Positions 1 to 64,000 of a stretch of DNA of 64,000 nucleotides are shown piece by piece. Below the pieces are notes generated by a model, which saw only the letters and a program-made list of their open reading frames with translations, was not told where the DNA came from and ran no database searches. Within the stretch, counting starts at the first letter, position 1; each line of letters starts with the position of its first letter. The DNA lies in NCBI GenBank assembly GCA_024743095.1, contig JANSXF010000007.1:1-64000 (forward strand), written 5' to 3'. The stretch comes from Flavobacteriaceae bacterium (GTDB taxonomy: Bacteria; Bacteroidota; Bacteroidia; Flavobacteriales; Flavobacteriaceae). The translations under genes and the position numbers were made by a program.

Positions 1-3000
1 GAAAATGATGAAAAGTCCGACCTTTTAATGGCCAGTATAGAACAAAGGGCATCGGGTTTGGGACCCGTTCGGTTTGTAGAAGCGGTCAATTTTAAAGAAG
101 GGTATACCTACGCCAAGTATATCGTTATCCCCATTGTTTTGTTGGCCTTTATTTGGATCGCTGGAGATATTGTATCGTTTTTCAATTCCCACCAGCGGGT
201 CATGCATTACGATATGGCCTACCAGCGTCCGGCACCTTTTTCTTTCCAGGTATTGAACGATAGCTTGGAGGTCCTGGACAATGAGCCATTGACGATCAAG
301 GTACAAACCGTGGGCGATGTCCGGCCAAACGATGTCCAAATGGTCGTTAATGGGGAGGAATTGCTCATGCAGAAAAGGGGAGGTTTTTACTACTATACCT
401 TTAGTCCCCCCGTCCCCGAAACCAGTTTTTATCTAACGGCCAATGGTTGGAATTCGAAAAGCTATTCCATTGGTAGTTATCGAACACCCACCCTGGTCGA
501 TTTTTCTTTGGGGCTGGATTACCCTTCCTATTTGAACTTGATGTCCGAAGAGATTTCCGGTACGGGCAATGCAGAGGTGCCGGAAGGAACCAAGGTGAGA
601 TGGAAGATCCAAGGCGATCATGTTGACCATATCCAAATGGTGACCCTTGATACGACCCTTTCTTTTGATAGGGATGATAAACTCTTCACCCATACTAAAC
701 GGGTCTATAGCGATTTGGAGTATGAACTCAGTACGTCAAACGAGCGAGTTGCCAATTTCGAGAAACTTTTCTATAGCTTAAAGGTTGTCAAGGATGATAG
801 GGCCACGGTACAGGTAGATCAAGTTTTGGATTCATTACATCCCAATAAGTCATATTATACAGGTCAGGCAGCAGATGATCATGGCCTCAATGAGATACGG
901 TTGGTCTGTTATCCATCGGATGATATAGATGCCGTGCAACGTGTACCGATTGCCTCGCCCAATTCGAACGTATATCAATTTTACTATACGTTTCCCTCTG
1001 GATTAGAGTTACAGGCAGGTAAAAAGTACAAATTGTATTTTGAAGTGGTTGACAATGATGGCATCAGAGGGGGAAAAGTAACTAAAAGCCGTGTTTTTGA
1101 TGCTACTTTGTATAATCGTAATGAGCTGAAAAACAAAGAGTTGGAGTTTCAAAACTCAACTTTGGACAAAATGGGACAGTCTTTGGAGAAGTTCAAGGAA
1201 CAAGAGCAAAAACTTTCCGAGATCAACAAGTTGCAAAGAGAAGAAAAGTCCCTGAGTTTTGAGGATAAAGGGCAGATCAAAAATTTTCTTCAACAACAGC
1301 AGGCGCAGGAAGAATTGATGCAGAAATTCAGTCAAGATCTCAGCAAGAGCATCAATAAAGGTCCCGAGGGTTCACAAATGAAAAAGATGATTCAAGAGCG
1401 TTTGGAGCGTCAAGAGGCACAGGCAAAAAAGAACGCCCAGATGTTGGAGGAACTCAACAAGATAGCTGAAAAAATTGATAAGGAAGATCTCCAGAAGAGA
1501 TTGGAGGAGTTGGGCAAGAACCAAGGCAAGAACACCCGTAATCTAGAGCAAATATTGGAGTTAACGAAACGATATTATGTAACCGAAAAGGCATCACAGA
1601 TTGCCAAAGAGCTTGAGGAATTGGCAAACAAACAAGAAACCATGTCTAGCTCTGAACCAGAAGCTACATCTGCTGAACAACAAGAACAGTTGAACAAGGA
1701 ATTTCAAGATTTAGAAAAGGAGATACAGGAGTTGCAGAAGGACAACCAACAGCTCCAAAAGCCCATTTCATTTGATGCGGACAAGAAAAAGACAGAAGGT
1801 GTAAAACAAGACCAAAAAGAGGCTTTGGAAGAGATCAAGAAACATCAAGAAAAGGAGGAGTCCTCGCAATCTAAGGATAAGCAAGAAGCAGGCAACAATG
1901 CTTCAAAGAAACAGAAATCCGCTGCCCAAAAAATGCGGGAGATGAGCCAATCCATGAAATCGAGCTCCATGGGAGGTGGTGAAACGGATGCTGAGGATGC
2001 GGAAATGCTTCGCCAGATTTTGGATAATTTGGTCACATTTTCTTTTAAACAGGAGCATCTTTTTGACAACATACAACATGCAGATGTAGATATTTCCCAA
2101 TTTTCCAGAACCGTTAAGGACCAACAGAATTTACGAAGGTTATTCGAACATGTGGACGACAGCCTGTTTGCCTTATCGTTACGAAGGGCCGAATTGTCGG
2201 AATTTGTCAATGAACAGATCACCGAGGTTTATTACAACATTGATAAGTCGCTCGAAAGTATTGCAGAAAATCAAATTTACCAGGGAGCGTCCTATCAACA
2301 GTACGTAATAAATGCAACCAACGCATTGGCCGATTTTTTGGCCAACATTTTGGACAATATGCAACAGAACATGATGCCTGGGCAGGGGCAAGGAGGCGGA
2401 CAAGATTTTCAATTGCCGGATATTATCAAAGGTCAACAAGGAATCCAAGAAAAGATGAACGGATCTGGCGAAAAGGGGAAGCAATCCCAAGGGCAGGGCC
2501 AACAGCAAGGGGATAATGAGGGAGGTCAGCAACAAGGCGACAAAGGAAGTCCTGGTCAAGGTAAAAATGGGGAGAACGGACAGAATGGCGAGAATGGCAA
2601 CAAAGGTTCAAGTAATGGCGGTGAAGGCAAATCAAACGGAAATGGTCTTGGCGAAATGGACCTTAACGAAGTGTACGAAATCTATAAAGAGCAACAATTT
2701 TTAAGGGAGAATTTGGAAAAACAATTGCAGGACATGATGCAGGAGTCCGACAAGAACCTTGCTAAGAAGTTGATTCAGCAAATGGAGGATTTTGAGAATG
2801 ATTTATTGGAGAATGGCATTACAGAGCGCATACGAAACAAGGCAAACAATATTCAACACCAGCTCATGAAACTGGAAAACGCTTCAATGGAGCAGGGAGA
2901 AAAGAAGGAGCGTGAAAGTAACACCAACGTCAATCAATACACAAATCCAATAACCACCAAACCAGAGTTGCTTCAAGATTACCAGAACAGCATTGAAATA

Positions 3001-3072
3001 TTAAATAGACAAGCTTTACCTTTGCGCCAAAATTTTGAGAAAAAAGTAAAGGTGTATTTCGATAATGATTGA
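1..3072 (+). CDS. DUF4175 family large membrane protein, 5' end outside window
   Basis: The reading frame is open from base 1 through the listed ATG at 28, and residues before that ATG still look like the family, so the true start lies upstream. What is visible is a membrane segment (about residues 32-50 of the listed ORF), an extracytoplasmic beta-rich region to about residue 360, and long Glu/Lys/Gln-rich coiled coil (about 370-640). A Gly/Gln/Asn-rich low-complexity stretch (about 820-900) and another helical end follow. This matches the DUF4175 family of Bacteroidota, whose function is unknown; an envelope role is inferred from its shape. The stop overlaps the start of ybeY by 8 bases, so the two are probably co-transcribed. 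Composition resembles the neighbours. Confidence 0.8.
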   Translation, partial: ENDEKSDLLMASIEQRASGLGPVRFVEAVNFKEGYTYAKYIVIPIVLLAFIWIAGDIVSFFNSHQRVMHYDMAYQRPAPFSFQVLNDSLEVLDNEPLTIKVQTVGDVRPNDVQMVVNGEELLMQKRGGFYYYTFSPPVPETSFYLTANGWNSKSYSIGSYRTPTLVDFSLGLDYPSYLNLMSEEISGTGNAEVPEGTKVRWKIQGDHVDHIQMVTLDTTLSFDRDDKLFTHTKRVYSDLEYELSTSNERVANFEKLFYSLKVVKDDRATVQVDQVLDSLHPNKSYYTGQAADDHGLNEIRLVCYPSDDIDAVQRVPIASPNSNVYQFYYTFPSGLELQAGKKYKLYFEVVDNDGIRGGKVTKSRVFDATLYNRNELKNKELEFQNSTLDKMGQSLEKFKEQEQKLSEINKLQREEKSLSFEDKGQIKNFLQQQQAQEELMQKFSQDLSKSINKGPEGSQMKKMIQERLERQEAQAKKNAQMLEELNKIAEKIDKEDLQKRLEELGKNQGKNTRNLEQILELTKRYYVTEKASQIAKELEELANKQETMSSSEPEATSAEQQEQLNKEFQDLEKEIQELQKDNQQLQKPISFDADKKKTEGVKQDQKEALEEIKKHQEKEESSQSKDKQEAGNNASKKQKSAAQKMREMSQSMKSSSMGGGETDAEDAEMLRQILDNLVTFSFKQEHLFDNIQHADVDISQFSRTVKDQQNLRRLFEHVDDSLFALSLRRAELSEFVNEQITEVYYNIDKSLESIAENQIYQGASYQQYVINATNALADFLANILDNMQQNMMPGQGQGGGQDFQLPDIIKGQQGIQEKMNGSGEKGKQSQGQGQQQGDNEGGQQQGDKGSPGQGKNGENGQNGENGNKGSSNGGEGKSNGNGLGEMDLNEVYEIYKEQQFLRENLEKQLQDMMQESDKNLAKKLIQQMEDFENDLLENGITERIRNKANNIQHQLMKLENASMEQGEKKERESNTNVNQYTNPITTKPELLQDYQNSIEILNRQALPLRQNFEKKVKVYFDND

Positions 3073-3484
3073 CTTTCATTTTAAGAGTGATTTTATACTT
3101 CAGAACAAAACCGACTATGCCGATTGGGTAAGTAGGATTATAGCTTCTGAGAAATGTACTGTAGGACAAATTGATTATATTTTTTGTTCTGACGAATATC
3201 TTTTAGAACTCAATCAAGAGTATTTGAACCATGATACATTGACCGATATTATCACCTTTGATTATGTGGATGGCAGAACTATCTCGGGAGATATTTTTAT
3301 TTCTACAGAGCGGGTGTTTGCCAACGCGAAAGAATTTGAGGTTGATTACGACATAGAACTCCGTAGGGTCATGAGCCATGGAATCCTCCACCTTATCGGT
3401 TATGGGGACAAGGCGCCAGAACAAACACGGATAATGCGTGAAAAGGAAGAAGAGAAAATTAAAATGTTCCACGTGGAACCATAG
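3065..3484 (+). CDS. ybeY: Endoribonuclease YbeY (rRNA maturation and quality control)
   Basis: A 139-residue protein of normal length for YbeY, a zinc-dependent endonuclease needed for 16S rRNA 3'-end maturation and ribosome quality control. The metal site HGILHLIGYGD is at about residues 105-115. The third ligand is Asp where proteobacterial enzymes have His, which I recall as usual for Bacteroidota. The ATG overlaps the DUF4175 stop by 8 bases, and mnmG starts 3 bases after the ybeY stop, so the three probably form one transcript. The last codons (FHVEP) are written by a parS-like palindrome, so the protein tail may be shaped by that DNA site. Confidence 0.95.
   Translation: MIDFHFKSDFILQNKTDYADWVSRIIASEKCTVGQIDYIFCSDEYLLELNQEYLNHDTLTDIITFDYVDGRTISGDIFISTERVFANAKEFEVDYDIELRRVMSHGILHLIGYGDKAPEQTRIMREKEEEKIKMFHVEP
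3465..3480. other. parS-like centromere site (15 of 16 bases), inside the ybeY 3' end
   Basis: TGTTCCACGTGGAACC differs only in its last base from a perfect 16-base palindrome of the parS type (consensus TGTTYCACGTGRAACA). It lies at the very end of ybeY, 6 bases before the mnmG start. parS sites are loading points for ParB in chromosome segregation and cluster near the replication origin. An intact partner lies 1.9 kb downstream on the other side of mnmG, which makes a chance match unlikely. Confidence 0.75.
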
Positions 3485-3486
3485 CT

Positions 3487-5355
3487 ATGTTTGAAAAGGA
3501 ATATGATGTAATTGTTGTTGGGGGAGGCCACGCAGGGGCAGAGGCTACAGCGGCCGCTGCCAATATGGGCTCCAGCACTTTGTTGGTTACGATGAACCTT
3601 CAAACCATTGGACAGATGTCCTGTAATCCCGCGATGGGCGGGATAGCCAAGGGGCAAATAGTTCGTGAAATTGACGCCCTTGGAGGCTACAGCGGGATAG
3701 TTACGGACAAGTCTGCCATACAGTTCAAAATGTTGAACAAATCCAAAGGTCCGGCCATGTGGAGTCCACGTGCCCAGAACGACCGAATGCGTTTTGCGGA
3801 AGAATGGCGAATGGCTTTGGAAAACACCCCAAATGCTGATTTCTATCAGGAGATGGTCAATGGTTTGTTGATTGAAGGGGATAAAGTTGTCGGCGTAAGA
3901 ACCAGCCTTGGCCTGGAGATTCGTGCCAAAGCGGTAGTACTCACCAACGGGACTTTTTTAAATGGATTGATCCATATCGGGGAGAAGCAATTAGGGGGAG
4001 GTAGAGCAGGAGAGAAAGCAGCAACGGGGATAACCGAGCAATTGGTGGAACTTGGTTTTGACAGCGGCAGAATGAAAACCGGAACCCCTCCACGGGTTGA
4101 TGGAAGGTCTTTGGATTACTCCAAAATGATACCACAGCCTGGCGATGAACAACCGGAAAAGTTCTCCTACTTGAACACACCAATTCTTCAAACACAACGT
4201 GATTGCCACATGACCCACACCAGCAAACTGGTCCACGATTTGCTTAGGGAAGGGTTTGATCGTTCGCCGATGTTCAATGGAAGAATTCAAAGCTTGGGGC
4301 CTCGATATTGTCCCTCAATTGAAGATAAAATAAATCGTTTTGCCGATAAGGATGCTCATCAAATTTTTGTGGAGCCAGAGGGTTGGAACACCGTTGAGGT
4401 TTACGTAAATGGCTTCTCGACTTCCTTGCCCGAGGACGTGCAATACAAAGCGCTAAAATCTGTAGTAGGATTTGAGAACGTAAAGTTTTTTAGGCCGGGT
4501 TATGCCATCGAATATGATTATTTTCCACCGACACAATTAAAGCATACACTCGAAACAAAGTTGGTCAACAACTTGTATTTTGCAGGACAGATCAATGGAA
4601 CAACGGGCTACGAAGAGGCAGCTTCGCAAGGTTTGATGGCAGGCATAAATGCCCACCTAAAAATCAACGAAAAAGAGCCATTTATCTTAAAAAGGGACGA
4701 GGCTTATATAGGCGTCCTGGTCGATGATTTGATAACAAAAGGAACCGAAGAGCCTTATCGAATGTTTACATCGCGCGCCGAGTATCGCACCTTATTAAGG
4801 CAAGATAATGCGGATTTGCGACTGACCCCAAAGGGATATGAAATAGGTTTGGCCAAAGAAGAGCGCCTCAAACGGATGGAGGAGAAGATGAGCAAGTCGG
4901 ATAATTTTGTGGATTTTTTTAAGAAGACAAGTTTTACTACGGACGAAATCAATCCTATTTTGGAGTCGTTGGATTCATCTTTGGTAAAGCAATCGGACAA
5001 ATTGTTCAAGGTGTTTTCAAGGCCAAAAGTTACCATGGACCACATGCTCCAATTGGTATCCGTATCCGAGTTTGTAAAGAATAATGATTTGGATACCGAG
5101 GTCTTGGAACAGGCCGAAATACAGGTAAAATATTCCGGTTATATCGAAAAGGAAAAGACCAATGCGGATAAACTACAGCGGTTGGAAAATGTGCGTATCC
5201 CGGATAATTTTGATTATTCAAAACTTAAATCCCTGTCTTACGAAGCCCGTGAAAAGTTGGAGTCCATTCAACCGGTCACCATATCACAGGCATCACGGAT
5301 AAGTGGTGTTTCCCCGGCTGACATCAGTGTGCTTTTAGTGTATTTGGGCAGGTAA
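3487..5355 (+). CDS. mnmG: tRNA uridine-5-carboxymethylaminomethyl synthesis enzyme MnmG (GidA)
   Basis: A 622-residue protein, full length for MnmG. With MnmE it installs the cmnm5 group on the wobble uridine of several tRNAs, using FAD, NADH and methylenetetrahydrofolate. The FAD-binding motif VGGGHAGAEA is at residues 11-20, followed by the family signature MSCNPAMGG near residue 45, and the C-terminal helical domain that contacts MnmE is complete. It follows ybeY by 3 bases. parS-like palindromes lie on both sides. In many bacteria gidA sits near the replication origin, which agrees with the parS sites, but no dnaA or parAB is in view. Confidence 0.97.
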   Translation: MFEKEYDVIVVGGGHAGAEATAAAANMGSSTLLVTMNLQTIGQMSCNPAMGGIAKGQIVREIDALGGYSGIVTDKSAIQFKMLNKSKGPAMWSPRAQNDRMRFAEEWRMALENTPNADFYQEMVNGLLIEGDKVVGVRTSLGLEIRAKAVVLTNGTFLNGLIHIGEKQLGGGRAGEKAATGITEQLVELGFDSGRMKTGTPPRVDGRSLDYSKMIPQPGDEQPEKFSYLNTPILQTQRDCHMTHTSKLVHDLLREGFDRSPMFNGRIQSLGPRYCPSIEDKINRFADKDAHQIFVEPEGWNTVEVYVNGFSTSLPEDVQYKALKSVVGFENVKFFRPGYAIEYDYFPPTQLKHTLETKLVNNLYFAGQINGTTGYEEAASQGLMAGINAHLKINEKEPFILKRDEAYIGVLVDDLITKGTEEPYRMFTSRAEYRTLLRQDNADLRLTPKGYEIGLAKEERLKRMEEKMSKSDNFVDFFKKTSFTTDEINPILESLDSSLVKQSDKLFKVFSRPKVTMDHMLQLVSVSEFVKNNDLDTEVLEQAEIQVKYSGYIEKEKTNADKLQRLENVRIPDNFDYSKLKSLSYEAREKLESIQPVTISQASRISGVSPADISVLLVYLGR

Positions 5356-5365
5356 GTTTAGGATT

Positions 5366-5381
5366 TGTTCCACGTGGAACA
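5366..5381. other. parS site (perfect palindrome)
   Basis: TGTTCCACGTGGAACA is a perfect 16-base inverted repeat and a full match to the parS consensus TGTTYCACGTGRAACA. It lies 10 bases after the mnmG stop in a non-coding gap, so coding constraint does not explain it. parS is the ParB-CTP loading site for chromosome segregation. With the near-identical copy at 3465 it suggests this region is origin-proximal. Neither ParA nor ParB is encoded in the window. Confidence 0.85.
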
Positions 5382-5518
5382 TCGCTTTTTTTGTTTTCCA
5401 AAGGGACAAAAACGGCTCAGCTTTTGATTTGTTTTTTGGCATACCATTTTGTCGGATGAAACAAACGTTACTCTCCTTGCTTTTAATGGCCTTTCTGTAT
5501 TGGTGCATTCCATGACGG

Positions 5519-6001
5519 ATGGCTCCAAAGATAAAGAAGGATAAACTTGCCCATGGAAAACGATTCAAAAAAGGGGTTGCCAAAAAGACGGTTTTTGTGT
5601 TTGAGTGCCCAAAGGATGCAAATGAATTTTACGATTGCATCAACACAAAACTTCAGCTCAACGACTATTACGTAGATGTCCAGGCTCCTTTTTTAATGGA
5701 CGGACAAATTTTTTGTTTTTCGTTCTATGAAGTTGAAATTTCTACCAAGACGATTAATTTGATTCCATTGGCCTTGGACGTAGCTTTTAATCAAGCGGCG
5801 TATATGGACCCTGTTTTTGAAAAGGCCCACACCTGGCGAAGGGGAAGTTGGTACATTGCCATGGAAGTCTTCAGTGATTCTGAAGAAGATAGTTTATTGG
5901 AAGGGTCCGTTTCAAGGGAAGTAGTTTTGTCCTATCTTCGGGACTTGAAAAACGAATATTCGGCTACCGATAATTACAATGAAACTGTATTTAAAAACTA
6001 A
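5519..6001 (+). CDS. Conserved hypothetical protein, 160 residues
   Basis: I do not recognise the family. The protein is soluble, with a Lys-rich first 25 residues and then a mixed alpha/beta body; there is no signal peptide or membrane segment. The ATG at 5519 is the only upstream candidate in frame, because a stop lies two codons before it. Its 3' end overlaps the following methyltransferase by 23 bases, which suggests the two are translated together and may act in one process. The 163 bases upstream hold the parS site and presumably the promoter. Codon use looks like its neighbours. Confidence 0.7.
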   Translation: MAPKIKKDKLAHGKRFKKGVAKKTVFVFECPKDANEFYDCINTKLQLNDYYVDVQAPFLMDGQIFCFSFYEVEISTKTINLIPLALDVAFNQAAYMDPVFEKAHTWRRGSWYIAMEVFSDSEEDSLLEGSVSREVVLSYLRDLKNEYSATDNYNETVFKN

Positions 6002-6809
6002 AGACTTTTCTGTTTCAGGAGAACCGTTCGAATTACATTGGGATGAAGAATTGGAGATGCTTATCACCCAACCGCAACCCGATAATTTGGACGCTTATTA
6101 CGAAAGTGAAGACTATATTTCCCATACGGATTCAAAGAAATCGTTTATAGACCGGTTATATCAGTCCATAAAGTCCAAAAACCTAAAAAACAAAATTCAA
6201 CTTGTTGAAAATCAAGTGGATAATCCTAAATCATTGCTGGATTTAGGGGCTGGAACAGGGGATTTTGTGATCACGGCCAAAAATGCGGGTTTTACAAGCA
6301 TTGGGGTGGAGCCCAACCAGAATGCGAGAAGCTTGGCACTTCAAAAGGGAGTTGAGCTTAAAGCCGACCTGGGTGAAATCAACCCTCAAAAATTCCAGGC
6401 CATCACCCTTTGGCACGTTCTGGAACACTTGCCAAATTTGAATGGGCAGATAAAGGCCCTGGTCGACCTTATTGAAGCGGATGGTGTTCTGGTCATTGCG
6501 GTCCCCAATTATAGATCATACGATGCCAAATACTACCGATCCCATTGGGCTGCCTATGACGTTCCCAGGCACCTTTGGCATTTTTCCAGGGCATCCATTT
6601 CCAAACTTTTTGCCCCGCACCAAATGGAAGTGGTTCAGATCAGGCCCATGTGGTTCGATGCTTTTTATGTCTCCATGCTATCGGAAAAATACAAGGGAAA
6701 CAAAATGTACCTGATCAGCGCATTTTTTGTAGGATTGTGGTCCAACCTCAAGGCCATCTTCACCAAAGAGCATTCTTCGTTGATCTACATTCTAAAAAAG
6801 AAGAAATAA
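5979..6809 (+). CDS. Class I SAM-dependent methyltransferase
   Basis: A 276-residue cytoplasmic protein with the SAM-binding glycine loop LLDLGAGTGDF at about residues 86-96, an acidic residue ending strand 2 (GVEPN), and a post-motif LWHVLEHLPN typical of the Methyltransf_23/Methyltransf_11 group. These enzymes methylate small molecules, sugars, lipids or quinones; the substrate cannot be told from sequence. The N-terminal 80 residues look like an extra lid or binding region. It overlaps the preceding hypothetical gene by 23 bases. A gene-free stretch of about 240 bases follows, ending in the ompH promoter. Confidence 0.85.
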   Translation: MKLYLKTKDFSVSGEPFELHWDEELEMLITQPQPDNLDAYYESEDYISHTDSKKSFIDRLYQSIKSKNLKNKIQLVENQVDNPKSLLDLGAGTGDFVITAKNAGFTSIGVEPNQNARSLALQKGVELKADLGEINPQKFQAITLWHVLEHLPNLNGQIKALVDLIEADGVLVIAVPNYRSYDAKYYRSHWAAYDVPRHLWHFSRASISKLFAPHQMEVVQIRPMWFDAFYVSMLSEKYKGNKMYLISAFFVGLWSNLKAIFTKEHSSLIYILKKKK

Positions 6810-7019
6810 GACGTTTTAAGGGCATTTGCCGTGCGAAACGGCCACAGGACGGAGAATCGTGCCAAACAAAAAAGATGCGCTCAAAAAGGGCCGTTTGCAG
6901 AGGCCGATAAAATAAATGTTTTCAATATAAATCAAGCTTTGCCATAAGGAATTGCTATAGCCGGTCAAAATGATGTTTACATCATAAAAACTTAATGGGC
7001 ACCTTTCCAAAAGCTTTTC

Positions 7020-7027
7020 TATTTTTG
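7020..7027 (+). promoter_or_regulatory. Candidate -7 promoter box for the OmpH-like gene
   Basis: TATTTTTG matches the Bacteroidota -7 consensus TAnnTTTG and ends 21 bases before the ATG at 7049. No clear -33 TTG partner was found at the expected spacing, so this is a motif match only. The 200 bases before it contain no gene that I can support. Confidence 0.45.
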
Positions 7028-7048
7028 CGCATCTATAAAAAGTAAAAG

Positions 7049-7555
7049 ATGAAAAAATTAGTAGTGCTTGCCATTGCCATTACAGCAATGTCGTGTCAGC
7101 AAAACAAAATTGCATTTGTGGACAGCGTGAAGATCATGGACCAATATCAAGAGAAGATGGATGTTGAGGCCAAGTTCCAAAAAAAGGCCGAAACCATGTC
7201 CAGAAAACGCGATAGTATCTCACAGGCGTTCCAAATGGAATTGCAAGAGTTCCAGGGCAAGGCACAAAGCCTTTCCCAGCAAAATGCACAGGAGCAATAT
7301 TCCGAACTGCAACAACGTGGACAGCGCATTGGCCAGCAATTACAGCAAGAAGAGCAACAATTGCAGCAAACCAGCCAAGAACAAATGGACTCTTTGGTAA
7401 AAAAGGTGAAAAAGGAAATCAGGACTTACGGAAAGGATAATGGCTACACCTACATTCTAGGTGGTGGTGATGGGGGTTCGGTTATCTATGGCGAGGAGAC
7501 AAAGGATGTTACGGATGCCATCCTTAAAATCTTGAACGATAAGTACGGGAACTAA
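7049..7555 (+). CDS. OmpH/Skp-like periplasmic chaperone, predicted lipoprotein
   Basis: A 168-residue protein with the two-part layout of Skp: a start like NKIAFVDSVKIMDQY, a long Gln/Glu-rich helical region (about residues 40-120) and a closing strand segment (YTYILGGGDGG). Skp/OmpH trimers hold unfolded outer-membrane proteins in the periplasm. The signal sequence ends in AMSC with Cys16, so this copy should be lipid-anchored rather than soluble. It stands alone, with its own candidate promoter and a strong terminator 28 bases after the stop. The lipobox is read directly; chaperone function comes from the family and was not tested. Confidence 0.85.
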   Translation: MKKLVVLAIAITAMSCQQNKIAFVDSVKIMDQYQEKMDVEAKFQKKAETMSRKRDSISQAFQMELQEFQGKAQSLSQQNAQEQYSELQQRGQRIGQQLQQEEQQLQQTSQEQMDSLVKKVKKEIRTYGKDNGYTYILGGGDGGSVIYGEETKDVTDAILKILNDKYGN

Positions 7556-7582
7556 ACCCGATAAACCAATGTATGGAACAGG

Positions 7583-7612
7583 CCCACTCTTTTAGAGTGG
7601 GTTTTTTGTTTT
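7583..7612 (+). terminator. Rho-independent terminator after the OmpH-like gene
   Basis: CCCACTC and GAGTGGG form a perfect 7-bp stem around a TTTTA loop, followed directly by TTTTTTG and more T. It ends the rightward OmpH-like transcript. The right arm overlaps the stop of the convergent DUF7010-like gene, but there is no T-run in the leftward direction. Confidence 0.85.
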
Positions 7613-8185
7613 AGTAGTAGATGCTTTAAAGGAGAAATACATACATGCCCCAAAACCAATTTCTATAATTGAGCCGGATAGGGCAGAAATGGCAGGGGAC
7701 GCCTTCAAAAAGAATAGTGCAAAGGAAGCAGCCCCAAGCAGTCCTCCCAAGACCCAATACGTTTTGATGCCATAAAGCGTAGCAAAGGTCAAATACCTTC
7801 CGCCGATGATCAACAACATGCCCTGAAAAAACCAAGCATGGTCCTGCAAGGAAAGCAGCAGGGCCATGGGAATGCACATCAACATAAAAATGGTTCCTTC
7901 CATTACCAGTTTTCCCAACGGATTTTGCTTGGGACCACCTCCCGGAATGCCGGCCAGCTTGGCCAGCAACAATCCGAGGGGATGAATGAGCATACCACCA
8001 AAAAGCAAGGTCCAAATAGCGGTCTGCGATGAAACCAAAAAAGCGACTAGAGCAGCGGTCACCCAAACCATTCCCGAGGATAATATTCCCAATGACCCAT
8101 CGGCATAGCCTTTGCGTAAATCTGCTTGGGCACTTGAGAGGGAATCAATGGAAGTGCCTTTGGTGTTTTGTAATTGTTGTTTCAT
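7592..8185 (-). CDS. DUF7010-like integral membrane protein
   Basis: About 197 residues when started at the only in-frame ATG (8185). The tracked start at 8263 is a TTG with an extra segment that does not look like family sequence. After a hydrophilic first 30 residues there are about five or six hydrophobic segments, with Gly/Pro-rich loops such as LAGIPGGGPKQNP. This resembles the family now called DUF7010, small membrane proteins of unknown function. It converges on the OmpH-like gene, and its stop lies inside that gene's terminator hairpin. The family call is from memory and could be wrong; the membrane nature is plain. Confidence 0.7.
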   Translation of the reverse strand: MKQQLQNTKGTSIDSLSSAQADLRKGYADGSLGILSSGMVWVTAALVAFLVSSQTAIWTLLFGGMLIHPLGLLLAKLAGIPGGGPKQNPLGKLVMEGTIFMLMCIPMALLLSLQDHAWFFQGMLLIIGGRYLTFATLYGIKTYWVLGGLLGAASFALFFLKASPAISALSGSIIEIGFGACMYFSFKASTTKTKNPL

Positions 8186-8295
8186 GTTTTGATCGATATA
8201 GTAGTGTTCTTTGTACTTTTCCTCGAGGATTGCAAGCACCGAACTGGTCAAGATGACGACCAAAGGGGCGCTTGTTTTTTTTCGAACAGGGCCAT

Positions 8296-8745
8296 TTAAA
8301 GTTCAATATCGAGTTGTCTGCCCTCTTGTTTTGCCTTTTTGTCCATATTCGACCCCATGGCAAGCCCTATGGACATCCCGATAGGAAGACCAATGCCCAA
8401 AAACGCCATGTTCCCCAAACTTACTCCCAATGCTGCACCTATAGGTAGGCCGAAAACCATCATGCCCAAAACAAACCAAGTTTTCTTGAAATAGTTTTTG
8501 GGCACGATCTTGAGTTTCTGTGCCAATACACCAACAATTTTGGATTGCTCTTTTCGGATTTCGTTCCGCAATGTTCTACCGGTATCCCTAACCGAGTTAA
8601 GGTGTGTTATGTGCTTGTTGATAACGCGCTTTATTTCTTCGGGCAGTTTCTTTTTTTTGATCTCGATGACCAATCGTTCAAATTGTTCGTAGGCAATTTT
8701 GGTTTTATCCGTGAGTCCAGGTCTTTGTATCGGTTCTAGAATCAT
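8296..8745 (-). CDS. Hypothetical protein with C-terminal glycine-zipper-like membrane hairpin
   Basis: 149 residues. The first 85 are soluble and strongly helical, rich in Lys and Glu. They are followed by two hydrophobic segments (about 88-110 and 113-133) with many small residues (GLPIGAALGVSLG, GIGLPIGMSIGLAMG). This pattern allows tight helix packing as in glycine-zipper proteins. The C-terminus is charged. I do not recognise a family. It lies between two other small membrane-protein genes on the same strand, 12 bases from the DoxX-like gene, so the three may be one transcript. Confidence 0.65.
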   Translation of the reverse strand: MILEPIQRPGLTDKTKIAYEQFERLVIEIKKKKLPEEIKRVINKHITHLNSVRDTGRTLRNEIRKEQSKIVGVLAQKLKIVPKNYFKKTWFVLGMMVFGLPIGAALGVSLGNMAFLGIGLPIGMSIGLAMGSNMDKKAKQEGRQLDIEL

Positions 8746-8757
8746 AAATGGTTCGGA

Positions 8758-9153
8758 TTATTGCATCAAATACACCAAAAACACGGTAGGAATCAAATAT
8801 ACCACAATGGTCTGGGCACCTACATAATCCTTGGCGATACGCTGGCCCGATAACAGCATCAACAAGGTTATGGCGGAAAGAACGGCGCCGTAAAGCCCAA
8901 AACTGTTTTCCCCATCAACGGCAATTTGAAAAATGCCGGCCCCGCAAAGGATGCCCGACAACATTTCCATAACCAAGACAATACCGAGCAGCAAGGGAAC
9001 GAAGCCCTTGAAGATGGATTTTGAAAAATGGCCCTTGAGCCACCCAAGATTGCCCTTCCAATCCATAAGTTTGTCGATTCCGCTCTGTAAAAATGTAATG
9101 GTCAAAAACGCCAGCAGGAGCACCTGCGCGGCATTGGAAAATAAATTGTTCAT
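8758..9153 (-). CDS. DoxX-like small membrane protein
   Basis: About 131 residues with four hydrophobic segments and the DoxX-like start in which the first helix ends in SGIDKLMDWKGN. DoxX-family proteins are four-helix inner-membrane proteins; some take part in quinone or thiosulfate redox chemistry, but most are uncharacterised. I prefer the ATG at 9153; the tracked start at 9159 is a TTG two codons upstream. It follows holB by 12 bases on the same strand, which suggests read-through from the holB promoter. Confidence 0.75.
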   Translation of the reverse strand: MNNLFSNAAQVLLLAFLTITFLQSGIDKLMDWKGNLGWLKGHFSKSIFKGFVPLLLGIVLVMEMLSGILCGAGIFQIAVDGENSFGLYGAVLSAITLLMLLSGQRIAKDYVGAQTIVVYLIPTVFLVYLMQ

Positions 9154-9165
9154 GGTCAATTTTGT

Positions 9166-10317
9166 TTATGCGGCCTTGGTATGCAAGAGCCGTGTAAGTT
9201 TTATGGACAGATCGGTGAAGATCAACTTGGAATTTCCATTGCGTTCCACGTGAAAAATGGCCTGTTCCAACTCCTTCACAATATCCAAAATATTGTTTTC
9301 ATGTACAAAGGGCGCAAACTTTTTCAGATCAAAACCCTCCATGTGGACCTTGGCATGCACCAGTTCGTCGGCCCTGTAATTTAGCAAAAGCGCCTGGCGC
9401 ATCATGGTAAGGCAATAGTTCAAGAACTTTTTTTGGACCTCGCGGCCCGTTTTGGACACTTCCTCGCCCCATAAGATCAGTTCCTGAACGGCCCCCTTGT
9501 TTCCCTTTGCCTTAAAGGCGCTGCGTACCCATTGTACGAACCAGCGCTCAAAAACCAAGTCTTCCGAGTCCTTGTTCAAAAGGTCCAGTGCCTTGTTGAA
9601 ATTCCCATTGGCCTCCAGGGCAATGGTGAGCGCCTCTGTCTGTGCAACGCCCCGAATCAAAAGCGCATCGGTGATCGCCTGTTCCGCCAAAGGAGGGAAA
9701 TGTAGAATTTGACATCTGGAACGGATCGTATTGATGATCTGCTCCTCTTCCTCCGCCAAAAGCAGCAATATGGTCTTATCCGGCGGTTCCTCGATCAATT
9801 TCAAGAGCTTATTGGCAGCAGAGGTATTCATTTTTTCCGCCATCCAAACGATCAGGACCTTATATCCCCCTTCATAGGATTTCAGGGAGAGTTTCTTTAC
9901 CATGTCCTGGGCTTCATCGACCCCGATCTGTCCCTGTTTTTTTTCGATGCCGATGTGCCGGTACCAATCAAAGAGGTTGCCATAGGGCTGTTCCTTCACA
10001 AATTGTCGCCATTCCCCCAAATAGTGGTCGCTCACGGCATGGGATTTTACCTTGTCCGAATTGGAAACGGGAAAGGCAAAATGTAGGTCAGGGTGTGTCA
10101 ACGAATTACATTTCGTGTTACAGACCGTATTTTCCCCGTTATTTTCGCCACCCGTGTTGGCACAGAGCAAATATTGTGCATAGGCCAGCGCCATGGGAAG
10201 CACCCCGGAGCCCTCGGGCCCCACGAACAATTGTGCATGGGCCACTCGACCGGTATCGGCAGTGGTTATCAGATGGCTCTTGATATGCTCTAACCCTAAA
10301 ACATTTTTAAAAAGCAT
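9166..10317 (-). CDS. holB: DNA polymerase III subunit delta' (HolB)
   Basis: A 383-residue clamp-loader subunit when started at the ATG at 10317 (MLFKNVLGLEHIK), the typical family start. The tracked ORF adds 24 unlikely residues. The AAA+ fold is visible: HAQLFVGPEGSG as a P-loop-like region, a Cys pair region (LLCAN, CNTKC), and the family signature KLLKLIEEPPDKT with NTIRSRCQ downstream. Delta' lacks true ATPase activity and here the P-loop is degenerate (GPEGSGV), as usual. Its product loads the sliding clamp during replication. A TATCTTTG promoter box on the minus strand lies only 4 bases before the ATG. Confidence 0.93.
   Translation of the reverse strand: MLFKNVLGLEHIKSHLITTADTGRVAHAQLFVGPEGSGVLPMALAYAQYLLCANTGGENNGENTVCNTKCNSLTHPDLHFAFPVSNSDKVKSHAVSDHYLGEWRQFVKEQPYGNLFDWYRHIGIEKKQGQIGVDEAQDMVKKLSLKSYEGGYKVLIVWMAEKMNTSAANKLLKLIEEPPDKTILLLLAEEEEQIINTIRSRCQILHFPPLAEQAITDALLIRGVAQTEALTIALEANGNFNKALDLLNKDSEDLVFERWFVQWVRSAFKAKGNKGAVQELILWGEEVSKTGREVQKKFLNYCLTMMRQALLLNYRADELVHAKVHMEGFDLKKFAPFVHENNILDIVKELEQAIFHVERNGNSKLIFTDLSIKLTRLLHTKAA
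9242..9257. other. Degenerate parS-like palindrome within holB
   Basis: CGTTCCACGTGAAAAA keeps the CACGTG core and 14 of 16 bases of TGTTYCACGTGRAACA. It lies in coding sequence (FHVE on the minus strand). On its own it would be ignored; it is listed because a perfect and a near-perfect site lie 4-6 kb away. Binding by ParB is doubtful. Confidence 0.3.
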
Positions 10318-10321
10318 GGAC

Positions 10322-10329
10322 CAAAGATA
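10322..10329 (-). promoter_or_regulatory. Candidate -7 box for holB
   Basis: On the minus strand this reads TATCTTTG, a match to TAnnTTTG, and ends 4 bases before the preferred holB ATG. Transcription would then begin at or within a few bases of the start codon, giving an almost leaderless message. No -33 element was identified. Confidence 0.4.
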
Positions 10330-10466
10330 CATTTTTAAGTGTGGAAGTTTTACAGGATACCTTTGGAGGGTCCATTGCGGGCTTAACATATCGAACCGAA
10401 AAGGTTAAAAAGGGATAAACTTTGAAATAATGGCCCGGTCCGACCACGGAAAAAGCAGGAAATCTT

Positions 10467-10474
10467 TACATTTG
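10467..10474 (+). promoter_or_regulatory. Candidate -7 box for pgk
   Basis: TACATTTG matches TAnnTTTG and ends 25 bases before the pgk ATG. It lies in the 182-base divergent gap between holB and pgk. A -33 TTG was not seen at the expected distance. Confidence 0.4.
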
Positions 10475-10499
10475 AAATTCTCAAAAAAGAACACATTAC

Positions 10500-11690
10500 A
10501 TGAAGACGATAGACGATTTTAACTTCGAAGGAAAAAAAGCATTGATCAGAGTGGATTTCAACGTACCATTGGACGGGGATTTCAACGTGACCGACACCAG
10601 TCGGATCGATGCGGCAAAACCGACAATCCTAAAGGTTTTGGAAGATGGGGGCTCCGCAATTTTGATGAGCCATATGGGCAGACCAAAGGGAAAGGCCAAC
10701 CCGGAGATGTCGCTTTCGCACATTGTCGAGACCGTCTCGAACGTTGTCGGTGTACAGGTGAAATTTGCAGAGGACTGTGTGGGCACAAAGGCCGAGGAAG
10801 CGGTTGCCGCCTTAAAGAGCGGAGAGGTGCTTTTGTTGGAAAACCTTCGTTTTCATGCAGAGGAAGAGGCAGGTGATGAGTCCTTTGCGGAGGAATTGTC
10901 CAAGCACGGCGATGTTTACGTAAACGATGCATTCGGAACAGCGCACCGCGCACATGCCTCAACGACAATCGTGGCCAAGTTCTTCCCCGAGAACAAATGC
11001 TTCGGGTATTTGTTGGCCAAGGAAATCAAAGCCATCGATAAAGTGATGGAAACCGGGGAAAAACCGGTAACCGCAATTTTGGGCGGGGCCAAGGTGTCCT
11101 CAAAGATCACCATCATCGAAAACATACTGGACAAAGTGGACAACCTTATCATCGGAGGGGGAATGACCTATACTTTTGTAAAAGCCAAAGGCGGGAAAGT
11201 AGGCGACTCCATTTGTGAGGATGATAAAATGGAACTTGCTTTGGAGATCCTCAAACAGGCCGAGGCCAAAAATGTGAAAGTATACTTGCCGGTAGATGTT
11301 TTGGCCGCCGATGATTTCAGCAATACTGCCAATACGCAATTTGTGGAGGTAAACGAAATTCCCGATGGATGGCAAGGCCTGGATGCCGGACCAAAAACCC
11401 TGGAGATATTCAAACAAGTGATCTTGGCCTCCAAGACCATTCTATGGAACGGTCCCGTTGGTGTTTTTGAAATGGAAAACTTTGCCAAGGGCACCATCGC
11501 GGTGGGAAACTATATCGATGAGGCCACCCAAGGCGGGGCTTTCTCCCTTGTAGGGGGCGGGGACTCCGTTGCCGCGGTAAAACAATTCGGATTTCAGGAG
11601 AAGGTAAGCTACGTATCCACGGGAGGTGGGGCCATGTTGGAAAGCCTGGAAGGGAAAACCTTACCGGGCATCGCTGCAATATTGGGCTAA
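10500..11690 (+). CDS. pgk: Phosphoglycerate kinase
   Basis: A 396-residue enzyme of standard length that transfers phosphate between 1,3-bisphosphoglycerate and ADP in glycolysis. The N-terminal signature RVDFNVP is at residues 17-23, the substrate-binding Arg/His loop SHMGRPKGK near 57-65, and the nucleotide-binding loops SLVGGGDS (about 349-356) and STGGGA (about 373-378) near the C-terminus. It is monocistronic or leads the following envelope genes; the 117 bases between contain no clear terminator. Nothing unusual was noted. Confidence 0.98.
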
Positions 11691-11807
11691 GTCCCACGTT
11701 GTGAGTTATCGGGGCAAACGTTAAAAGTTGGAGAATTTTGTCTCTGGGCTTTATTCTTTCAGAAAAAAAAGCCATTTTCGTTCGCCCCGAAATCAAATCT
11801 TGTCCAA

Positions 11808-13409
11808 ATGAAACAGAATTTAAGCATAGCTGTTTTTGCTGTTTTCCTATCAGCAAGCCCCTTTGTGCGTGCACAACAATCCGATGTTCTGCAGCAAAAA
11901 GGGAAGGATTCCATCTCCCAGCAAGAAGGGGAAAAGGCGGCCATAACGGTTTCCAACATCAAGATAGATGGTCAGCTTATGGCCTTGGAAACGCACGAAG
12001 ACGGAAAGTTTAAACTGCGAGATCTTGAGGAAGCTTGGCGATATGACAGCCTTTGGCTAAAGGAACTTCACAGCAATGCCGATTTGTTCAGTGATATGTT
12101 GTTGGAGATTCAAAATGATCCCGAACTGGAGGAAGCCTTTGAAGTGGATTTACCGACGGACACCCTCAAAGCCAGGTTGGCCCGAATGAACGAGAAAACA
12201 CCGTTCAACATTACCTACAACACATCCTTGGAGAGTGTGATCAAATCCTTTTTGACCAGGAGAAGGGACCTGATGCAGCGCATGATAACGGCAAGCCAAT
12301 TTTATTTCCCCTTGTTTGAACAGGAGCTGGACAACCAAAATATCCCTTTGGAAATAAAGTATTTGGCCATTGTGGAATCCGCTCTCAACCCAAAGGCACG
12401 ATCTAGGGTGGGCGCAAAAGGGCTATGGCAGTTTATGTACAGCACGGGCAAAATGTACGGATTGGACGTCAGCAGTTACGTGGACGAAAGGCACGACCCG
12501 ATAATGGCGACCAAGGCGGCCAGCAAATACCTTTCAAGGCTATACGGCATATTTGGGGACTGGGACCTTGCATTGGCCGCATACAACTCCGGACCCGGGA
12601 ATGTGAACAAGGCGATCCGACGCTCTGGCGGATATGAGAACTATTGGAACATCCGTCCATTTCTTCCACGTGAAACAGCAGGATACCTTCCGGCATTCTT
12701 GGCGACCATGTACATTTTTGAATATGCACAAGAGCACGGCCTACAATACAAAAAAGCGGATAGGCCCTATTTTGAGACGGACACCGTTCATGTTAAAGAC
12801 TTGATTACCTTCGACCAGATTTCAAAATTGGTCGATATAGGGACCGAAGAGCTGGAAATGCTCAACCCCGCGTACAAACTCAATATTATACCCAAGGTCG
12901 AAGGAAAGAACTATGCCTTGCGTCTGCCGGTGGCCAAGATAGGCAAGTTTGTTTCCAATGAAGAAGAGATCTATGCCTATGCAAAGAAGGAGTTGGACTC
13001 TTTGGAAAAGCCATTGCCGAACATGGTTACCGCAAACGACCAGATACGGTATCGGGTAAAAAGTGGGGATTATTTGGGCAAGATCGCCGAACAGTACGGG
13101 GTCGGTGTCAGTCAGATAAAGAGCTGGAACGGACTTCGCAGCAACAACCTACGTGTCGGGCAACGCTTGACGATATACCCAAGGAAGCCGTACATCGCAA
13201 AGAGCGCCACCAAGCCCAGCAGCTCCAATTCCGGAACCACTGTTGCCGGGGGCTCCAAGATACATACGGTGCAATCCGGGGATTCACTTTGGACGATCTC
13301 CAAAAAATACCCTGGGGTTTCCATAGAAAATTTACGAGAATGGAACGGTATTAGCGGTAATAACCTAAAACCGGGCACAAAACTTAAATTGTGTGATTGT
13401 TCTTCGTAA
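11808..13409 (+). CDS. mltD: MltD-type lytic murein transglycosylase with two LysM domains
   Basis: 533 residues. A signal peptide (about 1-22, ending VRAQ) is followed by a linker, then a goose-type SLT domain. This has the catalytic Glu at about residue 190 in IVESALNPKARSR, then GAKGLWQFM, YNSGPGNVNKAI and the conserved LPRETAGYLPAF. Two LysM repeats (about 410-455 and 485-530) bind peptidoglycan. The enzyme cleaves the MurNAc-GlcNAc bond with 1,6-anhydro ring formation, in the periplasm or at the outer membrane. The DUF4837 gene follows after 12 bases, probably in the same transcript. Naming as mltD rests on architecture. Confidence 0.92.
   Translation: MKQNLSIAVFAVFLSASPFVRAQQSDVLQQKGKDSISQQEGEKAAITVSNIKIDGQLMALETHEDGKFKLRDLEEAWRYDSLWLKELHSNADLFSDMLLEIQNDPELEEAFEVDLPTDTLKARLARMNEKTPFNITYNTSLESVIKSFLTRRRDLMQRMITASQFYFPLFEQELDNQNIPLEIKYLAIVESALNPKARSRVGAKGLWQFMYSTGKMYGLDVSSYVDERHDPIMATKAASKYLSRLYGIFGDWDLALAAYNSGPGNVNKAIRRSGGYENYWNIRPFLPRETAGYLPAFLATMYIFEYAQEHGLQYKKADRPYFETDTVHVKDLITFDQISKLVDIGTEELEMLNPAYKLNIIPKVEGKNYALRLPVAKIGKFVSNEEEIYAYAKKELDSLEKPLPNMVTANDQIRYRVKSGDYLGKIAEQYGVGVSQIKSWNGLRSNNLRVGQRLTIYPRKPYIAKSATKPSSSNSGTTVAGGSKIHTVQSGDSLWTISKKYPGVSIENLREWNGISGNNLKPGTKLKLCDCSS
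12662..12677. other. parS-like sequence within the mltD-like gene (one mismatch)
   Basis: TCTTCCACGTGAAACA has one mismatch to TGTTYCACGTGRAACA, at the second base. It encodes the strongly conserved LPRET motif of the transglycosylase, so protein constraint can explain most of it. It is listed because it is the fourth such site in the first 13 kb. Confidence 0.35.
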
Positions 13410-13421
13410 ATTTAACACAAG

Positions 13422-14426
13422 ATGAAAAAATTAGGAACACTATTGTTTGCCGCAAGTATGTTGGCACTGGGCGCCTGTAAGAATTCAGGCCCAAAAGAAA
13501 AGTTTTTACCGCCATCAACAGGGGGCATCAACACCTTAATGGTGGTAATGGACACGGAGCTTTGGAGAGGGCCGGTCGGGGAAAAGATAAGGGACAAGTT
13601 TGCCGCACAAATAGTTGGCCTGCCCCAAATTGAGCCTAAATTCACCATAACCCAAGTACCCCCCAAGGTTTTCAAGGGTACCACCACGCACTCAAGATCG
13701 TTGTTATATGTGGAGCAGGATTCAACATCCTTGGCACATATCAAGGACGATGCCTATGCCAAACCGCAAAAGGTAGCTGTGGTAACAGGCCCGACGGAGG
13801 AAGTCATGATCAAAAACTTGGACTCATTGGCCGATAGGGCCATTAAAGAGTTCAGGGCCAACGAGATTGCCGAGGCACAACGAAGGTTTGAACGTTCCTT
13901 GAGCAAGGACAAAGCTTTGGAAGAGGAATTTGGGATACACATGAACGTACCATCGCTCTACAAGGTGGGTAGAAGAGAGGACAACTTCGTCTGGATGGAT
14001 ATACAGATCCCGAAGGGGACGATGAACATCATCGCTTATGAAATGCCCTGGGACTATTTCAGCAATGATTCCACTTTTGTTGAGGATATTGTGAGGATGC
14101 GGGATTCCATAGGTCAAAAGTATATTCCCGGACCTTACGAGAACACCTATATGATCACGGAAAAGGCTTTTGCCCCTTATGTGTTCCCTGCAGAAATAGG
14201 CGGAAAAAAAGCGGCAGAGATAAAGGGGGTTTGGGAAATACACGGATACCCCATGGCCGGGCCATTTTTGACCTACATCATCAATGACCAGGAGAACAAT
14301 AGAAAAATGGTCATTGAAGGGTTCACTTTTGCCCCTTCCGAGGAGAAAAGGGATTATATGTTCGAGCTGGAAGCGATTTTAAAGACCGTGGACCTTGAAC
14401 CATCTGCCCCGGCAGTCTCCGACTAA
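13422..14426 (+). CDS. DUF4837 family lipoprotein
   Basis: 334 residues with a lipoprotein signal (MKKLGTLLFAASMLALGAC, Cys19). The mature part has the DUF4837 look: STGGINTLMVVMD near the start, WRGPVGEKIRD, and a second half with MPWDYFSND and VWEIHGYPMAGPF. DUF4837 proteins occur in Bacteroidota as predicted outer-membrane or periplasmic lipoproteins of unknown function. It follows the lytic transglycosylase by 12 bases, which hints at a role in cell-wall turnover, though that is inference. A 15-bp perfect hairpin terminator lies shortly after the stop. Confidence 0.88.
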   Translation: MKKLGTLLFAASMLALGACKNSGPKEKFLPPSTGGINTLMVVMDTELWRGPVGEKIRDKFAAQIVGLPQIEPKFTITQVPPKVFKGTTTHSRSLLYVEQDSTSLAHIKDDAYAKPQKVAVVTGPTEEVMIKNLDSLADRAIKEFRANEIAEAQRRFERSLSKDKALEEEFGIHMNVPSLYKVGRREDNFVWMDIQIPKGTMNIIAYEMPWDYFSNDSTFVEDIVRMRDSIGQKYIPGPYENTYMITEKAFAPYVFPAEIGGKKAAEIKGVWEIHGYPMAGPFLTYIINDQENNRKMVIEGFTFAPSEEKRDYMFELEAILKTVDLEPSAPAVSD

Positions 14427-14445
14427 ACATCGGGCTTGGACAAAG

Positions 14446-14480
14446 CAAAGGGCCCGAACCATTGGTTCGGGCCCTTTGTT
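14446..14480. terminator. Strong bidirectional terminator between DUF4837 and DUF6747
   Basis: CAAAGGGCCCGAACC and GGTTCGGGCCCTTTG form a perfect 15-bp stem with a 3-base ATT loop, placed between two convergent genes. The T-rich tail is short on the right (TTATTTAT) and weak on the left, but the stem is very stable. It probably ends both transcripts. Confidence 0.85.
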
Positions 14481-14497
14481 ATTTATAAACTTGGCGG

Positions 14498-14668
14498 TTA
14501 ATCAAAAGCGAAACCCGTGGCCATCCTGTATACAAATGCATAAAGCACTATAAAGAACATCACAAAGCTGAACCAAGCGAATATTTTAAAGTATTTCTCT
14601 ACTATGACGTGTCCTAGATTGCGGAACCCTTCCAAATAGATTTCTTTAACGAGTAGTAATTTTTTCAT
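14498..14668 (-). CDS. DUF6747 small membrane protein, absent from ORF track
   Basis: A 56-residue ORF that the supplied track omits, read directly from the minus strand. It begins MKKLLLVKEIYLEGFRNLG, has one hydrophobic segment (about FAWFSFVMFFIVLYAFVYR) and ends ATGFAFD. This pattern matches a small protein conserved across Flavobacteriaceae that I know as DUF6747; its function is unknown. The ATG at 14668 is the first in frame and the stop is 18 bases from the shared terminator hairpin. A 15-base direct repeat lies 136-196 bases upstream of the start and may belong to its control region. Confidence 0.85.
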   Translation of the reverse strand: MKKLLLVKEIYLEGFRNLGHVIVEKYFKIFAWFSFVMFFIVLYAFVYRMATGFAFD

Positions 14669-14803
14669 ATGTCTGATTTAAGGATTAAATACAGGCCAAA
14701 GATTCGATTTACCCCCGCAGGACCGAAAACAAAAGGACAAAAGGCAATAAAAACAAGGTGAAATAAGCCACTTGGGGACAATAGTCCATAAGGACAGACC
14801 TTT

Positions 14804-14864
14804 GATCGATAAAGTGCACATGGGCCGACCGTAGTTGGGCGGGCAGAAAGATCGATAAAGTGCA
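14804..14864. repeat. 15-base direct repeat pair, 46-base spacing
   Basis: GATCGATAAAGTGCA occurs at 14804-14818 and again at 14850-14864, exactly 46 bases apart. The intervening sequence is not itself duplicated. The pair lies in the 241-base gap between the OmpA-family gene and the DUF6747 gene. It could be a pair of regulator sites or the trace of a small insertion. No protein-coding explanation is convincing. Confidence 0.8.
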
Positions 14865-14909
14865 ACAAGCCCAAGAAAAAAGGGAATCTGGATGCCGCTT
14901 TAGCAAGAC

Positions 14910-16961
14910 TTATTCGGCCACAAGGATAAACTCCGACCTTCTGTTGAGTCGATGTTGATCGGGCGGGCAAGGCGTTCCATTGGAGCAATCGTTCAACAAA
15001 CGTTCCTCGCCATACCCAACGGCGCTTAATACCCTTGCCGGGTCGATACCTTGTGAAACAATATAGTCACGAGTGGATTTGGCCCGTTTGTCCGATAAAT
15101 ATTTGTTGTAGGCCTCGGGTCCGATGGCATCGGTATGGGACTCAATTTTTAGGGAAAGTGTTTTGTTTTCCTTCAGTACGGTCACCAATTTATCCAGTTC
15201 TTGGGCATATGTCGGTGTAATTTTATAACTGTCAAACCCAAAATAGACATTGCTTGGCTGGTATACTTCTGTTATCGGTTCTTCTTTTACAACCTCCCTT
15301 AAGTACTGGCTCACCGAAATGTTTTCATTCTCCCGGGTCTGCACCGAAACGGTGTCGTCCACAAAACCATTTTTTGTGGCAACAACGGTGTAAGCTGTTG
15401 AGGGAGTCAGGTTTTTGAACAAATAGGTGCCGGTGGTATCGGAAACCGTATTGTTGAGCAAGGTTCCCGCCTTGCCATACAGGGAAATATCGGCCTCTTT
15501 CAGTGCCGCCCCGGATGCCTTGTTGGCAACTGAACCAACAATGGTGTTGAAGTTGGGAATGGATCTAAAGGAATAAATATCATCATCCCCTTTGCCCCCT
15601 TTGCGGTTGGATGCAAAATAACCCTGTTGGCCCGAAGGGTCGACAATATAGGAGAAATCGTCCCTATTGCTGTTGATGGGCCCGCCCATGTTTACACCGA
15701 CGCCAAAGGTCTCGTTTGTGCCATCCGACCTATACACATCCAGGCCTCCAAAGCCCATGGGCCTGTTGGAAGAAAAATAGAGCGCGTTTTGCGTCGCGTA
15801 AGGGAACATTTCCTTGGCAGAGGTGTTGACGGTCTGCCCAAGATTTTTTGGCTGGGAGAACGCGCCGTTTGCGTCGATATCCACTACATATATATCTGTT
15901 TCCCCATAACCTCCCGGTCTATCCGAAACGAAGTACATTTTTGTTCCATCCGGACTTACCGCCGGGTGGCCCGTGGAATAATTTTCACTATTAAAGGGAA
16001 GCTCCTCCGCCTTTGTCCATTGACCATCCTTAAACTCGGAACGATAGATCTTTAGATGGTTGATCCCGTTTTCGCCCCTTTTCAAACGTTTGCCATAGTT
16101 GTTCCTTGTAAAATAGATGGTTTTCTGGTCGGGGGTAAAGGACATGGAGGCCTCGTGATATTTGGTATTGATCTTTCTTGAAAATTTCTCCGGGGCGGAG
16201 AGGCCGCCATCTTCCCCTTTTTGGTGGGCCAGATAAAGGTCCAAAAAAGGTTGATTGGTCCAGCGATAACGCCGTGTTGTCAAAAAAGAGGTGTCCTTGG
16301 CCGAAGCATATACGATATCCGAGCCATTGTGGAACATCGGGGAAAAATCGGAATAAGGGGAATTGATCTCCAAATTTTTGATGGAAACAGTATAGGTGGC
16401 CTCCCAGGTATGGGTATCGACGTTGGCCAGTTCGTTTAAGGGCTCGTCCCTTTTCTGTCGCAAAATTTTGGTGAGCGAGGCCGCTCTTTGATATTTCCCG
16501 GTACCTTTCAAGGTCTGTGTGTAGTTGAACAAGGTGTCTTCCCGTATGCTATCCTTGTACAATAGGTGAAGTTCATGATACCACTGGTACGCTTTTTCCA
16601 GATTCCCGGCGTAGTAATGGGAATCACCGGCCCTCGATAGTAATTGTTGGGTGTGTTCTGCGTCGGTCTTTTCCAGGACCAGATCAAAAATGCGGGCCGC
16701 CTCGGCATACCACATCTTGTCAAAGTATTCGTTGCCTTTGTCGATAAGTTGGTCCGCGATTCCTCTTTTGCGAAGATACCTGTCCAGTTTTTTATCGTCC
16801 AGGCCATCGAGGTGCTTTACAAAGGCGGTAGTTTTTGGTTCTTTTGCCCGCGATTCGGTCTCGGATACTGAGGATGTTCCATCATACCCGGAAAGAGCAA
16901 GCTCTTGGGAAATACTCCCGAGCGAGCACAAAAGAAAAATAAGCAAGATCAGTTTTTTCAT
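14910..16961 (-). CDS. OmpA-family outer-membrane protein with PD40 beta-propeller
   Basis: About 683 residues when begun at MKKLILLIFLL (ATG 16961); the tracked start adds nine residues ahead of the signal peptide. The order is signal peptide, a helical TPR-like part (about 50-190), PD40/WD40-like propeller blades (SPDGTKMYFVSDRPGGYGETDIYVVD-like, about 200-465), a carboxypeptidase-regulatory-like beta domain (about 470-555), and a C-terminal OmpA domain (SHTDAIG, SDKRAKSTRDYI, NRRSEF) that binds peptidoglycan. Such proteins are usual in Bacteroidota and often pair with PorP/SprF proteins near type IX secretion; no such partner is next to it here. Confidence 0.9.
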   Translation of the reverse strand: MKKLILLIFLLCSLGSISQELALSGYDGTSSVSETESRAKEPKTTAFVKHLDGLDDKKLDRYLRKRGIADQLIDKGNEYFDKMWYAEAARIFDLVLEKTDAEHTQQLLSRAGDSHYYAGNLEKAYQWYHELHLLYKDSIREDTLFNYTQTLKGTGKYQRAASLTKILRQKRDEPLNELANVDTHTWEATYTVSIKNLEINSPYSDFSPMFHNGSDIVYASAKDTSFLTTRRYRWTNQPFLDLYLAHQKGEDGGLSAPEKFSRKINTKYHEASMSFTPDQKTIYFTRNNYGKRLKRGENGINHLKIYRSEFKDGQWTKAEELPFNSENYSTGHPAVSPDGTKMYFVSDRPGGYGETDIYVVDIDANGAFSQPKNLGQTVNTSAKEMFPYATQNALYFSSNRPMGFGGLDVYRSDGTNETFGVGVNMGGPINSNRDDFSYIVDPSGQQGYFASNRKGGKGDDDIYSFRSIPNFNTIVGSVANKASGAALKEADISLYGKAGTLLNNTVSDTTGTYLFKNLTPSTAYTVVATKNGFVDDTVSVQTRENENISVSQYLREVVKEEPITEVYQPSNVYFGFDSYKITPTYAQELDKLVTVLKENKTLSLKIESHTDAIGPEAYNKYLSDKRAKSTRDYIVSQGIDPARVLSAVGYGEERLLNDCSNGTPCPPDQHRLNRRSEFILVAE

Positions 16962-17178
16962 TACCACTCCATCTGCACAAACAAACACCTGATGCTTGTT
17001 TGGAGGTTAAGCATAGGGGGCCTAACAGTTTAGTTACAACCGCTAAAATAGGATAAGGTAATCGGGGTGATAATTTTTTGTTGTGAAAGGTTGAATATGC
17101 GGCACTGAACGCTTAAAAAGTGTTGTTGTTGTTCCAAAACTTTTTGTAAAACGCCTGTTTCAGGCCACAAAAGTCAAC

Positions 17179-17376
17179 TTAGGATTTTGACTCTTTTGTT
17201 TCCCCTTCCAGTTTGTCGTCTTCTTTGGTCGCGTCCTTAAATTCTTTAATACCGCTACCAAGGCCCTTCATCAGCTCTGGAATCTTTCTACCTCCAAAAA
17301 GCAAAACTACCACGGCTACGATCAAAACAATCTGCCAAGGACCCAGCATACCAAGAAATATAGTTTGAGCAATCAT
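17179..17376 (-). CDS. tatA: Twin-arginine translocase subunit TatA/TatE
   Basis: 65 residues with the TatA plan: a short periplasmic N-terminus, one membrane helix (about 9-27), the hinge FGGRKIPEL, an amphipathic helix ([14 protein letters not shown]) and a charged tail. TatA oligomers form the pore for folded proteins with twin-arginine signals. TatC is not in the window. The divergent M23 peptidase gene starts about 165 bases away. The short length is normal for Bacteroidota. Confidence 0.93.
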
Positions 17377-17527
17377 ATATCAAAACCTTTAATTAGAAAT
17401 GTAAAAGTACTAAAAAGAAGTGGAAGAGTGTATCCGATTAACGAAAATTAGCATTTGGGAATGATTTTTAAGAAGGTATCGGCTCCAGCTTTTTAAAAAG
17501 CTTAACATGCATATTAAAATCTAAGAC

Positions 17528-17535
17528 TATCTTTG
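17528..17535 (+). promoter_or_regulatory. Candidate -7 box for the M23 peptidase operon
   Basis: TATCTTTG fits TAnnTTTG and ends 6 bases before the preferred ATG at 17542, implying a very short leader. It also argues against the tracked upstream start at 17533, which would lie inside the promoter box. Confidence 0.4.
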
Positions 17536-17541
17536 TTCATC

Positions 17542-18411
17542 ATGGCAAAGGACAAAAAGAAAAGAAAGGAGATAAAACGTAAACTGCTGCACAAGTATCG
17601 CCTGGTGATACTCAATGAAAGCACCTTTGAGGAAAAGATATCCTTCAAGCTGAACAGATTGAATGTTTTTGTGACCGGGACCATGTTCATTATTGTGCTG
17701 ATCGGAGTCACGACCTTGATCATCGCCTTCACCCCATTGCGGGAGTATATTCCGGGATACTCCTCCACCAAATTGAAACGGCAGGCCACCGACCTGACCT
17801 ACAAGACCGATTCGTTGGTGACCGTGCTCAACTATACCAACCGATATTTGGACAATGTCAGGAAAGTGCTGCGGGGTGATGTGGAAAACAACCAGATCAA
17901 TCGCGATTCCTTGTTTGAACAGTACAAACTGGACCCTGCATCGGTCGACCTTTCGCCAATTAGACAGGATTTATTGTTGCGGGAAGAGGTCGAGCTCGAG
18001 GACAAATACAATCTTTTTGAAAGGGATATCGAAAATTTGGGCACCCTGTTCTTCTCTCCTGTCAACGGGACCATATCCCAGGGGTTTGACCAAAAAACCA
18101 AGCACTATGCGGTGGATTTGGTGGCGCCACGGGAAACCCCGGTCAAGGCCATAGCCGACGGCACAGTGCTTTTTGCCGAATGGACCACCGAAACAGGATA
18201 TGTGATCATCATAGAGCATCAAGAGGGAATAACCTCGGTTTACAAGCACAATGGTTCCTTGAGCAAGGCACAGGGTGATCTGGTAAGGGCCGGAGAGGTG
18301 ATCGCATCCATCGGAAACACGGGGGAACTTACTACGGGACCGCATCTTCATTTTGAACTTTGGAGAAAGGGCAAACCGGTAGACCCCCAGAACTATATTG
18401 ATTTCAATTAA
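17542..18411 (+). CDS. M23 family metallopeptidase (membrane-anchored LytM type)
   Basis: 289 residues from the ATG at 17542. A basic cytoplasmic stretch (MAKDKKKRKEIKRK) precedes one membrane helix (about 42-63). Then come a helical linker and a C-terminal LytM domain with the zinc ligands His188 and Asp192 (HYAVD) and the HxH motif GPHLH near 267-271. M23 enzymes cut peptide cross-links of peptidoglycan. The full set of metal ligands suggests an active enzyme rather than a regulator. The GH3-family gene begins at the very next base after the stop, so the two are coupled. Confidence 0.92.
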   Translation: MAKDKKKRKEIKRKLLHKYRLVILNESTFEEKISFKLNRLNVFVTGTMFIIVLIGVTTLIIAFTPLREYIPGYSSTKLKRQATDLTYKTDSLVTVLNYTNRYLDNVRKVLRGDVENNQINRDSLFEQYKLDPASVDLSPIRQDLLLREEVELEDKYNLFERDIENLGTLFFSPVNGTISQGFDQKTKHYAVDLVAPRETPVKAIADGTVLFAEWTTETGYVIIIEHQEGITSVYKHNGSLSKAQGDLVRAGEVIASIGNTGELTTGPHLHFELWRKGKPVDPQNYIDFN

Positions 18412-19911
18412 ATGTCCCTAAAAGCATTTGCCGCCAAAATATTTGCCAATCGGATAGCCAAGAAAACCGAAAAATGGGTGAACCAACCTGTGAAGGCCCA
18501 ACAAAGGGTGTTCGACCACTTGGTCGGGCAGGGCAAGGGCACCGTTTTTGGGAAGGACCATCAGTTTCAAACCATTACATCCCACCAAGATTTTGTTGAG
18601 CGCGTTCCCATACGTGATTATGAGGAGTTAAAGGGGTACGTGCAGCAGATCATGGATGGAAAACAAGATGTGCTGTGGCCCGGAAAGCCCATCTATTTTG
18701 CAAAGACATCGGGAACCACCTCGGGCGCCAAATACATTCCCATTACCAAACCTTCCATCAAAAACCAGGTGGAAGCCTCCAGAAATGCCATTCTCAATTA
18801 CATACACGAAACGGGAAACGCCGATTTTGTGGATGGCCGGATGATTTTTTTACAGGGAAGCCCGGAGTTGGAGGAAAAGAACGGCATTAAACTGGGCCGC
18901 CTTTCCGGAATTTCAGCACATTACGTGCCCAATTATCTCCAAAAAAATAGACTGCCCAGTTGGGAGACCAATTGTATCGAGGATTGGGAGACCAAGGTGG
19001 ACAAGATCGTTGAGGAGACCAAGAAGGAGAATATGTCGGTAATCGCCGGGATTCCCTCATGGGTGCAGATGTATTTTGAAAAACTCAACACCAGGACAGG
19101 GAAAAAGGTCGGTGAACTCTTCAAAGAGTTCCAGTTGTTCATTTATGGAGGGGTAAATTATGAACCCTATCGCGCCAAATTTGAAAATCTTATCGGGAGA
19201 AAGGTGGACAGTATCGAATTGTTCCCGGCCAGCGAAGGGTTTTTTGCCTACCAGAATTCCCAAAAGGAAAAAGGAATGCTGTTGCTTTTGAACGCGGGCA
19301 TTTTTTATGAGTTCGTAAAGGCCGATGAATTTTTTGATGAGAACCCAAGGCGATTGACCATTGCCGATGTGGAACTGGGCGTTGATTATGCGATGGTAAT
19401 TTCCACGGATGCCGGACTTTGGGGATACAATCTGGGTGATACCGTTCGGTTTATTTCCAAGGATCCATATAAGATTGTGGTTTCGGGGCGCATCAAGCAC
19501 TTTATATCCGCCTTTGGGGAACACGTGATTGCCAAGGAAGTGGAAGAAGCGTTACAATTGGCCGTGGAACAGACCGATGCGTTGGTCAACGAATTTACCG
19601 TTGCTCCGCAAACCAATCCTGCGGAGGGAGAGCTGCCCTATCACGAATGGTTCATCGAATTTGAAAGGGAACCATCGGACATAAAAAGGTTTTTGGCCAT
19701 CATGGAGGAAAGCATGAAACGGCAGAACAGTTACTATTTTGACCTTATTGAGGGTAACATCCTCCAACCGCTGAAAGTAAGCAGTATCAAACCAAATGGT
19801 TTTCAGGATTATATGAAATCGATCGGTAAACTGGGAGGGCAGAACAAGGTCCAACGCCTTGCCAACGACCGAAAAGTGGCCGACGGACTCCAACCATTTA
19901 AAATTAGTTGA
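18412..19911 (+). CDS. GH3 family acyl-adenylate/amide synthetase-like protein
   Basis: 499 residues, full length for the bacterial GH3 family. The ANL-type phosphate loop is visible as KTSGTTSGAKYIP near residues 97-109, with later motifs ELFPASEG and LGDTVRF. Plant GH3 enzymes join amino acids to auxin or jasmonate; bacterial members are common in Bacteroidota and their substrates are unknown. It starts directly after the M23 stop (TAAATG), an arrangement that suggests translational coupling, although the two functions have no evident link. No signal peptide is present, so it is cytoplasmic. Confidence 0.9.
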   Translation: MSLKAFAAKIFANRIAKKTEKWVNQPVKAQQRVFDHLVGQGKGTVFGKDHQFQTITSHQDFVERVPIRDYEELKGYVQQIMDGKQDVLWPGKPIYFAKTSGTTSGAKYIPITKPSIKNQVEASRNAILNYIHETGNADFVDGRMIFLQGSPELEEKNGIKLGRLSGISAHYVPNYLQKNRLPSWETNCIEDWETKVDKIVEETKKENMSVIAGIPSWVQMYFEKLNTRTGKKVGELFKEFQLFIYGGVNYEPYRAKFENLIGRKVDSIELFPASEGFFAYQNSQKEKGMLLLLNAGIFYEFVKADEFFDENPRRLTIADVELGVDYAMVISTDAGLWGYNLGDTVRFISKDPYKIVVSGRIKHFISAFGEHVIAKEVEEALQLAVEQTDALVNEFTVAPQTNPAEGELPYHEWFIEFEREPSDIKRFLAIMEESMKRQNSYYFDLIEGNILQPLKVSSIKPNGFQDYMKSIGKLGGQNKVQRLANDRKVADGLQPFKIS

Positions 19912-19944
19912 CTTAGAAGGGCTTAACTTTCATAGGAATTCACT

Positions 19945-19952
19945 TATTTTTG
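19945..19952 (+). promoter_or_regulatory. Candidate -7 box for the DUF6909 gene
   Basis: TATTTTTG matches TAnnTTTG and ends 9 bases before the ATG at 19962. It overlaps the tracked TTG start at 19950, which is therefore unlikely to be used. Confidence 0.4.
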
Positions 19953-19961
19953 CCAGAAGAT

Positions 19962-21650
19962 ATGATGGCAACAGAAGTAAAACAGACTACCAGGGCACAG
20001 GAGTCCACCAATGCAATTGAACGATTGTACATTACCATGCGCCATTTGCTCAATAGAGGATTTTATAAGCCCTCCGGCGTTTCGGGCAATGCACTGAGAA
20101 CCGCACTTTTGCTGCTCCGCCCCGAGATTTACGGAACCATTGCGGAAGATAAGGCCGAACTCAACGGACTGATCTATGTATTGGAACGCTTGCCCGAAGG
20201 GATAGAAGAGTGCCGTTTCATCAATCTGACCTCCGATGAAGGGTTTGGAAAATCACACCTAAGGCCCATTGTTCCCCCAAAACGAAGAAGAAACTGCTAT
20301 CGCATCGACGATGAGCAGATGAACATCGAGATCACACGAGGACGTAGCGACATTTATGATATCCTGACCCACCTTACCTTTTTGTTCGTGGAGTCCGGTA
20401 AAATCTCCAAACGGGTTTTGGTGGATGACGGTACCTCTACCATAAGGGACTGGGACAAGCTGAGCGAGTTTGTTCTTTTGGAGGAAAAGGACAATGAACA
20501 GAGAGAAGTGGCCTTGATTCATTGTGCCAATATTTTAGGAAGAACTTTTGATGAGGTGGTCGATATTGAAAATAAGCTCAAGACCCCCGAAGATCCAGAC
20601 CGCTTTTTGAACGTGATCTATTGGCTCGGTAAATTGGCCATTGAGGAGGAGACCACGGGCAACAAAAGGACCATCACCTTTAGTCCGTTGCTCAGGGAAC
20701 GTTTGGGCCACCATATACATGGGGAAAAGTGGGCCGATAAGATCAAGGCCACGCTCAAGGAACACAACTTGATGGATAGGCCCCTACATATTATCAGTGC
20801 CAATATGCACAGCGTAATGAACTCGCTCTTTGCCAAAAAAGCGTTGGCAGAGGAGTTCCCGGACAACGAATCGTTGGATATTTATGAGGCCTTGGGTTCC
20901 GACAAGAACAGGTCGCTCAACAAAAAGGTAAAGAACTTGGCCCAGAGCAATGGGATGATCTTTCTGGAAGACGAGTCCGGCGCCAACATAGACGTTCAGA
21001 TTTTTGATACCGCCAAATTTGGAAGCAAAAGCTGTTGTTACCAACTCCCGGCAGATGTCACTGAAGAAGAAAAACCCGTTATATTTGTGATGGACTACGC
21101 CTTCGGCGAGCAGGCCTACGAGACCATTGATGAGCTTTTAAAGCCTATGGAAGATGGTAAGGAGAAGGTTTTTCTTAATGTAGATTCGGTCTCGATCATG
21201 GGAAAAGCGGGCATCTTGGAAGGGGGCAAGGGAGATTTGATGATTCCTTCGGCCCATATTTTCGAGGGCACGGCGGATAATTATCCTTTCAACAATGAAC
21301 TCAGCGGTTCCGATTTTGAAGGGCACGGATTGAAAGTAATGGAAGGGACCATGGTGACCGTATTGGGCACATCGCTTCAAAATAGGGACATTCTCCAGTT
21401 TTTCAACGAATCCACCTGGAACGTGATTGGGTTGGAAATGGAGGGTGTGCACTATCAAAAGGCGATACAATCGGCTTCCCAGATACGAAAGAGCATAAAA
21501 AAGGATGTGAAGGTAAGATATGCTTACTACGCATCGGACAATCCTTTGGAGACCGGAAGCACCTTGGCTTCGGGCGGACTGGGAACAACAGGGGTAAAGC
21601 CCACATATTTGATAACGGACAGAATCTTAAAACAACTATTCAATTCATAG
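19962..21650 (+). CDS. DUF6909 family protein with phosphorylase-like C-terminal part
   Basis: About 562 residues from the ATG pair at 19962. The N-terminal half is helical and has the family look (TNAIERLYITMRHLLNRGFYKPSG). The C-terminal part (about 350-560) contains a glycine-rich SIMGKAGILEGGKGDLMIP segment and WNVIGLEMEGVHYQKA near 485-500. Both resemble the nucleoside phosphorylase/nucleosidase fold, where an EMEG loop binds the ribose. The family is conserved in Bacteroidota and its function is unknown. The Wzz-like gene starts 2 bases after the stop, so it may be transcribed into the polysaccharide locus. The phosphorylase likeness is my reading, not a search result. Confidence 0.75.
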   Translation: MMATEVKQTTRAQESTNAIERLYITMRHLLNRGFYKPSGVSGNALRTALLLLRPEIYGTIAEDKAELNGLIYVLERLPEGIEECRFINLTSDEGFGKSHLRPIVPPKRRRNCYRIDDEQMNIEITRGRSDIYDILTHLTFLFVESGKISKRVLVDDGTSTIRDWDKLSEFVLLEEKDNEQREVALIHCANILGRTFDEVVDIENKLKTPEDPDRFLNVIYWLGKLAIEEETTGNKRTITFSPLLRERLGHHIHGEKWADKIKATLKEHNLMDRPLHIISANMHSVMNSLFAKKALAEEFPDNESLDIYEALGSDKNRSLNKKVKNLAQSNGMIFLEDESGANIDVQIFDTAKFGSKSCCYQLPADVTEEEKPVIFVMDYAFGEQAYETIDELLKPMEDGKEKVFLNVDSVSIMGKAGILEGGKGDLMIPSAHIFEGTADNYPFNNELSGSDFEGHGLKVMEGTMVTVLGTSLQNRDILQFFNESTWNVIGLEMEGVHYQKAIQSASQIRKSIKKDVKVRYAYYASDNPLETGSTLASGGLGTTGVKPTYLITDRILKQLFNS

Positions 21651-21652
21651 GT

Positions 21653-22702
21653 ATGGCAGACCAACCAGTAAATCAGAACAATTCGGATGAAATCGATTTG
21701 GGACAATTGTTCCAGATGATCGGAAGGGGATTTCAAAAGTTCTTCAATTTCATCGGCAGCATTTTTAAAGGGGTATTCCATCTGATCATGCTGTTTCTTC
21801 TTTTTGTCCAAAAGAACATTATTGTCATAGGAGCGGCAGTAATTATCGGAGGCATTGGAGGATTTGTTTTGGATAGAATCACTCCTGAGAAATATGTTTC
21901 CAGAATGGTGGTGGAACCAAATTTTAATAGTGTACAACAACTGTACAACAACATTGCCTTTTACAATGATTTGGCAGATGCACAGGATTCTGTTGCCCTG
22001 GCCACTGCGCTGAACATCACAGAGCATGAAGCGGCCAGTATCAAAGAAATTTTCACGGACTCTTATTCGGACGAAAATCAAAAAATCAAGCTTTTTGACG
22101 AGTTTATCAGAGAGTTGGACACCACCACGGTAAAAGCAATAGATTACGAGAATTATCTGAAAAACTTTAATTCCATGGATGCCAGGTTCCATCAGATTTC
22201 TTTGGTTAGCACCAATAACAGAGTAGCAAAGAAAACCCAGCCAGCTATAATAAACTCTATCTCAGTTAATGAGTATTTCAAGCTTCAGAAAAGAATCAAC
22301 GATGAAAACCTGGACCTTCAGGAAGAAATCTATAAAAAACAGTTGGTCGAAATTGACTCTCTCCAAAGTCTTTATCGAACCGTTTTGGTAAAAGAAGCTG
22401 ATAAGCCTATGCAGGGGACCAGTATCAACATGGCAGAAACAGGGGAGTCAAGAAGTCGAGAGCTCGCCCTGGTCCAAGAAAAAGATGTTTTAAAGGAAAA
22501 GTTGGTAGAATTGAACCAAGAACGGGCAAACAAGTCCACCATCATTAATGTAATCAGTGATTTCCCAACTCGTGGAGTTGAACAAAAAGGGATTTGGAAG
22601 AGTTACAAGTTTAAACTTCCACTGGTTTTGTTGGCCTTGGTTTTTGGTGTTTTGGCCTTGCTGGCCCTTAATAAATTCTTAAAAACGTATAACCAAGAAT
22701 AG
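21653..22702 (+). CDS. Wzz-like polysaccharide chain-length/export membrane protein
   Basis: 349 residues. Hydrophobic segments lie near residues 40-52 and 55-75 and again near 322-343. Between them is a large extracytoplasmic, mostly helical domain with coiled-coil character (about 215-305). This two-helix plan is that of Wzz/GumC co-polymerases that set polysaccharide length. The position at the head of the dTDP-rhamnose and polysaccharide genes supports the role. Sequence identity to classic Wzz is not obvious, and no tyrosine-kinase domain is fused. The start is 2 bases after the DUF6909 stop. Residue ranges are approximate. Confidence 0.6.
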   Translation: MADQPVNQNNSDEIDLGQLFQMIGRGFQKFFNFIGSIFKGVFHLIMLFLLFVQKNIIVIGAAVIIGGIGGFVLDRITPEKYVSRMVVEPNFNSVQQLYNNIAFYNDLADAQDSVALATALNITEHEAASIKEIFTDSYSDENQKIKLFDEFIRELDTTTVKAIDYENYLKNFNSMDARFHQISLVSTNNRVAKKTQPAIINSISVNEYFKLQKRINDENLDLQEEIYKKQLVEIDSLQSLYRTVLVKEADKPMQGTSINMAETGESRSRELALVQEKDVLKEKLVELNQERANKSTIINVISDFPTRGVEQKGIWKSYKFKLPLVLLALVFGVLALLALNKFLKTYNQE

Positions 22703-22743
22703 GGTGTTTTGTTTTGGAAGTTAGGGCTTCATCTAAGAAAAAA

Positions 22744-23523
22744 ATGATGAAAAAAATCTTGGTAACGGGGGCCAGTGGTCAATTGGGTCTCGCACTTCTA
22801 GAACATGCACATGATTTACCTGAATTTTTCTTTGATTTCAAAACTTCCGGAGAGCTTGATATAACCCAACTCTCTGAATTAGATGAGATTTTTAGGAAAG
22901 GAGGGTATGATTACTGCATCAATTGTGCGGCCTATACCAATGTGGAGGAAGCGGAGAAACATCCCGACAAGGCATTTGCCGTCAATGCAGAGGGAGTGAA
23001 AAACCTTGCCGGGGTCTGTAGGGAGCATAACACCACTTTGATTCATATTTCTACGGATTATGTTTTTGATGGCAAAAAAAAAGGCGCATACACTATCAAT
23101 GACAAAACCAACCCGATAAATATATACGGAAAGTCCAAGTTGGCCGGAGAAAAATTTATCCAACAAATTCAACCCAACCATTACATAATCCGCACATCTT
23201 GGTTGTACAGTAAAAAGCACGGAAATAATTTTTATCGTACAATTCTAAGGAAAGCTCATGCGGGGGAGGATTTGTCCGTTACCGATGCCCAAAAAGGGTG
23301 TCCCACCAAGGCAGGGTCATTGGCCAAATTTATCTTGGAGGAGGTTGTTGTAGGTGAAAAGCCTTTCGGGGTTTATCATTTTACGGACGGAAAACCGATG
23401 ACATGGTATGATTTTGCCGAACAGATACTGGATGAGAATGGGTTTAGGGACAAGGTCAACCTTGTTTTGGACATGAATTATCGTACATTAGCAAAGAGGC
23501 CAAGGAACAGCGTACTTGCATAG
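22744..23523 (+). CDS. rfbD: dTDP-4-dehydrorhamnose reductase (RfbD), C-terminus short
   Basis: About 259 residues from the ATG pair at 22744; the tracked TTG start adds ten basic residues. The NAD(P)-binding loop VTGASGQLG (about 7-15), CAAYTNVEEAE, the STDYVFDG motif and YGKSK with its catalytic Tyr/Lys near 128-132 are intact. It performs the last step to dTDP-L-rhamnose. The protein stops right after RPRNSVLA, where relatives usually continue for about 20 more residues. The frame past the stop stays open into rfbB, so a recent nonsense change is possible. Catalytic residues are unaffected. Confidence 0.93.
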   Translation: MMKKILVTGASGQLGLALLEHAHDLPEFFFDFKTSGELDITQLSELDEIFRKGGYDYCINCAAYTNVEEAEKHPDKAFAVNAEGVKNLAGVCREHNTTLIHISTDYVFDGKKKGAYTINDKTNPINIYGKSKLAGEKFIQQIQPNHYIIRTSWLYSKKHGNNFYRTILRKAHAGEDLSVTDAQKGCPTKAGSLAKFILEEVVVGEKPFGVYHFTDGKPMTWYDFAEQILDENGFRDKVNLVLDMNYRTLAKRPRNSVLA

Positions 23524-23559
23524 GTAAACAAAGGTTTCAAGGCTTTTAACGGGGCTTAC

Positions 23560-24633
23560 ATGAAGAAGAAAAATATTCCAAAAAACATTTTGATTACGGG
23601 AGGGGCAGGGTTTATCGGCTCTCATGTGGTTCGGCGGTTTGTAGCGCAATATGGGAATTATCAAATCTTTAACCTAGATGCCTTGACCTATGCGGGAAAC
23701 TTGGAAAACCTAAAGGATATAGAACAAGCCCCAAACTATTCATTTGTTAAAGGAGATATTACCGATGCAGGTTTTGTTAATGACCTTTTCTCCCAAATCA
23801 ATTTTGATGGTGTCATTCACTTGGCCGCGGAATCCCATGTAGACCGATCTATATCTGACCCGGTATCCTTTGTCGGCACAAACGTTTTGGGCACCGTCAA
23901 CTTGTTGAACGCCTCATTACAGTTGACCAAGGAAAACCCTAATTTTTTATTTTACCATATCAGTACCGATGAGGTTTTTGGAAGTTTGGGACAGGAAGGT
24001 TTCTTCAACGAAAGTACGGCATACGACCCAAACTCGCCTTACTCGGCATCCAAGGCAAGTTCCGACCATTTTGTTAGGGCCTATGGTGAGACCTATGATT
24101 TGCCGTATATAATCTCGAATTGTTCCAACAATTATGGCCCCAATCAATTCCCCGAGAAATTAATACCGTTGTTCATCAACAATATCATAAAAAACAAGCC
24201 GTTGCCCCTTTATGGTGATGGCAACTATATCCGCGATTGGTTGTATGTAAAGGACCATGCCGAGGCCATCGATTTGGTATTTCACAAAGGAAGAAAAGGA
24301 GAAACCTACAACATTGGCGGTTTCAATGAATGGAAGAATATAGAATTGACCCGTTTGCTATGCCAATTGATGGATAAAAAACTTGGAAGAAAGGAGGGAA
24401 CTTCAGAAAAACTGATAACCTTTGTAAAAGACCGCCCAGGACACGATTTAAGGTACGCCATTGATGCATCCAAAATCAACAAAGAATTGGGCTGGAAACC
24501 TTCGGTCACTTTTGAAGAAGGACTTGAAAGGACCATAGATTGGTATTTTGACAACCAAGAGTGGCTGGGCCATGTGACCTCGGGAGACTATTTGGAGTAT
24601 TATAAAAAGCAATATCAGACACAGGGGCAATGA
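23560..24633 (+). CDS. rfbB: dTDP-glucose 4,6-dehydratase (RfbB)
   Basis: 357 residues, full length for the extended SDR enzyme that converts dTDP-glucose to dTDP-4-keto-6-deoxyglucose. The motif [10 protein letters not shown] (about 13-22), [11 protein letters not shown], the catalytic STDEVFG, and [10 protein letters not shown] with Tyr/Lys near 161-165 are present, as is [18 protein letters not shown]. It lies 36 bases after rfbD and overlaps rfbA by 4 bases (ATGA). It is the second step of rhamnose nucleotide synthesis; the order in this locus is D-B-A-C. Confidence 0.97.
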
Positions 24634-25499
24634 AAGGAATCATTTTGGCAGGAGGAACAGGTAGCAGGCTGCACCCACTTACCCTTTCGGTAAGCAAGCA
24701 GTTGATGCCCATTTACGACAAGCCGATGATTTACTATCCCCTTTCTACTTTAATGTATGCAGGAATCCAGGAAATATTGATTATTTCTACTCCAAAGGAC
24801 CTTCCGCTGTTTAAAGAACTGTTGGGAGATGGGAAGAAGTATGGATGTTCTTTTTCTTATGCAGCTCAAAAATCTCCAAATGGATTGGCGGAAGCCTTCA
24901 TCATTGGAGAAGATTTTATCGGTAAGGACAAAGTTGCATTGGTTTTAGGAGATAATATTTTCTACGGAGCAGGCTTATCCAAGCTTTTACAAACTAATAA
25001 TGATCCCGATGGAGGAATTATTTATGCCTATAGGGTAAACGATCCAAAACGATATGGGGTAGTGGAGTTTGATGGGGAAGGAAAGGCCATCAGTATTGAA
25101 GAGAAACCCAAAGAGCCTAAATCCAATTATGTGGTGCCGGGGATTTATTTTTATGACAACGATGTGGTTTCCATTGCCAAAAGTATCGAACCTAGTGCTA
25201 GGGGGGAATTGGAAATCACAGATGTTAATAGAGAATATCTGAAAAGAGGTAGGCTCAATGTAAGTATTTTGGATAGGGGTACAGCGTGGCTGGACACTGG
25301 AACATTTCAAGCACTAATGCAAGCATCGCAATTTGTAGAGGTGATTGAAGAACGACAAGGTCTTATAACAGGATCTATAGAAGTGGCCGCCTATGAAATG
25401 GGTTATATCGATGAAAATCAGTTGAAAGATTTGGCTGAACCCTTAATGAAGAGTGGTTATGGCAAAAGATTGTTGGGCATATTGAACAAGGAAGCATGA
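24630..25499 (+). CDS. rfbA: Glucose-1-phosphate thymidylyltransferase (RfbA)
   Basis: 289 residues. It begins [18 protein letters not shown], the nucleotidyltransferase signature, and keeps [10 protein letters not shown] with the metal-binding Asp and [17 protein letters not shown]. It joins dTTP and glucose-1-phosphate to give dTDP-glucose, the first step to dTDP-rhamnose and the usual point of feedback by the end product. It overlaps rfbB and rfbC by 4 bases each, a tight translational unit. Confidence 0.97.
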
Positions 25500-26029
25500 T
25501 AAAAGCGACAGAGACAACCCTGAAAGGATGCTTTATAATTGAACCTCAGATTTTCGAGGATGAACGGGGGTATTTTTTTGAGAGTTTTAATCACAAAGAG
25601 TTTTGTGAGGCGATAGGTCAAGAAATAAACTTTGTGCAGGACAACCAATCTTTTTCCAAAAAAGGAGTGTTGAGAGGTTTGCATTTTCAAAAAGGAGAAC
25701 ATGCCCAGGCAAAGCTGGTTTCTGTCCTGTCGGGAAGAATTCAGGATGTAGTGGTCGATTTGCGTAAAGATTCTCCTACCTTTGCGCAACATTTTTCGAT
25801 TGAGCTAAGTAGTGAAAACAAAAAGCAACTGTTTGTGCCAAGAGGGTTTGCCCACGGGTTTTTAACGTTGAGTGAATCTGCAAATGTATTTTATAAGTGT
25901 GATAATTACTATAATAAAAAAGCGGAGTCAGGAATTAAGTTTGATGATAGTAAACTGGCAATTGACTGGAATATAAGTTCACATGAGATTTTGCTTTCTG
26001 AAAAGGATAATACACAATGGACTCTGTAA
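25496..26029 (+). CDS. rfbC: dTDP-4-dehydrorhamnose 3,5-epimerase (RfbC)
   Basis: 177 residues, a cupin-fold enzyme of standard length. The start [19 protein letters not shown], the catalytic His near residue 63 in [18 protein letters not shown], and [14 protein letters not shown] are all family hallmarks. It epimerises C3 and C5 of the 4-keto sugar before RfbD reduces it. It overlaps rfbA by 4 bases, which completes a four-gene dTDP-L-rhamnose set. From about here to 41 kb the sequence becomes increasingly A+T-rich. Confidence 0.96.
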
Positions 26030-26099
26030 ATACTCAAAAATTAAGGCTGTCCTCCAAACTACTAGATATAGTTTGCATGACAAAGGCAACAAAAAGAAT

Positions 26100-27236
26100 A
26101 TGTTGAAGAAGAAGAAAAACCTTATTGTTTTTGGAACTCGACCAGAGGCGATAAAAATGTCCCCTTTGGTTAAGGAGTTTGAGAAACATTCTGATGAATT
26201 TGACACTAAAGTTTGTATTACTGCCCAGCATAGGGAAATGTTAGATCAGGTTCTTTCTTTTTTTGAGATAGAACCAGATTATGATCTTAATCTTATGAAA
26301 CCCAATCAAAACCTTTATAGTTTAACGGCAGACATCATACAGAACCTTAAGGTTGTGTTGGAGGATTTCGAACCAGATTACGTATATGTTCATGGAGATA
26401 CAACAACTACAATGGCCACAAGTATCGCTGCTTTTTATTCTGGATCCAAGGTGTGTCATGTTGAAGCAGGATTGAGGACCTTCAATAAAAAATCACCCTT
26501 TCCAGAAGAAATGAACAGATGTGTTACGGGGGTTGTAAGCGACATACATTTTGCACCTACCCAAACATCCAAAGAAAATCTTTTAAAAGAAAACAAGCCC
26601 CCCAAATCAATTCTTGTAACGGGAAATACTGTGATTGATGCACTACATTTAAGTGTCTCCAAGGTCAATGCCCAAACATATGACCACCCGGAAATAAGCA
26701 TGTTGTCCCAAATTTTAGACCCTGATAAAAAGCTTGTTTTGGTAACAGGTCACCGCAGGGAAAATCATGGGGATGGGTTTTTGAGTATTTGTGAAGCTTT
26801 AAAGGAAATTTCCCAAAAATATGATGATGTCCAAATAGTTTATCCGGTACACTTAAATCCTAAAGTTCAAGAGCCGGTATACAAAATACTTGGTGATGTT
26901 CCGAACATAGAATTGATAGCCCCTTTATCTTACCCGTCCTTTGTGTGGCTTATGAATCAATCTTATATGATAATAACCGACAGTGGAGGTGTACAGGAAG
27001 AGGCGCCAAGTTTGGGGAAACCCGTTTTGGTAATGAGGGATACAACCGAAAGGCCAGAGGCGGTCGATGCCGGAACTGTTCTTTTGGTCGGGACCAACAA
27101 GGATTTAATTGTCTCAAAAGCATCTAAACTTTTAGAAAATAAAAATGCTTACGATGAGATGACCAAACTGCACAACCCTTATGGTGATGGCATGGCAAGC
27201 AAAAAAATTGTAGAACATATAAGAAAGCAAAAATGA
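26100..27236 (+). CDS. wecB: UDP-N-acetylglucosamine 2-epimerase, WecB type
   Basis: 378 residues from the ATG at 26100 (MLKKKKNLIVFGTRPEAIKM). The tracked start at 25983 lies inside rfbC and adds 39 residues unlike the family. Motifs GTRPEAIKM (about 12-20), HGDTTTTMA, VEAGLRTF, GHRRENHG and TDSGGVQEEAP define the non-hydrolysing epimerase that interconverts UDP-GlcNAc and UDP-ManNAc. wecC follows with a 4-base overlap, so the pair should make UDP-ManNAcA. A second, WbpI-like epimerase is found 4 kb downstream. Confidence 0.95.
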   Translation: MLKKKKNLIVFGTRPEAIKMSPLVKEFEKHSDEFDTKVCITAQHREMLDQVLSFFEIEPDYDLNLMKPNQNLYSLTADIIQNLKVVLEDFEPDYVYVHGDTTTTMATSIAAFYSGSKVCHVEAGLRTFNKKSPFPEEMNRCVTGVVSDIHFAPTQTSKENLLKENKPPKSILVTGNTVIDALHLSVSKVNAQTYDHPEISMLSQILDPDKKLVLVTGHRRENHGDGFLSICEALKEISQKYDDVQIVYPVHLNPKVQEPVYKILGDVPNIELIAPLSYPSFVWLMNQSYMIITDSGGVQEEAPSLGKPVLVMRDTTERPEAVDAGTVLLVGTNKDLIVSKASKLLENKNAYDEMTKLHNPYGDGMASKKIVEHIRKQK

Positions 27237-28456
27237 ACAACCCTTCGGTGGTAATGGTAGGATTAGGCTATATAGGTCTTCCTACAGCAGCATTGGTGGC
27301 TCAGAAAGAAACAAAAGTATTCGGAGTAGACATTAACCAGGAAGTGGTTGATACTATAAATGCTGGAAAAATCCACATTGTGGAACCAGAGTTGGATGTA
27401 GCAGTTTCTAAAGCAGTTGCTTCTGGGTTTTTGAAAGCTGGGACACTGCCGGTTCCTGCGGACACCTTTATAATTGTGGTACCGACGCCGTTCAAAGGAA
27501 AGAATGAACCGGATATATCCTTTGTCCAGGCCGCAACCAAGTCCGTCTTGCCTTTCTTAAAGGAGGGGGATTTGTATATAATTGAGTCAACTTCACCGGT
27601 AGGAACTACGGAAAAGATGCGTGATTACATATACCAAGAAAGACCTGAGCTTGAAGGTAAGATTTATATTGCATACTGCCCTGAAAGAGTGTTGCCTGGT
27701 AATGTTATGTATGAGCTGGTCAACAATGATAGGGTAATCGGGGGAATCGACGATGAATCCACCGACAAGGCCGCTAACTTTTATGCGCAGTATGTCAAAG
27801 GAAGTCTGCACAAGACTAATGCGCGTACTGCTGAGATGTGCAAGCTGGTAGAAAACTCTTCAAGAGATGTACAAATTGCCTTTGCCAATGAATTATCCTT
27901 GATATGTGATAAAGCCGACATTAACGTTTGGGAGTTGATTGAACTTGCGAACAAACACCCTAGAGTAAATATTCTTCAGCCTGGTTGTGGCGTTGGGGGG
28001 CATTGTATTGCGGTAGACCCTTATTTTATAGTTTCGGACTACCCAATGGAGTCTCAAATCATTGGTAAAGCCAGGGAAATCAACAATTATAAATCATTTT
28101 GGTGTGCTGAAAAGATTAAGAATGTGAAACTGGAATTTCAGTTGCAACACGGAAGAAAGCCTAAAATAGCTTTGATGGGACTGGCATTTAAACCTAACAT
28201 CGATGATCTTAGGGAGTCTCCGGCTAAGTATATTGCACAAAAGGTTTTACAAGACGCCAATGATGAAGAGTATTTTATAGTGGAGCCCAATATTAACGAA
28301 CACAAAGTTTTTAAACTTACAGCGTATAAGCAAGCTGTGGAAAAAGCGGATATTATAGCTTTTTTGGTGGCTCATGATGAGTTTAAAAGTTTGGAAATCA
28401 ATCCGGATAAATTGATTTTGGATTTTTGTGGAGTAGTTGACAAAGTAATTAAATAG
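27233..28456 (+). CDS. wecC: UDP-N-acetyl-D-mannosamine dehydrogenase, WecC type
   Basis: 407 residues. The NAD loop GLGYIGLP (about 10-17), RTAEMCKLVENSSRDVQIAFANE, HPRVNILQPG, and GGHCIAVDPYF with the catalytic Cys near 258 match WecC more closely than WbpA/UDP-glucose dehydrogenases. It oxidises UDP-ManNAc to UDP-ManNAcA with two NAD+. It overlaps wecB by 4 bases and leads the WbpD-like gene by 1 base. The locus lacks a separate WbpA, so either this enzyme or one elsewhere must supply UDP-GlcNAcA for the next four enzymes. Confidence 0.93.
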   Translation: MNNPSVVMVGLGYIGLPTAALVAQKETKVFGVDINQEVVDTINAGKIHIVEPELDVAVSKAVASGFLKAGTLPVPADTFIIVVPTPFKGKNEPDISFVQAATKSVLPFLKEGDLYIIESTSPVGTTEKMRDYIYQERPELEGKIYIAYCPERVLPGNVMYELVNNDRVIGGIDDESTDKAANFYAQYVKGSLHKTNARTAEMCKLVENSSRDVQIAFANELSLICDKADINVWELIELANKHPRVNILQPGCGVGGHCIAVDPYFIVSDYPMESQIIGKAREINNYKSFWCAEKIKNVKLEFQLQHGRKPKIALMGLAFKPNIDDLRESPAKYIAQKVLQDANDEEYFIVEPNINEHKVFKLTAYKQAVEKADIIAFLVAHDEFKSLEINPDKLILDFCGVVDKVIK

Positions 28457-28457
28457 C

Positions 28458-29044
28458 ATGAACAAAAACCTAAAAGACTTCTTTGCACATGAAACCGCCG
28501 TTATTGATAGTGGTTCAATAATTGGAAAGGGCACCAAGATTTGGCATTTTTCCCATATCATGAAAGATTGTAAAATTGGTGAGGCATGTAATATTGGACA
28601 AAATGTGGTTATTTCTCCAAAGGTTATATTAGGAAGAAATGTGAAGATACAGAACAATGTTTCAGTCTACACTGGAGTTGTATGCGAAGATGATGTGTTT
28701 TTAGGCCCTTCCATGGTATTTACAAATGTTATCAATCCTCGTAGTGCCATTAATCGTAGGGGAGAATATGCAAGAACAATTGTAAGGAACGGGGCGTCTA
28801 TAGGAGCTAATGCCACAATAGTTTGTGGGAACGATATTGGCAAATATGCCTTTATTGGAGCGGGTGCAGTAGTAACCAAGAGTGTATCTGATTATGCGCT
28901 GTTGGTAGGTAATCCTGCGAAACAAATTGGCTGGGTGGGAGAATACGGACATAGATTGAAATTTGATAATAACGGAAAAGCAATATGTCCTGAGAGTGGT
29001 CAAGAATACCAGTTGAACAATGAGAAAGTAATACGTATTAAATA

Positions 29045-29045
<1 letters not shown>
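28458..29045 (+). CDS. wbpD: WbpD/WlbB-type UDP-sugar 3-N-acetyltransferase
   Basis: 195 residues of left-handed beta-helix made of hexapeptide repeats (IGKGTKIWHF, IGEACNIGQN, NVKIQNNVSV, GASIGANATI). It has the WbpD-type ending with CPESGQEY. Family members acetylate the 3-amino group of UDP-GlcNAc3NA, giving UDP-2,3-diacetamido-2,3-dideoxy-glucuronic acid. It sits 1 base after wecC and shares one base with the next aminotransferase gene (TAATG), the order expected for this pathway. The catalytic His was not verified by alignment. Confidence 0.88.
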
Positions 29046-31086
<2,041 letters not shown>

Positions 31087-31116
31087 ACAATTACACGAAA
31101 GAATATTTTAGATAGA

Positions 31117-32196
31117 ATGAGAATACTAACAATACTTGGTGCGAGACCACAATTTATTAAAGCCTCATCTTTGAGTAGAGAAATAGCAAAATGTGAATTT
31201 TGTGAGGAAATTATTGTGCATACGGGGCAACACTTTGATGATAACATGAGCAAAATATTCTTTGAAGAAATGAATATTCCCAAACCTAAGTATAATTTAG
31301 AGATAAACAGCCTTTCTCATGGAGCCATGACCGGAAGAATGTTAGAAGAAATCGAAAAAGTAATACTTATTGAAAAACCAGATTGGGTTGTTGTCTACGG
31401 GGACACAAATTCCACTATTGCGGGAGCTTTGGCGGCAAAGAAACTTCATGTTAAAGTAGCTCATGTGGAGGCAGGACTTCGTTCATTTGATATGAGAATG
31501 CCGGAGGAAATCAACAGGATTCTTACCGACCAAATTAGCGATGTTTTATTCTGTCCGACCCAGATTGCTGTACAAAATTTAACTAACGAAGGTTTTCTTG
31601 GAAAAGGAAATAAAATAGTTATGTCGGGTGATATTATGCTAGACAGTGCGCTCTATTATAAAAAAAGTATGAAACGCCCTAAGAGTCTTAGTCAAGAGGG
31701 AGGTTTTAAATTGGTCACCATTCATAGGGAAGAAAACACAAATAGCCCAAAGAGACTTTGGAGTATTATAAATGCCTTGAATATGTTGTCTAAAGAAGGG
31801 CATAATTTGGTTTGGCCAATTCACCCCAGAACAAAAAAAATCATTGATAATTATGACTGGAAAATACACTTCAGATGTATCGACCCAGTCGGCTACTTGG
31901 AAATGCTATACTTAATTAATAGATGTTCACTTGTAATTACTGATAGTGGTGGATTACAAAAAGAAGCTTATTTTTTCGGGAAACACTGCCTTACATTGAG
32001 GGACAGTACTGAATGGGTCGAATTAGTTGAAAACAAAGCGAATACCTTAATTAAAGTAGAAGATGAAACCTTGACAGACGTTCTTAGATGTAATATAGAT
32101 AATAAAGTAGATAACTCAAGTCATTTATACGGTGACGGTAACGCTGCTTTAATTATACTAAATCAATTAAAAGAATCTTTCTCTGTGGGGGTATAG
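31117..32196 (+). CDS. wbpI: WbpI-like UDP-GlcNAc(3NAc)A 2-epimerase
   Basis: 359 residues in the same fold as WecB but of the WbpI subgroup (TILGARPQFIKA, HTGQHFDDNMS, VYGDTNSTIAGALAA, VEAGLRSFDMRMPEE, TDSGGLQKEA). In Pseudomonas aeruginosa WbpI epimerises UDP-GlcNAc3NAcA to UDP-ManNAc3NAcA, the last step. Its place after wbpD-E-B supports that assignment. Having both WecB and this enzyme in one locus suggests two different mannuronic-type sugars in the glycan. Confidence 0.9.
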   Translation: MRILTILGARPQFIKASSLSREIAKCEFCEEIIVHTGQHFDDNMSKIFFEEMNIPKPKYNLEINSLSHGAMTGRMLEEIEKVILIEKPDWVVVYGDTNSTIAGALAAKKLHVKVAHVEAGLRSFDMRMPEEINRILTDQISDVLFCPTQIAVQNLTNEGFLGKGNKIVMSGDIMLDSALYYKKSMKRPKSLSQEGGFKLVTIHREENTNSPKRLWSIINALNMLSKEGHNLVWPIHPRTKKIIDNYDWKIHFRCIDPVGYLEMLYLINRCSLVITDSGGLQKEAYFFGKHCLTLRDSTEWVELVENKANTLIKVEDETLTDVLRCNIDNKVDNSSHLYGDGNAALIILNQLKESFSVGV

Positions 32197-32270
32197 TAAT
32201 CATACACATCTAAGAGATGAATTTGTTTATGAAGAATGTGACTTAATTTATTAAAGGAATAGATATAGAA

Positions 32271-33500
32271 ATGAAAAAAACAATTGTTTTGGCAAGTAGT
32301 CTGGAACCGTGGTCCATTCAGCTCAAATCTGGAGCTCCAAGCTTATATGAAACTTTGAAGGGATATTCCGATGCAGGCTTTTTGACTACTTATATTACAT
32401 ACGAAAAGAGTATTGGGATAACCAACTTGAGTCACTCGCATAATATTGATTTACAATTACCTGGGTTGACCACAATAAGGGTTCCAAAAAAGCAGGCACC
32501 AAGTTTTCTTGGTTCAAGAATAAGCGGCAAAGTTAATCGGGTATATTACGAATCCTGGACTCTACTTGACGCTTTAAGAGACTACCTTGATAAACAAGAA
32601 ACACCCCCAACAATATTATACGCGTATGAGGCCCAAGCAATACATGCCATATCTAGACTAGAAAAAAAACATAAGAACGGTTCAATTATTGTTAACAGGT
32701 ATCAAGGAACAATTCTGGGAGGTAGATATAAACAGATTATCCATTGTCTTAGAAAGTATGAAATGTTCCGGGTTTTGAAGGATAAAGCCGATAAATACAT
32801 CATGACAAATGATGGTACCTTGGGAGACAAGGCTTTGAAATATTGGAACAAATCTGTAGGCAACAATAACCTATTGTTTCTACGTAACGGGTTTAATTTT
32901 GAAAATTTCTTAGGGGAACATAATCGAAAAACAGTAATTGAGTCCCTCGGATTAGCCCCAAATAATTTTTATGCATTTACGGTTTCAAGGCTGACTCTTT
33001 GGAAACGTGTTGATCGTGCTATTGACTTAATTGAGCATTTTCACAGGGCGCATCCTGAGCTTCATTTGATTGTGGTAGGAGACGGGGAACATAAATCAAA
33101 GTTACAGGAGTTTGCTGAAGAAATGAAGGTGACTGATCGGGTTCATTTTATTGGAGCCCAGAGCAGAAAAAAAGTTGCAGAACTAATGGCGAGTCTAGAC
33201 TTGTTTCTTTCCCTATACGATGTTAGTAACTTGGGAAACCCACTTTTTGAGGCAATGATTTGCGGCCAATGCGTTGTTACATTAGATAATGGGTCTACCA
33301 AAGAGGTGATAACAAATAATCAAAATGGTATAATAGTTGAGCCAGACGACAAAGAAAATCTTAATAAAGAGTTTGGCGAGCTTTTAAAAAATGAAAACAA
33401 AAGAAACCGCTTAAAAATCTCCGCTAGAAATTGGGCAAATGAAAACTTGCAGAGTTGGCCGGACCGAATGAAGGAAGAAGTAGAGTGGGTTTTAAAGTAG
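32271..33500 (+). CDS. Glycosyltransferase family 4
   Basis: 409 residues with a GT-B plan. The C-terminal domain is typical of GT4: FYAFTVSRLTLWKRVDRAIDL, LIVVGDGEHKSKLQ, VHFIGAQSRKKVAELM, and the donor-binding region NPLFEAMICGQCVV in place of the usual EGxP...E. The donor and acceptor sugars cannot be told. No signal peptide or strong membrane segment is visible. It lies 75 bases after the WbpI-like gene and converges on the acyltransferase gene on the other strand. Confidence 0.85.
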   Translation: MKKTIVLASSLEPWSIQLKSGAPSLYETLKGYSDAGFLTTYITYEKSIGITNLSHSHNIDLQLPGLTTIRVPKKQAPSFLGSRISGKVNRVYYESWTLLDALRDYLDKQETPPTILYAYEAQAIHAISRLEKKHKNGSIIVNRYQGTILGGRYKQIIHCLRKYEMFRVLKDKADKYIMTNDGTLGDKALKYWNKSVGNNNLLFLRNGFNFENFLGEHNRKTVIESLGLAPNNFYAFTVSRLTLWKRVDRAIDLIEHFHRAHPELHLIVVGDGEHKSKLQEFAEEMKVTDRVHFIGAQSRKKVAELMASLDLFLSLYDVSNLGNPLFEAMICGQCVVTLDNGSTKEVITNNQNGIIVEPDDKENLNKEFGELLKNENKRNRLKISARNWANENLQSWPDRMKEEVEWVLK

Positions 33501-33570
33501 GATTTCAAACTTTTTTAACCGATGTCACGCTTGAAGAACATTTAGGTAAGTGTCATAATGATTTATAACA

Positions 33571-34104
33571 TTATAGGGCAGTGTTTTTTTGAATGATTTT
33601 CCCTGGATTTCCAGCAATAATAAGATTGTCCTCGGTAAAGCTTTTAGTTATTATACTTCCTGCCCCAACAATACAGTTATTTCCTATTTTAACACCCGGA
33701 AGTATAATTACGTTTGCACCAAACCAACAATTGTCACCAATAATTATTGGCTCTGCCTTAACAGATATATCCCGATTAGATTTGTCATGGTTGGAGCTTA
33801 TGAGCCGGAGACCAGGTCCGAACAAAAAATTTCTGCCCAGAAAAATTCCATTAACACTTTGAACATACGAGTTTCCACTAATTGCAAAAGAGGAAAGCGT
33901 GGACAAGTCTTTTTGATAGCTTAGATTATTTCCAACCACCCTGGAGGTAAAGTTTAAGTTGAATTTAACTTTACCCTGAAAACGCAAAACTCTTTGAAAA
34001 AAAAAATTGATACAGTACAAACTAACTCCAGTCCTTTTAATAAGCCGTAATTTAAGATAAAGCCCCTCCCTCTTCTTTATTTGGTCTTTTAAGAATGTTT
34101 TCAT
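33571..34104 (-). CDS. Hexapeptide-repeat acyltransferase
   Basis: 177 residues. The C-terminal half is a left-handed beta-helix (IGDNCWFGANVIILPGVKIGNNCIVGAGSIITKSF) of the LbetaH family, with the usual closing IIAGNPGKIIQKN. The N-terminal part is basic and hydrophobic. These enzymes use acetyl-CoA, or a related donor, to modify sugars; within a polysaccharide locus an O-acetyltransferase is likely. It is encoded on the minus strand with the flippase gene, 9 bases from it. Confidence 0.8.
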   Translation of the reverse strand: MKTFLKDQIKKREGLYLKLRLIKRTGVSLYCINFFFQRVLRFQGKVKFNLNFTSRVVGNNLSYQKDLSTLSSFAISGNSYVQSVNGIFLGRNFLFGPGLRLISSNHDKSNRDISVKAEPIIIGDNCWFGANVIILPGVKIGNNCIVGAGSIITKSFTEDNLIIAGNPGKIIQKNTAL

Positions 34105-34113
34105 GTTTTCTGA

Positions 34114-35607
34114 TTAGTTAAATTGCTTTAAAATGACCAACAAATGATTTTTGAATTTTTTGTTGACAATTAGCAGAATGGAATAATATATTACAAAACA
34201 TACAATTAAGAATAAAATATTTTGCCAGAGCATCATGGTAAAATGGTCTTTGATCAGGTAAATAGGAATCAGAATAAAGGCACATGTAAAGGTCAAAGAT
34301 AAAATAGATCTAAAGGGTATAATATCAGAAGAGCTAACTTTTAATCTTTTCACAATTTTGTACAACAACAACCCTATTATTCCAATTTTGACCAGTAGTG
34401 AAATGGCTGGAACGATATATGGAGTCATTTTAAAATTAAGGGCCGACCACTGAAGCCCCCATACAACTATTACTGCTCCAAAATGGACTCTGTTATAAAA
34501 CCGGACTTCTTGCAGTGCTATAATTATAGGTAAAAAAACAAATACGGAAAAAAGATTGTAAGTTGAAATTATTTTAAAAAACCCTGATGAGTTCTTATAG
34601 ATTTCATCAAATAGGATAGAGAATATCTCATCACTTGCAAACCAAATGAAAATAATTATTGGATACACCAAAGTGACCGATTTTGATATAGAATTTTTTA
34701 TGGTTTTGGCGATTTCCATTTTTGTGTCTGGGTCGTTCAACTTTTTTACAAAATATGGATGAAGAACCGCGCTGATAGAGCCAATTAGTACTCCAATAAA
34801 AGGAATCTTGATAGATCCATTCGAGAAATCTGCATAGATTTCTTCACCGAAATAATTACTGATATAATATTGATCAGATGAAGTGAATAAAATAGCCCAG
34901 ATAGATGAAAAGGTGAGGGGAATCAAAAAGTTATATATTTTAAAGTAGGATACTCCACATTTTTTTGAATAGACTTTTAAAAACGGCAAATAGATTAGAT
35001 ATATACCCAAAAGAAAAGAGAAAGCTGCTTGAATAGCCCAAAATGACATCATTCTATTTAGACTTCGCTCTCCAATGAATAGTGGCACAGACAACATGAT
35101 AAAGAATAATACCTTATTGAACACCAAGTACATGCCATAAGTCTGTGTTCGTTTATAACTAGCATATATGCCCTCAATAATTAAAGTAGGTATTGTAAAA
35201 AAAACAACTATTGAAAAAATACGAAGCGGGGCCTCCAATTGTGGATTGTTGAAAAAATCACATAACAGTGGGGCCCCAACAAATACAATTGCAGCAAAGC
35301 ATAAGGCAGTAAATGCCAGAACAGTCATTAATTTATTGATTAAATCCTTACCTTTTTCCAAGGAAAATAAAGGCAAATAATTTGAAGGCAACTTGGAAAG
35401 GCTTAAGCCGATCACTGAAATAATGGTAGTATAAACGTACATTATTTGCCGAAATGAACCATACTCACTTTTGATTAGAAAGCGACTAATGAAGACCATT
35501 AGTAAAATGGAAATGATGGACACAATAGAGTTACCAATCCCAAGCCATGATGCTTGAATAAAGTTACTTTGATTTCCCAATAGTTTTTTTAATTGCACTT
35601 TCTGCAT
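34114..35607 (-). CDS. wzx: Wzx-type polysaccharide flippase
   Basis: 497 residues with roughly 12-14 hydrophobic helices and the polysaccharide-flippase look (SWLGIGNSIVSIISILLMVFISRFL, KSEYGSFRQIMYVYTTI). Such proteins of the MOP superfamily move undecaprenyl-linked repeat units across the inner membrane. It is on the minus strand together with the acyltransferase gene, divergent from the wzy-like genes across a 210-base A+T-rich gap that probably holds both promoters. Very A+T-rich codon use, as usual for wzx genes. Confidence 0.88.
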   Translation of the reverse strand: MQKVQLKKLLGNQSNFIQASWLGIGNSIVSIISILLMVFISRFLIKSEYGSFRQIMYVYTTIISVIGLSLSKLPSNYLPLFSLEKGKDLINKLMTVLAFTALCFAAIVFVGAPLLCDFFNNPQLEAPLRIFSIVVFFTIPTLIIEGIYASYKRTQTYGMYLVFNKVLFFIMLSVPLFIGERSLNRMMSFWAIQAAFSFLLGIYLIYLPFLKVYSKKCGVSYFKIYNFLIPLTFSSIWAILFTSSDQYYISNYFGEEIYADFSNGSIKIPFIGVLIGSISAVLHPYFVKKLNDPDTKMEIAKTIKNSISKSVTLVYPIIIFIWFASDEIFSILFDEIYKNSSGFFKIISTYNLFSVFVFLPIIIALQEVRFYNRVHFGAVIVVWGLQWSALNFKMTPYIVPAISLLVKIGIIGLLLYKIVKRLKVSSSDIIPFRSILSLTFTCAFILIPIYLIKDHFTMMLWQNILFLIVCFVIYYSILLIVNKKFKNHLLVILKQFN

Positions 35608-35817
35608 AAAAAAAGGATAATTCTTAGGAGGAATATTTATATTGAAACCTCAATTTTAATCAAATTTATCAAGATTCTTTCTATGCTCAATGATTCACTT
35701 TAAATTAAGTTTGAAGAAAAGGAATTTCAGGATGTTGGTTTCTCCTTTGCATGGTCTTTTTTGTGCTCATAGGCTATTATAAATAAGTATTTTTACAACT
35801 GTTGAACAAAGTATACT

Positions 35818-37038
35818 TTGAAAATCAAAGCATTTTATTTAGACTATCTTATCATATTTTTGTTAAGCTTCGTACTTTTAATTGATTCAATTAATGGTTA
35901 TTTTAAACTTACCAATAGTGCTTTTACCTTTCCACTAAGTCAATTATATAAAACGGGGATTTTAATATTGATAATGTTTCGTTTACAACGAAAAATTATT
36001 TACTTAATGTCCTTTGGAATAATTTTTTTTATTCTTTTGCTACCCACTTTTATCCAAATTTTACAGGGCAAAGAGGTAAGTTTATATTCAGATGGGTTGA
36101 AAATAATAAAATACCTTACTCCATTTTTGTGCTTCATTTACTTTAGGGAGGTTTTTCTCCAAAACTCTAAAAAAACCATCAACAAACTTTTTCTGTTTGT
36201 TAAATTATCCTATGCTGTTGTCGTAGCAAATGTATTGCTTAAATTTATTGGACTCGGTTTTCCTTTGTATAGAGGAGGGATAGGAAGCAAGGGTTATATC
36301 TACGCCGGAAATGAAATATCGACAGTATTTTTGATATTATACGCGATACTTGGATATAGATTGTTAGAGCAAAATAAAAAGATTTCTTTTTGGCTATTTT
36401 TTGGGTTTACCGTAAATATAGCTTTTGTATTAGGCTCTAAATCAGCGATCTTAGGAATAGTTTTGATAACACTAATAATGAAAATCAGACTTAAGGCCAT
36501 TTTATCATCCTTTAAAAAAACAGTAACCTTTCTAATTGCTGGGGCAATAATCATACCGATAGGAATATTTTGGTTTGTTAACAGGTTTATGAGTTCTGAT
36601 CTGTTTCAAAACAGGATTTTATATTATTACAACAAAGTTGATATTCTGACCCTTTTGTTATCAAGTCGAAATTTATATTTAGAAAAGACTTATAATACCT
36701 TTAAAAGGGAATATAATTTGTTAGAGAAAATTTTTGGGATTGGCCAAAGTAAATATGAAGAAATGGTAGAAGATACCATAGAAATTGATTTTTTAGATTT
36801 TTTCTTTGCTTATGGGGTTTTTGGACTCATTCTTTTTTTGGTTGTTATGTTTTTGACATTTCAAATATTGAGAAAACGGAAAGATTTTTCTAAATACCCC
36901 TATGCAAGATTAGCTTATGTAGCTTTTCTATTGTTGATTACGATTTCCTCTTTGGCAGGTCATGTGTTTTCTTCCGGAATAGCGGGTATTTTTATCGGAT
37001 TTATTTTTTCTATGACTTATTTAAAAAGAATCGTTTGA
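35818..37038 (+). CDS. wzy: Wzy/O-antigen ligase-like polymerase, TTG start
   Basis: 406 residues with about ten membrane helices and a larger periplasmic loop near residues 260-320 (RNLYLEKTYNTFKREYNLLEKIFGIG), the plan of O-antigen polymerases and ligases. No ATG is available near the start: an in-frame stop lies five codons before the TTG at 35818, and the first membrane helix follows directly, so TTG must be the start. The next gene overlaps by 4 bases as TTGA. Sequence conservation in this group is low, so polymerase versus ligase is undecided. Confidence 0.75.
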   Translation: MKIKAFYLDYLIIFLLSFVLLIDSINGYFKLTNSAFTFPLSQLYKTGILILIMFRLQRKIIYLMSFGIIFFILLLPTFIQILQGKEVSLYSDGLKIIKYLTPFLCFIYFREVFLQNSKKTINKLFLFVKLSYAVVVANVLLKFIGLGFPLYRGGIGSKGYIYAGNEISTVFLILYAILGYRLLEQNKKISFWLFFGFTVNIAFVLGSKSAILGIVLITLIMKIRLKAILSSFKKTVTFLIAGAIIIPIGIFWFVNRFMSSDLFQNRILYYYNKVDILTLLLSSRNLYLEKTYNTFKREYNLLEKIFGIGQSKYEEMVEDTIEIDFLDFFFAYGVFGLILFLVVMFLTFQILRKRKDFSKYPYARLAYVAFLLLITISSLAGHVFSSGIAGIFIGFIFSMTYLKRIV

Positions 37039-38300
37039 AAATTGTAAAAAGCGGAGTTTTTTTATTTGCCTTTTTCCTCCCTATTAATACGGGGTTAAGC
37101 AATTTTTTCCTTGCATCTGCTTTGATAGCTTCAATTTATGTTCACTTTAACGTTGCTTTTCCAGAAAACAGGTCTTGGCGAATTCTTTTTTTCTCAACAG
37201 TTCCGCTATTTCTATTACATATTTTGGGATTGTTTTATACTAATTATCCTGAGGATGGGTACCATTACATTGAAAAGACAATATCATATTTGTTGCTACC
37301 GATAATTTTTATTTTTTTCAGGTATAAAAACCTTATTGAAATAAGAGCTAAATTTCTTCTTGGGTTATTATATGGGTCTGTGTTTTCAACTCTCATATTG
37401 ACGACAATTAATTTGTACAATTATTTTGATGAACAAGACGCCTTTTACATTGGGTTTGATGTGCTAGATTATTATCATACTTACATTCATTATGCTGCTC
37501 CATTAAATCAGCATCCAACTTATTTGGGCTCCTATTATTTGACTGCATTAATTTTTATAAATGGATTGATAAAGAAGAGTAATTTAAAATACTTCTTTAT
37601 TGTTGTTTTAGGTTTGGGTTTTTTGTTTTTGAATGCAAGGATTATTTTTCTTGCATTAACATGTTTGGCTGCTATTCGAATCTATCAAAAAGTAAAAAAA
37701 CTTATTTTACAAAGAGAGTATAAAAACCTGCTTTTCTTGGCCATGTTTTGTACGGTAGCTTTACTCATTGTGACAAACATTATTTCAAAAAGCTATATCG
37801 GAAATCGACTGACGAATATTGTAAGGTTTGAATTGTCGACAAAATCTACGGAAAAAGTAAATTCCAGAATAAGTTCTAATCCAAGAGTGTCTCGTTATAT
37901 ATCAGCGATTGAGTTAGTGAAGGAGCGACCACTTTTTGGATACGGTGTAGCAGATGAGTATCCAAATTTAAAAAAGCAGTTTAAAAGGGACAATTTGATT
38001 CTTGCCGCAGAAAAAAACTATAATTCACATAATCAGTTTATTGGGTATGCTATTAGGTTTGGCCTTTTCGGAGTTATGGTTCTTTTATTCTTTTTTTTAT
38101 CAAATATTGCTATTGCATTACAAGCTAAAGAATATGATTATGCATTGACTTTCTTTCTTCTAAGTTGTATTTGCCTTACCGAAAATTATATGGACAGGAA
38201 TTATGGAATTACTTTTGTTGCGGTTTTATCGACAGTGTTTTCATATCAAATAAGAATAAAGCTAAGGCGCCAAAAAAAGGATTCTCTACCTTTACCCTAA
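37035..38300 (+). CDS. O-antigen ligase/polymerase (Wzy_C/WaaL-like), TTG start
   Basis: 421 residues, about 11 membrane helices. The Wzy_C features are visible: HPTYLGSYYLTALIF, a periplasmic loop with RPLFGYGVADEY, and NSHNQFIGYAIRFGLFG. WaaL-type enzymes attach lipid-linked glycan to a lipid A core; Wzy enzymes polymerise repeats. With the preceding gene it gives the locus two members of this group, perhaps one of each. The TTG start is fused to the previous stop (TTGA), a translational-coupling junction that is less common than ATGA. Confidence 0.8.
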   Translation: MKIVKSGVFLFAFFLPINTGLSNFFLASALIASIYVHFNVAFPENRSWRILFFSTVPLFLLHILGLFYTNYPEDGYHYIEKTISYLLLPIIFIFFRYKNLIEIRAKFLLGLLYGSVFSTLILTTINLYNYFDEQDAFYIGFDVLDYYHTYIHYAAPLNQHPTYLGSYYLTALIFINGLIKKSNLKYFFIVVLGLGFLFLNARIIFLALTCLAAIRIYQKVKKLILQREYKNLLFLAMFCTVALLIVTNIISKSYIGNRLTNIVRFELSTKSTEKVNSRISSNPRVSRYISAIELVKERPLFGYGVADEYPNLKKQFKRDNLILAAEKNYNSHNQFIGYAIRFGLFGVMVLLFFFLSNIAIALQAKEYDYALTFFLLSCICLTENYMDRNYGITFVAVLSTVFSYQIRIKLRRQKKDSLPLP

Positions 38301-38362
38301 AAGTGTTTAGGAGATATACGATTTTCAAATGAATTCTATAGGTTGAATAAAATCTAAACTGG

Positions 38363-39454
38363 ATGTCAAGTAAAGAACATAAGCGAATATTTCTCATTTC
38401 TAATATGTATCCATCGAAATTAGATGTACGCTATGGTATTTTTGTAAAACATTTTGAGGAAGCAGTACATGATAAATTTAAAGTGGAAAGAATAGTTGTA
38501 ACTAAAAAGAACTACTCGATACTTAAACTAATAAACTATTTTTTTGTTTATCTAAAGGTACTTTCATTAATCTTCCGTTGTAAAAGGACAGACATTATTT
38601 ATGTTCATTTTCCCTTATATTTTGCTCCAGTTCTTATTATGCTAAAGTGGAGCCCGGCACGTATGGTTCTTAATTTTCACGGAAGTGATGCCACATTTGA
38701 ATCGTTACTTAAAAAAGGATTCAAATGGTTTTTAGAACGGTTAGTTAGGAGAGCTGATAAAATTGTGGTTCCTTCTGACTATTATATGGGAGAGATTGCT
38801 AAGATTTTTCATATTGCACAATCAGATAGAATATATGTTTATCCTTCAGGGGGAATAAATTCGGGATTATTTCGTGTAATTCCAAAAAAGGAAGAGGGAG
38901 TATTTGTTCTCGGCTTTGTGTCCAATTTTATTGAAACTAAAGGATGGAGAATATTCTTAGAGGCACTTTCAAAAATTAGTGTTGAAAATACAGGGCTAAA
39001 AGTTAAGGGAATTATGGTCGGAGATGGTCCTGATCGGCCTCAAATAATTAAATTGGTCGACAAATTAGGAGTTAACATTGAATTGGTGGGCAATGTACCC
39101 CAAAATCAATTAGCCGATTTTTATTCAATGTTTGATATTTTCATTTTTCCCACTTACAGGAAAGAGGAAAGCCTTGGTCTTGTTGGATTAGAGGCAATGA
39201 TGTGTGGTGTTCCAGTAATTGCTAGCAAAGTGGGCGGCCCACTTGGTTATGTTTCTGAAGGGTATAATGGTTTTTTGTTCGAAAAACAGGATGTTAATGA
39301 ATTAATTTTAAAAATAGAACAATTCCAAAAATTAACTAAAAAGGAAGTGGCAGAAATGAAAAGGAACTGTATGTTCACTGCTAAAAAGTATGATAGCTCC
39401 TCTGTTAATCAAGAATTGATAAAGATGCTTGAATCGCTGAATCATCGGAAATAA
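38363..39454 (+). CDS. Glycosyltransferase family 4
   Basis: 363 residues with a typical GT4 C-terminal domain: LGFVSNFIETKGWRIFLEAL, GIMVGDGPDRPQIIKL, VELVGNVPQNQLADFYSMFDIFIFPT-like stretch, and EESLGLVGLEAMMCGVPVIASKVGGP with the donor-binding Glu pair. The N-terminal part has the short strand VYVHFPLYFAP-like region seen in this family. The donor is unknown. It shares one base with the following WecG/TagA-like gene (TAATG), which suggests successive steps in building the repeat unit. Confidence 0.87.
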   Translation: MSSKEHKRIFLISNMYPSKLDVRYGIFVKHFEEAVHDKFKVERIVVTKKNYSILKLINYFFVYLKVLSLIFRCKRTDIIYVHFPLYFAPVLIMLKWSPARMVLNFHGSDATFESLLKKGFKWFLERLVRRADKIVVPSDYYMGEIAKIFHIAQSDRIYVYPSGGINSGLFRVIPKKEEGVFVLGFVSNFIETKGWRIFLEALSKISVENTGLKVKGIMVGDGPDRPQIIKLVDKLGVNIELVGNVPQNQLADFYSMFDIFIFPTYRKEESLGLVGLEAMMCGVPVIASKVGGPLGYVSEGYNGFLFEKQDVNELILKIEQFQKLTKKEVAEMKRNCMFTAKKYDSSSVNQELIKMLESLNHRK

Positions 39455-40146
39455 TGGATGAGATATATTTACTGGGGAAAAGAATTTACCCCTTCGAAAG
39501 TAAGGATCAGTTTTTAAAGTTCTTAAAAGGGAAAAAACAAATACTTATTGCTTTAAATGCTGAAAAACTTAACAAAAGGGATGAGGTTTTAGATAAAATT
39601 ATAAACACCAACATAGGATATCCTGATGGAATTGGGGCTGTGCTAGCCTTGAGGCGCAAGGGAATACATTCAGTTAAAATTGCAGGTGCTGAGTTTTGGC
39701 TTGATATTATTGCAGAATTTCAGAATTCAAAGTCTTTTTATTTTATTGGTTCAACGACAGAAGTGATAGAAAAAGCGATGTGCAGACTGAAAAAGGATTA
39801 CCCAAATATTCAAGTAAAGGGGTATAGAAACGGTTATTTTGAAGAGGGAGATAAAGAAAAATTGATTTTTGAATTAAAAAGTAAGAATCCTGATATTGTA
39901 TTTGTTGCTCAAGGAAGCCCAAGGCAAGAGTTTTTAATGTCAGAACTAATCAGTAAACATCCAGCTTTATATATGGGTTTGGGAGGGAGTTTTGATGTTT
40001 ATACCGGATTAAAAAAAAGAGCGCCAAAATTCTATCAAAAACTTGGTCTCGAATGGTTTTATCGACTCATAAAAGAGCCTACTCGGTTTTCTAGACAAAC
40101 ATCCCTTCTTAAGTTCCTTATTAAGGTTATCTTTGGTAGGGTATAA
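39454..40146 (+). CDS. WecG/TagA/CpsF family glycosyltransferase (GT26)
   Basis: 230 residues with the family marks PDGIGAVLALRRKG (about 55-68), FYFIGSTTEVIEKA, and VFVAQGSPRQEFLM. GT26 members add ManNAc (TagA) or ManNAcA (WecG) to undecaprenyl-PP-GlcNAc. Because wecB and wecC in this locus should make UDP-ManNAcA, and the next gene is WecA-like, a WecG-type reaction is the best guess. It begins at the last base of the preceding GT4 stop and ends 12 bases before the WecA-like gene. Confidence 0.88.
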   Translation: MDEIYLLGKRIYPFESKDQFLKFLKGKKQILIALNAEKLNKRDEVLDKIINTNIGYPDGIGAVLALRRKGIHSVKIAGAEFWLDIIAEFQNSKSFYFIGSTTEVIEKAMCRLKKDYPNIQVKGYRNGYFEEGDKEKLIFELKSKNPDIVFVAQGSPRQEFLMSELISKHPALYMGLGGSFDVYTGLKKRAPKFYQKLGLEWFYRLIKEPTRFSRQTSLLKFLIKVIFGRV

Positions 40147-40158
40147 CTAGCTTGACAA

Positions 40159-41310
40159 ATGTATTTTCTTGAAACAGCCATTTTACTTTTTATTGGGTCC
40201 TTTTTGTTGACCTATTTGACGATTCCCAGAATAATTGGAGTTGTCGAATATAAAAGGCTAATGGATGACCCAGGCCACAGAAGTTCTCACAAGTCCAAAA
40301 CACCTACTTTGGGAGGTATAGCTTTTTTTTATTGCTTGATTTTCACCTTGTTTTTCATTAAAGATAGAGCGGAACATTTAGAATATATTTATATTATTCC
40401 TGGGCTTACTATATTGTTTATAGTAGGGCTAAAGGACGATTTAGTTGTACTTTCACCTGTATCTAAGTTAGCGGCACAAGTCTTAGCAATAAGTTTCGTA
40501 TTGGTCAACGACAGTTTCGGAATAGAATCATTGAACGGCTTTCTCAATATCTATGAGATTCCATATTATTTATATCTGGTAATTGGAGGATTTTTAATGC
40601 TTACCATTATCAATTCGTATAACCTAATTGATGGAATAGATGGATTGGCTTCAATAGTTGGTATAGTGATTATGGTTATTTACACCACAATTTTCTATTT
40701 GTCTCAAGAGTATTTTTTTGCATTGATAGCCATTACAATGAATGCATGTTTAATGGCGTTTTTTGGATTCAATGTATCATCGAGTAAAAAGATTTTTATG
40801 GGCGACACCGGCTCTTTAATAGTCGGTTTCATTATTAGTGTTTTGACATTGAAGTTTCTGGCCCTTGAACCCACGGCATATGGAGAGCTTCCATTTTTGT
40901 TGGAGAATGCGCCATTGATAGCTATAAGCATTTTGATAGTTCCTCTTTTTGATACAGCAAGAGTTTTTGCGATACGGCTGGCAAACAAAAGAGGGCCATT
41001 CTCTCCGGACAGGAACCATGTACATCATGTTCTTATCGATTTTTGGGGGCTTTCCCACAAACAGGCAAGTTTTATTATAGGCTGTTTCAATATCATCTTT
41101 GTGGTGCTGTTTATTATTTTGGGAAGCAAAGCTAAGAATACAGGAATGGTGATAATGCTTGTCAGTGTTGTAATTTTTTTAGCCTATATTTTTTTCAGGT
41201 ATAATTACAACTTTACCAACCTCAAGCAAAAAATATTGTTGAAGCGAAAAATCGAATCGTTAAAAAGGAAAAAGAAAGCTGCTCCAAAAGAAAAGAAAAA
41301 GAACAAATGA
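40159..41310 (+). CDS. wecA: WecA/MraY family undecaprenyl-phosphate sugar-1-phosphate transferase
   Basis: 383 residues with about 10-11 helices. The conserved loops are all visible: [19 protein letters not shown] near 34-52, [24 protein letters not shown] with the catalytic Asp, [12 protein letters not shown], and [13 protein letters not shown]. It starts glycan assembly by moving GlcNAc-1-P, or a similar sugar phosphate, onto undecaprenyl phosphate. The C-terminus ends in a Lys-rich tail, as seen in several Bacteroidota homologues. It overlaps the UDP-xylose synthase by 4 bases (ATGA). The symbol is by family; the sugar is inferred. Confidence 0.88.
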
Positions 41311-42284
41311 AAAAAACACTCATCACAGGAGCAGCAGGTTTTTTAGGGTCACACCTCTGTGATCGGTTCATTGCCGAAGGCCACCACGTCATAGGCATGG
41401 ATAACCTGATTACAGGGGATATCAAGAACATAGAGCACCTGTTCCATCTGAAGCGGTTTGAGTTCTTCCATCACGATGTTACCAAATTTGTCCATGTTCC
41501 GGGCAAAATGGATTACATCCTTCACTTTGCCTCACCAGCAAGCCCCATAGATTATTTAAAAATACCGATTGACACGTTAAAAGTGGGTTCCTTGGGAACT
41601 TTGAACCTATTAGGATTGGCCAGAGATCACCGAGCACGTATTCTAGTAGCCTCTACTTCCGAGGTGTATGGTGACCCGTTGGTGCACCCGCAAAACGAAG
41701 ATTATTATGGAAACGTTAGTCCCATAGGGCCGCGAGGAGTATATGATGAGGCCAAGCGCTTTATGGAATCCATAACCATGGCCTATCACCGGCACCATGG
41801 ACTGGATACCCGTATCGTTCGGATTTTTAACACCTACGGTTCCCGTATGCGCCTAAACGATGGCCGTGTGGTTCCCGCTTTTATGGGCCAAGCTCTTCGT
41901 GGAGAGGACTTGACCGTGTTTGGGGACGGCTCGCAATCCCGTTCCTTTACCTATATCGATGATCAAATCGAGGGCATTTACCGCCTTTTGATGAGCGATT
42001 ATGTGGAACCCATCAATATTGGAAACCCGGATGAGACCACTATTTTGGAATTTGCCGAGGAAATCATCAAACTAACGGGAACCGACCAAAAAATCGTGTT
42101 CAAACCCTTGCCACAAGACGACCCAATGCAACGCCAGCCCGATATTTCACGGGCGAAGAAAATTTTGGATTGGGAGCCCAAGGTACACCGTTCCGAAGGG
42201 CTCAAAAAAGTGTTCGAATATTTCAAATCCCTTTCGGATGAAAAGTTATGGGAGGCACACAGAGATTTCTCTCCAAATAACTAG
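41307..42284 (+). CDS. UDP-glucuronate decarboxylase (UDP-xylose synthase) family SDR
   Basis: 325 residues. [17 protein letters not shown] (about 5-21), [11 protein letters not shown], the catalytic [19 protein letters not shown], and [19 protein letters not shown] are strong marks of UDP-glucuronate decarboxylase, which gives UDP-xylose. Base composition returns to that of the core genome here, so this gene is the right shoulder of the polysaccharide cassette. It overlaps the WecA-like gene by 4 bases. UDP-glucuronate itself must come from a dehydrogenase outside the window. Confidence 0.9.
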
Positions 42285-42305
42285 ACAAAAGTTCCCATCA
42301 AAATG

Positions 42306-42313
42306 TATTTTTG
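42306..42313 (+). promoter_or_regulatory. Candidate -7 box for purD
   Basis: TATTTTTG matches TAnnTTTG and ends 14 bases before the purD ATG, in the 43-base gap after the UDP-xylose synthase gene. It suggests purD is transcribed independently of the polysaccharide locus. Confidence 0.45.
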
Positions 42314-42327
42314 CCAAAACTTGAATC

Positions 42328-43605
42328 ATGAACATCCTGGTCCTGGGTTCTGGTGGTCGCGAACATGCCATTTCCCTAAAAATCTCTCAAAGCCCTAAAA
42401 CATCCAAACTATTTGTAGCGCCCGGTAATGCGGGAACTTCCCAAATCGCCACAAATGTTGAGGTAGGTGTGAACGATTTTGAAGCCATTAAACAACTGGT
42501 GTTGAAAGAAAACATCAATTTGGTGGTAGTTGGACCAGAAGACCCCTTGGTAAACGGGGTACACGATTTCTTCTTGAATGATGCCGAACTCAAGGCCGTT
42601 CCGGTAATCGGACCGGAGAAAGCCGCTGCAGAGCTCGAGGGAAGCAAGGAGTTTGCCAAAGAGTTTATGATGCGGCACAACATTCCAACGGCAGCCTACG
42701 AAAGTTTTACAAGTGGGACATTGGAAGAAGGATATTCCTTTTTGGAAACCCTAAACCCTCCCTACGTTTTAAAAGCGGATGGCTTGGCTGCAGGAAAAGG
42801 GGTTTTGATCCTACAAGATTTACAGGAAGCCAAGGATGAGCTCAAATCCATGCTGGTCGATTCCAAATTCGGAAACGCTAGTGCCACGGTGGTCATCGAA
42901 GAGTTCTTGGACGGTATCGAACTGAGCTGTTTTGTGCTTACCGATGGTACCAATTATAAAATCCTTCCCACCGCGAAAGATTACAAAAGGATAGGTGAGG
43001 GGGACACCGGACTCAATACAGGAGGTATGGGGGCCATTTCCCCGGTTCCTTTTGCCGATTCTGTCTTTATGGACAAGATAGAGCGCCAAATCGTAAAACC
43101 GACCGTAGACGGCCTTAAAACAGATAATTTACCCTATGTGGGCTTTATCTTCATCGGACTGATAAAAGTCGGTGAAGACCCCAAAGTGATCGAGTACAAC
43201 GTTCGTATGGGTGACCCAGAGACAGAAGTGGTCATCCCAAGACTTAAAAGTGATTTGGTCGAGGTGTTATTGGCAATGGCCAACGGCACACTTGATCAAA
43301 TTGACCTTCAAATCGATGAAAGAACGGCTACAACGGTTATGGCCGTTTCCGGGGGCTATCCCGAGGCCTACGAAAAAGGCAAGGAAATCACAGGGACCGA
43401 AAATATTGGGGATTCCATCGTTTTTCATGCCGGAACAAAACTGTCAGGCGGAAAAGTGGTCACCAACGGAGGGCGCGTCATTGCGGTTACTTCCTTCGGA
43501 AAAGACTTTAAGGAAGCATTAAAAACATCCTATCAAAATATGGAAAAGCTCCATTTTGATGGAATGTATTACCGAAAAGACCTGGGATTCGATCTAGATG
43601 TATGA
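42328..43605 (+). CDS. purD: Phosphoribosylamine-glycine ligase (GAR synthetase)
   Basis: 425 residues, full length. It begins MNILVLGSGGREHAI, the typical N-terminal nucleotide loop. VVGPEDPLVNGV, LKADGLAAGKGV and NTGGMGAISP of the ATP-grasp fold follow, with EYNVRMGDPETE near the metal site. It ligates glycine to phosphoribosylamine in purine synthesis. Its 3' end overlaps the convergent DUF6341 gene by 12 bases. No other purine gene lies nearby. Confidence 0.97.
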   Translation: MNILVLGSGGREHAISLKISQSPKTSKLFVAPGNAGTSQIATNVEVGVNDFEAIKQLVLKENINLVVVGPEDPLVNGVHDFFLNDAELKAVPVIGPEKAAAELEGSKEFAKEFMMRHNIPTAAYESFTSGTLEEGYSFLETLNPPYVLKADGLAAGKGVLILQDLQEAKDELKSMLVDSKFGNASATVVIEEFLDGIELSCFVLTDGTNYKILPTAKDYKRIGEGDTGLNTGGMGAISPVPFADSVFMDKIERQIVKPTVDGLKTDNLPYVGFIFIGLIKVGEDPKVIEYNVRMGDPETEVVIPRLKSDLVEVLLAMANGTLDQIDLQIDERTATTVMAVSGGYPEAYEKGKEITGTENIGDSIVFHAGTKLSGGKVVTNGGRVIAVTSFGKDFKEALKTSYQNMEKLHFDGMYYRKDLGFDLDV

Positions 43606-43815
43606 GTGGGAGCTTATGCTCTTGTCCTCTTCACCGCTCTCGTTGAAAATCTTCAACTGGCCCATCCAATAGACCATGGCCACAAAACCGATGACCATAA
43701 AGATCCAGTTAATGGAGTTGGAACCCCACCAGCTGTGCATAAAGCGGAAAAAATCCAATGGTGCGAAAAGGTAGTTTACAAATAAGTCCTCTATACCGTA
43801 AAAAAACTTGCTCAT
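43594..43815 (-). CDS. DUF6341-like small membrane protein
   Basis: 73 residues with one strong membrane helix (SINWIFMVIGFVAMVYWMGQLKIF) after an amphipathic N-terminus (FFYGIEDLFVNYLFAPLDFFRF). The tail is hydrophilic. This is a small protein that I recall as DUF6341, conserved in Flavobacteriaceae next to DUF6427, which is divergent from it here. The function is unknown. Its stop lies within purD, a 12-base convergent overlap. A minus-strand TACTTTTG promoter box lies 19 bases upstream. Confidence 0.78.
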   Translation of the reverse strand: MSKFFYGIEDLFVNYLFAPLDFFRFMHSWWGSNSINWIFMVIGFVAMVYWMGQLKIFNESGEEDKSISSHSYI

Positions 43816-43834
43816 CTTGGCTATATTTACTTTA

Positions 43835-43842
43835 CAAAAGTA
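43835..43842 (-). promoter_or_regulatory. Candidate -7 box for the DUF6341 gene
   Basis: On the minus strand this reads TACTTTTG, a TAnnTTTG match, 19 bases before the ATG at 43815. It lies in the 39-base divergent gap to DUF6427, so the two genes must share control space. Confidence 0.4.
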
Positions 43843-43854
43843 GCAAAAGATAGG

Positions 43855-44784
43855 ATGATTTCAAGCTTTTTCGGAAAAACTAAACCCATAAACCATATAG
43901 TTCTCGCCAGTTTCCTGTTCCTATTCTATTTTACCCATGTTTTTTTTCAGCTGGGCGATCAAAAGATCAATCAGGTTATTCCCTTGGAACTGATGCTGTT
44001 TGCGGTATTGTTGATCTCTGTTTTTATCACCAATCAAATTGTGAGAACGGAAAAGGCAACGGAGTCCAACTCCTATGCGATGCTCTTTTTTGTACTTCTG
44101 ATCGTTTCGTTTTCCGATGAAATGGTGCTTCAAAACGTGATGTTCGCCAACTTCTTTTTGCTCTTGGCCTTCTGGCGGATATTGTCCATCAAATCCACAA
44201 AAAGCGTAAAGCACAAAATTTTTGATGCCTCCCTGTTGATTGCCATTGCCAGTTTGTTCTACGATTGGGCCCTGGCCTTTATGCTCCTGGTTTTTTTTGT
44301 GATCGGGGTCTACGACCGTAAAACGTTCAAAAATTGGTTGGTCCCATTGCTGGGAGCAGGTACAATATTTATGTTGACGTTCACCGTTTTGAAACTCAAA
44401 GGGTCATTGGACTTTTTTGAGGACCATTATCAATTTTCCTTGGGCCTTTTTACCAGCAAATCGTTCTTTCAGGTATTGAACATCAAGACATTGATCTACC
44501 TGATTTTGACCATACTTGTTTCCATAGTGGTATTCATCAGGCTGAGAAATGTGAGCGGGGGAAAATTGCTGCTGCTTCGGATCGTCTTTTTGATATTTGC
44601 CCTGGGCACCGGCATTATTCTTTTTACGCCCGCCGACGCATCGCCCGTTTTGCTCACCTTTTTCCCTGCCGCCGTATTTTTTACCAATTATTTTGAAGGG
44701 ATGAAAAAAAGAAGGCTTCAGGAAGCTTTAATGGTCGGCTCTGTGGTATTGGCCTGTTCGCTTTTTGCCTTTCATCTCAACTAA
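43855..44784 (+). CDS. DUF6427 family multi-pass membrane protein
   Basis: 309 residues with about nine or ten hydrophobic helices and the family start MISSFFGKTKPINHIVL. DUF6427 is a Bacteroidota membrane family of unknown function. Constant linkage to DUF6341 (divergent here, 39 bases away) suggests they act together. Further along the same strand are DUF4254 and a GT9 glycosyltransferase, an arrangement I recall as common in Flavobacteriaceae. This makes a cell-envelope role plausible but unproven. Confidence 0.82.
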   Translation: MISSFFGKTKPINHIVLASFLFLFYFTHVFFQLGDQKINQVIPLELMLFAVLLISVFITNQIVRTEKATESNSYAMLFFVLLIVSFSDEMVLQNVMFANFFLLLAFWRILSIKSTKSVKHKIFDASLLIAIASLFYDWALAFMLLVFFVIGVYDRKTFKNWLVPLLGAGTIFMLTFTVLKLKGSLDFFEDHYQFSLGLFTSKSFFQVLNIKTLIYLILTILVSIVVFIRLRNVSGGKLLLLRIVFLIFALGTGIILFTPADASPVLLTFFPAAVFFTNYFEGMKKRRLQEALMVGSVVLACSLFAFHLN

Positions 44785-44801
44785 ATATTGGCATAAAGCA
44801 A

Positions 44802-44809
44802 TATCTTTG
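44802..44809 (+). promoter_or_regulatory. Candidate -7 box for DUF4254-GT9
   Basis: TATCTTTG matches TAnnTTTG and ends 15 bases before the DUF4254 ATG, within the 40-base gap after DUF6427. Confidence 0.4.
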
Positions 44810-44824
44810 AACAAATTTTAAGCC

Positions 44825-45430
44825 ATGTTCAGCAAGTTTGCCTTCAATATATTTCAGGAAAGTATAGATGCCTATCACATCAAGGACGATGTGTACCAAG
44901 AATTTACCAATCCCTATCCAAAGGATAAAGTAGAGCACCTACTGTACAGAAAAAACTGGATAGATACCGTGCAATGGCATTACGAGGATATTATAAGGGA
45001 CCCCCATATAGAACCTGTTGCCGCGTTGGACCTTAAACGCAAGATCGATGCCAGTAACCAGGACCGTACGGATTTGGTAGAATATATCGACAGTTATTTT
45101 TTAGACAAGTACCAATCGGTACAGATCAAAGAAGGCGCCACGATCAATACCGAAAGCCCAGCTTGGGCCATAGACCGACTTTCCATTTTAGCATTGAAGA
45201 TTTATCACATGCAAGAAGAAGTGAACCGCAGCGATGCTTCTTCGGGGCATATTAAAAAGTGCAGCGATAAGTTGTCGGTTCTTTTGGAGCAGAAAAAAGA
45301 TCTTTCCACGGCCATTGACCAATTATTGGCCGATATTGAGGCGGGAGAGAAGTACATGAAAGTCTACAAACAGATGAAAATGTACAACGACGATGAACTA
45401 AATCCGGTATTGCGTGGGCAAAAAGGGTGA
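44825..45430 (+). CDS. DUF4254 family protein
   Basis: 201 residues, almost entirely helical and hydrophilic, with the DUF4254 look (LLYRKNWIDTVQWHYEDIIRDP near 40-60, then RTDLVEYID). No signal peptide or membrane helix is seen, so it is cytoplasmic. Its function is unknown. The 3' end overlaps the GT9 gene by 17 bases, and that gene's GTG start lies inside it. DUF4254 and a heptosyltransferase-like gene are repeatedly neighbours in Bacteroidota, which suggests DUF4254 serves lipopolysaccharide core assembly; this is inference. Confidence 0.87.
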   Translation: MFSKFAFNIFQESIDAYHIKDDVYQEFTNPYPKDKVEHLLYRKNWIDTVQWHYEDIIRDPHIEPVAALDLKRKIDASNQDRTDLVEYIDSYFLDKYQSVQIKEGATINTESPAWAIDRLSILALKIYHMQEEVNRSDASSGHIKKCSDKLSVLLEQKKDLSTAIDQLLADIEAGEKYMKVYKQMKMYNDDELNPVLRGQKG

Positions 45431-46463
45431 TCATACCCATATTTTGGTCATCCGCCTCTCCGCCATGGGCGATGTGGCGATGACCGTTCCCGTGCTACGG
45501 GCCCTTACCGGGAAATATCCCAACTTACGACTGACCGTTCTCACCAAAAGGTCGTTTGCTCCCATTTTTGATGGGTTGGAAAACGTTGAGGTCATAGAGG
45601 CCGATGTTAAAAAGCGTCATAAAGGATTGATGGGGCTTTGGCGATTGTACAGGGAACTAAAACCGCTACAGTTGGATGCCGTTGCCGACCTTCATAATGT
45701 ATTGCGCAGTCGTGTACTTAAGAAATATTTTTCGTTGGAAGGAATGCCATTTGCACAAATTGACAAAGGAAGAAAGGACAAAAAGGCGCTTACCCGGCCC
45801 AAAAACAAAGTTTTTGAGCAACTAAGGACCACACACGAGCGCTATGGCGATGTTTTTGCCGAACTCGGTTTCCCCATTGATCTTAACACTGCCAAACCAC
45901 TGGAGCGCATCCAGCTTTCCCAAAAGGTTTTGGGGCTGGTACGGCAAGACACGAAAAAATGGATTGGCATTGCCCCTTTTGCCGCCCATGAAGGCAAAAT
46001 GTACCCGTTGGAAGCAACGGAAGAAATCATCAAGGAACTTAATAATACCGATAAGTATAAAATTTTGCTCTTTGGTGGTGGAACCAAAGAAGTGGAGGTG
46101 TTGGAGAAATTTTCTGAACGGTATGAAAATGCGCAATGTATGGCGGGCAAGCTCAAACTTTCCGAAGAGCTGGAACTCATTTCTAATTTGGATGTGATGT
46201 TGTCCATGGACAGTGGCAATGCACATATGGCCGCCAATTATGGTATCCCTGTGATTACTTTATGGGGTGTTACCCATCCCTATGCCGGCTTCTACCCATT
46301 CGGGCAGCCTATCGAAAATGCACTTATGGCGGACCGAGGGGCCTACCCACTGATTCCTACCTCGGTATACGGGAACAAAGTGCCCGAAGGGTATCAAAAT
46401 GCCATGAAAACCATCAAACCAAAAGATGTATTGGAGCGATTGATGGTAATTCTTGAAAGCTGA
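45414..46463 (+). CDS. Glycosyltransferase family 9 (heptosyltransferase-like), GTG start
   Basis: 349 residues. The GT9 start is HILVIRLSAMGDVAMTVPVL, with the conserved Asp; later come ADLHNVLRSR, WIGIAPFAAHEGKMYP and the donor loop MDSGNAHMAANYGIPVITLWG. GT9 enzymes add heptose or related sugars to lipid A core in the cytoplasm. The GTG at 45414 gives a start just upstream of the conserved strand and no ATG is available before SAMGD. It overlaps DUF4254 by 17 bases. The sugar is unknown. Confidence 0.88.
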   Translation: MGKKGDHTHILVIRLSAMGDVAMTVPVLRALTGKYPNLRLTVLTKRSFAPIFDGLENVEVIEADVKKRHKGLMGLWRLYRELKPLQLDAVADLHNVLRSRVLKKYFSLEGMPFAQIDKGRKDKKALTRPKNKVFEQLRTTHERYGDVFAELGFPIDLNTAKPLERIQLSQKVLGLVRQDTKKWIGIAPFAAHEGKMYPLEATEEIIKELNNTDKYKILLFGGGTKEVEVLEKFSERYENAQCMAGKLKLSEELELISNLDVMLSMDSGNAHMAANYGIPVITLWGVTHPYAGFYPFGQPIENALMADRGAYPLIPTSVYGNKVPEGYQNAMKTIKPKDVLERLMVILES

Positions 46464-46565
46464 GCAACCAATTATCCGTTGCTGCATCATTTTGATAAGG
46501 TCATTTGTTATATCTTTCCATGTCCTTTTGGGCGCACAACCCTAAATCACATAAAAAAACAGACG

Positions 46566-47504
46566 ATGAAAAAAACAAACTTGTTATTTCTCGCATGGAT
46601 GGGAATTTCACTGCTATCCTGTTCCGTTGACCAATCAACCGGGACTCCAGTGGAAGAAGTACCGCGATTGAACATTACTTTTATAATGGATACCGATGCG
46701 GAGCGTTTGGACAATTTGGGCAACCCCGTAGAGGTCCCCGATGGAAATGCAGCACAGAACCCCGATTTTGAGATTCTGGGACTGCACTTTATCGGCCTAT
46801 ACCCTGATCAATTTACCCCGTACGATGAAGGGGTGACCATTACCTCTACCGCAACCACGGGAAGTGGGGGCGAACTGGCCATTGATTTTAACAGTGAAGT
46901 GTTTTTTAATGAGGAAATCAATACCTTAAGTGTGCCGTTGAGCCATGTTGCCGCTGGAAGCTATGCGTATATCAGGGCTTCAATCGGATATCAGAAGTAT
47001 CGAATTGTGTATAATTTGGAAGGTGCAGAGACCGAGATTCCCGATTGGCCGGCCACAGTGGACGATAATATCGATGTGGACGGTATTGTTGCTTCCTTTT
47101 TAGGGTATAATACATACATCGGAAGTTATGTTTTGGATAATCAAACCGTTACGGTAAACGGAAACAAGGCACAAGGGTATTTTGGATTGGAGACCAAGGG
47201 AAATATAGAAGGGTTTGTATTTACGCAATTGACCCAAGGTGATGCCCCACAGACCACCGTGCCCAACCCTATTAACGATACCTCTCCGGTTCCAGAGGGC
47301 TCATGTGTAGTGACAGGACAATTTCCATCGGCTTTGGTGATTCCCACGAACGCCACAGAGGACATCAGCATTGAAGTCGTCATATCCATCAACAACAGTT
47401 TTGAATGGGAAGATGGCAACGGCAACGGTAAATATGAACCGTTATTGGGCGAAAATGTCGTGGACATGGGCACACGCGGAGTATTCCCTTCCGTAGTGGA
47501 TTAG
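46566..47504 (+). CDS. Predicted lipoprotein with C-terminal calcium-loop-like motif
   Basis: 312 residues from the ATG at 46566; the tracked start adds 29 residues that lack sense. The lipobox is SLLSC (Cys19), so it should be lipid-anchored, probably at the outer membrane. The mature protein is acidic and beta-rich. Near the end DGNGNGKYE resembles the DxNxDGxxE calcium loop of EF-hands and dockerins. I do not recognise the family. Its stop overlaps the stop of the convergent arsS gene by 3 bases, leaving no room for a terminator. Confidence 0.75.
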   Translation: MKKTNLLFLAWMGISLLSCSVDQSTGTPVEEVPRLNITFIMDTDAERLDNLGNPVEVPDGNAAQNPDFEILGLHFIGLYPDQFTPYDEGVTITSTATTGSGGELAIDFNSEVFFNEEINTLSVPLSHVAAGSYAYIRASIGYQKYRIVYNLEGAETEIPDWPATVDDNIDVDGIVASFLGYNTYIGSYVLDNQTVTVNGNKAQGYFGLETKGNIEGFVFTQLTQGDAPQTTVPNPINDTSPVPEGSCVVTGQFPSALVIPTNATEDISIEVVISINNSFEWEDGNGNGKYEPLLGENVVDMGTRGVFPSVVD

Positions 47505-48589
47505 GCCACTGTTCCCTGGCAACTACTACCGGCCCCAGCGGTACAGCCGTAGCAGTGTTGAGAAATAATAATATCCCGATTGTTCAGCACATCATCATTG
47601 TAATCCTTGATATGCTTTACCTTGCTCGCCACTTTTAGGTCCAGCATTTGATTAAAGTCACAATCGTAGAGCCAACCGTCCCAACTCACCGAGATGGTAT
47701 TGGTGCACATTACGTTTTCAACTGCGGCCGGATTATAGGCCTCTACCAGGGAATACATATAATCTTCATAATTGTCGGATGCGATAAGGTAATCCAAGAA
47801 CCGAGAAATGGGCAGATTGGTAATGGCAAAAAGATTGTGGAAATCAATATCGAAATCTTCTTTCAATGCCTTTTTGAAATCTCGTTCCATCGCGCTTTGG
47901 TCCGTTGGTAAAAATGCCCCGGAAGGATTGTAGACCAAATCCAAGCGCAGATCGCTGTTTGGCATACCGTAACCCACCTTATTGAGCATCTGCAGAGCTT
48001 TGATGGATTTGTCAAAAACACCATCGCCACGTTGCTTGTCCGTTTTGCCACGGGTGTAATGCGGCATGGAAGATACCACATGTACGTTGTGCTTTTTAAA
48101 GAACTCGGGCAGGTCGTGGTACTTTTTATTGGCCAAGATGATGGTCAAATTGGAGCGAACGATAAAATCCTGGATGCCCGCTTTGGAGGCTTCCTCCACA
48201 AACCACCTAAAATCCGGGTTCATCTCGGGAGCCCCGCCGGTAAGGTCCAAAGTGTGCGCCCCGGTGGTGCGGATGACCTCCAGACATTGTTCCATGGTTT
48301 CCCTGGTCATGATTTCCTGTCGGTCGGGGCCCGCGTCCACATGGCAGTGCGCACAGACCTGGTTGCACATATACCCTACATTGATCTGGAGCACCTCCAA
48401 CTTTTTGGGTTTCAACGGGAATTGCCCTGATTCTGAAATTTTATCCTTAAAAAACGGAAGATCTCCCCCGGCAAAAAGGTCGCCGCTCAATATTTCCAAT
48501 TGTTTTTGGGTATCGGCAAGCTCGTCTTCCCGTGCTTTCAATGATTTTTTAGCTGCTTTTTTTATGTCCGTGAGTATGCTTTGCGCCAT
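47501..48589 (-). CDS. arsS: Arsenosugar biosynthesis radical SAM protein ArsS
   Basis: 362 residues. The radical SAM cluster is C75-xxx-C79-xx-C82 (MCNQVCAHCH), followed by LDLTGGAPEMNP, the SAM-binding GGE-like motif. A C-terminal extension has Cys-rich ending HCYGCTAGAGSSCQG, which marks the ArsS family. ArsS makes the 5'-deoxyadenosyl-arsenic bond on the way to oxo-arsenosugars. A peroxidase-like gene of the same pathway lies upstream on the same strand. An ArsM-type arsenite methyltransferase, normally needed to provide the methylated substrate, is not in the window. Confidence 0.92.
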   Translation of the reverse strand: MAQSILTDIKKAAKKSLKAREDELADTQKQLEILSGDLFAGGDLPFFKDKISESGQFPLKPKKLEVLQINVGYMCNQVCAHCHVDAGPDRQEIMTRETMEQCLEVIRTTGAHTLDLTGGAPEMNPDFRWFVEEASKAGIQDFIVRSNLTIILANKKYHDLPEFFKKHNVHVVSSMPHYTRGKTDKQRGDGVFDKSIKALQMLNKVGYGMPNSDLRLDLVYNPSGAFLPTDQSAMERDFKKALKEDFDIDFHNLFAITNLPISRFLDYLIASDNYEDYMYSLVEAYNPAAVENVMCTNTISVSWDGWLYDCDFNQMLDLKVASKVKHIKDYNDDVLNNRDIIISQHCYGCTAGAGSSCQGTVA

Positions 48590-48678
48590 TTCTAATTTTT
48601 ATAATCCCGGAGGGAACCTTGATGTTCCCCCTTGAAATATGTTCCGGTCCAACTCCCTTGAAGCGGAGCGTTCCAATG

Positions 48679-49014
48679 TTACATGGAAAGTTTATCGTAC
48701 TTGTTCATCATCTGGACACCATGAACCAATGTGGCACCACTTTCTATGGCTGCCCCTGCATGAACGGCCTCCATCATCTCTTCCTTGGTGATGCCGCGTT
48801 GCAGACCATCCTTGGTATAGGCATCAATACAGTACGGGCATTTTACCACGTGTGCCACTGCCAGGGCAATCAATGATTTTTCGCGGGCACTGAGTGCACC
48901 TTCCTCAAAAACCTTTCCGTAATAGTCAAAAAACTTATTGCCCAGTTCCTCGCTCCATTCTGTGATGTTGCCAAACTTTCTAAGGTCCGCCGGGTCGTAA
49001 TATGAATTGGCCAT
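48679..49014 (-). CDS. Arsenosugar biosynthesis-associated peroxidase-like protein (AhpD family)
   Basis: 111 residues of the carboxymuconolactone decarboxylase/AhpD fold. The redox motif is Cys59-Pro-Tyr-Cys62 with His near 55 (AHVVKCPYC), then DAYTKDGLQRGIT. A subgroup with this start (MANSYYDPADLRKFG) is consistently linked to arsS. The role is presumed to be redox protection or reduction in arsenosugar formation. It precedes arsS by 89 bases on the same strand; that gap holds a small GGGAAC/GTTCCC hairpin at 48612-48629. Confidence 0.88.
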   Translation of the reverse strand: MANSYYDPADLRKFGNITEWSEELGNKFFDYYGKVFEEGALSAREKSLIALAVAHVVKCPYCIDAYTKDGLQRGITKEEMMEAVHAGAAIESGATLVHGVQMMNKYDKLSM

Positions 49015-49147
49015 GTCTTTCTATTTAATGTTATACCTAAACATACAACAATTATCACTATTCCTTTAGGTCGAAAGTATGTGGGTAGGATTACAAATTC
49101 CCAAAAACAATTACTTTGATTTACATAGAACCTGATTGTCAGTGGTC

Positions 49148-49179
49148 TAAAAAAGAAAAGAGCGATCACCGTCGCTCTT
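49148..49179 (-). terminator. Rho-independent terminator of the fasciclin gene
   Basis: On the minus strand AAGAGCGA and TCGCTCTT form an 8-bp perfect stem with a 6-base loop, followed by TTCTTTTTT. It lies 29 bases after the fasciclin stop and insulates the arsenosugar genes downstream. Confidence 0.85.
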
Positions 49180-49207
49180 CCACTAATTCAAATTATGGGG
49201 GGACTAT

Positions 49208-49765
49208 TTATTTTGAAGGCAAGACAACAGTATCCACCACATGGATCACCCCATTGGATTGGTTCACATCGGCAATGGTTACGGTGGATACGTTTCCGGC
49301 ACCGTCCCGGATCATGATCATGCCTTTGTCCATCATGGCGGTCAAGGTATCCCCGTTCACTGTGGTAAGCTCGGCCATGCCCTCGCCTTTCTTTATCCAT
49401 TTTTTCAAGTCTTTGGCGTTGTACTTTCCGGCCACTACGTGATAGGTAAGTACCCCTTGCAATTTTGCCTTGTTTTCTGGTTTGAGCAGCGTAGCCACAG
49501 TTCCATCGGGCAATTTTTCGAATGCACTGTTGGTCGGGGCAAATACGGTAAATGGACCTTCACCTTGCAGGGTTTCTACCAATCCGGCAGCTTTTACGGC
49601 AGCGACCAAAGTAGTGTGGTCCTTGGAGTTTACGGCATTGGAAACAATATCCTTGCTGGGGTACATGGGGGCTCCCCCTACCATTTTGGTTTGTGAAAAA
49701 CCAGATGTAAAGATCATAGATCCTGCACAAGCAAAAAGTAACGTTAATGTTTTAATAGATTTCAT
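49208..49765 (-). CDS. Fasciclin (FAS1) domain secreted protein
   Basis: 185 residues: a signal peptide (about 1-24, ending SGFSQ), a short linker and one complete FAS1 domain. The domain shows the two conserved blocks FTVFAPTNSAFEKL and, at the end, NGVIHVVDTVVLP, with the TYHVVAGKY strand between. FAS1 domains mediate adhesion to carbohydrates or other proteins. It is monocistronic, with its own terminator. The Cys in the signal is not followed by a lipobox pattern strong enough to call a lipoprotein. Confidence 0.92.
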   Translation of the reverse strand: MKSIKTLTLLFACAGSMIFTSGFSQTKMVGGAPMYPSKDIVSNAVNSKDHTTLVAAVKAAGLVETLQGEGPFTVFAPTNSAFEKLPDGTVATLLKPENKAKLQGVLTYHVVAGKYNAKDLKKWIKKGEGMAELTTVNGDTLTAMMDKGMIMIRDGAGNVSTVTIADVNQSNGVIHVVDTVVLPSK

Positions 49766-49924
49766 GAGATTTAATTTTTAGTTTATATCATCACTTACGG
49801 AGTTTTGGTCAGAGGGGTTTGGTTTTTTGATTGTAGCGAGGTCTTTTAATTGAAATGCAATGTTGTCGTAACCTTGGAAAACCAACAATATGTTAACTTT
49901 ACAGTTTATTGATTCTCAACAAAA

Positions 49925-50698
49925 ATGCTTGAAGATAAATCCATAGGCTTGATACTTTCCGGGGGAGGTGTCCGGGGGATGGCACATATAGGGCTTATAA
50001 AGGCCATGCGCGAACACCAGATTGAGGCAAAGGTGGTCGCTGGCACAAGTATCGGGGCGTTGGTCGGTGCGCTATATGCCAACGACAATTCGGTGGAGGA
50101 TATGCTCAAGTTCTTCAAAGAGACACCACTGTTCCAATATAGCTTTTTTGCCATCAACAAACCGGGGTTTATTGACACGGAACGGTATTTTGGGATTTTT
50201 AAGCATTTCTTCCCCGAGAACAATTTCAAAAGTTTAAAGCGTCCCCTTTTTGTGGTCGCCACAGATTTACTGAAAGGAACCGAAAAGGTGTTTTATGATG
50301 GTGAGCTCATCAAACCATTATTGGCATCCGCTGCCTTGCCGCCTGTTTTTAGTCCTGTGACCATTGATGATGTACTCTATGCCGATGGGGGGATCATGAA
50401 CAATTTTCCAAAGGAATATGTGGACCATATTACGGACTATACCATTGGGAGCAATGTGTCCATAACCGTTCCCTTGGGGAAAAAAGATTTGCGAAATTCC
50501 TTTCAGCTGACCGCTAGGGTCACCAGTTTAATGATCCATGCCTCCAACCATGAGAAATTGCAGGAATGTGATGTTTTTATAGAACCGAGCGAACTGGAGA
50601 CCATTGGTGTTTTGGACAAAAAAGGCATAGAAAATGCCTTTAATATCGGCTACGAGCATGGAAGTAGGGCCTTGGAAAAATTATTGGCCAAGACCTAG
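49925..50698 (+). CDS. Patatin-like phospholipase (RssA-type)
   Basis: 257 residues, cytoplasmic, with the full patatin site: the oxyanion loop GGGVRG (13-18), nucleophile GTSIGAL near 39-45 with Ser41, and the dyad Asp in ADGGIMNNFP near 152-160. Such enzymes hydrolyse phospholipid or related acyl esters. There is no signal peptide, unlike secreted patatins. It converges on the reductase gene with 15 bases between stops. The substrate cannot be inferred. Confidence 0.92.
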   Translation: MLEDKSIGLILSGGGVRGMAHIGLIKAMREHQIEAKVVAGTSIGALVGALYANDNSVEDMLKFFKETPLFQYSFFAINKPGFIDTERYFGIFKHFFPENNFKSLKRPLFVVATDLLKGTEKVFYDGELIKPLLASAALPPVFSPVTIDDVLYADGGIMNNFPKEYVDHITDYTIGSNVSITVPLGKKDLRNSFQLTARVTSLMIHASNHEKLQECDVFIEPSELETIGVLDKKGIENAFNIGYEHGSRALEKLLAKT

Positions 50699-50713
50699 TT
50701 TGTTCACTTGGAC

Positions 50714-51763
50714 CTACACATCGTCATAATCCACCTTAATACTTGGAGAGGTGGGATGCGATTGACAGGTGAGGATAAACCCTTCTTCAATTTCATTATC
50801 GGTCAGGATCTGGTTTCTTACCATTTCGACCTTCCCTTCGGTAAGTCGGGCAATACAGCTACTGCAAACACCTCCTTGGCAGGAGTATGGGGCGTCAATG
50901 TCCTCTTTTAGCACAGCATCGAGCACCCGTTGTTTTTTGTCCATAACAAAACTGAAAGTCTCATCGTCCAAAAGAACTTCCACCCTAGTTTTTCCTTCCA
51001 GTTCTTCGGCAAGTTCGTCATCGCCATCATCATCGGTGGTAAAGAGCTCAAAATGTATTTTCTCCTTGGCAACGCCATTGTCCTTGAGGGTATCGGTTAC
51101 CTGCTCGATCATTTCTTCGGGACCACAAAGGTAGAAGCCATCGAACTCGGTTCCCTTGAACTTGTTTTTGAGCACAAAGTTTACGGTCGAACGCTCTATC
51201 CTTCCAAAAAGGGCATCCACCTCGGTGGACCTGCTGTACACATATTGTACAAAGAAGCGATCACCATATTGCTCTTTAATGGACTGGATGGTGTTAAAAT
51301 ACATCGTCTCTTCGGGAGATTGATTTCCGAAGACCAGGACAAAAGTACTTTCCGGATGGCTCCCCAAAACCGTTTGGGCAATGCTCATGATAGGGGTGAT
51401 TCCACTACCTGCGGCAAAGGCCGCTATTTTTTTTGGTGAGGTTTGATCGAAGACAAAACGTCCCTCGGGCAACATGACCTGAATTTCGTCCCCGGCCTTC
51501 AATTGCTCGTTGGCATACACGGAAAAGGTTCCGCCCTCCATTTTTTTGATGCCCACGGTCAATTTGCCGGACGAAGGCGGTGATGAAATGGAATAGGCCC
51601 GGCGAAGCTCCTTTCCATCCAAAGTGAATTTTAAGGTAATGTATTGACCCGCTTTAAAGCTGTAATCCTCTTTTAGGTTTTCCGGGATATCAAAGGTAAG
51701 GGCCACGGCATTTGGCGTTAATCGGTCCACCGCGGCTATTTTTAAGGCATGAAAATGACTCAT
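50714..51763 (-). CDS. Ferredoxin-NAD(P)H reductase with C-terminal 2Fe-2S domain, PaaE-like
   Basis: 349 residues in the order FAD-binding domain (RRAYSISSPP near 53-62), NAD(P)-binding domain (GSGITPIMSIAQ; CGPEEMIEQV), and a plant-type 2Fe-2S domain with YSCQGGVCSSCIA near 300-312 and a further Cys near 340. This is the architecture of PaaE/PaaK, the reductase of phenylacetyl-CoA epoxidase, and of related oxygenase reductases. The other paa genes are not here, so it probably serves another oxygenase or desaturase. Acidic insertion DDDGDDELAEE near residue 247 is unusual. A promoter box lies just upstream. Confidence 0.88.
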   Translation of the reverse strand: MSHFHALKIAAVDRLTPNAVALTFDIPENLKEDYSFKAGQYITLKFTLDGKELRRAYSISSPPSSGKLTVGIKKMEGGTFSVYANEQLKAGDEIQVMLPEGRFVFDQTSPKKIAAFAAGSGITPIMSIAQTVLGSHPESTFVLVFGNQSPEETMYFNTIQSIKEQYGDRFFVQYVYSRSTEVDALFGRIERSTVNFVLKNKFKGTEFDGFYLCGPEEMIEQVTDTLKDNGVAKEKIHFELFTTDDDGDDELAEELEGKTRVEVLLDDETFSFVMDKKQRVLDAVLKEDIDAPYSCQGGVCSSCIARLTEGKVEMVRNQILTDNEIEEGFILTCQSHPTSPSIKVDYDDV

Positions 51764-51779
51764 GTATCGAATTTTGCTG

Positions 51780-51787
51780 CAAAATTA
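51780..51787 (-). promoter_or_regulatory. Candidate -7 box for the PaaE-like reductase
   Basis: On the minus strand this reads TAATTTTG, a TAnnTTTG match, 16 bases before the ATG at 51763. Confidence 0.4.
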
Positions 51788-51883
51788 AGCATTACAGTCC
51801 TTTTGCAGGTCTATTTTTATAAAAAGCATGTCTCTTCTGTAACAAATCCGATAAATTAGACACCAACTAAAAAAACGCCAACC

Positions 51884-53353
51884 ATGCTCAAACATTTTAT
51901 GGGACTCCAATGGAAGTCATTTTTTAGATCTGCAACCTTTAAAACAGAGATCTGGTTTAAGATATTGATGGCCTTGGGCGCCCTTTACTTTATTGTGGTT
52001 TTCCTGGGAATGGGTGTCGGTGCCTTTTTCTTGATCAAGGAAATGGAAATTGGTGACCCGCTTCGTGTGGTGAACCAGTTCATGATCTATTACCTGGCCT
52101 TTGACCTGGTGTTCCGGTACATGCTCCAGAAAATGCCCGTCACCAATATCAAACCATTGCTCTATTTGCCCATAAGCAAGAGCAAGGTGGTCAATTTTTC
52201 ATTGGGAAAAACGATAATTTCCTTTTTCAATATTGCCCATGCCTTCTTTTTTATTCCGTTTAGCATTGTGTTGCTTACCCAGGACTACCCGCCCTTGCAG
52301 GTCATTGGTTGGCACTTGGCCTTGATGGCCTTGATCTACTGCAATAACTTTATCAATGTAATGGTGAACAACCAGAACGTGGTCTTTTATGTGATTGCAG
52401 TATTGTTCATTGTTGCCGGGGCATCACAATACTATCAATGGTTTGATATTACCGTCTATACCCAACCGATTTTCGACTTTTTCTATGATATCCCGTGGAC
52501 GGCCATTATCCCTTGGGTGATTTTGATCGGATTGTACTACGGTGCTTTCGCCTATTTTAAAAAACATATGTATCTGGATGGCGGCTTGGCCAAAAAACAG
52601 ACCGAGGCCAAGACCGAGAACCTGGAATGGTTGGACCGCTTCGGGAATTTGGGTACTTTCCTGAAGAACGACATCAAACTGATAAAACGAAACAAAAGAT
52701 CGCGTTCCGCTGTGATAGCGGGAGCCTTCTTTATTTTTTATGGACTCCTGTTTTTTACCGGGGCCCTGGAGGTCTACGACGGCCCTTTCTGGAAAATCTT
52801 TGCGGGGATATTCGTTACCGGCGGTTTCCTGTTCAGTTTTGGGCAGTACGTGCCCAGTTGGGACAGCAGCTATTATCCTTTGATGATGAGCCAGAACATC
52901 AAGTACCGGGAGTACCTCTCTTCCAAATGGTATTTGGTGATCATAGCGACCGTTATTTCCACGATTTTGGCCACGTTCTACATTTATTTTGGATGGGAGG
53001 CCTATGCCGCTGTATTGGTGGGCGCCATTTACAATATTGGCATCAACAGCTATTTGGTGCTATGGGGCGGGGCTTATGTAAAGACCCCGATAGACCTTAC
53101 ATCGAATAAAAAGGCCTTTGGCGACAAGCAGGCCTTTAATGCCAAGACCTTGTTGCTCACTTTGCCCAAACTGGCCCTACCTATAGGGATTTATGCCATT
53201 GGCCACTTTTTGATCAACCCCATGGCGGGATACATTTTTGTCGCCGTTTTTGGACTGCTCGGATTCGTTTTCAAGAACAAGGTGTTCACCATGATCGAGG
53301 GCATTTACAAAAAGGAGAAATACAAAACATTGTTAGCCTACAAACAGAAATAA
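51884..53353 (+). CDS. DUF5687 family ABC-transporter permease-like protein
   Basis: 489 residues with about 11-12 membrane helices and the family start HFMGLQWKSFFRSATF. DUF5687 proteins resemble the permease part of ABC-2 exporters and are paired with an ATP-binding gene, here 22 bases downstream. Central loop residues about 250-280 (NLGTFLKNDIKLIKRNKRSRSAV) form a basic cytoplasmic segment that could contact the ATPase. Substrate unknown. It has no obvious link to the flanking genes. Confidence 0.85.
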   Translation: MLKHFMGLQWKSFFRSATFKTEIWFKILMALGALYFIVVFLGMGVGAFFLIKEMEIGDPLRVVNQFMIYYLAFDLVFRYMLQKMPVTNIKPLLYLPISKSKVVNFSLGKTIISFFNIAHAFFFIPFSIVLLTQDYPPLQVIGWHLALMALIYCNNFINVMVNNQNVVFYVIAVLFIVAGASQYYQWFDITVYTQPIFDFFYDIPWTAIIPWVILIGLYYGAFAYFKKHMYLDGGLAKKQTEAKTENLEWLDRFGNLGTFLKNDIKLIKRNKRSRSAVIAGAFFIFYGLLFFTGALEVYDGPFWKIFAGIFVTGGFLFSFGQYVPSWDSSYYPLMMSQNIKYREYLSSKWYLVIIATVISTILATFYIYFGWEAYAAVLVGAIYNIGINSYLVLWGGAYVKTPIDLTSNKKAFGDKQAFNAKTLLLTLPKLALPIGIYAIGHFLINPMAGYIFVAVFGLLGFVFKNKVFTMIEGIYKKEKYKTLLAYKQK

Positions 53354-53375
53354 CACACCATTAATAGGAAGATAC

Positions 53376-54071
53376 ATGATCACAGCTTATAATTTGACCA
53401 AGACCTACGGAGAAAACACCGTTTTGAACATTGAACATTTGGAGATTCCCAAAGGGCAGAGCTTTGGCCTGGTCGGGAACAATGGGGCGGGGAAAACAAC
53501 GCTTTTCAGTTTATTGCTCGATTTGATCCAACCCTCCTCCGGCCATATCATCAACAAGGAGGTGCAAGTGGACCAGAGCGAGGATTGGAAACCGTTTACA
53601 TCGGCATTTATCGATGAGACCTTCCTGATAGGATACCTCACGCCCGAAGAATACTTCTACTTTATCGGGGAACTTCGTGGGAGGAACAAGGCCGATGTGG
53701 ATGCCCTGCTATCCAATTTTGAGGATTTTTTCCATGGCGAGATCTTGGGCCAGAAAAAGTATTTGCGGGACCTTTCCAAGGGAAACCAGAAGAAAGTGGG
53801 CATTGTGGCCAGCTTTATCGGGAACCCCGAAGTGGTGATCTTGGACGAGCCTTTCGCCAATTTGGACCCGACCACCCAAATCCGATTAAAGGGGATCATC
53901 AAGGATTTGGCGGCAAAGGAAGGGGTGACCGTACTGGTTTCCAGCCACGATTTGATCCACGTCACCGAAGTCTGCGAACGGATCGTAGTGCTCAACAAGG
54001 GAGAAATCGTGAAGGATATCCATACCTCTGCCGAAACCATGAAGGAACTCGAGGCCTTCTTTGCCGGCTAA
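53376..54071 (+). CDS. ABC transporter ATP-binding protein
   Basis: 231 residues with all ABC motifs: Walker A GNNGAGKTT (about 34-42), a signature of degenerate form DLSKGNQKKVG near 131-141 (LSKGN in place of LSGGQ), Walker B VVILDEPFANLDP, and the switch His in SSHDLIH. The LSKGN form is seen in ABC-2 type exporters. It is the motor for the DUF5687 permease, 22 bases upstream. Direction of transport is probably outward; the substrate is unknown. Confidence 0.93.
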   Translation: MITAYNLTKTYGENTVLNIEHLEIPKGQSFGLVGNNGAGKTTLFSLLLDLIQPSSGHIINKEVQVDQSEDWKPFTSAFIDETFLIGYLTPEEYFYFIGELRGRNKADVDALLSNFEDFFHGEILGQKKYLRDLSKGNQKKVGIVASFIGNPEVVILDEPFANLDPTTQIRLKGIIKDLAAKEGVTVLVSSHDLIHVTEVCERIVVLNKGEIVKDIHTSAETMKELEAFFAG

Positions 54072-54103
54072 TGTTTGAAAGGCGACACTGAAATTCTTGC
54101 ATT

Positions 54104-54168
54104 TTATCGATAAGCCTTATAATAATACGCTCATTTTTGAGTTTATGCTTACACAAGATTATCGATAA
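54104..54168. promoter_or_regulatory. Two identical 10-base palindromes upstream of sprE
   Basis: TTATCGATAA occurs at 54104-54113 and 54159-54168, with centres 55 bases apart in the 99-base gap before sprE. The second copy abuts a TAnnTTTG-like TAATTTTG (54166-54173) that runs into the TTG start codon. A regulator binding both sites is possible. The motif is A+T-rich, so chance is not excluded. Confidence 0.4.
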
Positions 54169-54170
54169 TT

Positions 54171-56702
54171 TTGAAGCTTCATCACACATTTTTAGGTGCC
54201 ATGGTCTTGGGAGGACTTGCATTCAATGCATGTTCCACCCAAAAGGACAAGTTCATCAACCGAAACTGGCACGCCATCAACACCGAGTTCAATACCTTGT
54301 ACAACGGTAACCTTGCCTTTCAACAAGGGCTGGAAGAAATCAATGCCAACTACCGGGACGACTATTGGGAAATCCTTCCCGTGGAACGCCTCAAGGTGAC
54401 CGATGAGATAAAACTCGACTCGGAGGACAACAATCCCAACTTCCTTATTGCCGAGGAAAAGGCCACCAAGGCCATCCAAAAGCACAGCATGGACATTAAG
54501 GACGAGGAGCGGAATCCGCAAATAGACGAAGCATTCCTTTTGCTCGGGAAGTCACGCTATTTTGACCAGCGCTATATCCCCGCCCTGGAATCCTTCAATT
54601 ATGTCCTTAGAAAGTACAGCAAGAGCGACAAATTGAACGAGGCCACCATTTGGCGGGAAAAAACCAATATGCGTTTGGACAATCCCGAAGTGGCCATCAA
54701 AAACTTGAAGCGGCTTTTTAAATACGAAAAGCTCAAGGATCAGGAATATGCCGATGCCAATGCTATTTTGGCGCAGTGCTACATCAACCTGAACGCTCCC
54801 GATACCGCCATCCAAAAACTGAAAATATCCCAGGCCTACACCAAAAAGAACCCCGAAAAGGGAAGGTACCTGTTCATCATCGGGCAGTTGTACGATCAAT
54901 TGGGGCATGCCGACAGTGCCAACTACGCCTACAACAAGGTCATTGAGCTCAATCGTAAATCGCCAAGGGTGTATATGATCAATGCACACTTAAAGATGAT
55001 ACAGAACACGGAACTCGCCGAGGGCAACAGGGAACAAATGTTGGAATACCTCACCGATCTGGAAGAGAATCGTGAGAATAGGCCCTTTTTGGACAAAATT
55101 TACCGACAGGTGGCCCAATATCATATGGCCTACCAAGAAGATAGTTTGGCCTTGGCCTATTACAACAGATCCATTCAGGCCACACAGGGAGAACGCAAAT
55201 TGTACGCTTTAAACTATCAGAGCTTTGCGGATTATTATTTTGATCAAGGCGAATACCGATTGGCCGGATCTTACTACGATAGCACCTTGACCAACTTGAA
55301 CGAGAATACGAGAATACATCGCAACATTGGCAAAAAGCTGGACAACCTAGGGGATGTGATCAAATATGAGGATATTGTTCAGCATGCCGATAGCGTGATC
55401 ACACTGTACCAAATGCCCGATGCAGAGCGTACGGCCTATTTTGAGGACTATATTGCCGAAATAAAGCAAAAGGAAGAAGCGGAAGCGGAGAAACAACTGG
55501 AGCGTACCAATGCCGGTTTTGCCACTTTTGCCAATAGCAAGGGCGGCAAAGAGAACCAGGGCAAGTTCTATTTTTACAACATCACCAGTCTGGGCCACGG
55601 TAGAAACGATTTTAAGACCCGATGGGGGACAAGGAATTTAGAGGACGATTGGCGCTGGAGCAACAAATCCAAAACATTGGTTTCCGAAGCTACCGCAGAG
55701 GAGATTGCGGCCAATGACGAAGTGTTGACAGAGGATCAAAAATATTCAGTTGATTATTATTTGGGGCAAGTGCCCACCGATGTGGCCGTTATCGATAGTT
55801 TGAAAGGTGAGCGCAACTTCGCCAATTATCAATTGGGACTGATCTACAAGGAGAAGTTCAAGGACAATATGTTGGCCGCGGCCAAATTGGAGCGTGTACT
55901 GTCCTCCAGCCCGGAAGAGCGTTTGATTTTGCCTTCAAAATATAACCTCTACAAAATCTATGAGGAATCCGGAAGCCCATTGGCGGTGGGCATGAAACAG
56001 AACATCATCACCAACCACCCCGATACGCGCTACGCGGAAATTTTGTTGAACCCGCAAGCGGTACTTGATGGAAATACCGATAGTCCCGATGCGAGGTATG
56101 CGGCCTTGTTCAAAAAGTACGGACAGCAGCAATTTTTGGAAGTCATTACCCGCTCGGAAGAATACATCAACCAATTTACGGGAGACCCCATTGTGCCCAA
56201 GTTCGAGATGTTGAAAGCCAATGCGATCGGCCGTTTGCAAGGTTTTGAGCCCTTCAGGGAGGCCTTGAACTATGTGGCGCTTACCTATCCCAACAATCCC
56301 GAGGGCAAAAAGGCGGAACAGATGGTGGAGGAGCAACTCCCCAAGTTGGAGACCAAGGAGTTTTCCCCAGAAACAGGTTCCACAGGAGCAGGAAACTGGA
56401 AAGTCGTGTTCCCCTTCAAAATTAAAAATGATGAAAAAGCGACCGAAATCAAAGATCGTTTGGTCGAGGTGGTGGAGGAACTCAACTACAAAAACATCGT
56501 GTCCAAGGACATTTACAACCTTGAGGATGAATTTGTGGTAGTGCATGGGTTTCCATCCCGGGATTTCGCCCTGGGCTTTGCCGAGCTTATAAAAAACAAT
56601 AAGGACTACCTTATTAAAGATGAGAATTTTGTAGTTTTATCTGACAATTATAAAATTATACAGGTCCACAAGAATTTAGAATCATACAAAGCACAATTTT
56701 AA
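54171..56702 (+). CDS. sprE: Gliding motility/type IX secretion lipoprotein SprE (PorW), TTG start
   Basis: 843 residues. The lipoprotein signal MKLHHTFLGAMVLGGLAFNAC has Cys21, then STQKDKFINRNWHAINTEFN, the characteristic start of SprE/PorW, and a long array of TPR-like helical repeats. In Flavobacterium johnsoniae SprE, and in Porphyromonas gingivalis PorW, are needed for type IX secretion and, in gliders, for motility. The start must be the TTG at 54171, since the next ATG would cut into the signal peptide. A C-terminal sequence near 700-843 is more beta-like. Other T9SS genes are not in the window. Bactofilin follows after 22 bases. Confidence 0.9.
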   Translation: MKLHHTFLGAMVLGGLAFNACSTQKDKFINRNWHAINTEFNTLYNGNLAFQQGLEEINANYRDDYWEILPVERLKVTDEIKLDSEDNNPNFLIAEEKATKAIQKHSMDIKDEERNPQIDEAFLLLGKSRYFDQRYIPALESFNYVLRKYSKSDKLNEATIWREKTNMRLDNPEVAIKNLKRLFKYEKLKDQEYADANAILAQCYINLNAPDTAIQKLKISQAYTKKNPEKGRYLFIIGQLYDQLGHADSANYAYNKVIELNRKSPRVYMINAHLKMIQNTELAEGNREQMLEYLTDLEENRENRPFLDKIYRQVAQYHMAYQEDSLALAYYNRSIQATQGERKLYALNYQSFADYYFDQGEYRLAGSYYDSTLTNLNENTRIHRNIGKKLDNLGDVIKYEDIVQHADSVITLYQMPDAERTAYFEDYIAEIKQKEEAEAEKQLERTNAGFATFANSKGGKENQGKFYFYNITSLGHGRNDFKTRWGTRNLEDDWRWSNKSKTLVSEATAEEIAANDEVLTEDQKYSVDYYLGQVPTDVAVIDSLKGERNFANYQLGLIYKEKFKDNMLAAAKLERVLSSSPEERLILPSKYNLYKIYEESGSPLAVGMKQNIITNHPDTRYAEILLNPQAVLDGNTDSPDARYAALFKKYGQQQFLEVITRSEEYINQFTGDPIVPKFEMLKANAIGRLQGFEPFREALNYVALTYPNNPEGKKAEQMVEEQLPKLETKEFSPETGSTGAGNWKVVFPFKIKNDEKATEIKDRLVEVVEELNYKNIVSKDIYNLEDEFVVVHGFPSRDFALGFAELIKNNKDYLIKDENFVVLSDNYKIIQVHKNLESYKAQF

Positions 56703-56724
56703 TCCCCAAAAACCCTAGAACACT

Positions 56725-57150
56725 ATGTTTTCTGACAACAAAAAACCACGACCTATGAATGAATTTGGCGGGCAGCCGAACAGAATTGAAAAAAACACGA
56801 CCATAAAGGGAGATATTACCTCCGAGGCCGACTTTAGAATAGATGGCAAATTGGAGGGCAACGTGACCACCTCCGGCAAGGTCGTCATCGGAAAGGATGG
56901 CTATATCAACGGAAAGGTAGAATGTGTGAACGCCGATATCGAAGGCAAGTTCAATGGCGAGCTCAATGTAAAGGATCTTCTTTCCCTGAAATCCTCTGCA
57001 TATATCGAAGGTACCGTGAGCGTGGCGAAATTGGCCGTAGAGCCCGGAGCGACCTTTAATGCCGCCTGTACCATGGGCAAAGGTACGGCATCCGCATCCG
57101 CAACAAAAATGCAGCCAACCCCGAAGAATGAGCCAGCAAAAGCCTCCTAA
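56725..57150 (+). CDS. Bactofilin (polymer-forming cytoskeletal protein)
   Basis: 141 residues. The middle is a right-handed beta-helix of short turns (FRIDGKLEGNVTTSGKVVIG, YINGKVECVNADIEGKFNG, AYIEGTVSVAKLAVEPG) with flexible, Pro/Lys-rich ends, the standard bactofilin plan. Bactofilins polymerise without nucleotides into cytoplasmic filaments that position cell-wall or envelope machines. It lies between sprE and the ATP synthase genes and overlaps atpZ by 23 bases, so it is likely transcribed into that operon, a neighbourhood that I believe recurs in Flavobacteriaceae. Confidence 0.92.
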   Translation: MFSDNKKPRPMNEFGGQPNRIEKNTTIKGDITSEADFRIDGKLEGNVTTSGKVVIGKDGYINGKVECVNADIEGKFNGELNVKDLLSLKSSAYIEGTVSVAKLAVEPGATFNAACTMGKGTASASATKMQPTPKNEPAKAS

Positions 57151-57358
57151 AAAATATAAAAGGACAATCAATACAGCCGCCCGTTTGTCTGGTTCCGCCA
57201 TTCAAATGGGCGTTGTCATTTATTTGGGCGTATGGGGCGGTAAATGGCTGGATGGGCATTTTGGAACGGAAAGAGTGTTCTTGCCCATCTGCACTGTACT
57301 GGCGGTTGCCATTTCCATATATTTGGTGATTCAACAGGTCAAAAAAATCAACGATTGA
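57128..57358 (+). CDS. atpZ: AtpZ/AtpI family ATP synthase accessory protein
   Basis: 76 residues from the ATG at 57128; the tracked start at 57059 lies far inside the bactofilin gene. The basic N-terminus (MSQQKPPKKYKRT) is followed by two membrane helices with the AtpZ marks SAIQMGVVIYLGVWGGKWLD. AtpI/AtpZ proteins assist c-ring assembly or Mg2+/ion handling at the F1Fo complex. It overlaps the bactofilin 3' end by 23 bases and the following gene by 4 bases (TTGA). Confidence 0.88.
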   Translation: MSQQKPPKKYKRTINTAARLSGSAIQMGVVIYLGVWGGKWLDGHFGTERVFLPICTVLAVAISIYLVIQQVKKIND

Positions 57359-57744
57359 AATCAAGATCTTACCCGATTCGATTTGTTTTCCTTTTGTTAG
57401 GGGGATTGACGGCCTTGTTCCTTGCCCAATCATGGGTCTTGGAAGGCCGGGGCCATGACCCGCACTCCCTACATATTATAAAGAGCTATATGCTCAATCT
57501 GATAATGGCTTTGATCATTTTTTTTGCCATTTATATTTTCAGGAACAAATACAGGGATTTGCTCGGCTTCTTTTTTTTAGGGGGGAGCCTTCTTAAGTTC
57601 GCTCTTTTCTTCATTTTTTTATATCCTTCCTTTATTGCGGACGGTACTCTGGAGCGATTGGAGTTCCTTGTGTTTTTTGTTCCCTATGGGTTTGCACTGA
57701 TTCTGGAGACTTACTTTTTGGTGAAACTGCTTAATACTGTGTGA
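57355..57744 (+). CDS. DUF6168-like small membrane protein, TTG start
   Basis: 129 residues from the TTG at 57355, fused to the atpZ stop as TTGA. The tracked start at 57244 lies inside atpZ in another frame. Four hydrophobic helices are visible, ending LETYFLVKLLNTV. I recall this as DUF6168, placed between AtpZ and the a subunit in Flavobacteriaceae. It occupies the place and has the four-helix shape of AtpI in other phyla, so a similar accessory role is possible, though similarity in sequence is not evident. Confidence 0.68.
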   Translation: MKSRSYPIRFVFLLLGGLTALFLAQSWVLEGRGHDPHSLHIIKSYMLNLIMALIIFFAIYIFRNKYRDLLGFFFLGGSLLKFALFFIFLYPSFIADGTLERLEFLVFFVPYGFALILETYFLVKLLNTV

Positions 57745-57822
57745 CAAAGGGCGGAATTTCTTCAAAAAAAACAAAGAAAAAAATAATACCTGAAAAAGCT
57801 TTTTTCTTTTGAAGGAGCAATG

Positions 57823-57830
57823 TATTTTTG
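57823..57830 (+). promoter_or_regulatory. Candidate -7 box for atpB
   Basis: TATTTTTG matches TAnnTTTG and ends 32 bases before the atpB ATG in a 118-base gap. It suggests that the main ATP synthase transcript starts here, separate from bactofilin-atpZ-DUF6168. Confidence 0.5.
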
Positions 57831-57862
57831 CACCAATTTTTGAGGACCCATAGTCGGATCAT

Positions 57863-59002
57863 ATGCGATATTCTTTTTTCAGTAAAAAACTAGTTGCCGT
57901 AATTTTTTTAATTGCGGGATTTGTATCGGCCCAAAATCATGAGGGAGAGGAAGTTGAAACCGGTGCGCATGATTTAAAGACCCAGATCAAGGAATATATT
58001 GATCATCACTTGTTGGATTCGTATGACTTCAATCTGTATTCCTACACTACGGACCAAGGAGAGCACAAATACATCGGGTTCCCGCTTCCTGTGATTCTTT
58101 GGGACAATGGGCTCAAGGTTTTTTCCTCTTCGCAGTTTGAGCATGGGGAGGCCGTAGCTGAAGTGGACGGAAACCACTATGCACTTTATCACAACAAAAT
58201 TTACAGGACCGATGCCGAGGGCACGATCAACTTTGGAGGCCATCACGGGGACGAAACTCATACAGAGGATGCTTTTGGGGAGAATTTGGTAGTGGATGAT
58301 GCCCATCCGACCAACGAAAAGCCACTGGATTTCTCCATCACCAAAAATGTTGTCTTTATCATGGCCGTAGCGCTATTGATGTTCTTGGTCTTCCGTTCCA
58401 TGGCGAAAAGATATCAAAAGAGTACCATGCCAAAGGGCGTTGGAAGGTTTTTGGAGCCTTTGGTGCTTTTTGTTCGTGATGAGATCGCCATTCCAAATAT
58501 TGGGGAGCACAAATACAAGCGGTACATGAGCTATTTGCTTACCGTATTCTTCTTTGTGTGGGTCATCAACCTATTGGGGCTTACCCCGCTCGGGGTGAAC
58601 GTGACCAATAACATTGCCGTTACTTTTGCCCTGGCGATGATCACGTACCTTATCACCACTTTTACGGGGAACAAGAACTACTGGAAGCATATCTTTTGGA
58701 TGCCGGGCGTGCCGGTTCCCATGAAAATAATATTGGCACCCATCGAATTGTTGGGAACGTTCATCAAGCCATTTTCATTGATGATTCGTTTGTATGCCAA
58801 CATCACCGCAGGTCACGTGGTATTGATGAGTATCATCGGACTTATGTTCATATTTAAGAACTGGATAGGAAGTCCATTGTCCTTCTTGTTGGCATTCGCA
58901 CTTTCCTTATTGGAACTGTTGGTGGCGGCATTGCAGGCATATATTTTTACCATGTTGTCCGCCCTATATTTTGGTATGGCGGTAGAAGAGGATCATCATT
59001 AA
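57863..59002 (+). CDS. atpB: ATP synthase Fo subunit a, with signal peptide and long N-terminal domain
   Basis: 379 residues, much longer than the roughly 270 of E. coli. A signal peptide (about 1-24, ending FVSAQ) and a periplasmic, His/Glu-rich domain of about 120 residues precede the membrane part, as in other Bacteroidota. The proton-channel core is intact: FWMPGVPVPMKIILAPIELLGTFIKPFSLMIRLYAN with the essential Arg, and GHVVLM. It forms the half-channels next to the c ring. The gene heads the atpBEFHAG transcript. The His-rich stretch HHGDETHTED might bind metal; that is only a suggestion. Confidence 0.95.
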   Translation: MRYSFFSKKLVAVIFLIAGFVSAQNHEGEEVETGAHDLKTQIKEYIDHHLLDSYDFNLYSYTTDQGEHKYIGFPLPVILWDNGLKVFSSSQFEHGEAVAEVDGNHYALYHNKIYRTDAEGTINFGGHHGDETHTEDAFGENLVVDDAHPTNEKPLDFSITKNVVFIMAVALLMFLVFRSMAKRYQKSTMPKGVGRFLEPLVLFVRDEIAIPNIGEHKYKRYMSYLLTVFFFVWVINLLGLTPLGVNVTNNIAVTFALAMITYLITTFTGNKNYWKHIFWMPGVPVPMKIILAPIELLGTFIKPFSLMIRLYANITAGHVVLMSIIGLMFIFKNWIGSPLSFLLAFALSLLELLVAALQAYIFTMLSALYFGMAVEEDHH

Positions 59003-59037
59003 TTAAGAATAGAACGTTTAATTTAAATTCATATATC

Positions 59038-59229
59038 ATGACAATTCCAAACATCGTAGGTGCTGGTTTGATCGTAATCGGAGCAGGATTGGGTATCGGT
59101 AGAATCGGTGGACAGGCAATGGAGGCCATTGCACGTCAACCTGAAGCTTCTGGTAAGATCCAAACAGCAATGTTGATTGCAGCGGCCCTTATTGAAGGTA
59201 TCGGTTTCGCAGCTCTTTTTGCAGCGTAA
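59038..59229 (+). CDS. atpE: ATP synthase Fo subunit c
   Basis: 63 residues, short but complete: two helices joined by the polar loop ARQPEAS with the conserved Arg-Gln-Pro. The proton-binding carboxylate is Glu53 in ALIEGIGF. The residue after Glu is Gly and no Gln is opposite, so a proton rather than sodium ring is expected. It is followed by a strong stem-loop without a T-run, perhaps to stabilise atpE mRNA. Confidence 0.96.
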   Translation: MTIPNIVGAGLIVIGAGLGIGRIGGQAMEAIARQPEASGKIQTAMLIAAALIEGIGFAALFAA

Positions 59230-59251
59230 TAACCGTAAAAACATTAATGGA

Positions 59252-59274
59252 GGCCATAGCGGTTGGCTATGGCC
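59252..59274 (+). promoter_or_regulatory. Intercistronic stem-loop between atpE and atpF
   Basis: GGCCATAGC and GCTATGGCC form a perfect 9-bp stem with a 5-base GGTTG loop, 22 bases after the atpE stop. It is followed by CTTCATTGATT, not a T-run, so it is not a standard terminator. It could shield the upstream atpE message from 3' exonucleases or act as a weak attenuator, which would help make more c subunit than the others. Confidence 0.65.
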
Positions 59275-59324
59275 CTTCATTGATTTAAATGATATAGTTT
59301 AAAAGAATTAATAGAATAGGATAA

Positions 59325-59825
59325 ATGGAAAAGTTAATCGAGCAGTTTTCCTTCGGGTTGTTTTTCTGGCAATTGTTGCTTTTTGTGGCTCTTTTGTTCT
59401 TGCTCAGAAAGTATGCATGGAAACCAATCCTTGGAGCGGTTGAAAAACGTGAAGAAGGTATCAAAGGTGCGCTTGAAGCTGCAGAAGCTGCTAAGAAGGA
59501 AATGCAGAATGTTACCGCCGATAGTGAAAGACTTTTAAAAGAAGCAAGAGCTGAAAGGGATGTTTTGTTGAAAGAGGCAAGGGACATTAAGGCCAATATC
59601 ATTGCCGAGGCCAAGGAGCAAGCCCAAGTGGAAGGCGACAAGATGATCAAACAGGCACAAGCCACCATCGAAAGCGAAAAGAAAGCTGCAGTAGCGGACA
59701 TCAAGGCCCAGGTGGCCAACCTATCCGTGGAGATTGCCGAAAAAGTAATCAAACAAGAACTATCCGATAAAGGCAAACAACAAAAGTTGGTCGAGGATAT
59801 GTTGGGCGATATTAAACTGAACTAG
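59325..59825 (+). CDS. atpF: ATP synthase Fo subunit b
   Basis: 166 residues with one N-terminal membrane helix (FGLFFWQLLLFVALLFLL) and a long charged helix for the peripheral stalk (EEGIKGALEAAEAAKKEMQNV onward). Standard length. It sits 95 bases after atpE, the widest gap inside the core operon, and 6 bases before atpH. Confidence 0.96.
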   Translation: MEKLIEQFSFGLFFWQLLLFVALLFLLRKYAWKPILGAVEKREEGIKGALEAAEAAKKEMQNVTADSERLLKEARAERDVLLKEARDIKANIIAEAKEQAQVEGDKMIKQAQATIESEKKAAVADIKAQVANLSVEIAEKVIKQELSDKGKQQKLVEDMLGDIKLN

Positions 59826-59831
59826 AAGACC

Positions 59832-60371
59832 ATGAACCAAAACAGGGCAGCCATACGTTACGCAAAAGCAACCTTGGATTTCGCAGTCGAAAAGAAAGCG
59901 GCCGATGCCGTGGAAAAGGACATGCGGGAGATAGCTGCGACCATTTCTGAGAGCGTGGAGCTTCAAAATATGTTGGAGAGCCCGATCATAAAATCAGAGG
60001 TAAAAAAGAACAGTTTGTTGGAAATCTTCCATGGGGCCAACCAAATCACCAAAGGACTTCTTCAGACGTTGATCAGCAACAAGCGGATCGATATGCTGCA
60101 GGAAGTGGCCTTTAAATACATCGTTCTCCACGAAAAATTGAAGGGCGAAGAGGTAGCTTATGTTACAACTGCCGTTCCATTGACTTCCGATTTGGAGAAG
60201 AAAATTTTGGAAACGGTTACCAAGGCGACCGGAAACAAGGTCACCCTGGAGAATAAAATCGATGAGAGCATCATCGGGGGATTTGTGCTAAGGGTAGGAG
60301 ATACCCAATACGATGCGAGCATCGCGAACAAATTGAACGGATTAAAAAGAGAATTTACAAATAGTCTATAA
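59832..60371 (+). CDS. atpH: ATP synthase F1 subunit delta
   Basis: 179 residues of the OSCP/delta family. The N-terminal helical bundle starts [20 protein letters not shown], and the C-terminal domain has [15 protein letters not shown] and the signature [21 protein letters not shown]. It links the b stalk to the top of the alpha-beta hexamer. Two bases separate it from atpA. Confidence 0.96.
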
Positions 60372-60373
60372 AA

Positions 60374-61954
60374 ATGGCAGGAGTAAAAGCCGCTGAGGTA
60401 TCAGCAATTTTGAAAAAACAGTTATCAGGTTACGAAGCATCCGCTTCTTTGGATGAAGTAGGTACCGTATTACAAGTAGGTGATGGTATTGCCCGTGTAT
60501 ATGGACTTTCCAATGCCCAGTACGGGGAGTTGGTAGAGTTCGACGGGGGCATGCAGGGTATCGTTCTTAACTTGGAGGAAGACAACGTTGGTGTTGTATT
60601 GTTGGGCCCGTCCAAGGAAGTTGTGGAAGGCGCTACTGTTAAGAGAACCGAGCGTATCGCTTCCATCAACGTTGGTGAAGGGATTGTTGGCCGTGTGGTG
60701 GATACTTTGGGCAAGCCTATCGACGGTAAAGGACCTATCTCTGGTGAAACCTACGAGATGCCTTTGGAACGTAAGGCTCCCGGTGTAATTTTTAGACAAC
60801 CTGTTGACGAACCTATGCAGACAGGTATCAAGGCTATCGATGCCATGATTCCGGTTGGTCGTGGACAAAGGGAGTTGGTGATCGGTGACAAGCAAACAGG
60901 AAAGACTACCGTCTGTATCGATACCATCCTTAACCAAAAGGAATTTTACGATGCAGGTGAACCGGTGTACTGTATCTACGTTGCCGTAGGTCAGAAGGCA
61001 TCAACGGTTGCCGCCATCGCCAAAACGTTGGAAGAAAAGGGTGCTTTGGCCTATACGACCATTGTTGCCGCCAACGCTTCCGACCCTGCCCCGATGCAGG
61101 TATATGCTCCTTTCGCAGGTGCAGCTATCGGTGAGTTCTTCAGGGATACGGGCCGTCCGGCCCTGATCATCTACGATGACTTGTCAAAACAAGCGGTAGC
61201 TTACCGTGAGGTTTCCTTGCTTTTGAGAAGACCTCCAGGACGTGAGGCATACCCTGGCGACGTTTTCTTCTTGCACTCAAGATTGTTGGAGCGTGCCGCC
61301 AAGGTTATCGGTGATGATGATATCGCAAAAAATATGAACGACCTTCCAGAGTCGTTGAAATCGATAGTAAAAGGGGGTGGTTCTCTGACTGCACTTCCTA
61401 TTATCGAGACACAGGCAGGTGACGTTTCCGCGTATATCCCTACCAACGTAATCTCCATTACCGATGGTCAGATATTCTTGGAGCAGGACTTGTTCAACCA
61501 AGGGGTCCGTCCTGCGATCAACGTGGGTATCTCCGTATCCCGTGTGGGTGGTTCCGCGCAGATCAAGTCCATGAAGAAAGTGGCAGGTACCTTGAAACTT
61601 GACCAGGCCCAGTTCCGTGAATTGGAAGCTTTCGCCAAGTTCGGTTCCGATTTGGATGCCGCTACCTTGAACGTAATCGAAAAAGGACGTAGAAACGTGG
61701 AGATCTTGAAACAAGGTCAGAACGATCCATTTACCGTGGAAGATCAGGTGGCCATCATCTTTGCCGGTTCCAAGAACCTGTTGAGGGATGTTCCTGTGGA
61801 TAAGGTAAAAGAGTTTGAAAAAGATTACTTGGAGTTCTTGAACGCCAAGCACAGAGATGTGTTGGACACCCTTAAAGCCGGTAAATTGACCGATGAGGTT
61901 ACCGATACATTGACTGCTGTTTGCAAGGACCTTTCAAGTAAGTACAAAGCATAA
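60374..61954 (+). CDS. atpA: ATP synthase F1 subunit alpha
   Basis: 526 residues. Walker A is GDKQTGKTT near 172-180; the family signature with [16 protein letters not shown] near 385-400 and [13 protein letters not shown] are intact. Alpha subunits hold the non-catalytic nucleotide sites. Codon use here is noticeably less A+T-rich at third positions than in the polysaccharide locus, as expected of a highly expressed gene. A 61-base nested inverted repeat separates it from atpG. The beta subunit gene is absent from the window. Confidence 0.98.
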
Positions 61955-61959
61955 CAATT

Positions 61960-62020
61960 GTCATTCCCGTGAAAACGGGAATCCATGACCAAAAAGATTC
62001 CGCACTTGTTGCGGAATGAC
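61960..62020. repeat. REP/MITE-like nested inverted repeat in the atp operon
   Basis: A 61-base element between atpA and atpG with perfect 8-base ends GTCATTCC and GGAATGAC. Two hairpins are nested inside it: TTCCCGT-GAAA-ACGGGAA (61964-61981) and ATTCCGCA-CTTGT-TGCGGAAT (61997-62017). This resembles the GTCATTCCCG...GGAATCC elements scattered through many genomes as REP-like repeats. There is no T-run, so transcription should read through. No second copy was seen in the window. Confidence 0.8.
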
Positions 62021-62030
62021 AAACAAGAAT

Positions 62031-62891
62031 ATGGCGAATCTAAAGGAAATACGTAACAGGATATCATCCATCTCATCAACGATGCAGATCACCAGTGCCA
62101 TGAAGATGGTTTCTGCTGCCAAGTTGAAGAAGGCCCAGGATGCCATTACGGCGATGCGTCCGTATTCCGATAAGCTGACCGAGCTCTTGCAAGGGCTCAG
62201 TGCCAGTTTGGAAGGAGACGGTGGAAGCGAGTATGCCGACAAGAGGCCCGTAAACAAGGTTTTGGTGGTTGCCATTACCTCGAACAGGGGGCTTTGCGGT
62301 GGATTCAATTCGAATATCATCAAGCAGAGCAACAATCTGGTATCCAACAAGTACCCGGGCAAACAGGTCGATTTCTATACCATTGGTAAAAAGGGAAACG
62401 ATATCCTTAGGAAAAGGCACACCATTTTGGGCGACCAGAGCCGTGTATACGATGATTTGACCTTCGAGAATGTTGCCGAGATCGCCGAACTTTTGATGCG
62501 TTTGTTCACCAAGGGGGATTACGATAAAATCGAATTGGTGTACAACAAGTTCAAGAACGCCGCTACGCAGATTGTGATGACAGAGCAGTTCCTGCCCATT
62601 GTTGGAGCAGAAGGTGATCAGGCCATCGCGGCCGATTATATTTTTGAGCCATCAAAAGTGGAAATCGTCAAGGAATTGATACCTAAATCCTTGAAGACAC
62701 AATTGTTCAAGGCCATTAGGGACTCCTTTGCCAGTGAGCACGGTGCCCGTATGACGGCCATGCACAAGGCAACGGACAATGCCGCGGAGCTTCGAAACGA
62801 ACTGAAGTTGACCTACAACAAGGCCCGTCAGGCTGCCATTACCAACGAAATCCTCGAGATTGTTGGCGGTGCAGAGGCATTGAACAATTAG
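62031..62891 (+). CDS. atpG: ATP synthase F1 subunit gamma
   Basis: 286 residues from the ATG at 62031 (MANLKEIRNRISSISSTMQITSAMKMVSAAKLKKA-like start, the long N-terminal shaft helix). The tracked start adds five residues that come from the repeat element upstream. The conserved SNRGLCGGFN-like segment (TSNRGLCGGFNSN) and the C-terminal helix AMHKATDNAAELRNELKLTYNKARQAAIT-type end are complete. Gamma is the rotor shaft. atpD and atpC do not follow; a terminator and a flippase gene do. Confidence 0.96.
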   Translation: MANLKEIRNRISSISSTMQITSAMKMVSAAKLKKAQDAITAMRPYSDKLTELLQGLSASLEGDGGSEYADKRPVNKVLVVAITSNRGLCGGFNSNIIKQSNNLVSNKYPGKQVDFYTIGKKGNDILRKRHTILGDQSRVYDDLTFENVAEIAELLMRLFTKGDYDKIELVYNKFKNAATQIVMTEQFLPIVGAEGDQAIAADYIFEPSKVEIVKELIPKSLKTQLFKAIRDSFASEHGARMTAMHKATDNAAELRNELKLTYNKARQAAITNEILEIVGGAEALNN

Positions 62892-62914
62892 AATTATACT
62901 ATTTCTATATAAGT

Positions 62915-62950
62915 AAAGGCCACCGATCAGGTGGCCTTTTTGTTTTTCTT
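62915..62950 (+). terminator. Rho-independent terminator of the atp operon
   Basis: AAAGGCCACC and GGTGGCCTTT form a perfect 10-bp stem with a 5-base loop, followed by TTTGTTTTTC. It starts 24 bases after the atpG stop and ends the ATP synthase transcript, confirming that atpD and atpC are not part of it. Confidence 0.9.
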
Positions 62951-63017
62951 AGGATAATAAGGTTTAGGTAGTAACGGCTTTTATGTAACTTGTAGCACCT
63001 TAAAGAAGCAACACCTA

Positions 63018-64000
63018 TTGAATCCACTTAAGAGGCTTTTTAAACAGACGTTCATCTACGGTTTGGCCACGGTATTGCCGCGGGTGCTATCTTTCTTGTT
63101 GGTGCCGTTGTACACCTCGGTAATGGAACCGGAAACCTATGGCGAGATTTCTGTGATCTTCTCCTGGTTTGCCATTTTTAATGTGGTGCTCGCTTACGGA
63201 ATGGAAACGGCGTTCTTTCGATTTTTCAATAAATATCAGGAGAAGGAGAACGTGGTCTCCACTTCCTTGATTTCCCTTTTGATGACCTCCTTTCTCTTTT
63301 TTGTGGCAGCATTACTGTTCAAGGAGACCTTCGCATCCATGATAGATGTCCAAAAATCCTTGATCATTTATATCATCCTGATCCTGGTTTTGGATGCACT
63401 GGCCATTGTTCCATTTGCTTGGCTGAGGGCCAACGAGCGTCCGCTGCGGTATTCCATTGTAAAGGTGGTCAGCGTAGCGATCAATTTGGTGCTGAACATT
63501 TTCTTCTTGACCCTTTTGCCAAAGATGGCCGAAAGTGGGGCATCCCTATGGTCTGAAATCTATAAAGAGGATTTTCAAATTGAATATGTCTTTATCGCCA
63601 ATGTTATTTCCAGTGGCGTTGCCTTTTTATGGGTGAGCGGTATTTATTTCGATACCAAATATCGCTTTGATAAAACATTATGGAGGGAAATGCTCAAATA
63701 CTCCCTGCCCATTATGGTGGCCGGGCTTGCATTTACGGTAAATGAAGTGTTCGACCGTATCCTTCTCGATAGATTATTGCCCGGGGAGATTGCAAAGGCA
63801 GAGATAGGAAAATATTCCGCCTGCTATAAATTGGCCGTCTTTATGACGCTGTTCGGCACCGCGTTCCGATTGGGGGTGGAACCTTTCTTTTTCAGCCATG
63901 CCAACACCGAAAACCCGAAAAAGGCCTATGCCCAGATCACCAATTATTTTGTGATCATGGGAAGTATGATATTCTTAGGTGTGATGGTGTTCATCGACCC
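63018..64000 (+). CDS. Flippase-like membrane protein (MOP superfamily), 3' end outside window, TTG start
   Basis: An open frame from the TTG at 63018 to the window edge, at least 327 codons, absent from the ORF track because no stop is reached. The start reads NPLKRLFKQTFIYGLATVLPRVLS, then SFLLVPLYTSVMEPETYGEIS, the pattern of polysaccharide flippases near atpG in Flavobacteriaceae. Many hydrophobic helices follow, with AYGMETAFFRFF and PLRYSIVKVVSVAINLVLNIFF. It probably transports lipid-linked glycans or a related lipid. It is distinct from the wzx in the polysaccharide locus and is of core-genome composition. Confidence 0.87.
   Translation, partial: MNPLKRLFKQTFIYGLATVLPRVLSFLLVPLYTSVMEPETYGEISVIFSWFAIFNVVLAYGMETAFFRFFNKYQEKENVVSTSLISLLMTSFLFFVAALLFKETFASMIDVQKSLIIYIILILVLDALAIVPFAWLRANERPLRYSIVKVVSVAINLVLNIFFLTLLPKMAESGASLWSEIYKEDFQIEYVFIANVISSGVAFLWVSGIYFDTKYRFDKTLWREMLKYSLPIMVAGLAFTVNEVFDRILLDRLLPGEIAKAEIGKYSACYKLAVFMTLFGTAFRLGVEPFFFSHANTENPKKAYAQITNYFVIMGSMIFLGVMVFID

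Follow-up and report, generated by a model that had tools for sequence, protein, structure and literature searches.

The 16-bp palindromes that flank mnmG in the DNA analysed here are almost certainly centromere-like parS sites which, judged from their sequence and distribution, have been kept at mnmG across flavobacteria and mark the region of the replication origin. The window, as the whole stretch of 64,000 nucleotides is called below, is the left end of contig C80 of a Flavobacteriaceae bacterium whose 4.04-Mb genome is a 112-contig draft. We regard as highly probable the explanation as a whole, in which the sites are the chromosomal parS of a flavobacterial ParABS system and lie near an origin that is remote from dnaA; ParB binding, spreading, the role in segregation and the exact origin are the parts of this explanation that we infer.

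Sites were scored against the 16-bp palindromic parS consensus TGTTYCACGTGRAACA, and ybeY, mnmG, holB and mltD were identified from open reading frames and NCBIfam models. The features are collected in Table 1.

Table 1. parS-like sites and the genes that carry or adjoin them in the window (contig C80).
Feature	Position	Strand	Description
parS site 1	3465..3480	.	TGTTCCACGTGGAACC, 1 mismatch (15/16); encodes YbeY C-terminus MFHVEP
parS site 2	5366..5381	.	TGTTCCACGTGGAACA, perfect (16/16); non-coding, 10 bp past mnmG stop codon
parS site 3	12662..12677	.	TCTTCCACGTGAAACA, 1 mismatch; mltD codons for LPRET
Weak parS-like site (doubtful)	9242..9257	.	CGTTCCACGTGAAAAA, 2 mismatches; holB 3' end, peptide FHVERN
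ybeY (rRNA maturation RNase)	3065..3484	+	TIGR00043, 93.8 bits over cut-off; host of site 1
mnmG/gidA	3487..5355	+	TIGR00136, 855.8 bits over cut-off; between sites 1 and 2
holB-like (DNA polymerase III delta')	9166..10389	-	TIGR00678, 170 bits, just under 180.6 cut-off; hosts weak site
mltD-like lytic transglycosylase, LysM domains	11808..13409	+	NF008050, 210 bits, under cut-off; hosts site 3

The original prediction had placed one perfect and one near-perfect palindrome beside mnmG, the first non-coding and the second forming the end of ybeY. Both lie where it put them, with zero and one mismatches, and the codons at site 1 are ATG TTC CAC GTG GAA CCA TAG (MFHVEP*). The sites at 12662-12677 and 9242-9257 are additional to these two, and the three parS sites and the weak fourth match the consensus with 0, 1, 1 and 2 mismatches. 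That such palindromes are unlikely to arise by chance, a further part of the prediction, is borne out at the scale of the genome; the excess within the window alone is modest (four matches with three mismatches or fewer, against 1.06 expected). Only five distinct places in the whole genome match with up to two mismatches, and four of them make up a 9.2-kb cluster on contig C80. The CACGTG core is missing from the fifth (C64:28347, TGTTTCAGGAGAAACA), and all CACGTG-core matches of the genome fall inside the same 9.2 kb. The sites are not spread round the chromosome, and their genome-wide clustering is far beyond chance. By sequence they are canonical, ordinary parS and predicted targets of ParB. 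The site at 9242 is doubtful as a parS, because its sequence is common only to Flagellimonas (L178) and the other relatives have at least four mismatches there; it was rejected as a conserved site.

Matches with at most one mismatch were present in 199 of 201 Flavobacteriaceae genomes, typically as two sites about 1.9 kb apart, which is the length of mnmG. At 80 named mnmG loci from Flavobacteriaceae, Chryseobacterium and its relatives, and a few Cytophagales (mnmG identity 67-92%), a flanking site was counted when it lay within 300 bp of the gene. The upstream site was present at 76 of these loci, the downstream site at 73, and both at 72. In 1.43 Mb of sequence there were 222 parS sites, as against 2 matches to the reversed pattern. 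When 226 sites were compared, the hairpin letters were nearly invariant, and free variation was limited to the Y/R positions and the outermost base at each end. G100 and G186, two of the 201 family members, have kept ParB (66% and 62% identity), and neither an mnmG gene nor a credible parS was found in either genome, sites and gene being missing together. Two-mismatch matches at unrelated places in G100 and G186 were considered as remote parS and set aside as chance-like. On one Capnocytophaga contig (L243), mnmG is present and no parS sites were found. Loci of the flavobacterial mnmG-parS type also occur in L195 (Limnohabitans MAG20) and L225 (Chitinophaga pinensis bin), which are probably mixed bins or wrongly named. 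In three Flavobacterium loci (L207, L212 and L215), parS-like sites form arrays between ybeY and mnmG, with about a dozen sites at most, some spaced by ~117 bp and others by ~45 bp; in L207 the gap between the two genes exceeds 1 kb, which we read as a centromere expansion.

The relation of the sites to coding sequence differs among genomes. In about half of the mnmG loci, as judged by tblastn, the upstream site lies in frame in the YbeY tail, which then ends in FHVEQ, FHVEH, FHVEP and similar peptides. A few loci carry it in the two other ybeY reading frames, and in the remainder the site is intergenic, YbeY having an unrelated tail and stopping before it. Since the upstream site persists whether in frame or intergenic, it appears to be the DNA that is kept, with the protein end following. 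In mltD, the 14-mer CTTCCACGTGAAAC is identical in 11 of 27 genes (share 0.41), out of 1152 possible synonymous encodings of LPRET. This share is the highest among the conserved pentapeptides of the gene; the next non-overlapping one reaches 0.23 and has only 96 encodings. The state of the 14-mer requires six changes on the mnmG tree, with at least five of the changes forced by well-supported branches, so the mltD site is not a single inherited copy. These data point to selection on DNA at the mltD site, though some room is left for recurrent drift.

The genome encodes three ParB_N proteins. One of them, encoded on contig C4 (301 aa; L009 1384-2289), has the motif GERRFRA and is immediately preceded by parA (257 aa, KGGVGKTTT), which ends just before parB and provides the expected ParA partner. 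The genome's dnaA is on contig C56, and the earlier statement that neither parAB nor dnaA is in the window holds. Relatives of the C4 ParB in 10 genomes are 62-85% identical to it, and it matches solved Spo0J/ParB structures. Specificity residues were mapped by motif and by counting onward from the HTH without gaps; numbered as in PMC7383237, the HTH region has Q162, G170, K171, R173, N178, G201 and R204, with K at the position of S172. The combination R173 and G201 directs binding to parS, and Q173 with R201 to the Noc site (PMC7383237). By this mapping, the C4 ParB carries the parS-reading and not the Noc-site residues, as predicted of the cognate ParB.

The position of the origin was fitted in seven single-contig relatives from the third-codon-position GC skew of sampled 20-kb stretches. 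As originally predicted, the skew origin is close to parS: the skew flips from negative to positive beside parS-mnmG, and parS lies ~0.02 Mb or less from the best-fit interval in six of the seven genomes and 0.29 Mb from it in the other (G117). The best-fit intervals are 0.14-0.20 Mb wide, which gives roughly a 4-8% chance per genome of parS falling so close, and all seven lie on the 5' side of mnmG. The switch is 0.72-1.85 Mb from dnaA and 0.66-1.34 Mb from parB. Continuous readings placed the changepoint at 1,339-1,345 kb in G122, where mnmG starts at 1,376 kb, and at 381-389 kb in G046, where mnmG starts at 361 kb on the reverse strand. The changepoint is 25-36 kb from mnmG on its 5' side in these two genomes, and an origin placed at parS itself is clearly worse, with a log-likelihood lower by 38 (G122) and 17 (G046). 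The continuous reading of G117, which is rearranged, gave no distinct switch position. In the relatives, tens of kb thus separate parS from the origin, which lies 5' of mnmG. In the genome studied here, mnmG begins 3.5 kb from the left end of the contig and reads rightwards, and the entire contig leans to positive skew. Given the switch 5' of mnmG in the relatives, the origin is predicted to lie beyond the left edge of the window, which is the contig end; this placement relies on the relatives, since the genome itself is a draft in 112 contigs. The proposal that the window is near the origin is supported, in that the skew switch is near parS in the relatives, with the refinement that the switch itself, tens of kb 5' of mnmG, is predicted to fall outside the window.

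The intergenic region between rpiB and rnr is a candidate for the flavobacterial oriC. It sits at the skew break in G122 and G046 and ranks with the most AT-rich 300-bp stretches of the sequence read in all three genomes concerned (G046, G122 and G117); the gene beside it reads as ribonuclease R (rnr), judged by its protein sequence. The region contains an element, ATTAACANNCTATNATAAYNAY, with related forms in ten or so such loci (L088/L054 in G046, L077/L039 in G122, L094/L022 in G117, and L188, L227, L229, L232, L244, L250 and L253). At up to one mismatch in 11 genomes, the element occurs as a single copy in eight and is absent from three. In seven of the eight (G046, G117, G122, G138, G011, G116 and G101) it lies 9-52 kb from mnmG-parS. 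In G182 it is on another contig than mnmG-parS, and this match may be due to chance because the reversed control gave three matches. The element was not found at one mismatch in the genome studied here. No cluster of canonical TTATCCACA DnaA boxes stands out around parS in the window and three relatives, and the rpiB-rnr region is likewise without one. Variant boxes (TTATTAACA) number 38 versus 12.4 expected from shuffles, with a weaker enrichment against AT-rich control windows. An rnpA-like gene lies ~4 kb beyond the rpiB-rnr element in G046 and G122.

In ParABS systems, ParB is loaded at parS, where it closes into a CTP clamp that slides along neighbouring DNA, and ParA moves the complex. 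The C4-encoded ParB would accordingly be expected to recognise the 16-bp palindromes near mnmG, load there as a CTP clamp, and then slide and spread over the adjoining DNA, and ParA would move the ParB-DNA complex, which would give the newly replicated origin region the lead in segregation. The parS sites would share one replichore, some tens of kb away from the origin, with mnmG pointing away from the latter. The origin would be located not at dnaA but 5' of mnmG, most likely at rpiB-rnr, which in this genome would be on another contig past the left edge. ScpA (PF02616) was found neither in this genome nor in 10 relatives by a search whose control finds ScpA in nine of 14 genomes. Given this absence, loading of SMC in the usual sense is unlikely, although another condensin may be present, and loading at these sites would mean ParB nucleation for ParABS. 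The ParB loading cluster of the original prediction stands in that sense and not as a site of standard SMC-ScpAB recruitment. If ScpA is indeed lacking, ParB may recruit something else or nothing at all. We lean, by a little, towards a broader reading: that the flavobacterial oriC is far from dnaA and lies in the AT-rich rpiB-rnr region, where ATTAACANNCTATNATAAYNAY (at most one in each searched genome) marks it; that the parS pair flanking mnmG, 9-52 kb away, is ancient and stayed in place while parAB and dnaA moved; that ParABS operates there without SMC-ScpAB; and that the parS letters in ybeY and mltD are kept by selection on DNA and not on protein.

It is very unlikely that the palindromes have nothing to do with ParB and serve instead as regulatory elements or terminators for the ybeY-mnmG region. 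In favour of this reading, site 2 has a terminator-like score and TCGCTTTTTTT after it, and a run of five T occurs within 20 bp of 13 of 74 downstream sites, versus 7% of random 20-mers. However, most downstream sites have no T-run, and a terminator needs no fixed hairpin letters, yet these are nearly invariant over the 226 sites apart from the Y/R positions and the ends. A terminator at site 1, directly before the mnmG start codon, would block mnmG. The sites also multiply into arrays and occur in other nearby genes, and their letters are those of the ParB consensus.

Highly improbable, too, is an origin at dnaA, with the parS cluster as an origin-distal centromere. The choice of dnaA as the start by databases and authors is frequent (the sequences of G117, G122 and G011 begin at dnaA, with parS about 0.9-2.0 Mb away; for P. 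gingivalis see PMC5771137), and parAB is within ~0.1-0.35 Mb of dnaA in several genomes. Against this, an origin at dnaA fits the skew of the seven genomes with scores of -0.18 to 0.12, near or below zero, whereas an origin at parS scores 0.36-0.61, and gut Bacteroidetes behave likewise by Hi-C and read coverage in the sections of PMC10197239 drawn on here. That the sites are bound by Noc, for nucleoid occlusion, and not by ParB has almost no probability, even though the Noc model TIGR04285 is the NCBIfam model that the C4 ParB matches best: the score of 242 bits is under the model cut-off of 315. The Noc-NBS system of Firmicutes is alike in having a paralogous DNA-binding protein and a related 16-bp palindrome, but Noc needs Q173 and R201, where the C4 ParB has the ParB residues R and G. 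Noc sites are spread round the chromosome, unlike origin-clustered parS; here the sites are clustered at the origin, and parA precedes the C4 parB. Taken together, these observations favour parS sites of a ParABS system near a dnaA-remote origin.

The Spo0J-parS system of Bacillus subtilis and the ParB-parS system of Caulobacter are alike in the palindrome, the GERRxRA motif, the parS-reading residues and the location of parS near the origin. In these two bacteria parAB is in the gid/oriC gene cluster, whereas flavobacterial parAB is about 0.66-1.34 Mb from the skew origin in the relatives; both also have ScpA (control rows of the search), which is absent here. Closer to the present case, the sections of PMC10197239 used here report for 12 gut species, including two Bacteroidetes, that parS clusters at the origin and that dnaA is not always found there, and that no known condensins were found in the two Bacteroidetes. 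The parS of Bacteroides caecimuris and Muribaculum intestinale have the same 16-bp consensus and are clustered at the GC-skew origin (PMC10197239). Location of parS at the origin, origins away from dnaA in some species and, in two Bacteroidetes, missing condensins are, on the evidence of those sections, already reported for gut bacteria. They cover gut Bacteroidales and others, with Hi-C, and they do not describe the mnmG-flanking position, the sites embedded in ybeY and mltD or the flavobacterial candidate oriC. No description of the mnmG-flanking arrangement or of a flavobacterial oriC was found in the literature covered, which excludes the main parS survey, and priority is therefore not claimed.

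The useful point is one of position: mnmG-parS, and not dnaA, would mark the origin in a large, ecologically important family. dnaA routinely sets position 1 of finished genomes, and analyses that take it as the origin (coverage-based replication rate, gene dosage, strand bias, inversion symmetry) would give wrong results in such genomes. The mnmG-parS module may serve as a simple origin marker that is usable in draft assemblies, and with a candidate oriC the flavobacterial origin becomes open to a direct test. Farther into the window, at 25496-42284, open reading frames alone indicate a polysaccharide (O-antigen/capsule-like) cluster with glycosyltransferase, flippase-like and polymerase-like genes; at 30-40 kb the G+C drops to 0.31-0.35, versus 0.43 for the contig, which suggests a swapped-in segment near the origin.

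Follow-up and report, generated by a model that had tools for sequence, protein, structure and literature searches.

The DUF6909 protein of Flavobacteriaceae is probably a strongly diverged NP-I nucleosidase that seemingly replaces AMP nucleosidase

The window analyzed in this work, a stretch of 64,000 nucleotides from a Flavobacteriaceae genome, contains a full-length open reading frame on its + strand, which starts at the ATG at 19962 or at 19965 and stops at 21650. Relatives with 96-98% identity point to a genome of the Flagellimonas/Allomuricauda type. The encoded protein is a member of the DUF6909 family (PF21850; E 6.6e-62, 210 bits, above the curated cut-off of 27 bits), whose entry carries no assigned function, and a literature search for DUF6909 found no paper mentioning the family. 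Its architecture consists of a helical N-terminal half and a C-terminal half with a predicted nucleoside phosphorylase-I (NP-I) fold. Residues are numbered here from the codon at 19974 (residue 1), and adding four gives the numbering from the ATG at 19962. The features considered below, several of which are described by their counterparts in AMP nucleosidase (AMN), are the following:

18412 to 19911, + strand: GH3-family adenylating enzyme, directly upstream of DUF6909 (PF03321, E 8e-38); context only
19962 to 21650, + strand: DUF6909 protein of about 562 aa (open reading frame, PF21850 match, structural model)
19962 to 20759, + strand: N-terminal half, residues 1-262, mostly helical, with no recognised fold
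20787 to 20813, + strand: HIISANMHS, residues 272-280, first beta-strand and loop (strand 271-276 in the model)
21090 to 21116, + strand: MDYAFGEQA, residues 373-381, putative counterpart of the AMN glycine loop NFGMGSANA in the hhalign and BLASTP register
21198 to 21236, + strand: MGKAGILEGGKGD, residues 409-421, putative counterpart of AMN GKCGGL..GD
21264 to 21284, + strand: EGTADNY, residues 431-437, putative counterpart of EGTSNDY in short Bacteroidota AMN
21366 to 21383, + strand: GTSLQN, residues 465-470, six positions identical in 133/133 sequences, near the place of AMN R381 and W383
21432 to 21446, + strand: LEMEG, residues 487-491, putative counterpart of AMN D403-M404-E405
21525 to 21548, + strand: YYASDNPL, residues 518-525, with S521-D522 as putative counterpart of AMN S427-D428

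An earlier note on this DNA had tied the putative enzyme to the adjacent polysaccharide locus. In Flavobacteriaceae, the order of M23 peptidase, GH3 enzyme, DUF6909, Wzz-like membrane protein and polysaccharide genes is near-constant, with the GH3 enzyme nearly always adjoining DUF6909, and the M23-GH3-DUF6909 order also occurs in families f105 and f111. The adjacency of the GH3 enzyme is absent from most other families examined, and in the genomes examined in families f2, f5, f8, f51, f108 and f110, DUF6909 lies elsewhere and has none of these neighbours. Because of this varying context, we rejected both the polysaccharide locus and the GH3 enzyme as functional evidence; the adjacency is a local gene-order habit, and the tie drawn by the earlier note was lost once families other than Flavobacteriaceae, f105 and f111 were considered. 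The GH3 enzyme itself resembles OlsH, a lyso-ornithine lipid synthetase, with a score of 391.9 bits where the cut-off of that model is 620. Downstream of DUF6909, at 21653-22702, a 349-aa protein shows a weak match to Wzz chain-length determinants (E 0.0014, below the cut-off); its position is conserved across Flavobacteriaceae, and its gene is probably the start of the polysaccharide locus. On the opposite strand, a 692-aa protein with TPR, PD40 repeats, carboxypeptidase-regulatory-like and OmpA domains (14913-16988, - strand) precedes the M23-GH3-DUF6909 run, and this place is conserved in many relatives. In one related locus (L065), part of the DUF6909/Wzz-like region recurs in inverted orientation (11281-11760 and neighbours) near the locus end, at the end of the contig; this second copy is probably an assembly artefact.

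DUF6909 is a single-copy, highly conserved gene, present in 31/31 Flavobacteriaceae genomes of our order sample and in many genomes of family f2 in the same sample. An apparent DUF6909 fusion in genome G460, with a frame of 910 aa, was rejected, since the open frame merely extends upstream of the real start. To describe conservation, the window protein was aligned with 132 relatives from several Bacteroidia families that are 51-98% identical to it, giving 133 sequences. MGKAG (409-413), which opens the Gly-rich segment MGKAGIL..GGKGD of the window protein, EMEG (488-491, 21435-21446) and S521-D522 are identical at each position in all 133 sequences, as are residues 374-379 and N277. The Gly-rich stretch and the EMEG loop singled out by the earlier note are therefore real: with their key positions identical in 133/133 sequences, the MGKAG and EMEG segments define the DUF6909 family beyond chance. 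The invariant K411, H247, GTSLQN and T530, together with N523 (132/133), form a set peculiar to DUF6909.

An AlphaFold2 model of the window protein, built on a shallow alignment of 66 sequences (67-91% identity), reached a mean pLDDT of 81.8 and a pTM of 0.68. When this model was compared with the PDB using Foldseek, 459 matches were obtained at E <= 10, 324 of them at E <= 0.001, and the best 50 of the 459 were all NP-I enzymes (50/50, prob 1.00, E 1.4e-6 to 3.8e-5). The first rank was occupied by Salmonella AMP nucleosidase (2guw, prob 1.00), and the order of the matches was AMN first, followed by MTA/SAH nucleosidase, uridine phosphorylase and purine nucleoside phosphorylases; in the Foldseek viral library, the three significant matches were each a nucleoside or purine phosphorylase. 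Judging from the predicted structure, the C-terminal half of DUF6909 almost certainly has the NP-I fold, as the earlier note had anticipated in calling it nucleoside-phosphorylase-like; on the two points where that proposal could have failed, the structure comparison gave the NP-I fold and EMEG proved invariant. The fold is clear in the model, yet the divergence of DUF6909 is large, with TM-scores normalised to the shorter NP-I targets of about 0.5-0.66 and an rmsd of 5-6 A. Sequence searches with the full protein against Pfam, NCBIfam and PDB sequences gave no PF01048, NCBIfam or credible PDB nucleoside phosphorylase match. When the C-terminal half alone was searched against Pfam, PF01048 appeared as the second match in the expected register (E 0.18, 11.6 bits vs a cut-off of 25.1). 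The predicted fold is that of the superfamily and the PF01048 score stays far below the cut-off, which shows that PF01048 overlooks a whole branch of its own superfamily.

With regard to the branch of NP-I enzymes that lies closest, the DUF6909 profile was compared with four NP-I sets from related genomes (AMN, MTA/SAH nucleosidase, DeoD and Udp). AMN gave the highest and longest match, with a score of 27 over 107 collinear columns, vs scores of 18 (MTA/SAH nucleosidase), 17 (DeoD) and 16 (Udp). Column-shuffled AMN controls matched the AMN score in 1/100, 0/60 and 2/50 trials, and we regard the AMN match as supporting, not decisive. Such profile scores are weak on their own, and the full-length AMN profile gave a chance-level score against DUF6909. 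A BLASTP comparison of the window domain with short AMN gave a register identical to that of the profile alignment, pairing GKAGIL with GKCGGL, EGTADNY with EGTSNDY, LEMEG with IDMET, and ASDNPL with VSDQPM.

In Klebsiella AMN, N205, W383, M404, E405 and D428 hold the base and the sugar, R381 and K436 hold the phosphate together with H188/Y189 from the neighbouring chain, and M404, E405 and D428 are the only ones common to the other NP-I structures compared (PMC9584410). These substrate-contact residues are all conserved in 41/41 sequences of our AMN set, except H188, which is R or H. DUF6909 residues N277, M489, E490 and D522, each identical in 133/133 sequences, match AMN N205, M404, E405 and D428 (each 41/41), the match of N277 being made by motif and strand position, without superposition. 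Given that only the Met, the Glu and the Asp recur in the other NP-I structures, the invariant Asn of DUF6909 is AMN-like. No counterparts of AMN R381, W383 and K436, conserved in 41/41 AMN sequences, are recognisable in the 133 DUF6909 sequences. Before the first strand, G245 and H247 are invariant and H246 nearly so, at a spacing to the Asn that is about 14 residues off that of AMN H188/Y189. Searches of NCBIfam with the full protein and with the C-terminal half gave no match to TIGR01717 or TIGR01721 (AMN) or to TIGR01704 (MTA/SAH nucleosidase), and TIGR01717 has no match in the window's own genome. Because the AMN family models fail and three AMN residues are absent, we do not file DUF6909 as a member of AMN; its nearest relative is AMP nucleosidase, not a phosphorylase or MTA/SAH nucleosidase.

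One position bears on the type of reaction. Where DUF6909 has residue 408 (I in 120 and V in 13 of the 133 members), the DeoD and Udp proteins of its own genome carry Arg (RVGSAG and RIGTSG). This Arg, which precedes the G(S/T).G loop by two residues, is phosphate-binding in phosphorolytic enzymes. The same position is without Arg in the hydrolases E. coli MTAN (NTGSAG) and AMN (MIGHCG). The presence of I or V instead of Arg favours hydrolysis over phosphorolysis, which suggests, as far as these residues can tell, that DUF6909 is of the hydrolase type and not phosphorolytic.

Our study also identified a pattern of exclusion between DUF6909 and AMN. In the phylum sample (297 genomes), DUF6909 is present in 44 genomes and an AMN-like gene in 120; in the class sample (149 genomes), the numbers are 10 and 107; and in the order sample (198 genomes), 74 genomes carry DUF6909 and 32 carry AMN above the curated cut-off, with an overlap of 0 in all three. 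The hypergeometric chance of zero overlap is 1e-11, 1e-6 and 6e-8 for phylum, class and order, respectively, values that overstate the case, as the genomes are related and phylogeny enters into the exclusion counts. More telling than these sample-wide counts is the exclusion within families: f5, f8, f51 and f108 each hold DUF6909 genomes and AMN genomes, none with both genes, and in f108 DUF6909 occurs in 5 genomes and AMN in 20, never together. As a control, MTA/SAH nucleosidase is found above the cut-off in 6/149 genomes, two of which carry DUF6909; because of this co-occurrence, the exclusion is not general to NP-I genes. DeoD, the hexameric purine nucleoside phosphorylase, is above the cut-off in 37 genomes of the order sample, all of which have DUF6909 (37/37) and none AMN, a distribution that gives a hint of purine salvage in this order coming in two styles. 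DeoD is lacking from half of the DUF6909 genomes, among them 5/5 in f108. We considered DeoD as the cause of the absence of AMN and rejected it, since this explanation fails in f108, whose DUF6909 genomes lack DeoD as well as AMN, and in genus g2, where DeoD is mostly missing.

On the basis of the conserved residues and the predicted structure, DUF6909 is very likely an active nucleosidase or phosphorylase. Our overall reading is that it is probably a strongly diverged NP-I nucleosidase, seemingly replacing AMN, with an AMP-nucleosidase-like reaction as the best guess. It would act as a hydrolase-type N-glycosidase that cuts a purine nucleotide or nucleoside between base and ribose; the candidate reaction is AMP + H2O -> adenine + ribose 5-phosphate, although AMP as the main substrate is a tentative assignment by analogy, somewhat short of an even chance. 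Catalysis would take place in the C-terminal half, where M489/E490 may hold the ribose, N277 may touch the base and the sugar, and D522 may protonate the leaving purine, while the N-terminal helical half would regulate or assemble the enzyme. DUF6909 would thereby occupy the role of the short AMN carried by other Bacteroidia. A more specific version, in which DUF6909 is a second, strongly diverged form of AMN with a new regulatory N-terminal domain and has taken over from the standard enzyme on several occasions within Bacteroidia, all sampled Flavobacteriaceae included, is possible, and we put it forward with reserve. The NP-I placement leads to a concrete and cheap assay. If the replacement of AMN is true, a missing purine-salvage step would be filled in a major marine and soil lineage, and AMN would have given way on several occasions to a form whose N-terminal module is different.

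The missing counterparts of R381, W383 and K436, together with the invariants of DUF6909 itself (K411, GTSLQN, T530, and N523 in 132/133), would fit an active NP-I enzyme that has not replaced AMN and whose substrate is another one: a nucleoside, a nucleotide that is modified or carries a sugar, or a product of cofactor breakdown. As DeoD likewise separates from AMN, the exclusion may reflect the two purine-salvage styles rather than a one-for-one swap. Against this, AMN is the best NP-I subfamily by fold rank and profile, the GK.G and EGTSNDY/EGTADNY motifs are shared with short AMN, and the DUF6909 genomes of f108 lack both DeoD and AMN; we consider this alternative unlikely.

The N-terminal half, modelled separately (pLDDT 76.5), had no PDB match by Foldseek at E <= 0.001, the best one reaching E 0.21 at prob 0.13, which agrees with the novel helical half described in the earlier note. 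It contains invariant or near-invariant basic residues (R104-R106, R110 and R124). Two candidate relationships were tried and rejected. First, homing-endonuclease matches in the PDB sequence search (I-CreI, E 0.004 and worse) were attributed to chance. Second, a PPK.R...ITR...L..L pattern noticed by eye had suggested homology to the N-terminal domain of AMN, but the profile score was at chance level, with 11/60 shuffles as good, and there was no fold match; no AMN appears among the fold matches listed for this half, and Pfam gave no match to PF10423 (AMNp_N) in DUF6909. By analogy, this half probably serves in regulation or assembly, as an analogue of the AMN N-terminal domain, homology to it being kept only as a lead. 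That it is also extremely conserved, with its basic residues invariant, and that several AMN substrate contacts are missing from DUF6909, could mean that the NP-I domain binds a ligand without catalysis, for example as a nucleotide sensor controlling the N-terminal half; nevertheless, 133/133 sequences agree in the catalytic Asp, in the Met-Glu that binds ribose and in the segments around them, which is unusual for a degenerate enzyme and makes a sensor improbable. Finally, it is highly improbable that the NP-I resemblance is an alpha/beta coincidence and that the C-terminal half folds otherwise, as might be argued from the shallow model alignment and from sequence searches that alone give nothing above cut-off, considering the 324 PDB matches at E <= 0.001, the best 50 listed being all NP-I at prob 1.00, and motifs that, between the glycine loop and the SD motif, follow one another in the order seen in AMN.

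Our reading of DUF6909 as an AMN-like nucleosidase can be placed beside three known systems. MTA/SAH nucleosidase (TIGR01704) has the NP-I fold and high-ranking Foldseek matches; it carries VEMEA vs LEMEG in DUF6909, the SD motif is common to both, and neither has Arg before the GSAG/GKAG loop. It differs in that its profile match to DUF6909 spans 15 residues and in that the two genes co-occur in two genomes. Proteobacterial AMN (TIGR01717; PF10423 + PF01048; 1t8s, 2guw, 7uwq), the top Foldseek match of DUF6909, has an N-terminal module and a C-terminal NP-I domain as DUF6909 does, and its N205, M404, E405 and D428 are matched, whereas the N-terminal modules of the two share no similarity by profile or fold, and PF10423 is unmatched. 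The short Bacteroidota AMN (TIGR01721; structure 1ybf), on which a literature search for Bacteroidota AMP nucleosidase found nothing useful, has the NP-I fold in common with DUF6909 and shares with it the collinear motifs GK.G.L, GD..[LI]P/IP, EGT..[DN]Y, [IL][DE]ME and.SD.P[LM], the Asn after the first strand and the catalytic Asp; like DUF6909, it has no fixed gene neighbours in the genomes examined, and no genome in our samples has both. In contrast to DUF6909, it is about 258 aa long, without the N-terminal half, and has the counterparts of R381/W383/K436. As a separate observation, the AMN-like gene of locus L172 (genome G043) lies in a 495-aa open frame that has about 239 residues before the nucleosidase domain, unlike the usual 258-aa form; this stretch may be an extension or a mere open frame.
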